DNA from: Klebsiella pneumoniae | GTDB lineage: Bacteria; Pseudomonadota; Gammaproteobacteria; Burkholderiales; UBA3065 | Direction: 5' to 3' | NCBI GenBank assembly: GCA_945897555.1 | Contig: CAMDGF010000004.1 | Coordinates: forward strand, 1 to 41,449 | DNA: 41,449 bases | Program-made: the position numbers and the translations under genes | In this document: piece by piece, positions 1-41,449 of the stretch | Numbering within the stretch: the stretch's first letter is position 1 | Layout of the letters: each line of letters starts with the position of its first letter | The notes under the pieces: model-generated | Databases searched by the model: none | What the model saw: only the letters and a program-made list of their open reading frames with translations | What the model was told of the DNA's origin: nothing

Positions 1-102
1 ACCGGCTTTGCGCCGGGTGCGCCACGCATCTTCTGGTTCGGCCTGCGTTTCGATCTTGAAGGCAGCGCGGCCAAGCGCAGCGCGGCCATGTTCGACCGCT
101 GA
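1..102 (+). CDS. C-terminal fragment of a probable outer-membrane beta-barrel protein (partial)
   Basis: An open frame enters from the left edge and ends at a TGA at 100-102, giving 33 residues. The fragment contains an alternating aromatic/hydrophobic strand (IFWFGLRFDL) preceded by an APGAPR turn, which resembles the last strand of TonB-dependent receptors. In those proteins the chain normally stops at the terminal Phe; here about 13 further polar residues follow, which is atypical. A strong intrinsic terminator lies about 40 bp downstream and supports a real gene end. The family assignment rests on one strand only. Confidence 0.45.
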   Translation, partial: TGFAPGAPRIFWFGLRFDLEGSAAKRSAAMFDR

Positions 103-144
103 TCGGGCATCCGGCTTGGCTAGTTGAGCGATCGCAACTCTGAT

Positions 145-176
145 GCAAGGGCGCCTTGGGGCGCCCTTGCTGTTTT
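145..176 (+). terminator. Rho-independent terminator after the partial left-edge gene
   Basis: A perfect 11-bp stem (145-155 pairing with 160-170) closes a TTGG loop and is followed by TGTTTT. It ends the plus-strand gene entering from the left and sits just before the convergent minus-strand operon that ends at 181. Confidence 0.85.
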
Positions 177-180
177 GGGG

Positions 181-645
181 TCAGCGGATCTCGATCGCGC
201 CTTTCATATCGGGCTCGTTGCGCCGCGACATCAGATCGTCGAACACGCCAGTGCGCACGGGCAACATCCACCACTCCGCACTCCGTCCGGCCTTCACCTC
301 GATGCGTCGGATCGCGCCGTAGACATCACCAGCCGGTTTTCCCGCCTCGTCAAAGAAGCTGACCTTGCGCGTGTAGACCGCGTCAGCGAGCCGGGGCGAG
401 TTGAAGTAGTAGTTCTTTTGCGTCGGGTTGACGAGGCGCAGGATGTACATCTTGCCGGCCTCCAGCGTCAGCTGGTCAGGATCGAAACGGGCCTCGCCGC
501 TGGCGGTCCCGAGACGCATCTCGACAACCGTGGGCGTCTGTTCGGTGAGATCCGCCGCGAGAGCACTCCCGGGCAGACCGATGGCAAGCGTCGCCAAGAT
601 AGCTTTGAGGCGTGAACCTCGTTGAGTCGCTTCAAACCGTTGCAT
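181..645 (-). CDS. Secreted cupredoxin-like protein lacking copper ligands
   Basis: The 154-residue product has an N-terminal signal peptide (hydrophobic stretch about residues 13-30, likely cleaved after ALA). The remainder looks like one cupredoxin beta-sandwich (LTLEAGKMYILRLVN, then a YYFNSP strand). The histidine expected in that strand is replaced by Tyr, and the mature chain contains no His and no Cys, so a type-1 copper site is not possible. A near-perfect Shine-Dalgarno AAGGAGG stands 6 bases before the ATG. It is the last gene of the minus-strand operon propeller-kinase-regulator-cupredoxin, 59 bp after the response regulator. Function unknown; a periplasmic accessory or binding role in alcohol oxidation is inferred from context only. 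Confidence 0.7.
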   Translation of the reverse strand: MQRFEATQRGSRLKAILATLAIGLPGSALAADLTEQTPTVVEMRLGTASGEARFDPDQLTLEAGKMYILRLVNPTQKNYYFNSPRLADAVYTRKVSFFDEAGKPAGDVYGAIRRIEVKAGRSAEWWMLPVRTGVFDDLMSRRNEPDMKGAIEIR

Positions 646-704
646 GTGGCCTCCTTAGGGGCTGTGGTGAGGGTTTGTGCTGGAGACTGACGCCTGCCAC
701 CGGT

Positions 705-1370
705 TCAGGGCTCTGGGCTCGAATCGCGGAACGAGACGTCCTGGATGATCCCGTGGCGGGCCGCCAGACGCACCAATTGCGCTGCGTTGTCCACACCGAG
801 CTTCTGCCGGAGCGCCGATTGGTGGTTCGCCACCGTCTTGGCTGTGAGGTTGAGGATGCGAGCGATCTCGCTCACGGCTTGGCCCTGAGCGAGCAGCCGG
901 AACACCTCGAACTCGCGTTCGGTGAGCACGCTCACCGGGTCGGGATCGGTGCCGACGCGCTGCAGGGCGAGCCGCTCGGCCATGGCGTGATCCACATAGC
1001 TGCGGCCAGTCGCTACGCGACGGATGGCCTCCACCAACACCTCCGGCGCTGCCGACTTGGCGATGTAGCCACGTGCGCCAGCGGCCAGTGCCCGGCTGGC
1101 GAACACCACGTCTTCGTGCATGCTGAATACCAGCACGCGCGCCGCAGGCTCGCGCGCCACCATGCGGCGAGTGATCTCGATGCCACTGATGCGCGGCAGC
1201 GAGATGTCCATCACGACCACTTGCGGGCGCAGTTCGCAGAACAAGCGGTAGGCGTCTTCGCCATTGCCCGCTTCGGCAAGGATGCGGATGTCATCGGTCT
1301 GATCCAGCAATCGGCGATAGCCCTCGCGGACTACAGCGTGGTCGTCTACCAGCAGCACATCGATGGTCAT
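705..1370 (-). CDS. LuxR/NarL-type response regulator
   Basis: This is a 221-residue two-domain regulator. The receiver domain (about residues 1-120) shows the acidic pair D9/D10, the phospho-acceptor D55 in VVMDISLP, and K105 in GYIAKS. A LuxR-type helix-turn-helix occupies about residues 148-210 (LTEREFEVFRLLAQG, then KTVANHQSALRQKLG). The ATG at 1370 overlaps the kinase stop by four bases (ATGA), so the two are translationally coupled and form a cognate pair. A longer in-frame opening upstream exists but would run antisense-free through the kinase 3' end and lacks receiver homology. By family it resembles the AgmR/ErbR/ExaE regulators of PQQ-dependent alcohol oxidation; that specificity is inferred. 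Confidence 0.9.
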   Translation of the reverse strand: MTIDVLLVDDHAVVREGYRRLLDQTDDIRILAEAGNGEDAYRLFCELRPQVVVMDISLPRISGIEITRRMVAREPAARVLVFSMHEDVVFASRALAAGARGYIAKSAAPEVLVEAIRRVATGRSYVDHAMAERLALQRVGTDPDPVSVLTEREFEVFRLLAQGQAVSEIARILNLTAKTVANHQSALRQKLGVDNAAQLVRLAARHGIIQDVSFRDSSPEP

Positions 1371-2335
1371 GCGGGCGTCTCCTCGGGGTGCAGGGGCAGC
1401 AGAAAGTGCAGCGATGTGCCGGTCGGTGAGGGGCTCTCGGTGCTCGGTGAGATCTGCAGTCGGCCGCCGAGTAACTCGGCGCGCTCGCGCATGCCGGTCA
1501 GCCCCAGCCCCGGGCGGAACCGGGGTGGCAGTCCGCACCCATCATCGATGATGTGTAATCCAAGCGTGGTCGGCGTCTCGAGACCCAAGCGGATACCCAC
1601 GCTGCGCGCGCCCGAATGGCGTGCCACGTTGGTCAGCGCCTCCTGCACCAGCCGGAACACGGTCATGTTGAGTGCCTCACCCAATTGTGGCAGGTCAGGC
1701 TCGATGGCCAGCGTGTAGCCCACTTCGGGGCGCTGCTGTTGCCAGCCATCCACCATGTGCTGCAAGGCCTCCTCGAGGCCCAGTTCGTCGAGTCCGACCG
1801 GCCGCAAGCGATGCATGAGTGTCCGTACCACCTCGTAGACATGTCGCGCCATGCCGCGGATGCGCTCGATCGCCTCGGTGTCGCGCGCAGCCCCTTCGAG
1901 CTGCCGCCGCAGGCCCACGGCCTCGATCTCGATGGCATTGAGGTACTGGCCGAGTTCGTCGTGCAGCTCGTGGGCGATGTCCTTGCGCTCACGCTCCTGC
2001 ACCTCGAGGCCGCGCCGCGTCAGGTCGCGGTTCTCCTCCAGTGAGCGCGCGAGGTCGGTTTCGAGTTCGACCCGCAGGGCGAGTTCGCGGCGCAGCTCGA
2101 TCCAGCGCCGCCAAGAGAACCAGCCAAGGCCGATGGCGAGCACCAGTAGCGTGGTGCGTAACTCGTCCGCCTGTACGAATTCGAAGTCGGCGGTCCAGCG
2201 GTTGATGCGCTCGTTGAGTTCGAGGGCCGAGGCTGCGAGAAAAGCGATCGTCGTGACAAGGACCACCAGCGCAAGGTCGCGCAGTGTCCGCAGATGGGCC
2301 TCGCCGGCCAAGCGTTTGATCTCGTCCAGATTCAC
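1367..2335 (-). CDS. Sensor histidine kinase, NarX/UhpB (HisKA_3) type
   Basis: This 322-residue kinase has two predicted membrane helices (about residues 20-38 and 61-77) separated by only some 22 residues rich in acidic and aromatic side chains, so there is almost no periplasmic sensor domain. A coiled linker leads to the HisKA_3 dimerisation domain with the phospho-acceptor H122 in DIAHELHDELGQ. The HATPase domain follows, with the N box (QEALTNVARH, N236), DDGCG (264-268) and a GLGLTGMRER lid near 277-286. The start is a GTG with a weak ribosome site. It lies 21 bp after the propeller gene and overlaps the response regulator, giving a complete two-component system. The signal is unknown; sensing in or near the membrane or through a partner is likely. 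Confidence 0.9.
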   Translation of the reverse strand: MNLDEIKRLAGEAHLRTLRDLALVVLVTTIAFLAASALELNERINRWTADFEFVQADELRTTLLVLAIGLGWFSWRRWIELRRELALRVELETDLARSLEENRDLTRRGLEVQERERKDIAHELHDELGQYLNAIEIEAVGLRRQLEGAARDTEAIERIRGMARHVYEVVRTLMHRLRPVGLDELGLEEALQHMVDGWQQQRPEVGYTLAIEPDLPQLGEALNMTVFRLVQEALTNVARHSGARSVGIRLGLETPTTLGLHIIDDGCGLPPRFRPGLGLTGMRERAELLGGRLQISPSTESPSPTGTSLHFLLPLHPEETPA

Positions 2336-2356
2336 CCGTCCGATTATGCACAGCGG

Positions 2357-3376
2357 CTAGCGCTGCAGCACCGCGCCCCACGGTGCATGAGGCAGGCGGA
2401 TGTCACCCGCGGGCCGCAGGTCGAAAGTGTCGAACAGGTGAGCGGTGGCATGTTGCCGGTCGGACACCAGCAGGCGTTTGCCGTTCTCACTCAGCCCCAA
2501 CTGCGCCGGCGCGCGGCCGGCGGGAACGTGCTTGACGATGCGGCGGCTCGAGGTGTCGATTGCCGACACTGTTCCGCTGGTCTGATTGGCCACGTACAAG
2601 CGGCGCCCGTCAGGTGATGCAGCGAGCGCTGTGGGGCGCAAGCCCGCAGCCATGCTGGCCTTGTGCACCCAGGCGCGGCTATCCAGCACCTCGAGGCGGT
2701 GGCTGTCGGGTATGGCCAGCCACACCTCGTGACCGGCGAACACCATCGCCGCCGGTTGTCCGCTGATCCGGATGCGCGTGTGCGGTCGGCCATTGTGCAG
2801 ATCGATGATGGTCACAAGGTTCGAGCCCTTGTGCGAGATGACCAGCCAGCGGCCATCCGGCGAGAAGGCGCAATCTTCTGGGGGCAGAGCATCGATCGAC
2901 ACGCTGCCGACCACTCGGCGTTCAAGCAGGTCGATGTAGACCACCCGGGCGGCTCGCTCCGCGCATACGGCGAGTTGTTGGCCATCCCTAGACAGCCAGG
3001 CCGCCTCTGGCCCCTCGGGAACACTCACGCTCCAGTGGGTGCGCTCATCTCGCAGATCGATGCCCACCACGCGGTTCAGATGGCTATCAACGAGCAGGAG
3101 CGTGCGGTTGTCGCGCGTGAGCAGGGCCGTTTCGATGCGCTGGCCCAAGGGGGGCTCGACATTGAAGGTGCGCACGGTGCGCACCGGGGCGAGGCCGGCC
3201 AAGGTCACACTGCTGCCCGACATCGAAGGCAACCATGCCATCTCGGCGGCAGCGGCGGGCGCCCGCATGCAGCCCAGAGCAAGGGTGACTATGAGCATGC
3301 TGGCGGCACGCCAGCGCTTTGAGGGTGGGGTGGCGGCGCGTTCTGACAGCCGTGGGGGCACAAAGTGGGCAGGCAT
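2357..3376 (-). CDS. Secreted YVTN-family beta-propeller protein
   Basis: The product is about 339 residues if translation starts at the ATG at 3376. Other starts at 3412 (TTG) and 3298 (ATG) are possible because none has a clear ribosome site. A signal-like hydrophobic segment ends in APAAAA. The rest is a run of roughly 40-residue blade repeats with the YVTN pattern, for example RLYVANQTSGTVSAID and FSPDGRWLVISHKGSN. Such periplasmic propellers are frequent partners of PQQ-dependent alcohol dehydrogenase systems, where they are usually called PQQ-dependent catabolism-associated propellers. Here it is the first gene of the operon with the kinase and regulator and could be the sensory partner of the sensor-poor kinase. 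That role is inference. Confidence 0.75.
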   Translation of the reverse strand: MPAHFVPPRLSERAATPPSKRWRAASMLIVTLALGCMRAPAAAAEMAWLPSMSGSSVTLAGLAPVRTVRTFNVEPPLGQRIETALLTRDNRTLLLVDSHLNRVVGIDLRDERTHWSVSVPEGPEAAWLSRDGQQLAVCAERAARVVYIDLLERRVVGSVSIDALPPEDCAFSPDGRWLVISHKGSNLVTIIDLHNGRPHTRIRISGQPAAMVFAGHEVWLAIPDSHRLEVLDSRAWVHKASMAAGLRPTALAASPDGRRLYVANQTSGTVSAIDTSSRRIVKHVPAGRAPAQLGLSENGKRLLVSDRQHATAHLFDTFDLRPAGDIRLPHAPWGAVLQR

Positions 3377-3432
3377 ATCAGGATGCTCACCCCCAAGGCC
3401 CGCGCGCTCCAAGGCAAAACTCCGGCGATGGC

Positions 3433-3447
3433 CGGGAGATATTCCTC
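3433..3447. promoter_or_regulatory. Candidate operator, copy 1 (CGGGA...TTCC dyad)
   Basis: The 15-mer CGGGAGATATTCCTC matches the perfect dyad CGGGAAAAATTCCCG at 4092-4106 in 11 of 15 positions. Its centre is about 64 bp upstream of the propeller start codon at 3376, similar to the other two copies relative to their genes. It is a candidate binding site; no regulator is proven. Confidence 0.4.
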
Positions 3448-3479
3448 AAGACCGCATCTGCCGGCGGCCTCCCATCAAC

Positions 3480-3501
3480 AAAAACCCCGCCATGGGCGGG
3501 G
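3480..3501 (-). terminator. Rho-independent terminator of the PepSY gene
   Basis: Read on the minus strand, CCCCGCC pairs with GGCGGGG around a 3-base loop (3495-3501 with 3485-3491) and is followed by five T. It ends the minus-strand PepSY gene and separates it from the propeller operon. Confidence 0.85.
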
Positions 3502-3535
3502 TCTGGGTATGAACCGAACAGTCCGACGAAGCGGC

Positions 3536-4027
3536 TCAGCCTTCGCCGATCTGCACCACCTCGACCGAGGACTCGACCACCTTTCCAGTGGTAGCGTCGA
3601 CCTCGACCTTGTATTCCTTGCCGTCGGTGCCCTTGATGTCGAACTCGTAGGATGCCGAACCGTTGGGCTCGATCTCGTACTCGGTCTCGACCACGGTGCC
3701 CGGGTGGACCTTGAGCGCGGCAGCCTTGGCATCGGCTTCGCTGACCTTGGCCTTGGCGGTCCAGCGGGCATCCGTCGGGCTGACTTCCTGCTCGACTTCG
3801 GTGATCTTGGCGCCATCGGCTTGGCACTCGACGTCCCACGCGGTGCCATCGGCCTTCTGGATGTCGAATTCGTAGACGGTGGCCTTGTCTTCGGTCTTCA
3901 CTTCGACCTTGACGATCTTGCCGGGGTGGACCTTGAGCGCGGCTGCGGCGCAGGCCGAAAGGCTGTCGTGTGCGTGGGCGGCGAAAGGTGCCAGGGCCAG
4001 TGCGGTGGCGATAAGGGTCTTCTTCAT
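3536..4027 (-). CDS. Periplasmic protein with two PepSY domains (lanpepsy-like candidate)
   Basis: This 163-residue protein has a clear signal peptide ([19 protein letters not shown], cleavage after residue 19) and an AGGAGA ribosome site. The mature part holds two PepSY repeats, roughly residues 25-80 and 95-158. Each has a helix ending in KVHPG followed by strands of the YEFDI type. It is strongly acidic: I count about 29 Asp/Glu against 16 Lys/Arg. Small double-PepSY periplasmic proteins of this size include lanpepsy, a lanthanide-binding protein described in the methylotroph Methylobacillus flagellatus. That parallel and the methylotroph setting make metal binding plausible, but generic PepSY proteins are common. 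It is a single-gene unit with its own terminator and a dyad operator candidate 72 bp upstream. Confidence 0.85.
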
Positions 4028-4091
4028 TGTCTGTCTCTCCTGATGAGTTGGCGATACGTGTTGCGCTGCCGAACGCTTTGTATCCTAACGT

Positions 4092-4106
4092 CGGGAAAAA
4101 TTCCCG
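4092..4106. promoter_or_regulatory. Candidate operator, copy 2 (perfect dyad)
   Basis: CGGGAAAAATTCCCG is a perfect inverted repeat with 6-base arms around AAA. It is centred 72 bp upstream of the PepSY start codon. Sister copies lie at 3433-3447 and 4235-4249. Confidence 0.5.
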
Positions 4107-4234
4107 CGTCAGTCATCAAAATCGCGGTTTTTCTGGCTTTAAAACTGTCGCGCTGACTTGACATTGTTTTGTGCAGCTGCATCAAAGAGGGTTTCGCCGT
4201 GTGCGCCTGGGTATGTTCTGCTTCCCTGCCATTG

Positions 4235-4249
4235 CGGGAAAAACTCCTG
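4235..4249. promoter_or_regulatory. Candidate operator, copy 3
   Basis: CGGGAAAAACTCCTG matches the perfect dyad at 4092-4106 in 13 of 15 positions. It is centred about 87 bp upstream of the TTG start of the atypical receiver protein. Confidence 0.45.
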
Positions 4250-4328
4250 GATGTCCCATGAATTCGTCTGTTGGCTGGCGATGGCAGGTCACGCAGCATG
4301 CTGTTTTGGTCTTAGCAAGGCGGTTTGA

Positions 4329-4961
4329 TTGCGCATCGCCTGTGTGGGGGGGCTTCCCCCCCGTTTATTGGCCGATCTAGGCGATCTGGCCGAAGCCCCG
4401 CCGCAGCTGTTCAGCTCGGCCGATGGCGCCTTGCGTTTGCCACGCGATGCCCAGCCTGATGTCTGGGTGACTGAGGTGTTTTTGCCCGGGGTCTCGGGCT
4501 TTGAGTTCGCGCGCCGGGTGTCGGCACGCGCTTCGGCCGCTCCGGTGGTGGTGGTCACCCGCCTTGCTGCGGTGTGGCCGCTGGCGCGGGCGGTGAGGGC
4601 GGGTGCCCGCGGCTATCTCCCGCTACCGGTGGCGCCAGAGCGCCTCTCGCTGGCGCTTCATCGACTGCTGGATGGCGGCGCCTTCCGCACCGTGCCAGAG
4701 AGCGTCGGGGCCGATCTGCAACTGCAGCAGGCGGGGGTGCTTGACCTGCCCCCGCGACGCTTCGAGGCCTTGCACCTTCTGCTGCAGGGCGCCGATGCCA
4801 CAGGCACGGCGCTCGCCATGAGCATCAGCCCGCGCAGCGCGGCCGACTACCGCCGGGGGCTCAGGCGCGATCTGAGCCTCGCTGGAGTGCCAGATCTTGA
4901 GCGCCTCGCCGGGCTGCTCGGGGCCGGTTTCTACGGCCCCTGCCAGAGCCCGTCCGACTGA
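4329..4961 (+). CDS. Atypical response regulator: degenerate receiver plus LuxR-like C-terminus
   Basis: The 210-residue product starts at a TTG with AAGG eight bases upstream. The first 120 residues keep the receiver pattern (VWVTEVFLPGVSGFEF, then RAGARGYLPLPVAPERL), but the key residues are changed. The phospho-acceptor Asp is Glu (E in VTEVFLPG), the N-terminal acidic pair is missing (CVGGLPP), and the conserved Lys after GYL is Leu. Aspartyl phosphorylation is therefore unlikely. The C-terminal part (LPPRRFEALHLLLQG, then MSISPRSAADYRRGLRRDL) resembles a LuxR-type helix-turn-helix in degenerate form. It stands alone, divergent from the PepSY gene and convergent with pqqU. It may be a phosphorylation-independent DNA-binding protein or a partner of the 705-1370 regulator. 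Confidence 0.7.
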   Translation: MRIACVGGLPPRLLADLGDLAEAPPQLFSSADGALRLPRDAQPDVWVTEVFLPGVSGFEFARRVSARASAAPVVVVTRLAAVWPLARAVRAGARGYLPLPVAPERLSLALHRLLDGGAFRTVPESVGADLQLQQAGVLDLPPRRFEALHLLLQGADATGTALAMSISPRSAADYRRGLRRDLSLAGVPDLERLAGLLGAGFYGPCQSPSD

Positions 4962-4995
4962 TCGAATTCAAGCCCGAGACCTCGGCGCCTACGGC

Positions 4996-7104
4996 TCAGA
5001 AGTTGTACTTTGCGGTGAAGCCTACCAGGCCGTTTCGGGTCGGGGCCGCCTCGATGTAGGCGGCATTGTTGACGCGCACCGAGCCGATGTATTCCTTGTC
5101 GAACAGGTTGTCGACGCGGGCAAACTCGGTGAAGGTCCAGTTGCCGACATTCTGGGTGAAGCCCATACGCAGGTTGGCCACCGTGTAGCCCGAAGCGACG
5201 TCGCTGTTGGCGTCGTTGGCGAAGACGCGGGTCGAGTGTCGCGCCTCGATGGCAGAGAAGAAACCATACTTTGGATACGTGAAAGCCACCTCGCCGTACA
5301 CGACGTTGCGTGCGGTGCCCGGCAAGCGGTTGCCAGCCTCATTCACTGTTGCGCCGGTATTGACGAAATCGTCGAGGTAACTGGCATCGAGGTAGGTGTA
5401 GGCAAGGTAGGCGTTGAAGTAATCGTTGATTCGGCTGTCGAGCGAGAGCTCGATCCCTTTGCGCCGTGTGCGTCCGCCGTTCTGGAAAACATTGCGTCCG
5501 GCGTCGCTGGCGGCGACCACGATCTCGTTCTTGGTATCGACGTGGAACAGCGCCAGCGTGGCGCGCGTGTCGCTGCCGAGGAATGCCTTTACACCGGTCT
5601 CGTAATTCTGGCTTGTGGCTGGCTTGAGACCAGGGTTCGGCCCTTCACCCGTGGTGGTCGAGAAGGCCGATTCGATGCTGGTCGGGGTCTCGAAGCCGGT
5701 CCCGTAGTTGGCGTACCAGTTCAGGGCTGGCGTGAGTTTGAATACCACCCCCGCGACGGGCAGGGTGCGGTTGAAGGTCGACGTGCCACTGCCGACCGGG
5801 TTGACGCTGGCGGGGATCTTGTCGCGGAAGGTCACCTTGACCTGGCTGTGGCGGATGCCGGCATGGAAACTCAGACGGCTGGTGGCCTCGAGCTCCCCCT
5901 GCGCATAGAAGTCGGTGTTGCGTGAGTCGTTGTCTTCGTTTCGCGCCCGGCGTCGCGAAGCTTCGCTTCCGGTCAGATTGGCGAGACCACCCGCGAGGTT
6001 GCGACTCGCATCGGTGGCGAGGCTCGACCGGTCGTCCAGCGCCTGCTCGTACGACACCCCCACGGTCATGCGTAAAGGCATGTCGGCGATGCTGTTGCGG
6101 TGCGAATAGCGCATGTCGGTACCTGCGAAATCGCGCTTGATCTGGCTTGCGCCCGGCAGCAGGTTGAAGTTGTTGCCAGCAAGGAATTGCAGGTTGGAGC
6201 GGTTGCCAGCGTAGGCCATCACACGGATGCTGTCGCCGTTCTCGAACAGGTGGTCGAGCACGGCGCCGGTCTGGTATTGCGAGCGCTCGACACGCGTACG
6301 GTAGACCAGCGACGAGGCAGCCGCAGCTTTGCGGTCAGCCTGATATTCGGCGAGGGTTAGCCCCTGTGGGTCGAGGGTGAGCGGCTGATCGAGGCCGCTG
6401 GCGGTCCAGGTCAGCTTGGTCCGCTCGGTGAGCTGGAAGCCGAACTTGACGTTGAAAGTGTCGCGCTTGACTGCACTGAAGTCACGGTAGCCGTCGGACT
6501 CGAAGTGGGCGGTATCGAAGACGTAGTTCCAGCGGCCGCTGCTACCCGAAACCTGCAGATTCTCGCGATGCGTGTTGTAGCTGCCGACCCAAGTGCTGGC
6601 CGACACGTCAGGGCGCGGGCCGCCATCTCGCGTGAAGATCTGCACCACCCCACCGGCGCTGTTGCCGTACAGCGCACTGAAGGGGCCACGCATCACTTCG
6701 ATCGACTTGGCCGAAGACAAGGCAAAGGTGGAGGTCTGGCCTTGGCCATCCGGGGTGGAGAGCGGGATGCCATCCTGGTAGATGCGGATGCCACGCACGC
6801 CGAATTGCGACCGCGCACCAAAGCCGCGGGTCTGGATCTGGGGGTCCTGCGCGAAGTTGGCGCGGTTGTTGGCGGTGATGCCCGGGATGCGGATGAGGCT
6901 CTCGGAGGCGTTCACTTGAGGCTGTGCGAACTGGATGTTCTGCGGCTCGATGACATCGATGGAGACCGGAAGGTCGAAGCTTGAGCGTGCTTCCCGCGTG
7001 GCGGTGACGACCACCGGCGACGACTGTGGCTCGACTGCCAGCACAGGAAAAGCCGCGGCGACGGCAGCGGCGAGGGCAATGGTTCGACAACCCGTAGGCA
7101 ACAT
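4996..7104 (-). CDS. pqqU: TonB-dependent outer-membrane receptor of the PqqU (YncD) type
   Basis: The 702-residue protein starts at an ATG with AGGA eight bases upstream; two earlier in-frame starts have weaker support. A signal peptide ending in LAVE precedes a TonB-box-like VVVTA segment. The plug domain (about residues 35-150) carries TRGFGARSQFGVRGIR, DGIPLSTPDGQGQT and EVMRGPFSALYGNSAGG, and the 22-strand barrel ends in the terminal Phe of KYNF. These plug motifs, GFETPTS and the VDNLFDKEYIGSV end closely follow Escherichia coli YncD (700 residues), now named PqqU and known to import the cofactor PQQ. The neighbouring propeller, two-component and PepSY genes fit a PQQ-dependent dehydrogenase theme. 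Another ferric-chelate ligand cannot be excluded. Confidence 0.8.
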   Translation of the reverse strand: MLPTGCRTIALAAAVAAAFPVLAVEPQSSPVVVTATREARSSFDLPVSIDVIEPQNIQFAQPQVNASESLIRIPGITANNRANFAQDPQIQTRGFGARSQFGVRGIRIYQDGIPLSTPDGQGQTSTFALSSAKSIEVMRGPFSALYGNSAGGVVQIFTRDGGPRPDVSASTWVGSYNTHRENLQVSGSSGRWNYVFDTAHFESDGYRDFSAVKRDTFNVKFGFQLTERTKLTWTASGLDQPLTLDPQGLTLAEYQADRKAAAASSLVYRTRVERSQYQTGAVLDHLFENGDSIRVMAYAGNRSNLQFLAGNNFNLLPGASQIKRDFAGTDMRYSHRNSIADMPLRMTVGVSYEQALDDRSSLATDASRNLAGGLANLTGSEASRRRARNEDNDSRNTDFYAQGELEATSRLSFHAGIRHSQVKVTFRDKIPASVNPVGSGTSTFNRTLPVAGVVFKLTPALNWYANYGTGFETPTSIESAFSTTTGEGPNPGLKPATSQNYETGVKAFLGSDTRATLALFHVDTKNEIVVAASDAGRNVFQNGGRTRRKGIELSLDSRINDYFNAYLAYTYLDASYLDDFVNTGATVNEAGNRLPGTARNVVYGEVAFTYPKYGFFSAIEARHSTRVFANDANSDVASGYTVANLRMGFTQNVGNWTFTEFARVDNLFDKEYIGSVRVNNAAYIEAAPTRNGLVGFTAKYNF

Positions 7105-7282
7105 GTGGCGTCCTGATGGAGAGTGGAGTTTTAGGAAGAGGGTCATGGCTGGCCGTCTGGGCACCAGCACGCGGCGCGCACCTTATCAGTCGCTCTTGAG
7201 CGAAGCCATAGCCCGAGGCCCATGAAAATCATGAATCGCGCTGCCGCTTATACTTGCGCGCCCCGGACACCTCGGCCACGGC

Positions 7283-10200
7283 GTGCAGATCGCGGACATC
7301 CATTACCCCGAAGACCTCCCCGTCTCGGCGCGCCGCGACGAGATCCTCGCCGCGCTGCGCAAGCAGCAGGTGGTCATCGTGTGTGGCGAGACCGGCTCCG
7401 GCAAGACCACCCAGCTGCCCAAGATGGCGCTGCAGGTGGCGCTGGAGAACGAGGCGGCGCGCGAGGCTCGTGCCGTTCAGCGCGTGGCCGCGGGGCAGGG
7501 CGGTGACGCCCGTTCGGCGAACGACCGCGGCCCGCGTCGCCCGCGCCTGATCGGCTGCACCCAGCCGCGCCGCCTGGCCGCGCGCAGCATCGCCGCGCGT
7601 CTAGGGGTGGAGCTGAACAACCCCGACCTCGTCGGCTTCAAGGTGCGTTTCACCGACAACACGCGCCCCACCGCACGCCTCAAGGTGATGACCGACGGCA
7701 TCTTGTTGGCCGAGACGCGCTCCGACCCCGACCTGCGCGCCTACGGCACCCTCCTCATCGATGAGGCACACGAGCGCAGCCTCAACATCGACTTCTTGCT
7801 GGGGTACTTAAAGCGCCTGTGCAAGCGCCGGCCCGATCTCAAGGTCATCGTGACGTCCGCAACCATCGACGCGCAGCGCTTCAGCCAGCACTTTGGCGGC
7901 GCGCCGGTGATCGAGGTCTCGGGCCGCACCTACCCGGTCGAGGTGCGCTACCGGCCTCTGCCCAAGGACTTGGAGGACAGCAGCGAGGCGGTCATCGAGG
8001 GCATCGTCGATGCCGTGGACGAGCTGGCGCGGGTCGGCAACGGTGACGTGCTGGTCTTTCTGCCGGGCGAGCGCGAGATCCGCGAGACCGCCGAGGCGCT
8101 GCGCAAGCACCACCCGCCCGGCGCCGAGATCCTGCCGCTCTATGCGCGCCTCTCAGCGGCCGAGCAGAACCGCGTCTTCCAGCCGGGCGGGGCACGCCGC
8201 ATCGTGCTCTCCACCAATGTGGCCGAGACCTCGCTCACGGTGCCGGGCATCCGTTACGTGGTGGACCCGGGCTTGGCGCGTGTCAACCGGTACTCCTACC
8301 GCACCAAGGTCGAGATGCTGCTCACCGAGCGCGTGAGTCAGGCCTCGGCCAACCAGCGCGCCGGCCGCTGCGGGCGGGTGGCGGCGGGCGTCTGCATCCG
8401 GCTCTACGAGGAGGAGGACTACCAGACCCGGCCGCCGTTCTCCGACCCGGAGATCGTGCGCTCCTCGTTGGCCTCGGTCATCTTGCGCATGGCCGCGTTG
8501 CGGCTGGGCAGCGTCGACGAGTTCCCCTTTCTTGAGCCGCCATCGAGCAAGGCCATTCACGATGGCTATCAGCAGCTGCAGGAGCTCGGTGCGGTGGACG
8601 AGCTGCGCCAGATCACGCCGCTGGGCGAGGAGATGGCGCGCTTCCCGCTCGACCCCGCCATCGGCCGGCTCATCCTCGCCGCACGCGATGAACAATGCCT
8701 CAAGGAGGTGCTCATCATCGCCAGCGCGCTCTCGGTGCAGGACCCGCGCGAGCGGCCACCCGACCGCGCCAGCGCCGCTGACGACGCGCACCGCGCCTTT
8801 GCTGATGAGCGCTCCGACTTCATGAGCCTGCTCAAGCTCTGGCATTGGTACGAAGAGAAGCTCAAGCACAAAAAATCCAACCGGCAGCTCACCAACGACT
8901 GCAAGGAGCGCTTTCTCAGTCCGCTGCGGCTGCGCGAGTGGCGCGACATCCACGGCCAGCTGCACGCCATGCTCGCCGAGATCGGGCTGCGCGAGAACCA
9001 GCAGCCCGGGTCGTTCGAGCAGATCCACCGTGCATTGCTGGCCGGCTTGCTCGGCAACATCGGCGTCAAGACCGACACCCCCGGCGAGTACCAGGGCGCG
9101 CGCGGCAACAAGTTCTGGATCTTCCCCGGCTCGGCGCTGCACAAGAAGGGCGGCAAGTGGGTGCTGGCGGCTGAGCTGGTGGAGACCAGCAAGCTCTATG
9201 GCCGCTGCGTGGCGACCATCCAGCCCGAGTGGGTCGAGGCGGTGGCCGGGCCGCTGCTCAAGCGCCAGTACATCGAGCCGCATTGGGACGTCGAGCGCGG
9301 CGAGGTGATGGCCTGGGAGCGCGTCACGCTGTTCGGCCTCACATTGGTGAACCGCCGCAAGGCGCGCTATGGCCCGGTCAACCCCACCGAGGCGCACGAG
9401 ATCTTCTTGCGCCAGGCGCTGGTCGCCGGCAATCTCGAAACGCATGGCAGTTTCTTGCGCCACAACAATGCCTTGCGCAAGGAGCTGGAGGAGCTCGAGC
9501 ACATGAGCCGCCGCGTCGATGTGCTGGTCGATGACGACGCGGTGCACGCGCACTTCGCTCGCATCGTCCCCCGCGATGTCTCCGACGCCCGCGCCTTTGA
9601 ACGCTGGCGCAAGGGCGTTGAGCAAAATGACCCGCGCGCGCTCTACCTCACTCGCGACACGCTGATGCGTCATACCGCGGCGGCGGTGACCGCGCAGCTC
9701 TTCCCCAAGTCGCGCGACGTGGATGGCATCGAATGCCGCTACGACTACCGCTTCGAACCCGGCCACCCGGCCGACGGCGTCACGCTCACGGTGCCGCTGC
9801 ACCTGCTCAACCGCCTCGATCCGCACGAGGGGGAGTGGCTGGTACCTGGGCTGCTGCGCGACAAGCTCACGCTTCTTGTGAAAGGTCTCCCCAAGTCCCT
9901 GCGCCGCGTCTGCGTGCCGGTGCCCGATTGCGTCACCGGCGCGCTGGAGGCGCTCGAAGACGGCAGGGGCGAACTGCTGCAGCGGCTGGCGGGGCATCTG
10001 GCTGCGAGGTATCGCGTCGAGGTGCCCGAGGATGCGTTCGCCGGCGTCGAGCTGCCGGCGCATCTTCGGCTGCGCTACCGCGTGGTCGACGATCAAGGCC
10101 GCGAGCTGGCCGACGGCCGCGAATTACCACTCTTGCGCGCGCAGCTGGCCGAGGCGGCGCGGCTGACCTTCGCCAAGACCGACGAGCCGGAGATGGAGCG

Positions 10201-11053
10201 CTCCGGTATCAAGACCTGGGACCTCGGCGACCTGCCGGCCGAGATCGCTTTTAGCCGTGGCGGGCGCAAGCTGGTGGGCTACCCGGCCCTGGTCGACGAA
10301 GGTGAGACGGTGGCATTGCGCCTGTTCGACACGCCCGAGGCGGCTGCCGCCAGCCACCGCGCCGGGGTGTGCCGGCTGCTGCGGCTGGAACTCAAGGACG
10401 CCTTCAAGCAGTGGGAGAAGACGCTGCCGGGCTTCCAGGCGGTGGCGCTGCAGGCGCGCATGCTGTGTGAGGCCGACGCCCTGCGCGACGACTGGCTCGC
10501 TGCCGTGGCCGACCGCGCGCTGCTGGGCGAAGACGAGCCACCACGCACGCAGCGCGAGTTCAACGAACAGAAGCAGCGCGGCCGCGCGCGCTTGCCGGCT
10601 GTGGTGGAAGCGGTGGGACGCATCGCCACGGCCTGCATCGCCGAGTGGCAAGCGCTGCAGACCGCGCTCACCCGGCCGCTGCCACAGCCGCTCAAGGCTG
10701 ATGTGCAAGGGCAGTTGCAGCGTCTCGTGTTCAGAGGCTTTTTGGCCACCACGCCGTGGGAGCGGCTGCAGCACCTGCCGCGCTACCTCAAGGCCATCAG
10801 CCGCCGCCTGGAGCGCTTCCACCAGAATCCGGCGCGCGACGAGCAGCACCGCAGCGCCATCCAGTCGTTGTGGGGCCACTACGAGCAGCGCCTGGCGCGG
10901 CACCGCAAGGCTGGCATCGACGACCCTCAGCTGCACGAGTACCGCTGGCTGCTGGAGGAGCTGCGCGTGAGTTTGTTTGCCCAGGAGTTGCGCACGCCGT
11001 TCCCGGTGTCGTACAAACGCTTGGAGAAGCATTGGTCGCAGGTGCGGCCATGA
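7283..11053 (+). CDS. hrpA: ATP-dependent RNA helicase HrpA (DEAH box)
   Basis: This 1256-residue protein starts at a GTG; the frame is closed by a stop about 50 bp upstream and contains no ATG. It opens with YPEDLPVSARRDEI, then motif I GETGSGKT (35-42), TQPRRLAARS (motif Ia), DEAH (160-163), TSAT (191-194), STNVAETSLTVPGI and QRAGRCGRV (motif VI). The HA2, OB-fold and long DUF3418 C-terminal regions typical of HrpA (about 1300 residues) follow. A 31-residue Ala/Arg/Gly-rich insertion (residues 57-87) separates motif I from motif Ia. HrpA unwinds RNA and rescues collided ribosomes. The gene stands alone, divergent from pqqU with a 178-bp gap that shows no clear promoter match. Confidence 0.95.
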   Translation: MQIADIHYPEDLPVSARRDEILAALRKQQVVIVCGETGSGKTTQLPKMALQVALENEAAREARAVQRVAAGQGGDARSANDRGPRRPRLIGCTQPRRLAARSIAARLGVELNNPDLVGFKVRFTDNTRPTARLKVMTDGILLAETRSDPDLRAYGTLLIDEAHERSLNIDFLLGYLKRLCKRRPDLKVIVTSATIDAQRFSQHFGGAPVIEVSGRTYPVEVRYRPLPKDLEDSSEAVIEGIVDAVDELARVGNGDVLVFLPGEREIRETAEALRKHHPPGAEILPLYARLSAAEQNRVFQPGGARRIVLSTNVAETSLTVPGIRYVVDPGLARVNRYSYRTKVEMLLTERVSQASANQRAGRCGRVAAGVCIRLYEEEDYQTRPPFSDPEIVRSSLASVILRMAALRLGSVDEFPFLEPPSSKAIHDGYQQLQELGAVDELRQITPLGEEMARFPLDPAIGRLILAARDEQCLKEVLIIASALSVQDPRERPPDRASAADDAHRAFADERSDFMSLLKLWHWYEEKLKHKKSNRQLTNDCKERFLSPLRLREWRDIHGQLHAMLAEIGLRENQQPGSFEQIHRALLAGLLGNIGVKTDTPGEYQGARGNKFWIFPGSALHKKGGKWVLAAELVETSKLYGRCVATIQPEWVEAVAGPLLKRQYIEPHWDVERGEVMAWERVTLFGLTLVNRRKARYGPVNPTEAHEIFLRQALVAGNLETHGSFLRHNNALRKELEELEHMSRRVDVLVDDDAVHAHFARIVPRDVSDARAFERWRKGVEQNDPRALYLTRDTLMRHTAAAVTAQLFPKSRDVDGIECRYDYRFEPGHPADGVTLTVPLHLLNRLDPHEGEWLVPGLLRDKLTLLVKGLPKSLRRVCVPVPDCVTGALEALEDGRGELLQRLAGHLAARYRVEVPEDAFAGVELPAHLRLRYRVVDDQGRELADGRELPLLRAQLAEAARLTFAKTDEPEMERSGIKTWDLGDLPAEIAFSRGGRKLVGYPALVDEGETVALRLFDTPEAAAASHRAGVCRLLRLELKDAFKQWEKTLPGFQAVALQARMLCEADALRDDWLAAVADRALLGEDEPPRTQREFNEQKQRGRARLPAVVEAVGRIATACIAEWQALQTALTRPLPQPLKADVQGQLQRLVFRGFLATTPWERLQHLPRYLKAISRRLERFHQNPARDEQHRSAIQSLWGHYEQRLARHRKAGIDDPQLHEYRWLLEELRVSLFAQELRTPFPVSYKRLEKHWSQVRP

Positions 11054-11135
11054 TGCTGGGGCGCTCGGGCCGCGCTGGACGAGCCTCGGGCCCACGCGTG
11101 GCCCGCCCCCAACCTTCGGACCCCCACCTTTGAGC

Positions 11136-11900
11136 ATGAGCGCGCCTCCAAGCCAGATCCTCCTGCCGCTGCTGCAGCGACCGCAGCCGACACTGGAGAG
11201 CTTTGTCGCCGGGCCCAATGGCGAGGTGCTGGCGGCGGTGAGGGCCTTGCTGGCAGGCGATCACGATGGTGAGCTGGTCTACCTGTGGGGCGACCGTGCC
11301 AGCGGTCGCAGCCACTTGCTCCATGGGCTTGCGCGAGCGGCCGCGGGGGATGGTGCGTCACCGCCACTCGACCTCGGCCAGACGCGCAGCAAAGCCGCTT
11401 CGGGCGATGGTGCACCCCCGGCGGGCGTGGCCGTCGTCGACGCTGGTTCGATCGCCTCGGTCTGGTCGCCGTCCGGCCCGGTGCTGGTCGTCGACGATGT
11501 CGAGCAGCTGTCGGCGCCTGCCGAGGTGCGCCTGTTCGACGCCATCAACCGAGGTCGCGCCGAGGGCTGGAAGATGTTGTTTGCAGGGCCGCTGCCGCCG
11601 GCGCGGCTGGCGCTGCGCGGTGAACTCACCTCGCGGCTGGCGCAAGGCCTGGTGCTGCAGTTGCAGCATCTGAGCGATGCCGACAAGGTGGCGGCGATGG
11701 TCGACTATGCGGCGCGTTCGGGTTTTGCGCTGCCTGCAGAAGTGGCCGACTACCTTTTGCGGCATGGCCGACGCGATCTGGGTACCTTGCTTGCAGTGGT
11801 GCAGGCCATCGATGAGGTGTCGCTGCGCGACCGCCGGCCCATCAGTGTGCGTCTGGCGCACGATGTCTTGTATTCGGCCGATCTCTTCTGTCCGCTCTAG
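11136..11900 (+). CDS. hda: DnaA regulatory inactivator Hda
   Basis: This 254-residue DnaA-like AAA+ protein starts at the ATG at 11136. The N-terminus carries QILLPLL, a good match to the beta-clamp-binding motif (QLxLP) through which Hda acts at the sliding clamp. The P-loop region reads WGDRASGRSHLL, the arginine-variant Walker A usual in Hda, and Walker B is VLVVDDVEQL. It is longer than the roughly 233 residues of E. coli Hda because of an Asp/Ala/Gly-rich loop around residues 70-97. It promotes hydrolysis of DnaA-bound ATP after replication initiation. It follows hrpA by 82 bp on the same strand and ends convergently against the membrane protein gene. Confidence 0.9.
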   Translation: MSAPPSQILLPLLQRPQPTLESFVAGPNGEVLAAVRALLAGDHDGELVYLWGDRASGRSHLLHGLARAAAGDGASPPLDLGQTRSKAASGDGAPPAGVAVVDAGSIASVWSPSGPVLVVDDVEQLSAPAEVRLFDAINRGRAEGWKMLFAGPLPPARLALRGELTSRLAQGLVLQLQHLSDADKVAAMVDYAARSGFALPAEVADYLLRHGRRDLGTLLAVVQAIDEVSLRDRRPISVRLAHDVLYSADLFCPL

Positions 11901-11910
11901 CCCGGCAGTT

Positions 11911-11928
11911 CGTCAGCGGCCGCTGACG
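11911..11928. repeat. Perfect 18-bp palindrome between convergent genes
   Basis: CGTCAGCGGCCGCTGACG is a perfect palindrome placed between the ends of hda and the convergent membrane-protein gene. No T-run follows on either strand, so it is not a classical intrinsic terminator. It could be a terminator-like hairpin, a protein site or chance. Confidence 0.6.
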
Positions 11929-11961
11929 CATCGCTCCGGGCTGGTCTGGCGTCGAGTAAGG

Positions 11962-12645
11962 TCAGCGCTTGCTGCGCAGATAGACTGCGTCATCGAAGCG
12001 TTGTACCCAGCCCGGCCTGTACACCACCATCAGCGTGAGCATGGCACCGGCAGTGAACGCTTCGGACCATCCGAGTAGCAGGTAGAAGGGCAGGAACTCT
12101 TCGCTCAGAACAGCCCATGGCCGTGTGTCCAGAGAGACCAGCAGCAGTGTCTGCGCCAGACCTCCGGCGATCACCGCCAGCCCCGATACGACAAAACCGT
12201 AGACCCACAAGAAGACGAAAGGGTGGGCTGGCAGGCGCCGCTCCGCCAAGGGGACGACGATCGCCGACAGCATGAGTGGGATAAGCCCGTGCAGCATCCA
12301 CTCCGGGCCGAGCGCCCATGCCGGCCGCCCAGCCGCCAGACCGGCCCCCGCCGCAGCCAGTGCCAAGGAGATGGCACCGAATCGCGGCCCGAACATCAGA
12401 TAGGCCACGGTCGCGCCGGCGAGGTGCATCTCCATGCCCGGCAGGCCGCTCGCACGCATCCGCCATAGCAGCATGAGGACGACCGTGGTGCCGAGCCAGA
12501 GGTTGAGACGGCCAGACGACACCAACCCTCTCCAGTCGGCATAGCGCACGAGCCAGCCCAGCGCCGCCAGAGCAAGCAGGCTGAGAGCCGGAAGGGCGAG
12601 CGGGTCGGATATCGTTGAGGGTGGCACCCACGGAGTATCGGACAC
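11962..12645 (-). CDS. CbiM-like integral membrane protein (energy-coupling factor permease-like)
   Basis: From a GTG at 12645 the protein has about 227 residues; an alternative GTG at 12708 adds 21 polar residues. It has roughly six to seven hydrophobic helices. The segment GMEMHLAGATVAYLMFGPRFGAISL resembles the metal-site region of the CbiM/NikM family (which begins MHIPDG), so it is a COG3235-type predicted permease. The N-terminal metal-binding sequence is not the canonical one and no ECF ATPase or CbiQ gene is nearby, so transport of nickel or cobalt is unproven. It is divergent from the HAD phosphatase gene and convergent with hda. Confidence 0.65.
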   Translation of the reverse strand: MSDTPWVPPSTISDPLALPALSLLALAALGWLVRYADWRGLVSSGRLNLWLGTTVVLMLLWRMRASGLPGMEMHLAGATVAYLMFGPRFGAISLALAAAGAGLAAGRPAWALGPEWMLHGLIPLMLSAIVVPLAERRLPAHPFVFLWVYGFVVSGLAVIAGGLAQTLLLVSLDTRPWAVLSEEFLPFYLLLGWSEAFTAGAMLTLMVVYRPGWVQRFDDAVYLRSKR

Positions 12646-12741
12646 TGTCGAGCGTTTCGCCTGCGGGTAGTGGGCTGCCCGCCATCGCAGGGCTCCGAGC
12701 CCATTCACCGTATACTTGGGTTTTTACCGACCCGCCCCGCC

Positions 12742-13404
12742 GTGCAACTGGCTTGTTTCGACCTCGACAATACGCTGCTCGCCACCGACAGCGATCACGA
12801 GTGGGGTCAGTTCCTCATCGATCTGGGTATCCGCGACCGCGCTCTTCATGCGGCCGCCAACGACCGTTTCTATGCCGATTACCAGGCCGGCACGCTCGAC
12901 ATCGACGCCTTTCTCCAATACCAGTTGGCACCACTCGCTGAGCATGAGCCCGCGCAACTCGAGCGCTGGCACCGCCAGTTCATGCGCGAACGTATCCTGC
13001 CGCACATCGGTCGAGCGGCTCGCAAGCTTGTGCAGCAGCACCGCGAGGCGGGACACACGCTGCTCATCATCACTGCGACCAATGCGTTTGTTACGGCGCC
13101 TATCGCCCGGGAGTTCGGCATCGAGCACCTCATCGCCACCGAGCCGGAGCATGTCGATGGCCGCTACACCGGCCGCTACACCGGCACGCCGAGTTTCCGC
13201 GAGGGCAAGGTGACGCGGCTGGAGGCTTGGCTGGTGGCACGCGGGGAGAGCCTTGCCAGCGTTTGCGAGAGTTGGTTCTACAGCGACTCGCGCAACGATC
13301 TGCCGCTGCTCGAGCGTGTCACCCATCCGGTGGCCGTCGATCCAGACCCCGCGCTCGAGGCCGTTGCGCACACGCGCCGCTGGCCGGTGATCAGTCTGCG
13401 CTGA
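12742..13404 (+). CDS. HAD-superfamily subfamily IB phosphatase
   Basis: The 220-residue product starts at a GTG and immediately shows motif I, FDLDNTLL (nucleophile Asp near residue 7). It then shows IITATN (motif II Thr), the Lys of REGKVTR (motif III) and YSDSRNDLPLL (motif IV acidic pair). The order and the helical cap between residues 20 and 100 fit the SerB-like IB group. Proteins of this group precede pcnB in many betaproteobacteria and have been annotated as histidinol-phosphatase or phosphoserine phosphatase-like; the substrate cannot be read from sequence. A TATACT at 12712-12717 may be its -10 box, though no good -35 is visible. A 12-bp tandem duplication encodes GRYTGRYTG. Confidence 0.85.
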   Translation: MQLACFDLDNTLLATDSDHEWGQFLIDLGIRDRALHAAANDRFYADYQAGTLDIDAFLQYQLAPLAEHEPAQLERWHRQFMRERILPHIGRAARKLVQQHREAGHTLLIITATNAFVTAPIAREFGIEHLIATEPEHVDGRYTGRYTGTPSFREGKVTRLEAWLVARGESLASVCESWFYSDSRNDLPLLERVTHPVAVDPDPALEAVAHTRRWPVISLR

Positions 13405-13446
13405 CGGGACTACCGGCATGCCCCACCTGTCTGCGACACTAAGCCG

Positions 13447-14787
13447 ATGATCACCCGACTGCTCAACAAGGTGTTCCGCCGCAGCCACAGCGCGGGCCGT
13501 CCGCCCACCGTGGTCGGCAAGGGTGGCCACAGTATCCGCCACGAGCACATCAGCCAGGCGGCGCGGCGCACCACCGCCACCCTGCAGGAACACGGCTACC
13601 TCGCCTTTGTGGTCGGTGGCGCGGTGCGCGACCTGCTGCTCGGTGTGCAACCCAAGGATTTCGATGTGGCCACCAACGCCACTCCGGAGCAGGTGCACGC
13701 GCTGTTCCGCCGCTCGCGCATCATCGGCCGGCGCTTTCGGCTGGTGCACGTGATGTTCGGCGGCGAGACCATCGAGGTCAGCACCTTCCGCGGCGGCCAC
13801 GACGAGCACGCCGGCACCGATGAGCACGGGCGCATCGTCCGCGACAACGTCTGGGGCACGCAGGAGGAGGACGCGCGGCGCCGCGACTTCACCGTCAACG
13901 CGCTGTTCTTTGACCCGCAGCGCGAGGAGGTGTGGGACTGGCACGGCGGCGTGACCGACCTCAAGGCGCGTCGGCTGCGCATGATCGGCGACCCGGTCAA
14001 GCGCTACCGCGAGGACCCGGTGCGCATGCTGCGCGCGGCCCGGCTTTCGGCCAAGCTCGGCCTCGGCATCGACCGTGCCACGCGTGCCCCCATCCGCGAA
14101 CTCGCGCCGCTGCTGCGCAACGTCCCCGAGGCACGCTTGTTCGACGAGCTGGTCAAGCTGCTGATGTCCGGCCAGGCCGAGCACTGTCTGCGCGCCCTGC
14201 ACGCCGAGGGCCTCGACCGCGACCTGCTGCCGCAACTCGATAGCGCACTGAGTGATCCGGTCAGCGAGCGCTTCATCATGGCTGCGCTCGCCAACACCGA
14301 CCAGCGCATCCGCGAGGACAAGCCTGTGTCGCCCACCTTTTTGCTGGCCGCGCTGCTCTGGCCGCAGGTGAGGGCGGCTTGGCAGTCGGCCGAGGCCGCT
14401 GGCGAGAAGCCGGTGCCGGCCCTGCTCGCGGCTATGGATGTGGCGCTGGGCAGCCAGGCCAAGTCCCTGCCTATCCCGCGCCGCTTCGACGCCGGCATGA
14501 AGGAGATCTGGCTGCTGCAGCCGCGCTTTTTGCAGCGCAACGGCCAGCGCCCCTTCCGTCTGCTCGAGAACCTCCGTTTTCGCGCCGCCTATGATTTCTT
14601 CCGGCTGCGCGCTGAGGCCGGTGAGACGGAGCTCGCCGTGGCCGACTGGTGGGAGGAGTTCCAGAACGCCAACCCGGTCGATCGTGAGTCCTTGCTGGTG
14701 GCCGAATCCACCGGCAGTGCCTCGCCGCGTCGCCGCCGCCGCCGCCGTGGTCCGCGTCGTGAGGCTGCCGGGGAGGGCGTGGCATGA
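13447..14787 (+). CDS. pcnB: Poly(A) polymerase I
   Basis: This 446-residue class II nucleotidyltransferase has the signature GGAVRDLLLG (57-66) and the catalytic pair in KDFDVATNAT (D71, D73). The third acidic site and RRRDFTVNALFFDP follow, with the RNA-binding domain (ARLSAKLGLGID) near 200. The Arg-rich tail (RRRRRRRGPRRE) is usual for PcnB. The enzyme adds poly(A) tails that mark RNA for decay. It begins 42 bp after the HAD gene and its stop overlaps the folK start (ATGA), beginning a chain of coupled genes that runs to ispA. Confidence 0.95.
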   Translation: MITRLLNKVFRRSHSAGRPPTVVGKGGHSIRHEHISQAARRTTATLQEHGYLAFVVGGAVRDLLLGVQPKDFDVATNATPEQVHALFRRSRIIGRRFRLVHVMFGGETIEVSTFRGGHDEHAGTDEHGRIVRDNVWGTQEEDARRRDFTVNALFFDPQREEVWDWHGGVTDLKARRLRMIGDPVKRYREDPVRMLRAARLSAKLGLGIDRATRAPIRELAPLLRNVPEARLFDELVKLLMSGQAEHCLRALHAEGLDRDLLPQLDSALSDPVSERFIMAALANTDQRIREDKPVSPTFLLAALLWPQVRAAWQSAEAAGEKPVPALLAAMDVALGSQAKSLPIPRRFDAGMKEIWLLQPRFLQRNGQRPFRLLENLRFRAAYDFFRLRAEAGETELAVADWWEEFQNANPVDRESLLVAESTGSASPRRRRRRRGPRREAAGEGVA

Positions 14788-15266
14788 CCCGTGCCTACAT
14801 CGCGCTTGGCAGCAACCTGGCTGATCCGGTCTCTCAGCTCGGCGCCGCCTTCGACGCGCTCGGCCAGCTGCCGCAGACCCGTTTGGTTGCGCGCTCCTCA
14901 CTGTGGCGCTCGGCCCCGGTCGGTTATCTCGATCAGCCCGATTTCGTCAACGCCGTGGCCACCGTCGAAACCGCTCTGGAGGCCGAGGACTTGCTCACGC
15001 ATCTGCTGGACATCGAGCGCCGCCACGGCCGGGTGCGCGAGTTCCAGAACGCGCCGCGCACGCTCGACCTCGACATCGCCCTCTACGGTGACGATCAGGT
15101 CGACACACCGGCACTCACGGTGCCGCATCCCCGCATGCACCAGCGGGCGTTCGTCCTGCTGCCGCTCAACGAGCTTGCGCCCGACATCGTCATCCCCGGG
15201 CATGGCCCTTTGCGCGACCTTCTGCCAGCAGTGGCCGACCAGCGGCTCGAGGTGATGCCAGGATGA
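14784..15266 (+). CDS. folK: 2-amino-4-hydroxy-6-hydroxymethyldihydropteridine pyrophosphokinase
   Basis: The 160-residue product matches HPPK in length and motifs: YIALGSNL at the N-terminus, RSSLWRSAPVG, DQPDFVNAV, and the metal-binding RTLDLDIALYGD with D95 and D97. It ends with VPHPRMHQRAFVLLPL. It transfers pyrophosphate from ATP to the pterin precursor in folate synthesis. The start overlaps the pcnB stop and its own stop overlaps the next start, both by four bases, so translation is probably coupled. Folate supply is relevant to the C1 block downstream, but this gene order is common in non-methylotrophs too. Confidence 0.96.
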   Translation: MTRAYIALGSNLADPVSQLGAAFDALGQLPQTRLVARSSLWRSAPVGYLDQPDFVNAVATVETALEAEDLLTHLLDIERRHGRVREFQNAPRTLDLDIALYGDDQVDTPALTVPHPRMHQRAFVLLPLNELAPDIVIPGHGPLRDLLPAVADQRLEVMPG

Positions 15267-15901
15267 GCGCACCGTCGTATCGTCACGTGGTGGTCGAGGG
15301 GCCGATCGGCGCCGGCAAGACCTCGCTCGCGCGGCGGCTGGCCGACACCTGGGGCGCCGACCTGCTGCTCGAGGCGCCCGGTGACAACCCCTTCCTGCCG
15401 CTGTTCTACAAGGACATGCGGCGCTATGCCCTGCCGACCCAGCTGAGCTTCCTGTTCCAGCGTGCCGAGCAGTTGCGCAGCCTCTCGCAGCCGGGCCTGT
15501 TCACGCCGCTTACGGTGAGCGACTTCCTGCTCGACAAAGATCCGCTGTTCGCCCGGCTCAATCTCGACGACGCGGAGTACGGCCTCTATCGCACCGTCTA
15601 CGACAAGCTCGCACCCGAAGCGCCGGCCCCCGATCTGGTCATCTACCTGCAGGCGCCGCTGCCCTCGCTGCTCGATCGCGTGCGCCGGCGTGGCGTGAGC
15701 TACGAGCAGGGCATGGACCCCGAGTACATGGCGCGGCTGGCCGAGGGCTACAGCCGCTTCTTCCACCAGTACGACGCCGCTCCGGTGCTCATTGTCAACA
15801 GCACCAAGCTCAACTTCGTCGAGGACGACGAGGCCTTTGGCATGCTGCTCAACCGCATCGGCCAGATGCGCGGCCCGCGCGAGTTCTTCAGCCGTGGCTG
15901 A
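15263..15901 (+). CDS. Deoxynucleoside kinase (dNK family)
   Basis: This 212-residue kinase has a P-loop GPIGAGKT (13-20), an FLPLFYKDMRRYALPTQLSF substrate-binding segment and VSDFLLDKD, corresponding to the DRS-type region. A lid region RVRRRGVSYEQGMD follows. These are the marks of the deoxyadenosine/deoxyguanosine kinase family, which salvages deoxynucleosides. Members lie between folK and panB in many betaproteobacteria. Which nucleoside is preferred cannot be told. The start overlaps folK by four bases, and panB begins within or 8 bp after its end. Confidence 0.92.
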   Translation: MSAPSYRHVVVEGPIGAGKTSLARRLADTWGADLLLEAPGDNPFLPLFYKDMRRYALPTQLSFLFQRAEQLRSLSQPGLFTPLTVSDFLLDKDPLFARLNLDDAEYGLYRTVYDKLAPEAPAPDLVIYLQAPLPSLLDRVRRRGVSYEQGMDPEYMARLAEGYSRFFHQYDAAPVLIVNSTKLNFVEDDEAFGMLLNRIGQMRGPREFFSRG

Positions 15902-15908
15902 TCTGCGC

Positions 15909-16697
15909 ATGAACGTCCGCCGGCTCGGGGCGATGCGCAGCGCCGGCACGCCGATCGTCGCGCTCACCTGCTACGACGCGGCTTTCGCCCGCCTGCTTGG
16001 CGATTGCGGGGTCGACTTGCTGCTGGTCGGCGATTCATTGGGCATGGTGGTGCAGGGCGCCGCTTCCACGCTGCCAGTCACCGTCGACGACGTCGCTTAC
16101 CACACGCGCTGTGTGGCTGCAGTCGATGGCCCGGCGCTGGTCATGTCCGATCTGCCCTTTGGCAGCTATCAGGCTTCGCCGCAGCAGGCGTTCGAGTCGG
16201 CTGCCCGGCTCATGGCCGCTGGCGCGCAGATGATCAAGCTCGAGGGCGGCGCGCTCATGGCCCGCACCGTCGAGTTCGTCTCGCAGCGTGGCGTGCCGGT
16301 GTGCGGCCACATCGGCCTCACCCCGCAGTCGGTGCACCAGTACGGGGGCTATGTGGTTCAGGGCCGCGACGAGTACGCGGTGGCGCGTCTCATCGCCGAT
16401 GCCATCGCCCTCGAGCAGGCCGGCGCCCGCATGCTGGTGCTGGAGACGGTGCCGGCCCCGGTCGGTCGCGCCATCCACGACGCCGTCGGCATACCGGTGA
16501 TCGGCTGCGGTGCCGGGCCCGATTGCGACGGACAGGTGCTGGTGCTGCACGATATGCTGGGCATCTCGCCGCCGCCGCTGCCGCGTTTTGTACGCGATTT
16601 CTCTGCGGGTGGAGGCGGGGTAGGCGATGCCGTCCGCCGCTATGCCGATGCTGTTCGCGAACGCAGTTTCCCCGCCATCGCCGAGTGCTACCCATGA
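15909..16697 (+). CDS. panB: 3-methyl-2-oxobutanoate hydroxymethyltransferase
   Basis: The 262-residue product (267 if the GTG at 15894 is used, which would overlap the kinase gene) has the family's conserved sites. VGDSLGMVVQG holds D42, MSDLPFGSY holds D81, and MIKLEGG holds K110 and E112. VCGHIGLTPQS and the catalytic Glu in LVLETVPA follow. The enzyme transfers a hydroxymethyl group from methylene-H4F to ketoisovalerate in pantothenate synthesis, so it draws on the same C1 pool as GlyA. Neither start has a convincing ribosome site, consistent with coupling to the gene before it. The stop overlaps the xseB start. Confidence 0.95.
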   Translation: MNVRRLGAMRSAGTPIVALTCYDAAFARLLGDCGVDLLLVGDSLGMVVQGAASTLPVTVDDVAYHTRCVAAVDGPALVMSDLPFGSYQASPQQAFESAARLMAAGAQMIKLEGGALMARTVEFVSQRGVPVCGHIGLTPQSVHQYGGYVVQGRDEYAVARLIADAIALEQAGARMLVLETVPAPVGRAIHDAVGIPVIGCGAGPDCDGQVLVLHDMLGISPPPLPRFVRDFSAGGGGVGDAVRRYADAVRERSFPAIAECYP

Positions 16698-16954
16698 CCA
16701 CCCACACCACCCCCACCCCGGGCGCCGCGGCCGACGCCGAACCCTTCGACTTCGAGGTCGCGGTGACCGAACTCGAGGGTCTGGTGGCTCAGCTTGAGAG
16801 CGGCCAACTCAGCCTCGAGGCTTCGCTCGACGCCTATCGCCGCGGCAGCCAACTTTTGCTGGCCTGCCGTGAGCGTCTGGCGGCGGTGCGCCAGCACGTC
16901 GAGATGCTCGATGGCGAGGTGCTGCGGGCCTTCGACAACGGGGACGCTGCTTGA
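16694..16954 (+). CDS. xseB: Exodeoxyribonuclease VII small subunit
   Basis: The 86-residue protein contains the XseB core FDFEVAVTELEGLVAQLESGQLSLE..LDAYRRGSQLL followed by a helical segment ending near EVLRAFDNG. XseB packs on XseA to form the nuclease that degrades single-stranded DNA. The first 17 residues are Thr/Pro/Ala-rich and not conserved. The start overlaps the panB stop and the stop overlaps the ispA start. The xseB-ispA pair is standard in proteobacteria. Confidence 0.93.
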   Translation: MTTHTTPTPGAAADAEPFDFEVAVTELEGLVAQLESGQLSLEASLDAYRRGSQLLLACRERLAAVRQHVEMLDGEVLRAFDNGDAA

Positions 16955-17865
16955 TCGCAGCGCCGTCCGCGCCCGTGGGCGATCTCGCCGGGTGGACGGA
17001 CGTCGTCCGCAGCCGGGTCGAGACCGCGCTCGAGCGCGCCTTGCCACCCGCCGACAGCGATCCAAAGCGTCTCCATGCCGCGATGCGCTACGCCGTGCTC
17101 GGTGGTGGCAAGCGGGTACGCCCGCTGCTCGCTTTTGCGGCCGGTGAGGCGGTGCTGGCGCCGCCCACTGCGGTCGAGGCCGTGGCCTGCGCGGTCGAGC
17201 TGATCCACGCTTACTCCCTGGTGCACGACGACCTGCCCTGCATGGACGACGACGATCTGCGTCGTGGCAAGCCCACTGTGCACGTGGCCTACGACGAAGC
17301 CACCGCGATGCTGGTCGGCGACAGTCTGCAGTCGCTGGCATTCGCCCTTGCTTCGGCGCCCGATCTGGGCATCGGGCAAGCCGCACAGGTCGCCCTGACG
17401 CACCAGCTGGCGCTGGCCAGCGGCTCGCGCGGCATGGCCGGCGGCCAGGCGATCGACCTCGACAGCGTCGGACTCGAGCTCACCGTGCCGCAGCTCGAGC
17501 ACATGCACAGCCGCAAGACTGGCGCCCTCATCCGCGCCGCGGTCTCGATGGCTGCCACCTGCGGCGGCGAGGCGGGTGCACTGGCGGCGGGGGCGCTCGA
17601 TCGCTATGCCACGGCGGTCGGGCTGGCGTTCCAGGTGGTCGACGACATCCTTGACGCCGAGGCCAGCACCGAGGCGCTTGGCAAGACCGCCGGCAAGGAC
17701 CGGGCTGCCAATAAACCGACCTATGTCAGCATCCTCGGCATCGGCCCGGCGCGCGAACTGGCTGCCGAACTGCACGCCCGCGCCGTCGCTGCACTCGGCG
17801 AGGTGGCCGGCCCCACACTGCGCTTGCGAGAACTCGCCGGCGCCTTGCTGGTTCGCGGCGCCTAG
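16951..17865 (+). CDS. ispA: (2E,6E)-farnesyl diphosphate synthase / geranyl transferase
   Basis: The first aspartate-rich motif is DDLPCMD (93-99) and the second is DDILD (231-235); between them lie GGKRVRPLL, the SRKTGALI segment and GGQAIDL. All are expected for short-chain prenyl transferases of about 300 residues. A TTG at 16951 overlapping the xseB stop gives 304 residues; GTG at 16975 is an alternative. The enzyme builds farnesyl diphosphate for quinones and undecaprenyl lipids. The gene ends the coupled chain. Unlike many Rhodocyclales, no dxs follows before folE2. Confidence 0.94.
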   Translation: MIAAPSAPVGDLAGWTDVVRSRVETALERALPPADSDPKRLHAAMRYAVLGGGKRVRPLLAFAAGEAVLAPPTAVEAVACAVELIHAYSLVHDDLPCMDDDDLRRGKPTVHVAYDEATAMLVGDSLQSLAFALASAPDLGIGQAAQVALTHQLALASGSRGMAGGQAIDLDSVGLELTVPQLEHMHSRKTGALIRAAVSMAATCGGEAGALAAGALDRYATAVGLAFQVVDDILDAEASTEALGKTAGKDRAANKPTYVSILGIGPARELAAELHARAVAALGEVAGPTLRLRELAGALLVRGA

Positions 17866-17976
17866 GCGGCAAGGCACCCCCCCGGTGCCGCTGAGGTGCC
17901 GGATCGGCCAGGCCGGAATGGCATCTGGAGGGAACTGAATCCCGACAAGAAAAGTCGGATATTCAAGCCCCTCCCG

Positions 17977-17982
17977 TATACT
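17977..17982 (+). promoter_or_regulatory. Possible -10 box for folE2
   Basis: TATACT lies 41 bp before the folE2 start, within a 157-bp gap after ispA. The hexamer 17 bp upstream (GTCGGA) is a poor -35. A short CCGAC/GTCGG hairpin overlaps that position. The gap suggests that folE2 is transcribed separately from ispA. Confidence 0.4.
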
Positions 17983-18022
17983 GGGCATCGCCCAGCACAT
18001 CGCACATCTCCCTGAGGTACTC

Positions 18023-18817
18023 ATGCACCCCAACGAACCCATCCAGATCCCCGACGTCCAGGGCACCCCGGACACCCGCCAGCTGGCCATCGACAAGGTC
18101 GGCATCAAGGACATCCGCCATCCGGCCAAGGTCATGGACCGTTCGGGTGGGGTGCAGCACACGGTGGCCAATTTCAACATGTACGTGCACCTGCCTCACA
18201 ATTTCAAGGGCACGCACATGAGCCGTTTCGTTGAGATCCTCAACAGCGGCGACCGCGAGATCTCCGTGGAGTCGTTCGAGCCGCTGGTGCGCGAGATGGT
18301 CGCCCGGCTCGAGGCCGAGGCCGGTTACATCGAGATGCGCTTTCCCTACTTTGTCAACAAGAAAGCGCCGGTGTCGGGTGTCGAGAGCCTGCTCGATTAC
18401 GAGGTGACTTTTATCGGTGAAGTGCGGCATGGCACTTACCGTTTCCAGATGAAGGTGTTGGTGCCGGTGACCAGCCTCTGCCCGTGCTCCAAGAACATCT
18501 CCGATTACGGTGCACACAACCAGCGCTCGCACGTCACCGTCACCGTCGAGACGCGCGACTTCGTCTGGATCGAAGATGTCATCCAGACCGTCGAGGCGCA
18601 GGCCTCTTGCGAGCTCTACGGCCTGCTCAAGCGGCCCGATGAGAAATACGTCACCGAGCGCGCCTACGAGAACCCCAAGTTCGTGGAGGACATGGTTCGC
18701 GACGTCGCTGCTGCGCTCAAGGCCGATCACCGCATCGGCCGCTATGTGGTGGAGTCGGAGAACTTCGAGTCCATCCACAACCACTCCGCCTATGCCCTGA
18801 TCGAGGGCGGCGCCTGA
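18023..18817 (+). CDS. folE2: GTP cyclohydrolase FolE2 (type IB)
   Basis: The 264-residue product has the FolE2 pattern throughout: [32 protein letters not shown], the metal-site [14 protein letters not shown] (C153 in the active centre) and [13 protein letters not shown] near the end. It converts GTP to dihydroneopterin triphosphate, the first step for tetrahydrofolate and, in many methylotrophs, tetrahydromethanopterin. FolE2 can use metals other than zinc, and in several bacteria it replaces FolE1 under zinc shortage; whether a FolE1 exists here is unknown. It lies directly before the serine-cycle block but has its own upstream gap, and a 287-bp gap separates it from glyA. Confidence 0.95.
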
Positions 18818-18890
18818 CTCAGGACCGCTGCGGCGGGCCCGGTCGGAGCCCTTTGGCGTTGCAGCCGGGCTGATTCGCTTTTCGTATGGG

Positions 18891-18914
18891 ATGCATAAAT
18901 CTTTGCGATTGCAA
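18891..18914. promoter_or_regulatory. Candidate operator upstream of glyA sharing TGCATAAATC with the MarR-like gene
   Basis: TGCATAAATC at 18892-18901 is identical to 31237-31246, inside the inverted repeat at the MarR-like gene. It is followed by TTGC-GATT-GCAA (18903-18914), a second short dyad. Both are AT-rich islands in GC-rich DNA and lie about 50-70 bp upstream of the glyA -35 box. This suggests a shared regulator that could act as an activator here. Confidence 0.45.
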
Positions 18915-18963
18915 CCGGCGCCGGATTGCTGCACCTTTCGTCATGTTAAAGCGTGGGCTAACC

Positions 18964-18991
18964 TTGACAGTCTGCGCCCCGAGGCTAGAAC
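18964..18991 (+). promoter_or_regulatory. Candidate sigma-70 promoter of glyA
   Basis: A consensus -35 TTGACA (18964-18969) is spaced 16 bp from TAGAAC (18986-18991), which matches four of six -10 positions. Transcription would start near 18999 and leave a leader of about 105 nt. The leader is GC-rich with several possible stems but matches no riboswitch I recognise. Confidence 0.6.
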
Positions 18992-19104
18992 TCCGTAGAG
19001 GCCGTCCAACTTCCCGCCGGTGAACCGACCGGGGGGCGCGACGTCCCCTTCGGCGGCCCCGGCCACCGGACAAGACCACAGATTCGAACCGAGGAGATTC
19101 GTCA

Positions 19105-20391
19105 ATGACCCACCCTGCTGCGGGCTTCCAGACCTGTGCATTCCCCAACAACCTGTCGGTCGCCCAGGGTGATCCCGACCTGTGGGCCGCGATCCTGCAA
19201 GAAGCGCGCCGTCAGGAAGAGCACATCGAGCTGATCGCTTCCGAGAACTACACCAGCCCCGCTGTCATGCAGGCGCAGGGTTCGGTGCTGACCAACAAGT
19301 ACGCCGAGGGCTACCCCGGCAAGCGTTACTACGGTGGCTGTGAGTATGTCGACATCGTCGAACAACTCTGTATCGAGCGCCTCAAGCAGCTCTACAACGC
19401 CGATTTCGCCAACGTGCAGGCCAGCTCGGGCTCGCAGGCCAACCAAGCCGCCTTCCTCGCGCTGCTCAACCCGGGTGACACAATCATGGGCATGAGCCTG
19501 GCCGAGGGTGGCCACCTGACCCACGGCATGCACCTGAACATGTCGGGCAAGTGGTTCAAGGTGGTCAGCTATGGCCTCGACGGCAACGAAGTCATCGACT
19601 ACGACGCCATGGAGCGCCTGGCCCACGAGCACAAGCCCAAGCTGATCATCGCGGGCGCCTCGGCCTACTCGCTCAAGATCGACTGGGAGCGCTTCGCCAA
19701 CGTCGCCAAGGCCGTCGGTGCCTACTTCATGGTCGACATGGCGCACTACTCAGGCCTGATCGCCGCCGGTGAGTACCCCAACCCGGTGCCGTTCGCCGAC
19801 GTCGTCACCTCGACCACCCACAAGAGCCTGCGTGGCCCGCGTGGCGGCATCATCCTCACCAACAACGAAGAGATGGCCAAGAAGCTCAACTCTGCCGTCT
19901 TCCCGGGCGTGCAGGGTGGCCCGCTGATGCACGTCATCGCCGGCAAGGCCACCGCCTTCCACGAGGCGCTGCTGCCGTCGTTCAAGGCTTACCAGCAGCA
20001 GGTCAAGAAGAACGCCGCCGTGCTCGCCGAGACGCTCACTGCACGCGGTCTGCGCATCGTCAGTGGCCGTACCGAGAGCCATGTCATGCTGGTCGACCTG
20101 CGCGCCAAGGGCATCACCGGCAAGGAAGCCGAGCGCGTGCTGGGCGAGGCCCACATCACCTGCAACAAGAACGGCATCCCGAACGATCCGGAGAAGCCCT
20201 TCGTCACCAGCGGCATCCGTCTTGGCTCCCCCGCCATGACCACCCGTGGTTTCAAGGAAGAGCAGGCCGCACTGACCGCCAACCTCGTTGCCGACGTGCT
20301 CGAGGCCCCACACGATGCCGCTCGCATCGCTGCGGTCAAGGCGCAGGTCACCGAGCTGACCCGCGCTTTCCCGGTCTACGGCAACAACTGA
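19105..20391 (+). CDS. glyA: Serine hydroxymethyltransferase
   Basis: The 428-residue PLP enzyme has [26 protein letters not shown], the SGSQAN loop, [13 protein letters not shown] and the cofactor lysine K240 in [21 protein letters not shown] ribosome site precedes the ATG. It joins methylene-H4F and glycine to make serine, the entry step of the serine cycle. It has its own promoter candidate and is followed by a strong terminator, so it is at least partly transcribed alone. The coding sequence lacks rare codons and looks optimised for high expression. A second, housekeeping glyA may exist elsewhere. Confidence 0.97.
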
Positions 20392-20404
20392 CCGTTGTGT
20401 CTCG

Positions 20405-20436
20405 GGGCGCCCGGCTTGCGTCGGGCGCCCTTGTTT
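20405..20436 (+). terminator. Rho-independent terminator after glyA
   Basis: GGGCGCCCG (20405-20413) pairs perfectly with CGGGCGCCC (20422-20430) around an 8-base loop and is followed by TTGTTT. It separates glyA from sga. Confidence 0.8.
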
Positions 20437-20463
20437 GCTCTACACCCCTTTTCGCGCTTTAAA
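20434..20463 (+). promoter_or_regulatory. Weak candidate promoter of the sga operon
   Basis: TTTGCT (20434-20439) and TTTAAA (20458-20463) with an 18-bp spacer lie about 75 bp before sga. A promoter is expected here because a terminator follows glyA, but the match is modest. Confidence 0.35.
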
Positions 20464-20538
20464 TCAGTCTCAATCTGCATCAGCAAGCCAAAACGGCGTG
20501 CCCGCTGAGGCATCGCTCGTAACAAGAGGAGAATCCAA

Positions 20539-21735
20539 GTGGCTGGTCGTAATTTTCTGTTCGTTCCGGGTCCTTCCAACGTGCCCGACCGCGTCCTGCG
20601 CGCCCAGGTCGTCTCGATGGAAGACCATCGCTCGCCGAAGTTCCCGTCGTTGTGGGAGCAGATCGCGCCGGGCTTGAAGAAGCTGTTCCGCACCACCACT
20701 GGCACCCCGTTCGTCTTCCCGTCGTCGGGCACCGGCTGCTGGGAAGCCGCCGTCACCAACACGCTGAGCCCGGGCGATAAGATCCTTGCCTCGCGCTTCG
20801 GCCAGTTCAGCCACCTGTGGATCGACATGTGCACCCGCCTCGGTCTCGACGTTGAAGTGATCGACGTCGAGTGGGGCACCGGCGTGCCAGCCGACCAGTA
20901 CGCCGAACGCCTCAAGGCCGACACCGGCCACCAGATCAAGGCCGTGCTGGCTTGCCACAACGAGACCGCCACTGGCGTGAGCTCGGACATCGGTGCCGTC
21001 CGCAAGGCGCTCGACGATGCCAAGCACCCGGCATTGCTGTTCGTCGACACCGTCTCGGGCTTGGGCTCGATCGACTTCCGCTTTGACGATTGGGGCGTCG
21101 ACATGGCTGTCTCGGGCTCGCAGAAGGGCCTGATGCTGCCGGCCGGCCTCGGCGTGCTCTGCGCCAGCCAGAAGGCTCTCGAGCTGCGCACCACCGCCCA
21201 GATGAAGCGCTGCTACTTCGACCTCGGCGACATGATCAACGCCAACGCCACCGGTTACTTCCCGTACACCCCGGCACTGTCGCTGTTCTACGGCCTGATC
21301 GAGGCGCTCAAGGTCATCGAAGAAGAAGGCCTCGACAACATCATCGCCCGTCACACCTACCTGGCCGAGGGCTGCCGCGCCGCGGTGCAGAAGGGTTGGG
21401 GCCTGCAACTGTGCGCCAAGGCGCCGCAGTGGTACTCCAACACCGTCTCAGCCGTCATGGTGCCGGAAGGCTTCAACGGCGCTGACGTCATCTCGCGCGC
21501 CTACCACCGCTACAACGTGTCGCTGGGCGCCGGTCTGTCCAAGGTCGCCGGCAAGCTGTTCCGCATCGGCCACCTGGGCGACCTCAACGAGGTGCACCTC
21601 TCGGCCGGCATCGTCGGCGCCGAGATGGCCATGCTCGACGTCGGCATCAAGGTCCAGCCGGGCAGCGGTATCGCCGCCGCCAGCGAGTACTGGCGCAACA
21701 ACGAGCCGCCCGCGGGCCTGCTCAAGCGCTGGTAA
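20539..21735 (+). CDS. sgaA: Serine-glyoxylate aminotransferase
   Basis: This 398-residue class V aminotransferase starts at a GTG preceded by GAGGAG. It opens with FLFVPGPSNVPDRVLRA and has FPSSGTGCWEAA for cofactor phosphate binding, FVDTVSGLGSID, and the PLP lysine K196 in SGSQKGLMLPAGLG. Length and motifs fit the methylotroph enzyme. It transfers the amino group of serine to glyoxylate, giving hydroxypyruvate and regenerating glycine for GlyA. It is the first gene of the run sga-hprA-mtdA-fchA-gck-ftfL-mtkA-mtkB. The first four genes are in the same order as in Methylobacterium extorquens. Confidence 0.95.
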   Translation: MAGRNFLFVPGPSNVPDRVLRAQVVSMEDHRSPKFPSLWEQIAPGLKKLFRTTTGTPFVFPSSGTGCWEAAVTNTLSPGDKILASRFGQFSHLWIDMCTRLGLDVEVIDVEWGTGVPADQYAERLKADTGHQIKAVLACHNETATGVSSDIGAVRKALDDAKHPALLFVDTVSGLGSIDFRFDDWGVDMAVSGSQKGLMLPAGLGVLCASQKALELRTTAQMKRCYFDLGDMINANATGYFPYTPALSLFYGLIEALKVIEEEGLDNIIARHTYLAEGCRAAVQKGWGLQLCAKAPQWYSNTVSAVMVPEGFNGADVISRAYHRYNVSLGAGLSKVAGKLFRIGHLGDLNEVHLSAGIVGAEMAMLDVGIKVQPGSGIAAASEYWRNNEPPAGLLKRW

Positions 21736-21743
21736 GTCTGGAG

Positions 21744-21772
21744 CGCCCGGGCTTGCGTTGCAGGTCCGGGCG
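21744..21772 (+). other. Intercistronic hairpin between sga and hprA
   Basis: CGCCCGG (21744-21750) pairs with CCGGGCG (21766-21772) around a 15-base loop that begins GCTTGCGT, as in the glyA terminator loop. There is no T-run. It may be an attenuator, a processing or stability element, or a decayed terminator copy. Confidence 0.4.
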
Positions 21773-21828
21773 TCGCATCGAAGACAGGTCGGATCAACAG
21801 GTTGACCCGAACACTGATGGGAGGACCC

Positions 21829-22776
21829 ATGGAGCACGTTGTATTTCTGGACCGGCAATCGCTCAAGGCGAACGTCCGCAAGCCGAAGTTCGAGCACACC
21901 TGGGAGGAGCATGTTCAGACGCTCGAATCCGAGGTGGTCGAGCGCTTGAAGAACGCCACGGTGGCCATCACCAACAAGGTGCCCATCCGCCGCGCGACGC
22001 TGGAACAGCTGCCGAATCTCAAGATGATCGCGGTGGCTGCGACCGGGTATGACGTGATCGATGTGCCAGCCTGTCGCGAGCGCGGCGTGGCCGTGGCCAA
22101 CATCCGCAACTATGCGGTACACACCGTTCCTGAACACGCCTTCGCGCTGATCTTCGCCCTGCGCCGCAACATCATCGCCTACCGCGAGGATGTGCTCAAC
22201 GGCCGCTGGCAGGCGCAGGACCAGTTCTGCTTCTTCGACCACACCATCAGCGACCTCTACGGCAGCACCATCGGCATCTTCGGCGAGGGCGTGCTCGGTC
22301 AGGGCACCGCCAAGATCGCCAAGGCGCTCGGCATGCGCGTGCTGTTCGCCGACCACCCGCCGCCCAAGGCGCCCGACGTCGAGTTCACCGACCCGGACAC
22401 CGTGTTGCGCGAGTCGGACATCATCTCTCTGCACTGCCCGCTCACTCCGGAATCGCGTGGCTTCATCGGCCTCGAGCAGTTCCGCAAGATGAAGCGCAGC
22501 GCCATCCTCATCAACACCGCCCGCGGCGGTCTGGTGGACGAAGCGGCACTCAAGGAAGCGCTGGAGACCGGCCTCATCGCGGGTGCCGGCTTTGACGTGC
22601 TGACCAAGGAACCGCCCAAGGAGGGCAACCCGCTGCTGGACATCCGCACGCCCAATTTCATCCTGACGCCGCACGTGGCGTGGGCATCGGACGGTGCCAT
22701 GCAGTTCTTGGCCGATCAACTGATGGACAACGTCGAGCTGTTCATCGCGGGTACACCGCAGCATCTGGTGACCTGA
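21829..22776 (+). CDS. hprA: Hydroxypyruvate reductase (NADH-dependent, D-2-hydroxyacid dehydrogenase family)
   Basis: The 315-residue product starts at an ATG with GGGAGG upstream; the nearby in-frame ATG/TTG codons further 5' are not needed. It has VVFLDRQSL at the start, the dinucleotide fold GIFGEGVLGQG (149-159) and the catalytic set R232 in NTARGG, E261 in TKEPP and H282 in TPHVAWAS. It matches methylotroph HprA in length and wording of these motifs. It reduces hydroxypyruvate to glycerate, between Sga and glycerate kinase. It is 93 bp downstream of sga. Confidence 0.95.
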   Translation: MEHVVFLDRQSLKANVRKPKFEHTWEEHVQTLESEVVERLKNATVAITNKVPIRRATLEQLPNLKMIAVAATGYDVIDVPACRERGVAVANIRNYAVHTVPEHAFALIFALRRNIIAYREDVLNGRWQAQDQFCFFDHTISDLYGSTIGIFGEGVLGQGTAKIAKALGMRVLFADHPPPKAPDVEFTDPDTVLRESDIISLHCPLTPESRGFIGLEQFRKMKRSAILINTARGGLVDEAALKEALETGLIAGAGFDVLTKEPPKEGNPLLDIRTPNFILTPHVAWASDGAMQFLADQLMDNVELFIAGTPQHLVT

Positions 22777-22799
22777 CCCGCCTTTGGCCTGAACCACCT

Positions 22800-22816
22800 G
22801 CCCCGCACGTCGGGGC
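22800..22816 (+). other. Intercistronic hairpin between hprA and mtdA
   Basis: GCCCCG (22800-22805) pairs with CGGGGC (22811-22816) around CACGT, followed by TGTTCTC. It is a weak terminator or attenuator-like element. Confidence 0.4.
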
Positions 22817-22846
22817 TGTTCTCATCCTGAATATCGAGTACACGAC

Positions 22847-23701
22847 ATGAGCAAGAAACTCCTGTTCCAGTTGGACACCGACGCCATCGGCAACAGCTTC
22901 GACACGGTGGTCGCCTACGACGGCGGCGCCGACCACGTCATCGTCCACGGTGGCATCAACCCGCAGAACGTCGGCTTCCTCGTCGACGGCTGCATCTTTA
23001 CCCGCGGCGACAAGCAGAACACCGCCATCTTCGTGGGTGGCAGCAACCTCGCCGCTGGCCAGGAACTGTTCAATGCGGTACAGAAGAAGTTCTTTGCCAA
23101 GTTCCGCGTCTCGGTGATGCTCGATTCCAACGGTTCGAACACCACCGCCGCTGCCGGCGTGGCCTGCCTGACCAAGCACACCTCCGCCAAGGGCAAGCGC
23201 GCCGTCATCCTTGCCGGCACCGGCCCGGTCGGCCAGCGTGCGGCTGCCATGCTGGCGGGCGAGGGCGCGCAGGTGGTCATCACCTCGCGCACCGTCGACA
23301 AGGCGCAGGCTGCCTGCGACGACATCAAGGCACGCTTTGGTTACGACTGCATCGCCGCCGCCGGTGGCACGCCGGAAGAGCGCCTCGCCGCCATCCAGGG
23401 CGCGCACCTCGTCTTCTCCGCCGGTGCGGCCAGCAGCGAGCTGCTGCGCGAAGACGACTGGGCCAGCAGCCCGACGCTCGAGGTGCTCTGCGACGCCAAC
23501 GCCACCCCGCCGCTCGGCATCGCTGGCATCGGCATGGGCGACAAGGCGGTCGAGAAGCACGGCAAGATCGTTTACGGCGCGCTCGGTTTCGGCAACCTCA
23601 AGCTGGCGGTGCACCGTGCGTGCGTCGGCAAGCTGTTCGAGGCGGCCGATCAGGTCTTCGACGCCGAACAGGTCTACGCCGTTGCCAAGGGCATGGTCTG
23701 A
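22847..23701 (+). CDS. mtdA: NADP-dependent methylene-H4F / methylene-H4MPT dehydrogenase
   Basis: The 284-residue product matches MtdA. It starts LLFQLDTDAIGNSFDTVVAYDGGAD, continues with SNGSNTTAAAGVA and has the Rossmann segment VILAGTGPVGQRAAAMLA near 120-140. It ends with VYGALGFGNLKLAVHR. MtdA interconverts methylene- and methenyl-H4F with NADP(H); in the assimilatory direction it makes the methylene-H4F that GlyA uses. The presence of MtdA rather than FolD in this block is typical of serine-cycle methylotrophs. fchA follows after 25 bp. Confidence 0.96.
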   Translation: MSKKLLFQLDTDAIGNSFDTVVAYDGGADHVIVHGGINPQNVGFLVDGCIFTRGDKQNTAIFVGGSNLAAGQELFNAVQKKFFAKFRVSVMLDSNGSNTTAAAGVACLTKHTSAKGKRAVILAGTGPVGQRAAAMLAGEGAQVVITSRTVDKAQAACDDIKARFGYDCIAAAGGTPEERLAAIQGAHLVFSAGAASSELLREDDWASSPTLEVLCDANATPPLGIAGIGMGDKAVEKHGKIVYGALGFGNLKLAVHRACVGKLFEAADQVFDAEQVYAVAKGMV

Positions 23702-23726
23702 AGACGCAGTCGAGGGGCATAGAGTC

Positions 23727-24362
23727 ATGACGATGAAGCAACTTCCGGTCGAGCAGTTCCTCGACCAACTCGCCTCCAGCCAGCCCACGCCGGGTGGCGG
23801 CTCCGCTGCCGCCGTGATGGGCGCCATGGGTGCCGCCTTGGTGAGCATGGTGGCCAACCTCACCGTCGGCAAAAAGAAGTACGCTGAGGTCGAGCCGCAG
23901 GTGAAGGAGGTGTTGGCCGAGAGCGAGAAGCTCCGCGCCCAGCTCACCGCCGCGCTGCAGGAGGACGTCGCCGCCTTCGACACGGTGATGGCCGCCTATG
24001 GCCTGCCCAAGGATACGGACGAGCAGAAGGCCGCCCGCAGCGCCGCCATCCAGGCTGCGCTCAAGGAGGCCACGGAGGCGCCGCTGCACTGCGCCCGCCT
24101 CGCGCATCAAGTGTTGCCGCTGACGCTGCGTATCGCCGAGATCGGCAACGTCAACATCATCTCGGATGCAGGTGTGGCCGTGCTGGCCGCGCAGGCCGCC
24201 CTGCGCAGCGCCGTGCTCAACGTGTTTGTGAATGCCGCCGCGATCGAGGACAAATCATTCGCCCAGCCGCGCATGGACGAGGCTGAGCGCCTGATGGCTG
24301 AAGGTGCTGCGATGGACGCCAAGGTCTTCGGCTTCGTCAAGCAGACCATCCTCGGCAACTAA
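23727..24362 (+). CDS. fchA: Methenyl-tetrahydrofolate cyclohydrolase
   Basis: This 211-residue protein belongs to the FchA/formiminotransferase-cyclodeaminase family. The signature is FLDQLASSQPTPGGGSAAAVMGAMGAALVSMV, with a long helical bundle and NVNIISDAGVAVLAAQAAL near the C-terminal third. It interconverts methenyl-H4F and 10-formyl-H4F, linking FtfL and MtdA. It sits tightly between mtdA and gck (15 bp to the latter), clearly in the same transcript. Confidence 0.95.
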   Translation: MTMKQLPVEQFLDQLASSQPTPGGGSAAAVMGAMGAALVSMVANLTVGKKKYAEVEPQVKEVLAESEKLRAQLTAALQEDVAAFDTVMAAYGLPKDTDEQKAARSAAIQAALKEATEAPLHCARLAHQVLPLTLRIAEIGNVNIISDAGVAVLAAQAALRSAVLNVFVNAAAIEDKSFAQPRMDEAERLMAEGAAMDAKVFGFVKQTILGN

Positions 24363-24377
24363 GGACAGCGCCCGACC

Positions 24378-25661
24378 GTGACCATGGATCCCCGCAGCCT
24401 CCTCATCGATTCCTACAAAGCCGCGGTGGCTGCGGTCGATCCGCTGGTCATCTTGCCGCAGCACCTGCCCGAGCCGCCCAAGGGGCGCACCCTGGTGATC
24501 GGTGCCGGCAAGGCGGCCGCCTCGATGGCCGCGGCGGTCGAGCACCACTGGCCAGCCGACGCGCCACTTGAGGGCGTGGTCATCACCCGCTACGAGCACG
24601 GCATGCCGACCCACCGCATCCGCGTGGTGGAGGCTGGCCATCCGGTGCCGGACGAGAACGGCGAGGCGGCTGCGCGCGAGATCCTCGCCGCGGTGCAGAC
24701 GCTCGGCCCGGACGACCTGCTGCTGGCGCTGGTGTCGGGTGGTGGCTCGAGCCTGCTCAGCCTGCCGGTCGAAGGCATCTCGATGGCCGAGCTCAAGCAG
24801 GTCACCAAGGACTTGCTCAAGAGCGGTGCGCCGATCCAGGACATGAACACGGTCCGCAAGCATCTCTCGCTGATCCAGGGCGGTCGCCTCACCGCCGCCT
24901 GCAAGGCGCAGGTGCTGGCATTGGTCATCTCGGATGTCACCGGCGACGAGGCCACGCACATCGCGTCCGGCCCCTGTGCGCCGGACCCCACCACCTATGC
25001 CGATGCCGTGGCCATCCTCAAGCGCTGGGAGGTCACACCCCCGGCCAGCGTCGCCAAGGTGCTGGACGAGGGCGTGCGCGGCATCCGCGCCGAGACGCCC
25101 AAGCCGGGCGACCCGGTGTTCGCGCGCTGCGAGAACCGCGTCATCGGCACTGCCACCGGCATGCTCACTGCGGCCGCCGACTTCTTTGCCGTGCACGGCA
25201 TCGCCAGCGCGGTGCTGGGCGACTCGGTGACCGGCGAGGCGCGCGAGGTGGCCAAGGTCTATGGCGCGCTCGCCCGCGAGGTCCGCACCCACCAGCGCCC
25301 GTTCAAGGCGCCGATCGCGCTGATCAGTGGTGGCGAGTGCACCGTGACGGTCCGCGGCAACGGCCGCGGCGGCCGCTGCGCCGAGTTCCTCATGTCGCTC
25401 TGCATCGACCTCGATGGCACCCCCGATATGTATGCGCTCGCTGCCGATACCGACGGCATCGATGGCTCCGAGGACAACGCGGGTGCCTATCTGGGCCCGG
25501 ACAGCCTCTCCCGCGCGTCGGCCAAGGGCCTGCCAAAGGCGCTCGCCTTCCTCGAGAACAACGATGCCTACTCGTTCTTCGAGGCGCTCGATGACCTCAT
25601 CGTCACCGGCCCCACGCGCACCAATGTGAACGACTACCGGGTCATCCTGTTGACCCGCTGA
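24378..25661 (+). CDS. gckA: Glycerate 2-kinase (MOFRL family)
   Basis: The 427-residue protein starts at a GTG (an ATG two codons later is an alternative). It has VIGAGKAAASMAAA, LLALVSGGGSSLLSLP, RKHLSLIQGGRL, VISDVTGDEATHIASGPCAPDPTT and ISGGECTVTVRGNGRGGRCAE, all marks of the GckA/TtuD MOFRL family. In the serine cycle this enzyme makes 2-phosphoglycerate from glycerate, feeding enolase. In Methylobacterium extorquens gck is not part of the sga-mclA run; here it is placed between fchA and ftfL. Confidence 0.94.
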   Translation: MTMDPRSLLIDSYKAAVAAVDPLVILPQHLPEPPKGRTLVIGAGKAAASMAAAVEHHWPADAPLEGVVITRYEHGMPTHRIRVVEAGHPVPDENGEAAAREILAAVQTLGPDDLLLALVSGGGSSLLSLPVEGISMAELKQVTKDLLKSGAPIQDMNTVRKHLSLIQGGRLTAACKAQVLALVISDVTGDEATHIASGPCAPDPTTYADAVAILKRWEVTPPASVAKVLDEGVRGIRAETPKPGDPVFARCENRVIGTATGMLTAAADFFAVHGIASAVLGDSVTGEAREVAKVYGALAREVRTHQRPFKAPIALISGGECTVTVRGNGRGGRCAEFLMSLCIDLDGTPDMYALAADTDGIDGSEDNAGAYLGPDSLSRASAKGLPKALAFLENNDAYSFFEALDDLIVTGPTRTNVNDYRVILLTR

Positions 25662-25775
25662 AAGGGCAGGGAAGGCAGCGGCAGCGCCGGCAGGCGCACC
25701 GCTGTAGCAAGGTGGTACCGATACCGCGCCGCTACGGGGGCGCAGACAGAAAACCAGAGACTGAAGGAGACGGGC

Positions 25776-27446
25776 ATGGCCAGCGATATCGAGATCGCAC
25801 AGAAAGCAACGATGAAGCGCATCACCGAGGTGGCCGCCAAACTCGGCATCGCGGATGAGCACCTCGAGCCTTACGGCCACTACAAGGCCAAGGTCTCGCT
25901 GGACTACGTCGATAGCCTCAAGGGCAAGCCCGACGGCAAGCTCGTCCTCGTCACCGCCATCAGCCCGACGCCGGCCGGCGAAGGCAAGACCACCACCACC
26001 GTGGGTCTGGGCGACGCACTCAACCGCATCGGCAAGAAGACCGTGATCTGCCTGCGCGAGCCTTCGCTGGGCCCGGTGTTCGGCGTGAAGGGCGGCGCGG
26101 CGGGTGGCGGCTATGCCCAGATCGTGCCGATGGAGGACATCAACCTTCACTTCACCGGCGACTTCTCGGCCATCGCGCTCGCCAACAACCTGTTGTCGGC
26201 GATGATCGACAACCACATCAACCACGGCAACCAACTCGACATCGACCCGCGCCGCATCACCTGGAAGCGCGTCGTCGACATGAACGACCGTGCCCTGCGC
26301 GACATCGTCATCGGCATCGGCGGCACGGCCAATGGTTACGTGCGTCAAGATGGCTTCGACATCGTCGTGGCATCGGAGGTGATGGCGATCTTCTGTCTGG
26401 CCACCAGCGTCAAGGACCTGAAGAATCGCCTCGGCGACATCGTCATCGGCTACACCCGCGACCAGAAGCCGGTCCATGCGCGCGACCTCAACGCCCACGG
26501 CGCCATGACCGTGCTGCTCAAGGACGCGCTCAAGCCCAACCTGGTGCAGACGCTCGAGAACAACCCGGCCTTCGTGCACGGCGGCCCGTTCGCCAACATC
26601 GCCCACGGCTGCAACTCGGTCATCGCCACCCAGAGTGCGTTGAAGCTCGGCGAATATGTGGTCACCGAGGCTGGCTTCGGGGCCGACCTCGGCGCCGAGA
26701 AGTTCCTCGACATCAAGTGCCGCAAGACCGGCCTCATGCCCTCGGCGTGTGTGGTGGTGGCTACCGTCCGCGCGCTCAAGTACCACGGTGGCAAGGATGT
26801 GAAGGCGCTCAACACCGAGGACCTCGACGCGCTGGGCAAGGGCCTGGTCAACCTCGAGCGCCATGTCCACAACGTCACCACCCACTACGGCCTGCCGTGC
26901 GTGGTCTCCATCAACCGCTTCACCTTCGACACCGACGCCGAGATCGCCATGGTCACCGAGCGCATGAAGGCGCTGGGTGCCAATGTGGTGCTGGCCGAAC
27001 ACTGGGCCAAGGGGGGTGCCGGTGCCGAGGCGCTGGCGCACGAGGTGGTGCGTCTGGCCGAGGGTGCGAGCGCCCCGACCTTCGTCTACGAAGACAGCGA
27101 CAGCCTCTGGGACAAGATGAAGAAGGTCGCCACCAAGATCTACGGTGCCGCAGACATCAGCGCCCCGGCCAAGGTCAAGGCGCAGATCCAGGCCTGGCAG
27201 GACGCCGGCTACGGCAGCTACCCGATCTGTGTGGCCAAGACGCAGAGCTCGTTCAGCACTGACGCCACGGTGCGCGGTGCGCCGAGCGGCCACGTGGTCA
27301 ACATCCGCGAGGTGCGGCTGGCCGCTGGCGCGCAGTTCATCGTCATGATCTGCGGCGACATCATGACCATGCCGGGCCTGCCCAAGGTGCCCAGCGCCGA
27401 GAAGATCGACATCGACGACGACGGCAAGGTGGTCGGCTTGTTCTGA
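25776..27446 (+). CDS. ftfL: Formate-tetrahydrofolate ligase
   Basis: The 556-residue protein has the family's ATP-binding loop [18 protein letters not shown] (about 65-82), [33 protein letters not shown] and [13 protein letters not shown]. It ends at [16 protein letters not shown]. It matches the 557-residue methylotroph FtfL. It forms 10-formyl-H4F from formate and ATP, the gate by which formate carbon enters assimilation. A 114-bp gap with small hairpins separates it from gck; AAGGAG lies before the ATG. A separate promoter in that gap is possible but not evident. Confidence 0.97.
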
Positions 27447-27476
27447 GGCCACCCCGTCACTCTTCCGGGCAGAAAG

Positions 27477-27494
27477 CGGGCGCAACGACGCCCG
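27477..27494 (+). other. Intercistronic hairpin between ftfL and mtkA
   Basis: CGGGCG (27477-27482) pairs with CGCCCG (27489-27494) around a 6-base loop; no T-run follows. It is the third hairpin between genes of this run. Confidence 0.4.
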
Positions 27495-27552
27495 ACCGCC
27501 GGCCCCGGGTTGTTTTGGACCCGCAGATTTTTTGTTTGAAGGAGAGAAGCAA

Positions 27553-28731
27553 GTGGATATCCACGAGTATCAGGCCAAGGAGATCCTGGCCAAGTATGGC
27601 GTCGCGGTGCAGCCGGGCCGCGTGGCCTACACCCCCGAGCAGGCAGCCTTTGCTGCCACCGAACTCGGTGGCTGGCACTGGGCGGTCAAGGCGCAGATCC
27701 ACTCGGGCGCGCGCGGCAAGGCCGGCGGCGTCAAGCTGTGCAAGACCTACCATGATGTGCAGGAAGCCGCTGCCGGCATGATCGGCAAGCGCCTGGTCAC
27801 ACACCAGACCGGCCCCGAGGGCAAGCTCTGCGAGCGCGTCTACATCGAGGTCGCCGAGGCCTTCGAAAAGGAGCTCTACCTGGGCTTCGTGCTCGACCGC
27901 AAGGCCGAGCGCATCCGCGTCATCGCCAGCGCCGAAGGCGGCATGGAGATCGAGGAACTGGCCCAGACTGCACCGGAAAAGATCCTGCAGATCATCGTTG
28001 AGCCGGCAGTCGGCTTGCAGCCCTTCCAGGCCCGCGAGCTGGCCTTCGGCATGGGTCTGAACATCAAGCAGGTGCAGCGCGCGGTGTCGATCATCATGGG
28101 CTGCTATCGCGCCTTCCGCGAGAAGGACGCGACCATGCTCGAGATCAACCCGATGGTCGTCACCAAGGACGAACGTGTCATCGCTCTCGACGCCAAGATG
28201 AGCTTCGACGACAACGCCATGTTCCGTCTGCCGGACATCTCGGAGATGCGCGATCTGGCTCAGGAAGACCCGCGCGAGGCCGAAGCCAGCCAGCACAACC
28301 TGAACTACGTCGGCCTCGAAGGCGACATCGGCTGCATCATCAACGGCGCCGGTCTGGCCATGGCCACCATGGACACCATCAAGTACGCCGGCGGTGAGCC
28401 TGCCAACTTCCTCGACGTCGGCGGTGGCGCCAGCCCCGAGCGCGTCGCGGTGGCGTTCAAGCTGGTGCTCTCCGACCCGAACGTGTCGGCCATCCTGGTC
28501 AACATCTTCGCCGGTATCAACCGCTGCGACTGGATCGCCGAGGGTGTGGTGGCTGCGGCCAAGGACCTCAAGGTGCCGCTGATCGTGCGCCTGGTCGGTA
28601 CCAACTACATCGAGGGCCGCAAGATCGTTGAGAACTCGGGCCTGCCCATCATTGGCGCGGAGACTCTGCTCGAAGCCTGCGAAAAGGCCGTGGCTGCGGC
28701 GAAAGAACACCGCGCCAAGGCCGGCAAGTGA
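27553..28731 (+). CDS. mtkA: Malate-CoA ligase (malate thiokinase) beta subunit
   Basis: The 392-residue protein starts at a GTG ([17 protein letters not shown]) with GGAGAG upstream. It is an ATP-grasp subunit like SucC, with [36 protein letters not shown], and [14 protein letters not shown] with [15 protein letters not shown] near the C-terminus. The length and wording fit MtkA (390 residues in Methylobacterium). Together with MtkB it makes malyl-CoA from malate, CoA and ATP. Succinyl-CoA synthetase is the alternative by family, but the mclA and hprA context makes malate thiokinase far more likely. mtkB follows after 25 bp. Confidence 0.94.
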
Positions 28732-28756
28732 TCACCGGACCTGAGAGGACACAGAT

Positions 28757-29650
28757 ATGAGCATCCTGATTGACGAAAAGACCCCGGTGATCGTGCAAGG
28801 CTTCACCGGCGACAAGGCGACCTTCCACGCGAAGGAGATGATCGAGTACGGCACCCACGTGGTGGGCGGCGTGACTCCGGGCAAGGGTGGCCAGAAGCAC
28901 CTCGACCGCCCGGTGTTCAACACCGTCAAGGCCGCGGTGGATGCCACCGGCGCTCGCGCCAGCCTGGCCTTCGTGCCGCCGCCGTTCGCTGCAGACGCGC
29001 TGATGGAAGCCGCCGACGCCGGCCTCGAACTGGTGTGCATCATCACCGACGGCATCCCCGCCCAGGACATGATGCGCGTCAAGCGCTACCTGATGCGCTA
29101 TCCCAAAGAGAAGCGCACCACCATCGTCGGCCCCAATTGCGCTGGCATCATCTCGGCCGGCAAGGCCATGCTCGGCATCATGCCGGGCCACATCTACAAG
29201 CGTGGCAGTATCGGCATCGTCTCGCGTTCGGGCACCTTGGGCTACGAGGCTGCCGAGCAGCTGCGTGATGTGGGTCTGGGTGTCACCACCTCGGTGGGCA
29301 TCGGTGGTGACCCGATCAACGGCTCGAGCTTCCTCGACCACCTCATCCGTTTCGAGAACGACCCGGAGACCGAGGCTGTGATCATGATCGGCGAGATCGG
29401 TGGCCCGCAGGAAGCCGAAGCCGCCGAATGGGTCAGCAAGAACATGAGCAAGCCAGTGGTCGGTTACGTGGCCGGTCTGACTGCACCGAAGGGCCGCCGC
29501 ATGGGCCACGCCGGCGCCATCATCTCGGCCTCGGGCGACTCGGCAGCTGAAAAGTCGGAGATCATGAAGTCCTTCGGTCTGCTGGTCGCGCCGAGCGCCA
29601 ACGACTTCGGCAAGACCGTGCTCGAGGCACTCAAGCGCAAGGCGGCGTGA
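28757..29650 (+). CDS. mtkB: Malate-CoA ligase (malate thiokinase) alpha subunit
   Basis: The 297-residue protein resembles SucD. It has VIVQGFTGDKATFHAKEM (CoA-binding Rossmann), GGVTPGKGGQKHL, TIVGPNCAGIISAGKA, GIVSRSGTLGYEAAEQL and the phospho-histidine H251 in RMGHAGAIIS. It forms the catalytic complex with MtkA. It is followed by a strong terminator rather than the ppc gene found at this place in Methylobacterium extorquens, so it closes the long transcript. Confidence 0.94.
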   Translation: MSILIDEKTPVIVQGFTGDKATFHAKEMIEYGTHVVGGVTPGKGGQKHLDRPVFNTVKAAVDATGARASLAFVPPPFAADALMEAADAGLELVCIITDGIPAQDMMRVKRYLMRYPKEKRTTIVGPNCAGIISAGKAMLGIMPGHIYKRGSIGIVSRSGTLGYEAAEQLRDVGLGVTTSVGIGGDPINGSSFLDHLIRFENDPETEAVIMIGEIGGPQEAEAAEWVSKNMSKPVVGYVAGLTAPKGRRMGHAGAIISASGDSAAEKSEIMKSFGLLVAPSANDFGKTVLEALKRKAA

Positions 29651-29664
29651 GTCGCTGAGCGGGA

Positions 29665-29686
29665 GGGGGGCAGCAGCCCCCCTTTT
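29665..29686 (+). terminator. Rho-independent terminator after mtkB
   Basis: GGGGGGC (29665-29671) pairs perfectly with GCCCCCC (29676-29682) around AGCA and is followed by TTTT. It ends the sga-to-mtkB transcript. Confidence 0.85.
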
Positions 29687-29712
29687 CATTCGCACATTCG
29701 ATTACGTATAAA
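29685..29712 (+). promoter_or_regulatory. Candidate promoter of mclA
   Basis: TTCATT (29685-29690) and TATAAA (29707-29712) with a 16-bp spacer lie between the mtkB terminator and mclA, in an AT-rich patch. The -35 is weak. A promoter is required here if the terminator is efficient. Confidence 0.5.
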
Positions 29713-29786
29713 GGCGTGCTGGCTACCGGTCAGTCCGCCAATCACCCGCCGGGCCGCTGGGTCCGGTGCATCGTCAGGAGATACAC

Positions 29787-30761
29787 ATGAGTTTCTACGC
29801 CGTTGAACAGGCCACGCCGCGCCTGCACCGCTCCGAGCTGGCTGTGCCGGGCTCCAACCCGGGCATGTTCGAGAAGGCCGCCGCCAGCAAGGCTGACGTC
29901 GTCTTCCTCGACTGTGAGGACGCCGTTGCGCCGGACGACAAGGAGCAGGCCCGCAAGAACATCATCCAGGGCCTCAACGACATCGACTGGGGCAACAAGA
30001 CCATGATGGTCCGCATCAATGGTCTGGACACCCACTACATGTACCGCGACGTGGTCGACATCGTCGAAGCCTGCCCGCGCCTCGACATGATCCTCATTCC
30101 CAAGGTCGGTGTGCCGCAGGACGTCTACGCCATCGACATGATGGTCACCCAGATCGAGACCGCCAAGAAGCGCACCAAGCGCATCGGCTTCGAGGTGCTG
30201 ATCGAGACCGCGCTGGGCATGGCCAACGTCGAAGCCATCGCCCAGTCGAGCAAGCGCCTGGAGGCCATGAGCTTCGGCGTGGCCGACTACGCCGCCTCGA
30301 CCCGCGCCCGCACCACCGTGATCGGTGGCGTGAACAAGGACAGCGTGGTGCTCACCGACAAGGACGAGCACGGCAAGCGCGACGCCTTCTGGACCGACCC
30401 TTGGCACGCCGCGCAGACCCGCATGATGGTGGCATGTCGCGCCTACGGCCTGCGCCCGATCGACGGCCCGTTTGGCGATTTCGGCGATACCGATGGCTAC
30501 ATCTCGGCCGCCAATCGTTGCGCCGTGCTGGGTTATGAGGGCAAGTGGGCGATCCATCCCAGCCAGATCGAACTGGCCAACCAGGTCTTCACGCCTTCGG
30601 AGGCCGAGGTCAACAAGGCGCGTCGTATCATCGACGCCATGGCGCAGGCCGCCAAGGAAGGCAAGGGTGCGGTGTCGCTCGATGGCCGTCTCATCGACAT
30701 CGCCTCGATCCGCATGGCCGAGGCGCTGATCGCCAAGGCCGACCAGATCGCCGCCAACTGA
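29787..30761 (+). CDS. mclA: L-malyl-CoA/beta-methylmalyl-CoA lyase
   Basis: The 324-residue protein has exactly the length of Methylobacterium MclA and starts ATPRLHRSELAVPGSNP. It shows the metal site FLDCEDAVAPDDKEQARKN, MMVRINGLDTHYMYRDVVD, GFEVLIETALGMANVEAIA and SFGVADYAASTRAR, and ends with AVSLDGRLIDIASIRMAEA. CAGGAG lies before the ATG. It cleaves malyl-CoA to acetyl-CoA and glyoxylate, closing the assimilation half of the cycle. It is transcribed separately from mtkB and ends at a bidirectional terminator. Confidence 0.96.
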   Translation: MSFYAVEQATPRLHRSELAVPGSNPGMFEKAAASKADVVFLDCEDAVAPDDKEQARKNIIQGLNDIDWGNKTMMVRINGLDTHYMYRDVVDIVEACPRLDMILIPKVGVPQDVYAIDMMVTQIETAKKRTKRIGFEVLIETALGMANVEAIAQSSKRLEAMSFGVADYAASTRARTTVIGGVNKDSVVLTDKDEHGKRDAFWTDPWHAAQTRMMVACRAYGLRPIDGPFGDFGDTDGYISAANRCAVLGYEGKWAIHPSQIELANQVFTPSEAEVNKARRIIDAMAQAAKEGKGAVSLDGRLIDIASIRMAEALIAKADQIAAN

Positions 30762-30839
30762 GCTTCACGGCTGATCCCACCGGGGGTGCGACAGGGTCGT
30801 GCCCGCCCCGGCGGATGAGAGTCACCGCTACAAGCAATA

Positions 30840-30871
30840 GCAAAAGGCCTGCGCGAGCGGGCCTTTTGCGT
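30840..30871. terminator. Bidirectional terminator between mclA and the MarR-like gene
   Basis: GCAAAAGGCC (30840-30849) and GGCCTTTTGC (30860-30869) form a perfect 10-bp stem. The T-run on the plus strand serves mclA and the A-run (T on the minus strand) serves the convergent regulator gene ending at 30912. Confidence 0.85.
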
Positions 30872-30911
30872 TCAGTGCCCGGCAATCATGTCCAGGCGTA
30901 TCGGTACGACT

Positions 30912-31241
30912 TCAGCGACCGACCGCCTGCAGCAGCAGGTCTTCGCGTTCAGCCAGTCGGGCGATGCCCTTGGCTGTCAGCGAGACGATGCTCGTCCGGC
31001 GGTCCTCCCCCGGGTTGATCGCCACCAGGTCTTCGCTCGTCATGCGACGCAGGTACTTGGTGAGTGTCTGCAGGGTGCCGAAGCTCTCTTGCTTGACCAG
31101 GTCGGTCATGTTGATCTGGCGCTTGGCTTGGCTGGTCTCATAGAGGTAAGCCAGCAGGTCGTCGACGCGACGAGCATCGTGATCGTCTCTGTGCACGGCG
31201 CGCATCGAGGCGAGGAAGTGAACATAGGAAAAATCTTGCAT
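30912..31241 (-). CDS. Small MarR-like winged-helix regulator
   Basis: The 109-residue protein has one winged helix-turn-helix: RQINMTDLVKQESFGTLQTLTKYLRRM as the recognition region near 42-68, then the MarR wing signature EDRRTSIVSLTAKG near 79-92. The usual long N- and C-terminal dimer helices are short, so it is a compact member. The ATG at 31241 is chosen because a good minus-strand promoter (31279-31307) starts transcription downstream of the only earlier candidate start, a TTG at 31307. It lies convergent to mclA at the end of the serine-cycle block. The shared TGCATAAATC word suggests it regulates glyA and itself. The ligand is unknown. Confidence 0.8.
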   Translation of the reverse strand: MQDFSYVHFLASMRAVHRDDHDARRVDDLLAYLYETSQAKRQINMTDLVKQESFGTLQTLTKYLRRMTSEDLVAINPGEDRRTSIVSLTAKGIARLAEREDLLLQAVGR

Positions 31242-31260
31242 AAATCGATTCTTTATGTAA
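31236..31260. promoter_or_regulatory. Inverted repeat over the start of the MarR-like gene (candidate autoregulatory operator)
   Basis: The arms TTGCATAAA (31236-31244) and TTTATGTAA (31252-31260) are inverted repeats with eight of nine positions matching and a 7-base spacer. The site covers the start codon and lies just downstream of the predicted transcription start, a position suited to repression. It contains TGCATAAATC, repeated upstream of glyA. Confidence 0.55.
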
Positions 31261-31278
31261 AGGAATGTTGACACCACG

Positions 31279-31307
31279 ATTAAAGCACTCCAAGAATATG
31301 TGTGCAA
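31279..31307 (-). promoter_or_regulatory. Sigma-70-like promoter of the MarR-like gene
   Basis: On the minus strand TTGCAC (31307-31302) and TTTAAT (31284-31279) are separated by exactly 17 bp, five of six matches in each hexamer. Transcription would begin near 31272. Confidence 0.65.
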
Positions 31308-31366
31308 TTGGATTCCTTGCCTTGCGCACGAACAAGCAGAGCGTGCTTATTTTGTGCCGGGATTGC

Positions 31367-32176
31367 TTAGCGGAAACGGTTCTTCATGTTGCGCAACTCG
31401 GCGAATACCTCGACGGGTGAGTCGAGGCGGCGACCCGCGGATGTTTCGGCAAAAGAGTGCAACTTTGGCGCGTCGCAACGCAAGAACGGGTTGATCGAGC
31501 GCTCGTCGCCGAGACGCGTCGGTACGGTCGGCTGGCCGGCTGCACGCAAGCCCTCGACTTCGGCGCGTCGCGCCAGCAGGGCGGGGTTGTGTGCATCGAC
31601 GGTGAGTGCGAAGCGGATGTTGGCGGCGGTGTATTCGTGCGTGCAATACACCAGCGTGTCCGCCGGCAGCGCCGCGAGCCGCTGCAAGGAGGCATACATC
31701 ACCGCCGCTGGCTGGTCGATGCGGCCGCAACCGCAGGCGAACAAGGTATCGCCGCAGAACAGCCGGTTTTGCCCATAATAGGCCACATGACCCACGGTAT
31801 GACCCGGCACGTCGAGGACCTCCAGCGTCAGCCCAGGCGCTGGCAAGCGCACGCGGCTGCCGTCGCCCACGGCGTGACTCAGCGCGGGTACGGGTTCGCG
31901 CGCGGGGCCGTAGACCGGGATGTCGCGGCTGGCCGTCAGTGCCACGATGCCGCCGACATGGTCGGCGTGGCTGTGCGTCACCAGGATCGCACGCAGGGTC
32001 AGGTCGAGTTGCGCCAGTGCAGCCTCCACCGGGCCGGCGTCACCGGGGTCCACCACCACCGCATCTTGGCGGTCGTGGATCAGCCACAGGTAGTTGTCCG
32101 CAAAGGCAGGAATGGCTGTCACCGTCAGGCCATCGTCCGGGCTCTGAGCGGGCATGGCTGGGTCGGTGTGTCGCAT
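31367..32176 (-). CDS. gloB: Hydroxyacylglutathione hydrolase (glyoxalase II)
   Basis: This 269-residue metallo-beta-lactamase-fold enzyme has the dinuclear site THSHADH (67-73), then VPGHTVGHVAYY, LFCGDTLFACGCGR and YCTHEYTAANIRFA. The C-terminal substrate domain (NPFLRCD) is typical of GloB (251 residues in E. coli). An ATG at 32155 would shorten it by seven residues. It hydrolyses S-lactoylglutathione to lactate and glutathione. It is divergent from the methyltransferase gene with only 17 bp between them, an arrangement conserved in beta- and gammaproteobacteria. Confidence 0.95.
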   Translation of the reverse strand: MRHTDPAMPAQSPDDGLTVTAIPAFADNYLWLIHDRQDAVVVDPGDAGPVEAALAQLDLTLRAILVTHSHADHVGGIVALTASRDIPVYGPAREPVPALSHAVGDGSRVRLPAPGLTLEVLDVPGHTVGHVAYYGQNRLFCGDTLFACGCGRIDQPAAVMYASLQRLAALPADTLVYCTHEYTAANIRFALTVDAHNPALLARRAEVEGLRAAGQPTVPTRLGDERSINPFLRCDAPKLHSFAETSAGRRLDSPVEVFAELRNMKNRFR

Positions 32177-32193
32177 GAACGTGAGAGTAGCGC

Positions 32194-32919
32194 ATGAACA
32201 CAGCCGCGGCCGCCCGCGAGTGGTGGAGCACCACGCTCGGCGAACATCTGTTGGCGCAGGAGCAGGATCTGCTCGACCCGGTGGTGCACGACGTGTTCGG
32301 CTATCACGCGGTCCAACTCGGTCTCAGCGGCATCGACCTGCTGCGCGAGAGCCGTATCCGCAGCCGCGCCATCGTTGCCGTGGACGGCGGCGACCTGCTG
32401 GCGCGGCCCGAGCAGCTTCCACTCGCCGACCGCAGCGTCGATCTGCTGTTGCTGCCGCATGTGCTCGAGTTCGCGGGCAATCCACACGCGGTGTTGCGGG
32501 AGGCTGACCGCGTGCTGATGCCGGAGGGGCGGCTGATCATCCTTGGCTTCAACCCGCTGAGTCTGTGGGGGCTGCGCCACTTTGCCGGAGGCGGGTACCC
32601 GTGGGCGGGACGCTTTATCCCGGTGCCGCGTCTGCACGATTGGCTGCAACTGCTGGACCTTGATACGCGCGGCGGTCGATACACCGCCTATGCGCCGCCG
32701 CTGGCCAGCCCGTCGGCGCGCATGCGCTGGGCCTTCATGGAGAAGGCCGGTGATCGCTGGTGGCCGATGGCCGGCGGTGTCTACATGTTGCAGGCCGTCA
32801 AGCGCGTACGCGGGCTGCGGGTCTTGCAGGCGCAGCCGTCGCGCCGGCCGGTGGCCAAGCCGGTGCTGGTCGCCACCGGTCGCAGCCAGCGCCATCTGCG
32901 GGTGGTCGAGCGTGAGTGA
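32194..32919 (+). CDS. Class I SAM-dependent methyltransferase-like protein
   Basis: The 241-residue protein has a Methyltransf_11-type core: [54 protein letters not shown]. The usual glycine-rich motif I is poorly kept ([17 protein letters not shown] follows RSRAI), so SAM binding is not certain. Homologues sit between gloB and rnhA in many proteobacteria with no established substrate. The stop overlaps the first rnhA start candidate. Confidence 0.8.
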
Positions 32920-33439
32920 GGGTGGTGAGGCCGGCGTGAGCCGCAGTGCCAACGCCACCGATGCACTCGCCGCTGGGGCGGTAACGTCTGCGGTCGATGT
33001 CTTTACCGACGGCGCTTGCCGCGGAAACCCTGGGCCGGGTGGTTGGGGCGTGTGGTTGCGCTGGGGTGGCCACGAGAAGGAGTTGCATGGTGGCGAAGCG
33101 CACACCACCAATAACCGCATGGAGCTGCGTGCCGTGATCGAGGCGCTGGATGCGCTCAGCAGACCCTGCCGAGTGCGCCTGCACACCGATTCGCAGTACG
33201 TGCAGAAGGGCATGACCGAGTGGCTGCCCGGCTGGAAGCGCCGCAACTGGCGCACCGCCGGCGGCGATGCGGTGAAGAACGCCGACCTCTGGCAAGCGCT
33301 AGAGGCTGCCTCAGCCCGTCACAGCGTCGAATGGATCTGGGTGCGCGGCCACAACGGCCATGATGGCAACGAGCGCGCCGATGCGCTTGCCAACCGGGGT
33401 GTCGACAGCGTGCTGAGCGGCAGCAAGGGCGCCGCCTGA
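32912..33439 (+). CDS. rnhA: Ribonuclease HI
   Basis: From the GTG at 32912, which overlaps the previous gene by 8 bp, the protein has 175 residues. A GTG at 32936 with GTGAGG upstream would give 167 and may be the real start. The catalytic core is complete: [16 protein letters not shown] (first Asp), [13 protein letters not shown] (Glu), [10 protein letters not shown] (Asp), [17 protein letters not shown] (His and last Asp). It removes RNA from RNA-DNA hybrids. The first 25-30 residues are an unconserved Ala/Ser-rich extension. The stop shares one base with the dnaQ start. Confidence 0.94.
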
Positions 33440-34131
33440 TGCGCCAGATCATCCTCGACACCGAGACCACCGGCCTCGAGGTGGCGCAGGGCCACCGCAT
33501 CGTCGAGGTGGCGGCGGTGGAGATGATCGACCGCCGGCTCACCGGCAGGCATTTCCATCGCTACATCAACCCGCAGCGCGCAGTGGATGAGGGCGCCTTG
33601 CGCGTGCATGGTCTCGACGAGGCTTTCCTGGCCGATAAACCGGTGTTCGGAGACATCGCCGCAGAGCTCGTCGAGTATCTGCGCGGTGCGCAATTGATCA
33701 TTCACAACGCGCCCTTCGATGCCGGATTCCTCGCCGCCGAGTTCGAGCGTGCCGGCATGCCCGGTGGTGAGGGTGCGTTGGCCGATGTGCTCGACACCCT
33801 CGCCATGGCGCGCGAACTCCACCCCGGCAAGCGCAACAGCCTCGATGCCCTGTGCGAGCGTTATGCCGTCGACAACAGCGGCCGCAAGCTGCACGGCGCC
33901 TTGCTCGACGCCGAGTTGCTGGCGGAGGTGTATCTGGCCATGACACGCGGCCAGGAATCGCTCATCACGCTGCTCGCGGCCGAGGACGCGGCGGGCCTTG
34001 CCACCAGCGACAGCGGGCTGGTGGGTCTGCGCATCGCAGTGCTGCGTGCCAGCGCCGACGAGCTCGCCGCCCACGAGGCGTTGCTGGCCGGCATGGGTGG
34101 CAAGTCACCGCCCTTGTGGCTGCAAGCATGA
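33439..34131 (+). CDS. dnaQ: DNA polymerase III epsilon subunit
   Basis: The 230-residue protein has ExoI DTETTGLE (7-14), ExoII IIHNAPFDAGFL and ExoIII HGALLDAELLAEVYL, the DEDDh proofreading exonuclease set. The segment QESLITLL corresponds to the place of the clamp-binding QTSMAF in E. coli epsilon. The C-terminal alpha-binding tail is present but diverged. It is placed directly after rnhA as in E. coli (there divergent, here co-directional and overlapping by one base). The stop overlaps the next gene's ATG. Confidence 0.95.
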   Translation: MRQIILDTETTGLEVAQGHRIVEVAAVEMIDRRLTGRHFHRYINPQRAVDEGALRVHGLDEAFLADKPVFGDIAAELVEYLRGAQLIIHNAPFDAGFLAAEFERAGMPGGEGALADVLDTLAMARELHPGKRNSLDALCERYAVDNSGRKLHGALLDAELLAEVYLAMTRGQESLITLLAAEDAAGLATSDSGLVGLRIAVLRASADELAAHEALLAGMGGKSPPLWLQA

Positions 34132-34583
34132 CGCCCGCGCTCGCCGAACTCGTGGCGGTGCTCATGTCGTGGGCGGTGCAGCTGAGCGGCTACCCGGCGC
34201 CACCACGGCTGCCCGAGGTCGAACTGGTCAAGCACCAGTGGCTGGTGGATGAGGCCTGTGGTGGCCAGAGCTGCAAGGTGCGCGGCTGGCTGCCACCTGG
34301 CGACCGCATCTACCTCGACGACACGCTCGACCCGGTGGGCGACACCATGGATTCTTCGGTGCTTCTACACGAGCTGGTGCACTACCTGCAGCGCGAGTCG
34401 GGGCGCTTCGGCGACGATTGCAGCGCGGCCATCGATAAGGAGCGAGAGGCCTACGCCACACAGCGCAGCTTTCTTGCAGCCTATGGCCAGCATGCGCCGA
34501 TGTTCATCGTGGTGCATGGCTTGGCCTGCGCCAGTCCGGGGGGCATCCCGCCCACGCCGGGGGCCCCGGTCCCGCACTCCTGA
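34128..34583 (+). CDS. Zincin-like small protein with HExxH motif (DUF6647-like)
   Basis: This 151-residue protein has HELVHYLQ (81-88), preceded by SSVLL and followed 20-26 residues later by KEREAY, whose Glu could be a third metal ligand as in gluzincins. The first 20 residues are hydrophobic and may be a weak signal or membrane segment. Four cysteines (C44, C49, C98 and one near the end) hint at an exported protein. It overlaps dnaQ by four bases (ATGA), so it is translated together with it. No established function; a metallopeptidase role is inferred from the motif alone. Confidence 0.7.
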   Translation: MTPALAELVAVLMSWAVQLSGYPAPPRLPEVELVKHQWLVDEACGGQSCKVRGWLPPGDRIYLDDTLDPVGDTMDSSVLLHELVHYLQRESGRFGDDCSAAIDKEREAYATQRSFLAAYGQHAPMFIVVHGLACASPGGIPPTPGAPVPHS

Positions 34584-34618
34584 CCCTGTCGGCGGGGCGG
34601 CCCCAGCGTGCGCCGTCC

Positions 34619-34880
34619 TTGCTAAATCTGCCAGACCCTGTATATTGCGGCGCTTGTGTTGTGTGCGGTGCAGCAATCATGCGCCGTCCCGGCAACACGG
34701 TCTCGTCCCTGACCCCCGTCTGCCCGGCATGATCCGGCAGCCTCCGACCGGTTGGCGACTTGCCCCGGCGGAAGGCTTTCGCAGCGCCCTCCGTTGAATA
34801 CGACTCTGCACCGATGGCCACGCCAGCGGGCGCTGTTCGTTTGCTGCGTCAACGCATCTACAGAGCAGGCGAAGAACACC
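34619..34880 (+). promoter_or_regulatory. Promoter and long leader of rhlE
   Basis: TTGCTA (34619-34624) and TATATT (34641-34646) with a 16-bp spacer make a good promoter. Transcription from about 34653 would give a leader of about 228 nt before the rhlE ATG. The leader has several possible stems, for instance CTGCC/GGCAG near 34721-34741, and no convincing coding frame. Long leaders of DEAD-box helicase genes are often sites of autoregulation or cold response; that is inference here. Confidence 0.55.
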
Positions 34881-36371
34881 ATGTCCGAATCCCTCCAGAA
34901 CACTCCAGACCACACCTCCGGCCCCGACAACGCGATCGTGCAAGGCGACGCCCCAGCGGCCACTGCCGCAGCCCCATCGGTCGCTGCCGAGAATGCCTTC
35001 GGTGCCCTCGGCCTCTCCAGCGAACTGCTGCGCGCGGTCACCGATGCCGGTTACGATCAGCCCACGCCGGTGCAGGAGCGCGCTATTCCCGCCGTCATCG
35101 ATGGGCAAGACCTGATGGTCTGTTCGCAGACCGGTTCCGGCAAGACCGCCGCCTTCCTCCTGCCAGCGATCGAGCGCATGCAGCGCAACCCGCGCCAGGG
35201 TGCGGCCCGCGGCCCGCGATTGCTGGTGCTGTCGCCCACCCGCGAGCTCGCCACCCAGATCACCAAGGCCGCTGAGCAGTTTATTGAGCCGTTCCGCCGC
35301 ATGCGAGTGGTGAGCATCCTTGGCGGCATGCCCTATCGCGTGCAGAACGCCATGCTGGCCAAGCCTTACGAGATCCTGGTCGCTACGCCTGGCCGATTGA
35401 TCGACCAGCTCGAGCGCGGTCGCATCGATCTCTCGGGCGTCGAGATGCTGGTGCTGGACGAGGCCGACCGCATGCTGGATATGGGCTTCATCGAGCCGGT
35501 CGAAGCCATCGCGGCTGCCACTCCGTCGGCGCGCCAGACGCTGCTGTTCTCGGCGACCCTCGAGGGACGCGTGGCCGGCCTTGCCCGCAATCTGCTGCGA
35601 GACCCGCAGCGCATCGAGATCAGCACGCCGCAGACGCGCCACGACAACATCGCGCAGCACATCATCCGCGCCGATGATATGGCCCACAAGAACAAGCTGA
35701 TGCGGCACATCCTGCTGCAGCCCGACGTCACCCAGGCAGTGGTCTTTCTCGCCACCAAGCGCGACTGCGACCGCATCGCGCAAGAATTGGGGGATGAGGG
35801 CTTCTCGGTGGCTGCGATGCATGGCGATATGGAGCAGCGCAGCCGCAACTGGACGCTCAACCAGCTCCGTCAGGGCCGTGTGCAGGTGTTGGTGGCCACC
35901 GACGTGGCTGCGCGCGGCATCGACGTGCCGGGTCTGTCGCACGTCATCAATTACGACCTCCCCCGTGCCGCCGAGGATTATGTCCATCGCATCGGCCGCA
36001 CCGGCCGTGCCGGCGCCCGTGGCACGGCGATCTCTTTTGCGGGCCCGGCGGATGGAGTCGTGATCAAGCGCATCGAGCGCTACATCGACCGCAAGGTCGA
36101 AGCGCTGATCATTCCCGGTCTCGAGTCTCGCCGACCGATGCGCGACGGCCCCGGCGATGGCCCTGGCCGCAAGCCTGGCTTCGGCCCGAAGCGTCATGGC
36201 GCACCGGGAGCGGGTCGTGGTGGCTTTGGCGGCGGCGGTGGGCGTCCGGCAGGCGGCGGTGGCGCGCGCACAGGGGGCGAAGGCCGCAGCTTTGGTGGCG
36301 GTCGCACCAGTGGCGATGGCCGTGCGGCCGGTGGCCGCGGCGGCGACGGCCGTGGCAAGACCCACCGCTGA
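34881..36371 (+). CDS. rhlE: DEAD-box RNA helicase, RhlE type
   Basis: The 496-residue protein has the Q motif (YDQPTPVQERAIPAV), motif I SQTGSGKT (82-89), Ia PTRELATQ, DEAD (193-196), SAT (224-226), and the C-terminal helicase motifs VATDVAARGIDVP and HRIGRTGRAG. After about residue 415 comes a long Gly/Arg-rich tail with GGGRPAGGG and GRTSGDGRAAGG repeats, a usual RNA-binding extension. The first 38 residues are Ala/Pro-rich and unconserved. It remodels rRNA and mRNA structure. It is a single-gene unit with its own promoter and terminator. Confidence 0.93.
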   Translation: MSESLQNTPDHTSGPDNAIVQGDAPAATAAAPSVAAENAFGALGLSSELLRAVTDAGYDQPTPVQERAIPAVIDGQDLMVCSQTGSGKTAAFLLPAIERMQRNPRQGAARGPRLLVLSPTRELATQITKAAEQFIEPFRRMRVVSILGGMPYRVQNAMLAKPYEILVATPGRLIDQLERGRIDLSGVEMLVLDEADRMLDMGFIEPVEAIAAATPSARQTLLFSATLEGRVAGLARNLLRDPQRIEISTPQTRHDNIAQHIIRADDMAHKNKLMRHILLQPDVTQAVVFLATKRDCDRIAQELGDEGFSVAAMHGDMEQRSRNWTLNQLRQGRVQVLVATDVAARGIDVPGLSHVINYDLPRAAEDYVHRIGRTGRAGARGTAISFAGPADGVVIKRIERYIDRKVEALIIPGLESRRPMRDGPGDGPGRKPGFGPKRHGAPGAGRGGFGGGGGRPAGGGGARTGGEGRSFGGGRTSGDGRAAGGRGGDGRGKTHR

Positions 36372-36391
36372 ACGCCACCTCTCTGGCTGGC

Positions 36392-36417
36392 AAAAAGGCC
36401 GCGAGAGCGGCCTTTTT
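36392..36417. terminator. Bidirectional terminator between rhlE and fpr
   Basis: AAAAAGGCCGC and GCGGCCTTTTT form a perfect 11-bp stem with a GAGA loop. T-runs on both strands serve rhlE and the convergent fpr gene. The remaining 146 bp up to fpr show only a small CTTGCA/TGCAAG stem near 36429-36448. Confidence 0.85.
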
Positions 36418-36563
36418 CATACGCAAGACTTGCAGAGAGCCTTGCAAGGGTGCGCAGCTGTAAAGGCGCACGGCGCGTATCTACTGGGGTGCACCGTTGG
36501 GCGAGCGAGGGAGCGCCTGCCGAGCGGTACCGCAGATGACCACCGCAGTGGCTCTCGGACTGC

Positions 36564-37316
36564 TCAAGCGTGGTGAACGACGAAAGCCTTCTCTACCGTG
36601 AAGTTGCCCACGCCGCGATGGCTCGTCATCACCCAGCCGCGCGCTTCAAGCACATCGCTGACCTGTTTGTTCATCTCCGGATTGCCGCACAGCATGACGC
36701 GGTCGTGGTCCTTGTCCGGTTCGGGCAAGCCGAGTTCGCGGGCGCCGGCGCCGGTCAAGAGCAATTCGGAGCAGCGCGTGCTGCGCTCGAACGGCTCGCG
36801 GGTTACGCTCGGCAGGTAGTGCAATTGAGGGTTGGCCGCACAGAGGGCCTCGATGTCGGCCTTGTAGGCAAGCTCAGGGACGGTGCGCACGGTGTGCACC
36901 AGCACCACCTTCTCGTAAGCCTTGAACACCGCCGGGTCGCGGATCAGGCACATGAAGGGGGCGAGGCCGGTGCCGGTGGCCAGCAGGTAGAGCACGCGGC
37001 CAGGCTGCAGGTAGTTGAGCGTGAGCGAGCCGGTGGCCTTGCTGTTGACCCACACCGAGTCACCCGGCTTGACGTGCACCAAGCGGCTGGTGAGGGGCCC
37101 ATCGGGCACGTGGATGCTGAGGAACTCGAGGTGCGGTTGGTCGTTGGTGGAGACGATCGAGTAAGCCCGCGCGATAAGCTTGCCTTCGGGCTTGAGTCCG
37201 ATGGTCACAAACTCGCCGTTCTCGAAGGCAAAGCCTGCCGGCCGAGTGGTGGTGAAGCTGAAGGTCTTGTCCGACCAGGTGCGTACCGTTTGGACGGTCT
37301 CTTCGGTGTAAGGCAC
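36564..37316 (-). CDS. fpr: Ferredoxin/flavodoxin-NADP(+) reductase
   Basis: From the GTG at 37316 (GGAG upstream) the product is 250 residues and begins PYTEETVQTVRTWSDKTFSF, as family members do. An upstream ATG at 37385 would add 23 unconserved residues. It has the FAD motif RAYSIVST, the NADP-binding LLATGTGLAPFMCLIRDP, MLCGNPEMNKQ and a C-terminal VEKAFV. It passes electrons between NADPH and ferredoxin or flavodoxin. It is divergent from mltF. Confidence 0.92.
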   Translation of the reverse strand: MPYTEETVQTVRTWSDKTFSFTTTRPAGFAFENGEFVTIGLKPEGKLIARAYSIVSTNDQPHLEFLSIHVPDGPLTSRLVHVKPGDSVWVNSKATGSLTLNYLQPGRVLYLLATGTGLAPFMCLIRDPAVFKAYEKVVLVHTVRTVPELAYKADIEALCAANPQLHYLPSVTREPFERSTRCSELLLTGAGARELGLPEPDKDHDRVMLCGNPEMNKQVSDVLEARGWVMTSHRGVGNFTVEKAFVVHHA

Positions 37317-37386
37317 AACAGGCTCCAAAGGCTCAATTGAGCGAAGATAACAAAACTCCGGGCGCACGTAGCTGAGCACAGTCATT

Positions 37387-38853
37387 TTGTTTACTCATGG
37401 CATTCATAAGCGGGCCGCTCGGGGCGGGTGGCTGCTCGTCTGTTGTGCAGTGCTGATCGCAGCCCTGCTGACCGCGTGTGGTGGCCACCACAAGCCGCTG
37501 CCACCCCCCCAGAAGTCGGGTGAGTTGGTGGTGGTGTCGCGTCTGTCGCCCACCACGGTGTACCGCGACGCGGCCGGGCAACTCGCTGGTCCGGAGTTCG
37601 ACCGGGTCAGCGCCTTTGCCGCCGAACTGGGCGTCGAGGTGCGCTGGATCTGGGTCGAGCGCGAGCGGCAGATGTATGAGCGGCTTGATCGTGGCGGTGC
37701 ACATATGGCGGCTGCGGCTTTGTCGCCGAGTGCGCCCGCCCTCGCCCTCGCCCGTTTCGGCTCGCCCTTCTTCTGGCGGCATCAGGTGGTGGCGATGCGT
37801 GGCGGCGATCGCCAACTGCCTTACCGCTTGCAGCAGCTTGCCGGGCTGCGTGGCTGGGTGCCGGCCGACACCCAGGCCGACCGCCTGCTGCAGGACCTGC
37901 CGACCGACGGCAGCGGCTGGACGCGTGGCGATCCGGCCGATGCGGTCGATGCGCTGCACGATGTCAGCCAGGGCACCCTCGATTTCGCCATCGTCGACTC
38001 GCTGCTGTTGTCGCGCCTGCGCCATTGGCTGATCGACCTTGAACAGGCTTTTGAGTTGCCCGGGCCGCGTCCGGTCGCTTGGGCCTTTTCACGCTATGGC
38101 AACGAGCGGCTGTTCGAGGCGGCCGAAGAGTTTTTGCGCCGCTCCAAGGCGGACGGCTCGCTGGCAGCCATCTACGAGCGGCACTTTGGCCACCTGCGCC
38201 GTCTCGACACACTCGACATCGGGCAGTTGCTGCAGCACCGCGAGAGCCGTCTGCCGCGTTATCGCGACCTGTTCCGCGAGGCGGGCCAGGTCACCGGCAT
38301 CGACTGGCGCTGGCTGGCCGCACTGGCCTACCAGGAATCCAAGTGGGACCCGCTCGCCACATCGTGGACCAACGTGCGCGGCATGATGATGCTGACCGAG
38401 GGCACAGCGCAGAGCATGGGGGTGAGCGATCGCCTCGATCCACGCCAGAGCATCCTGGGTGGCGCCCGCTACCTCGCGCAGATCATGGATTCGCTGCCAC
38501 TCGATGTCACCGGCGAAGACCGCCTGATGATGGCACTGGCTGCCTACAACCTCGGCGAAGGCCATCTGCGGGCCGGGCGGCGAATGGCCGGTGCGATGAG
38601 GCTGGACGTCAACTCCTGGGCCGGTCTCAAGCGCGCCTTGCCCGAGCTGGCGCGGCCCGAGGTGGCGGCACGGCTCGTGTCGGGCCCGGCGCGCGGTGGC
38701 GAGGCGGTGGTGCTGGTCGAGAACGTGCGCGGCTATTACGAGGTGCTGGCCGCCGCCGAGCACATCGGCCCGGCCCATCGCGGCGGCCTTGGCCGGTTCA
38801 ACCCGGAGTTCTACCGGCCGCCGCCACGCGCAGCCGACCCGATCATCTGGTAG
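37387..38853 (+). CDS. mltF: Membrane-bound lytic murein transglycosylase F
   Basis: The 488-residue protein has a signal ending in LLTAC, a lipobox with C31 as the lipidated residue. A periplasmic binding-protein-like domain (SBP_bac_3, about 45-270) and a C-terminal SLT domain (about 295-430) follow. The SLT domain has the catalytic E317 in AYQESKWDP, then GMMMLTEGTAQ and ALAAYNLGEGHL. This two-domain plan is MltF (YfhD). It cleaves peptidoglycan with formation of anhydro-muramic ends. The start is a TTG without a clear ribosome site; no in-frame ATG is available before the signal peptide. Confidence 0.92.
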   Translation: MFTHGIHKRAARGGWLLVCCAVLIAALLTACGGHHKPLPPPQKSGELVVVSRLSPTTVYRDAAGQLAGPEFDRVSAFAAELGVEVRWIWVERERQMYERLDRGGAHMAAAALSPSAPALALARFGSPFFWRHQVVAMRGGDRQLPYRLQQLAGLRGWVPADTQADRLLQDLPTDGSGWTRGDPADAVDALHDVSQGTLDFAIVDSLLLSRLRHWLIDLEQAFELPGPRPVAWAFSRYGNERLFEAAEEFLRRSKADGSLAAIYERHFGHLRRLDTLDIGQLLQHRESRLPRYRDLFREAGQVTGIDWRWLAALAYQESKWDPLATSWTNVRGMMMLTEGTAQSMGVSDRLDPRQSILGGARYLAQIMDSLPLDVTGEDRLMMALAAYNLGEGHLRAGRRMAGAMRLDVNSWAGLKRALPELARPEVAARLVSGPARGGEAVVLVENVRGYYEVLAAAEHIGPAHRGGLGRFNPEFYRPPPRAADPIIW

Positions 38854-38902
38854 GGCTGAAGCTGGGGGGGACGGCGGGTCGTGGTGGCCGCCGGATCGCC
38901 GT

Positions 38903-38923
38903 AGCCCGGACGAGGGGCGGGCT
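38903..38923. repeat. REP-like palindrome between mltF and serS
   Basis: AGCCCG (38903-38908) pairs with CGGGCT (38918-38923) across GACGAGGGG. The beginning GTAGCCCGGACGAGG resembles the conserved end of REP elements found between genes in many proteobacteria. It lies between convergent genes. Only one copy is in the window. Confidence 0.4.
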
Positions 38924-38937
38924 CGGATCGACCGGTC

Positions 38938-40577
<1,640 letters not shown>

Positions 40578-40582
40578 TCGCT

Positions 40583-41449
40583 TTACCGGCTCTTCGGCGG
40601 TGTCTGCTTGCGCGCCTCGGCGTCCAGCCCCTCCAGCCAGGCCAGCTTCTCGCCGATCTTGCCCTCCAGACCGCGTGGGGTGGGTTGGTAGAAGCGTTGT
40701 GGCGGCATGCCCTCGGGAAAGTAGGTCTCGCCAGCCGCATAGCCATGCGGTTCGTCGTGCGCGTAGCGGTAGGCGTGCCCGTGCCCGAGGTCTTTCATGA
40801 GCTGCGTCGGCGCGTTGCGCAGGTGCGGTGGCACCGGCGCCGAGCCGTGCTGTTCCACCGCCGCCCGCGCCGCCTTGAACGCCACATAACCGGCGTTGCT
40901 CTTGGGCGCGATGGCCAGATACAGCACCGCCTGCGCCAGGCCCAGCTCGCCTTCCGGGCTGCCCAGCCGCGCGTAGGTGTCGGCGGCGTCGAGCGCGACC
41001 CGCCACGCACGTGGGTCGGCCAGGCCGATGTCCTCGATGGCGATGCGCACCAGCCGCCGCGCCAGGTACTCCGGGTCGGTGCCACCGTCGAGCATGCGCA
41101 TCAGCCAGTAGAGCGAGGCGTCCGGGTCGGAGCCGCGCACTGATTTGTGCAGCGCCGAGATCTGGTCGTAGAAGGCGTCGCCGCCCTTGTCGAAGCGGCG
41201 CATGGCGGTGCCCAGTGCGGCTTTGACAGCGGCCAGATCGACCGGCCCGCTGCGGCCGCTGCACACCTGCTCCACGGTATTGAGCAGGCGCCGCGCGTCG
41301 CCGTCGGCCCAGGCTACCAGTGCATCGGCCGCGTCGGCGGCCAGCGCGCAGCCCATGGCCCCTGCGCCGCGCTGTGCCAGCCCGCTCAGCGCTGCTGCAT
41401 CGAGGCTCGCCAACACATACACGGTGGCCCGCGACAACAGCGCGCGGTT
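40583..41449 (-). CDS. rarA: Replication-associated recombination protein A (partial, N-terminus outside the window)
   Basis: The 288 residues seen begin with NRALLSRATVYVL, which follows the sensor-1 region of RarA/MgsA, so the Walker motifs lie beyond the right edge. The sensor-2 part is GDARRLLNTVEQ. The C-terminal tetramerisation region has YDQISALHKSVRGSDPDASLYWL, RMLDGGTDPEYLARRLVRIAIEDIGLADPRA and PKSNAGYVAF. It ends with YFPEGMPPQRFYQPTPRGLEGKI. RarA acts at stalled replication forks. Confidence 0.95.
   Translation of the reverse strand, partial: NRALLSRATVYVLASLDAAALSGLAQRGAGAMGCALAADAADALVAWADGDARRLLNTVEQVCSGRSGPVDLAAVKAALGTAMRRFDKGGDAFYDQISALHKSVRGSDPDASLYWLMRMLDGGTDPEYLARRLVRIAIEDIGLADPRAWRVALDAADTYARLGSPEGELGLAQAVLYLAIAPKSNAGYVAFKAARAAVEQHGSAPVPPHLRNAPTQLMKDLGHGHAYRYAHDEPHGYAAGETYFPEGMPPQRFYQPTPRGLEGKIGEKLAWLEGLDAEARKQTPPKSR

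Follow-up and report, generated by a model that had tools for sequence, protein, structure and literature searches.

Background

The locus described here raises the question of whether a small, acidic, secreted protein with two PepSY domains handles lanthanides for the PQQ-dependent dehydrogenases of a methylotrophic betaproteobacterium. A sequence-only reading of this stretch of DNA (the window, 41,449 nucleotides) had proposed that it does, likening the protein to LanPepSY of Methylobacillus flagellatus, reportedly the subject of Hemmann et al. 2023. That lanthanide interpretation is largely supported by the analysis presented here.

Very few lanthanide-binding proteins are known, and LanPepSY is among them. 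Its binding of these metals has been reported (PMC11845868, PMC12482762), with micromolar affinities (PMC11899968); it has up to four metal sites and also binds Ca2+ (PMC11845868). The LanPepSY family and its spread in methylotrophs, with further members in methane oxidisers, are already known (PMC12482762). New here are the occurrence of a LanPepSY member in a lineage that uses the serine cycle and apparently XoxF only, and a palindromic box common to its promoter and that of xoxF. The family thereby gains a freshwater host with a small genome, a methylotroph that should depend on its lanthanide supply if, as it appears, XoxF is its only such enzyme.

Results

The lanP-like gene and its product

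The gene, referred to here as lanP-like, runs on the minus strand from an ATG at position 4027 to position 3536 and encodes 163 aa; the same reading frame had been listed earlier without a strand. Its features are as follows.

3536 to 4027, minus strand: lanP-like gene, LanPepSY homologue, secreted double-PepSY protein (open reading frame, Pfam, PDB match, tree, dN/dS)
3968 to 4027, minus strand: signal peptide, residues 1-20, with AHA cleavage site (read by eye; low N-terminal pLDDT in AlphaFold2)
3794 to 3952, minus strand: PepSY domain 1 (genome profile search, 29.2 bits, over cut-off)
3572 to 3748, minus strand: PepSY domain 2 (genome profile search, 58.2 bits)
3482 to 3504, minus strand: intrinsic terminator of the lanP-like gene (10-bp hairpin and T-run, 3' of the stop codon)

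The physical description in the sequence-only reading was borne out. By eye, the N-terminus looks like a Sec-type signal peptide that would be cleaved at AHA, and both of the claimed PepSY repeats were placed by Pfam (E 6.9e-22, two stretches) as well as by the genome profile search. In a genome of 1.81 Mb and 98.5% completeness, that search found no second PepSY gene. The acidic bias is exactly as claimed: the mature protein (residues 21-163) has 29 Asp/Glu and 16 Lys/Arg, with a pI of 4.5. The gene is also the lone unit that had been described, lying between its own terminator (hairpin and T-run at 3504-3482) and a divergent gene at 4329; a single operon with the downstream beta-propeller gene was rejected, as the terminator intervenes.

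The lanP-like protein has orthologues in four sister species, with 76-85% identity. Pairwise dN/dS across the five genus members is 0.12-0.32, which indicates that the gene is real and constrained. Where sister-species records carry names, these are metagenome bins assigned to Betaproteobacteria or Rhodocyclaceae, and the titles of two give a pond and a lake as the source; no match to this DNA was found in the plasmid collection. AlphaFold2, given 73 aligned sequences, predicted a duplicated unit of a helix and a four-stranded sheet (pLDDT 90.6, pTM 0.80); the model made without the alignment was poor (pLDDT 70) and was not used. A VIA-align search against a PDB copy of April 2026 ranked PepSY folds at the top (CD1622 lipoprotein, YpmB and YpeB; Z 8-11), and the entry 9vy3 was absent from its results.

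Kinship with LanPepSY

By sequence, the top match among solved structures was a 153-residue chain present in PDB entries 9vy3-9vya (8 entries, 21 chains; E 2.2e-49), to which the lanP-like protein is identical at 87 of 141 aligned residues (62%). The chain is named 'Propeptide, PepSY amd peptidase M4' in the database. Its sequence is encoded twice at 100% identity, 143,032 bp apart, in a one-contig Methylobacillus genome of 2,971,517 bp, which we take, from its size and its large duplication, to be that of M. flagellatus KT, the source of LanPepSY. Because this KT-like genome encodes the 9vy3 sequence within a 175-aa product, and a lanpepsy construct of D24-E175 has been used (PMC11899968), the chain is very probably LanPepSY, an identification that is based on the encoding genome and not on the entry title.

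In a tree of 40 proteins, the lanP-like protein groups with proteins of Methylophilus and Methylotenera in a clade of 13 rows (99/97). This clade is nested in a 31-row clade that holds LanPepSY, and 40%-identical double-PepSY paralogues lie outside it. At three loci (L033, L034 and L035) a second double-PepSY paralogue of about 40% identity was seen, alongside a protein of the LanPepSY type elsewhere in each genome.

Twenty-four acidic residues of the lanP-like protein are Asp or Glu in at least 80% of the 73 aligned sequences, and all 24 are acidic in LanPepSY; 25 of the 29 acidic residues are common to the lanP-like protein and 9vy3. Acidity alone proves nothing, because generic single-domain PepSY proteins already match domain 2 at 5-9 of its 12 acidic positions. 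Generic PepSY proteins (PF03413) also have the PepSY fold in common with the lanP-like protein, but they have one domain and are 35-46% identical to it over about 70 aa. Four acidic residues, E128, D135, E138 and E142, are missing from almost all of the 11 single-domain PepSY proteins compared. Closer similarity to generic PepSY proteins, which had been named as a result that would count against the lanthanide interpretation, was not found: the protein lies in the LanPepSY clade and retains these four residues. With 62% identity to LanPepSY over both domains, the lanP-like protein is, on sequence grounds, a well-supported member of its family, and the gene is probably an orthologue or near-orthologue of that for LanPepSY (LanP).

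Both proteins are small, secreted and acidic (pI 4.5 for the lanP-like protein, 4.4 for LanPepSY), have two PepSY domains and occur in a methylotroph with XoxF. They differ in length (163 aa against 175 aa) and in host, since the lanP-like gene belongs to a serine-cycle betaproteobacterium in which MxaF was not found among the TIGR03075 matches. The gene differs in context too: it adjoins a histidine kinase/NarL-type regulator pair and a PqqU-like receptor, and an exact GGGAANNNTTCCC box lies upstream of it, whereas this exact box is absent upstream of the KT lanpepsy gene.

Another periplasmic lanthanide binder is lanmodulin (LanM) of Methylorubrum extorquens, which is a proposed carrier (PMC12482762). 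The lanP-like protein, a predicted periplasmic lanthanide binder, would resemble it in this respect; however, LanM is an EF-hand protein of unrelated fold, whereas the lanP-like protein matches PepSY and no EF-hand family in Pfam. A PF13202 search of the genome found no EF-hand protein over the Pfam cut-off, and so there is no sign of lanmodulin in it.

XoxF and other PQQ enzymes of the host

The earlier description of the host as a serine-cycle methylotroph is plausible from the open reading frames in the window, whose translations, judged by eye, resemble glyA, sgaA, hprA, mtdA, fchA, gck, ftfL, mtkAB and mcl. The translations place a compact serine-cycle cluster, from glyA to mcl-like genes, at 18900-30800.

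The absence of XoxF would have spoken against the lanthanide interpretation, but the genome encodes it, and so does each of the four sister species tested. In the genome itself, xoxF is split by a contig break: its N-terminal part ends contig C12 and its C-terminal part, followed by a MoxJ-type gene, ends contig C30. The enzyme is complete in 4 of 4 sister species, where it is 96-98% identical to the XoxF of one of them (G001) and has the WDFD motif, which holds the second Asp of lanthanide-type dehydrogenases. An ExaF-like PQQ dehydrogenase with a WDYD motif is encoded on contig C6; it and XoxF would be the lanthanide-dependent PQQ alcohol dehydrogenases of the host. PqqC is also present.

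Among 100 genomes of the order, XoxF was found in 10 of the 12 with a strong family member and in 9 of the 88 without one (Fisher p 3e-7); counted by genus, the figures are 5/6 and 5/62 (p 1.4e-4). Two genomes (G042 and G077) run against this pattern, with family members and no XoxF at the threshold used; both contain several PQQ dehydrogenases of other kinds, among them some that show a WDxD motif.

Gene neighbourhood in the window and in relatives

The genes that surround lanP-like in the window are as follows.

705 to 1370, minus strand: NarL/LuxR-type response regulator, candidate box binder (open reading frame and profile; 70-91% identical in four sister species)
1367 to 2335, minus strand: histidine kinase (HisKA_3/HATPase), probable partner of the regulator at 705-1370 (profile matches)
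2357 to 3412, minus strand: secreted beta-propeller protein (closest NCBIfam model TIGR03866, PQQ-dependent catabolism-associated, with a score under the cut-off)
4329 to 4961, plus strand: divergent atypical response regulator (profile; Glu replaces the phosphoacceptor Asp, by eye)
4996 to 7170, minus strand: TonB-dependent receptor nearest PqqU (NF041535, 548 bits, below the cut-off of 1200)

No peptidase gene was recognised beside lanP-like among the neighbouring open reading frames and their profiles. Throughout the genus, lanP-like is located between the divergent atypical regulator and the run of beta-propeller, kinase and NarL-type genes, and TonB receptors flank the locus on one side or on both. 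The kinase and regulator can be likened, by type only, to PedS2-PedR2 of Pseudomonas putida, a lanthanide-responsive two-component system (PMC12997753), as a histidine kinase and a LuxR/NarL-type regulator near PQQ-dehydrogenase-associated genes. In the divergent regulator, PDVWVTEVFLPG has Glu at the phosphoacceptor site, where the sister copies have Glu or Gln, and for this reason the protein may be locked in one state. The PqqU-like receptor, in a genome with PqqC, might serve PQQ re-uptake; its interpretation as a sign of PQQ auxotrophy was rejected, given that PqqC.

Relatives of LanPepSY occur mostly in methylotrophs. At 13 loci (Methylophilus, Methylotenera and similar, mostly Methylophilaceae), a dehydrogenase with the lanthanide-type motif HDEWDYDG is encoded about 1.7-2.2 kb downstream of the family gene, while in Methylophaga and allied gammaproteobacteria it lies immediately 3' of a TonB receptor. 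At five loci of the latter group (L111, L092, L098, L099 and L104), the receptor directly upstream of the lanpepsy gene has the N-terminal motif TTPLHGVGLP and is possibly a LanA-like receptor for lanthanides or a lanthanophore.

A palindromic box common to the lanP-like and xoxF promoters

Two boxes were located between lanP-like and the divergent regulator gene.

4093 to 4105, no strand: palindromic box GGGAAAAATTCCC, predicted operator common with xoxF, 66 bp upstream of the lanP-like start codon
4236 to 4248, no strand: degenerate second box GGGAAAAACTCCT with one mismatch (weak)

Alignment of the five upstream regions from the genus revealed one conserved stretch, which reads CGGGAATTTTTCC(C/T)G in most. 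The pattern GGGAANNNTTCCY occurs at two sites only in the 1.81-Mb genome, 66 bp 5' of lanP-like and 131 bp 5' of xoxF, and in the sister species G001 it is again confined to these two promoters; the backwards pattern, used as the control, gave 1-6 matches per genome. Because the box was first found at the lanP-like gene, only the xoxF site counts as evidence, and by our own estimate (250 bp in 1.8 Mb) the chance of a random match no more than 250 bp upstream of xoxF is near 1.4e-4. In the other three sister species, the xoxF promoter has the box with one mismatch at the same aligned position.

We regard it as unlikely that the box, instead of being a lanthanide operator, serves a general regulator or arose by chance; such a reading would bear on the regulatory claim only. 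It would account for the frequency of the relaxed form in Methylobacillus (6-17 per genome, where the control pattern gave 2-7) and for a match in genome G003 between fabG and acpP/fabF-like genes that has no evident link. Against it stand the two sole sites in each of the two genomes and the common position in five xoxF promoters, as well as the other genes at which the box is found. It is exact upstream of a second TonB receptor in G003, with a one-mismatch copy in the genome of the window; it lies upstream of lanpepsy genes in 4 of 6 Methylobacillus species, by a histidine kinase/response regulator/TonB cluster of KT, and upstream of a WDFD dehydrogenase gene of M. arboreus. The box was present at 9 of 80 family loci, compared with 1 of 80 for the control pattern, although four of the nine come from the window's own genus. 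A partial literature search found no known GGGAA box tied to methanol dehydrogenase promoters.

Discussion

We favour, with a probability of about 0.65, the explanation that lanP-like is an orthologue or near-orthologue of LanPepSY that buffers periplasmic lanthanide for PQQ dehydrogenases and is co-controlled with xoxF by a common operator. The protein would be exported to the periplasm and fold into two PepSY domains, in which conserved Glu/Asp-rich strands would form carboxylate sites holding several Ln3+ ions. Lanthanide would enter the periplasm via a TonB-dependent receptor, be buffered by the lanP-like protein and be made available by it to XoxF and the ExaF-like enzyme. That the metal is passed on to XoxF, and not just buffered or stored, is a step that we infer. 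Expression would be coupled to that of xoxF through the operator, for which the adjacent NarL-type regulator (705-1370) is, from its neighbourhood, the most likely binder.

A protein that binds lanthanides in order to store or detoxify excess Ln3+, with no supply to XoxF, is in our judgement an unlikely alternative. It would be in keeping with a review of the original work, according to which M. flagellatus lanpepsy had no direct effect on XoxF induction or expression, on uptake or on growth (PMC11845868), and micromolar affinities at up to four sites are more in line with buffering or storage than with a dedicated chaperone (PMC11899968, PMC11845868). The operator common with xoxF points instead to joint use, as does the synteny with genes of the xoxF type, but this argument is not decisive, because a store would be co-regulated too. 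A generic periplasmic PepSY protein unrelated to lanthanides, whether an inhibitor of secreted peptidases or a Ca2+ or envelope-stress protein, is highly improbable: a lanthanide role is not known for most PepSY proteins, single-domain members have part of the acidic pattern and LanPepSY too binds Ca2+ (PMC11845868), yet the identity to LanPepSY spans both domains, the four family-specific acidic residues are retained, the mostly methylotroph relatives are linked to XoxF-type genes and TonB receptors, the box is common with xoxF, and no peptidase gene was recognised beside lanP-like.

Returning to lanP-like as a buffer co-controlled with xoxF, we propose tentatively, at slightly less than even odds, that the kinase/NarL-type pair and GGGAANNNTTCCY make up a small lanthanide/methanol regulon of lanpepsy, xoxF and a TonB receptor. 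The box would then act as a lanthanide-responsive operator in methylotrophs of the Betaproteobacteria, and the regulon would be conserved across this freshwater genus and partly in Methylobacillus and Methylobacter. Being nearly confined to lanP-like and xoxF, it offers a direct handle on lanthanide/methanol sensing in betaproteobacteria and on the genes of the regulon.

Two further observations concern the promoters with the box. The only other copy in genome G002 (locus L213, 1501-1513) lies about 115 bp upstream of a gene that, by eye, resembles those for secreted glucose/sorbosone dehydrogenases, and its product is possibly another PQQ enzyme. The five xoxF promoters of the genus (L005 and L141-L144) all carry a second conserved inverted repeat, GTTACA-N14-TGTAAC, just downstream of the box.

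Follow-up and report, generated by a model that had tools for sequence, protein, structure and literature searches.

The gene at positions 4329–4961 of the DNA studied here encodes a protein of the response-regulator type and diverges from a minus-strand run of genes for an intact response regulator, a histidine kinase, a beta-propeller protein and a PepSY protein (Table 1). The first-pass annotation regarded its phospho-acceptor site as dead, and proposed that the product is a constitutively active or ligand-controlled regulator, or else a decoy partner of the neighbouring two-component system. The locus raises the question of what a receiver lacking the residues for phosphotransfer does beside an intact kinase/regulator pair. 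The window, by which we mean the whole analysed stretch of 41,449 nucleotides (positions 1–41449), lies on a contig of 115 kb, the genome (G000) totalling 1.8 Mb, and its GC content is 61–70% in 1-kb steps.

Table 1. Features of the window discussed in the text
Feature	Positions	Strand	Evidence
Intact NarL-type response regulator (DD/D/S/K)	705..1370	-	Response_reg + GerE
HisKA_3 histidine kinase	1367..2335	-	Pfam profile match
YVTN-type beta-propeller protein	2357..3412	-	Profile matches
Site C, 2-mismatch palindrome in the PepSY-propeller gap	3434..3446		Motif scan
Two-PepSY-domain protein, LanPepSY-like	3536..4027	-	Two PepSY stretches; 9vy3_A, E 2.2e-49
Site A, exact palindrome upstream of the PepSY gene; only exact copy in G000	4093..4105		Intergenic alignment, genome scan
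Site B, 2-mismatch palindrome, 80 bp before the start codon	4236..4248		Counterparts in 5/5 genus genomes
Pseudo-response regulator gene, 210 aa	4329..4961	+	PF00072; positional orthologues in 5/5; AlphaFold2 pLDDT 92.6
Receiver domain, residues 1-116, (beta-alpha)5	4329..4676	+	AlphaFold2 model
Gly7-Gly8, replacing the acidic (metal-binding) pair	4347..4352	+	Alignment with the genome's other receivers
Glu49 (GAG), replacing the phospho-acceptor Asp	4473..4475	+	Same-genome receiver alignment
Thr77, conserved switch Thr/Ser, retained	4557..4559	+	Model and same-genome receiver alignment
Leu99, replacing the conserved Lys	4623..4625	+	Alignment with the genome's other receivers
Degenerate LuxR-type helix-turn-helix, residues 140-196	4746..4916	+	Four helices in the model
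PqqU-like TonB-dependent receptor	4996..7170	-	NF041535, 548 bits, below the NCBIfam curated cut-off of 1200
Helicase, 1256 aa	7283..11053	+	ORF list

A receiver without the phosphotransfer residues

The ORF starts with TTG, and a stretch resembling a ribosome-binding site, AAGGCGG, ends 5 nt upstream. Its product is recognized as a receiver by sequence model, residues 28–109 matching Pfam Response_reg (PF00072) with 39.5 bits (cut-off 30.2; E 7.1e-10). Alignment with the remaining receivers of G000 confirmed what had been noticed from the sequence, namely that the acceptor Asp is replaced by Glu, that the acidic pair is missing and that the conserved Lys is Leu. Besides Thr77, the protein retains Tyr96 (K-3), which makes up the Y-T coupling pair with Thr77, as well as Pro53 (D+4) and Gly57 (D+8). 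The full set of acidic pair, Asp, Ser/Thr and Lys is present in 27 of the 29 receivers found in G000 (E <= 0.01; alignment read by eye), and the product of ORF 4329–4961 is the only one with neither Asp nor Lys. The other non-canonical receiver of the genome (C11:46077-46409; L067) retains Asp and Lys, with D-Q in place of the acidic pair and Gly where Thr/Ser is expected. With GG/E/T/L at the key positions, the protein falls among pseudo-receivers, which miss at least one of DD, D, T/S and K; as Glu49 replaces Asp, the window protein is also an aspartate-less receiver (ALR), while its orthologues in G003 and G001 have Asp.

The AlphaFold2 model of the protein (pLDDT 92.6, pTM 0.89) comprises a complete receiver and a LuxR-type helix-turn-helix (HTH), and the folded receiver that the earlier claim called for is thus predicted. 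The best structural match of the receiver was 3t6k (Z 17.1, rmsd 1.7 over 115), solved receivers scoring Z 15-17 among the matches listed, and EvgA matched the full-length model over 195 residues (Z 17.4, rmsd 4.4). The top Foldseek matches were EvgA, DesR, RcsB and FixJ, with about 15–25% identity. The alignment fed to the prediction held 35 rows, mostly canonical relatives, so that the model tells us that the sequence is compatible with this fold and nothing more.

The C-terminus had been described as degenerate but LuxR-like, which agrees with the HTH helices of the model and with the absence of any match to GerE/LuxR Pfam (PF00196) in the ORF at E <= 1. The orthologues in G003 and G004 likewise gave no GerE match at E <= 0.01, and the positional orthologue in G002 matched at E 4e-7. 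The recognition helix reads SAADYRR/SAAGYRR in G000, G003 and G004, whereas regulators of the family commonly have T(V/I)AN(H/Y)Q. The order of domains found in NarL/FixJ proteins, a receiver followed by a four-helix HTH, is present in the predicted model and in its match to EvgA; since GerE is not matched, we call the protein NarL-like without assigning it to that family by signature.

A palindrome shared with the neighbouring two-component system

A receiver-type gene occupies the same slot, from the PepSY gene to pqqU or hrpA, in all of the five genomes compared (G000–G004), which belong to one genus. In G003 and G004, pqqU is lacking here and hrpA is the next gene, on the same strand; the helicase of the window is, we presume, of the HrpA type. 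The PqqU-like receptor gene lies beside the pseudo-regulator gene in G000, G001 and G002 and is absent there from G003 and G004, reflecting either gain or loss. In G004, a gene for a 640-aa RTX-repeat protein (PF00353; L041, 6852–8774, minus strand) adjoins a TonB receptor gene downstream of the two-component genes.

When the five divergent intergenic regions were aligned, two conserved blocks appeared, both being palindromes of the GGGAA-N3-TTCCC type, and the remainder aligned poorly. The block upstream of the PepSY gene (site A) is exact in G000 and G002 and carries one mismatch in G001, G003 and G004. The block before the pseudo-regulator gene (site B) carries two mismatches in G000 and G002, one in G001 and G003 and none in G004, and ends 80, 98, 96, 79 and 73 bp before the start of the gene in G000, G002, G001, G003 and G004, respectively. 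Site C, between the PepSY and propeller genes, has counterparts with one mismatch in G001, G003 and G004, and none with up to two mismatches was found in G002. A search of positions 3950–5100 for a sigma-70-type promoter found none.

GGGAA ranked first among the 1024 possible five-mer half-sites with the same spacer upstream of both genes in the five genomes, a test that is partly circular because the motif was first noticed in the same alignment. Genome-wide, the exact palindrome occurs once in G000 (site A), not at all in G001, twice in G002 (one being site A), once in G003 (neither site A nor site B) and once in G004 (site B). In the window, copies with up to two mismatches do not exceed the number in shuffled sequences (7 vs a mean of 12.9), and the palindrome therefore draws its meaning from its position and conservation.

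The same palindrome marks homologous loci across the order. Out of 399 genomes searched, 46 outside the genus had a match to the kinase, and 40 of them yielded 41 loci (L075–L082, L167–L199; 629,827 bases). These loci, which are not independent because several come from the same genus, contained 35 exact copies in 26 of the 41; of nine permuted half-site controls, one gave 2 copies, one gave 1 and seven gave none. The exact palindrome was found in none of 78 generic response-regulator loci (1,084,078 bases). Several of the exact copies sit between the kinase gene and a divergent gene for a TonB receptor or propeller, and the kinase/regulator pair with a nearby TonB receptor and/or YVTN propeller recurs across the order together with the palindrome. 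The palindrome is only weakly tied to one class of recognition helix, the exact form being present in 21 of the 34 loci whose regulators carry T(V/I)AN(H/Y)Q and in 6 of 10 others. Spelled out in any of six forms, the motif was not found in the literature searched, in which it may be described in other words. The sequence comparisons make it a candidate for the operator recognized by this family of two-component systems.

Expression control as the likely mode of regulation

The suggested partnership with the adjacent two-component system gains support of a different sort, in that the upstream region of the pseudo-regulator gene carries, in all of the five genus genomes, the palindrome that marks the loci of that system. 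In G003 and G004, site B may serve hrpA as well, since the pseudo-regulator gene stands directly before it.

The reading that we favour, with slightly better than even confidence, is that ORF 4329–4961 encodes a phosphorylation-independent pseudo-response regulator, the expression of which is predicted to be controlled by the neighbouring two-component system. The protein would probably be controlled by the amount made, because its switch has decayed and yet the gene is retained beside the intact pair with the motif of that pair. On this reading, the receiver of the window species, judging from its residues, would be incapable of standard Mg-dependent phosphotransfer. The phosphorylated neighbouring regulator would bind sites A and B, and probably C, as the palindrome suggests, and would then drive the PepSY gene, the pseudo-regulator gene and the propeller/kinase genes. 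The pseudo-regulator would in turn act according to its abundance, without phosphorylation, its altered HTH binding a separate target and/or the protein forming dimers with the intact regulator. In the clade of the window, a separate target is slightly preferred, as the recognition helix has diverged; because that helix departs from T(V/I)AN(H/Y)Q, another DNA target or a heterodimer is likelier than competition for the palindrome. Against this reading stand the two orthologues with Asp, one of which also has Lys, and the fact that site B is weakest in G000 and G002. The weak tie of the palindrome to one recognition-helix class, the negative search for a sigma-70-type promoter and a frame break in the G001 copy count against it as well. 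A review of pseudo-receivers points out that phosphorylation may survive changes at DD, T or K (PMC12632262).

Alternatively, the protein may have no DNA target of its own, and may damp or redirect the output of the system by dimerising with the intact regulator or binding the kinase. We regard this as a tentative possibility. The position of the gene beside the pair, the shared upstream palindrome and the retention of the switch residues towards the output face all suit such a role; heterodimers are known for BldM-WhiI (PMC4125116) and have been proposed for CmrT (PMC12632262). Nevertheless, the HTH, dispensable for a role by contact alone, is among the better-kept parts of the protein in G000, G003 and G004.

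Retention and divergence within the genus

The key positions differ from one genome to another (Table 2). For G001, G002 and G004, the acidic pair was assigned by visual inspection, as MAFFT alignments gap that region differently. None of the five copies has both acidic residues together, and at least one key residue is missing in each, while Pro (D+4) and Gly (D+8) after the acceptor are present in all. The catalytic chemistry has been lost piecemeal, whereas residues supporting the fold, and those linking the active site with the output face, have been retained. A lone random loss in an otherwise intact regulator, raised earlier as a refuting outcome, does not describe the gene.

Table 2. 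Residues at the key receiver positions in the five genus genomes
Genome	Acceptor	Lys position	Acidic pair	T/S	K-3
G000	E	L	GG	T	Y
G003	D	L	GD	T	Y
G004	E	A	DP	T	F
G002	Q	L	GD	S	F
G001	D	K	QP	S	Y

That the gene is a decaying paralogue, a former response regulator in which catalytic and HTH residues drift without selection, seems unlikely to us, though part of the data would fit it. The gene diverges fast: relative to G000, the intact regulator is 89–90% identical in G004 and G002 and the pseudo-regulator 47 and 27%, respectively, the range over three intact orthologues of the pseudo-regulator being 27–65%. dN/dS reached 0.47 for G000-G004 (dS 1.1) and 0.68 for G000-G002 (dS 1.5), and the G001 copy has a frame break within the HTH, whether real or an assembly error. 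On the other hand, open frames of 205–229 aa are kept in four of the five genomes, and dN/dS was 0.16 for G000-G003 (dS 1.8), suggesting purifying selection on the pseudo-regulator in that pair; all of these values are rough, because dS exceeds 1 and is near saturation. The rows of the G003 intact regulator (33 codons aligned, in a wrong frame) were left out of this calculation, and several other frames ran from stop to stop. Conservation is also uneven, the HTH helices and the loop after beta-3 being kept best: among G000, G003 and G004, 9 of 11 positions are identical in HTH helix 1 and 8 of 14 in the recognition helix, vs none of the 4 positions of beta-1 and 2 of the 10 of alpha-1. The conserved upstream palindrome and the confidently predicted fold speak against decay as well.

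In a tree of 23 rows, the five genus copies were split from 18 other regulators by a 98/95 branch; the branches are long, which would suit decay, and the rooting is by midpoint. The G001 row comprised the receiver and about 10 residues past the frame break, and three other rows contained 1–2 stop characters. An orthologue outside the genus was not found among the matches listed for 100 relatives and the best 80 of at least 271 relatives; bar two contigs of the same genus, the matches listed were generic regulators of about 23–37% identity. A search of plasmids at E 1e-15 gave no match to the ORF. In the data searched, the pseudo-regulator thus appears to be restricted to one genus.

We also asked whether pseudo-regulators occur more widely next to this kinase family and rejected the idea, as 53 of 61 receivers in 46 loci of the family are canonical. 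The eight flagged ones comprise the five genus copies, a copy in G042, a partial alignment (L192) and the receiver of a long protein (L195). The G042 gene (L075, 5755–6447, minus strand), near a homologous kinase/regulator pair, encodes a degenerate regulator with AA/D/A/R and an intact GerE domain. It did not group with the genus copies in the tree, its neighbours differ (a TonB receptor and a secretin on either side), and it is apparently independent of them.

If Glu49 mimicked the phosphoryl group, the regulator would be constitutively active. Glu is found in both G000 and G004, and it is the commonest replacement in Asp-less receivers (26%) and can activate some receivers, although Glu alone is often insufficient for constitutive activity (PMC4395418). 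We consider this reading very unlikely, since the acceptor is Asp in G003 and G001 and Gln in G002, and the Lys and the acidic pair, which would read such a charge, are lost as well. The homologue comparison thus upheld the loss of key residues in each of the five copies and not the conservation of Glu (E, D, E, Q, D); the catalytic site is degenerate throughout, but a dedicated phosphomimic is unsupported. What survives of the original interpretation is a predicted folded receiver without phosphotransfer residues beside a two-component system. Gating by a ligand or redox state, through an altered pocket or a cysteine, has precedent in other pseudo-receivers (PMC12632262) and is just as improbable here, as no Cys column common to all rows was found in the four intact orthologues aligned.

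A possible lanthanide/PQQ setting

The PepSY protein at 3536–4027 is similar to a solved 153-aa protein, 9vy3_A (E 2.2e-49), the sequence of which is identical in eight entries. LanPepSY of Methylobacillus flagellatus has been described as a 19-kDa periplasmic lanthanide binder with two PepSY domains (PMC11845868, PMC12482762). The model of this PepSY protein (pLDDT 78.4, pTM 0.47) retrieved YpmB-like matches in a fold search that did not list 9vy3, and the lanthanide link is accordingly drawn from sequence similarity. G000 has pqqC and one complete PQQ alcohol dehydrogenase gene. A second PQQ dehydrogenase is present as N- and C-terminal pieces at two contig ends, the C-terminal piece being followed by a MoxJ-type gene. 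The complete orthologues of this split dehydrogenase in G001 and G003 read HDEWDFDG, in which we take the second Asp to be a mark of the lanthanide-type XoxF.

A lanthanide/PQQ switch is possible on account of the LanPepSY-like protein, the PqqU-like receptor (three of five genomes) and the XoxF-like dehydrogenase, and we treat such a role of the two-component system as a lead. It is attractive to imagine the pseudo-regulator as a genus-specific second-tier transcription factor of the order-wide GGGAA-N3-TTCCC regulon, possibly carrying the output of a lanthanide/PQQ acquisition switch, though we rate this as distinctly improbable. If true, such a switch would evolve by rewriting a phosphorylation-free regulator, the two-component pair itself being left alone.

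An AGGGA..TTCCT element, with 1–2 mismatches to the palindrome, was also observed upstream of the XoxF-like gene in all of the five genus genomes (L206–L210). The match begins 131–152 bp before that gene and is flanked by TTGCAG and TAGAGT-like hexamers. The N-terminal 110 aa of this dehydrogenase are 97–100% identical across the genus.

Comparison with known systems

EvgA, DesR, RcsB and FixJ, the NarL/FixJ-type regulators closest to the window protein in the Foldseek search, are regulated through phosphorylation of Asp. Pseudo-receivers, by one count, make up ~6% of bacterial receivers, and how they are switched on and off was termed a mystery in a 2025 review (PMC12632262). The locus provides a small and testable case, in which catalytic residues have been lost differently within one genus, and the output-coupling residues and the palindrome have been kept. 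If the palindrome is an operator, it would also be the binding site of an apparently unstudied kinase/regulator family of the order.

The pseudo-regulator represents a known type of protein, found here in an unstudied setting. Like other pseudo-receivers, including ALRs, it matches PF00072 without the active-site residues (PMC12632262, PMC4395418). In ALRs, however, the Lys position is kept basic in about 70% (PMC4395418), whereas the Lys is lost in four of the five genus copies, and the acceptor varies between species of one genus. For pseudo-receivers beside two-component systems, the models in the review are control by expression level and contact with a partner (PMC12632262). CmrT of the Clostridioides difficile CmrRST system is likewise an atypical regulator beside a normal kinase and regulator (PMC12632262), but there the three genes form one operon and the regulators are of the OmpR type (PMC12548384), while the gene of the window is divergent and its product NarL-like. 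BldM and WhiI of Streptomyces are atypical regulators that act as homo- or heterodimers (PMC4125116). Both are orphan regulators of development that lack a cognate kinase; the window gene, in contrast, adjoins a kinase/regulator pair. Pseudo-receivers as such are familiar, and what is less ordinary in this locus is the drift of the key residues inside a single genus, together with the order-wide palindrome.
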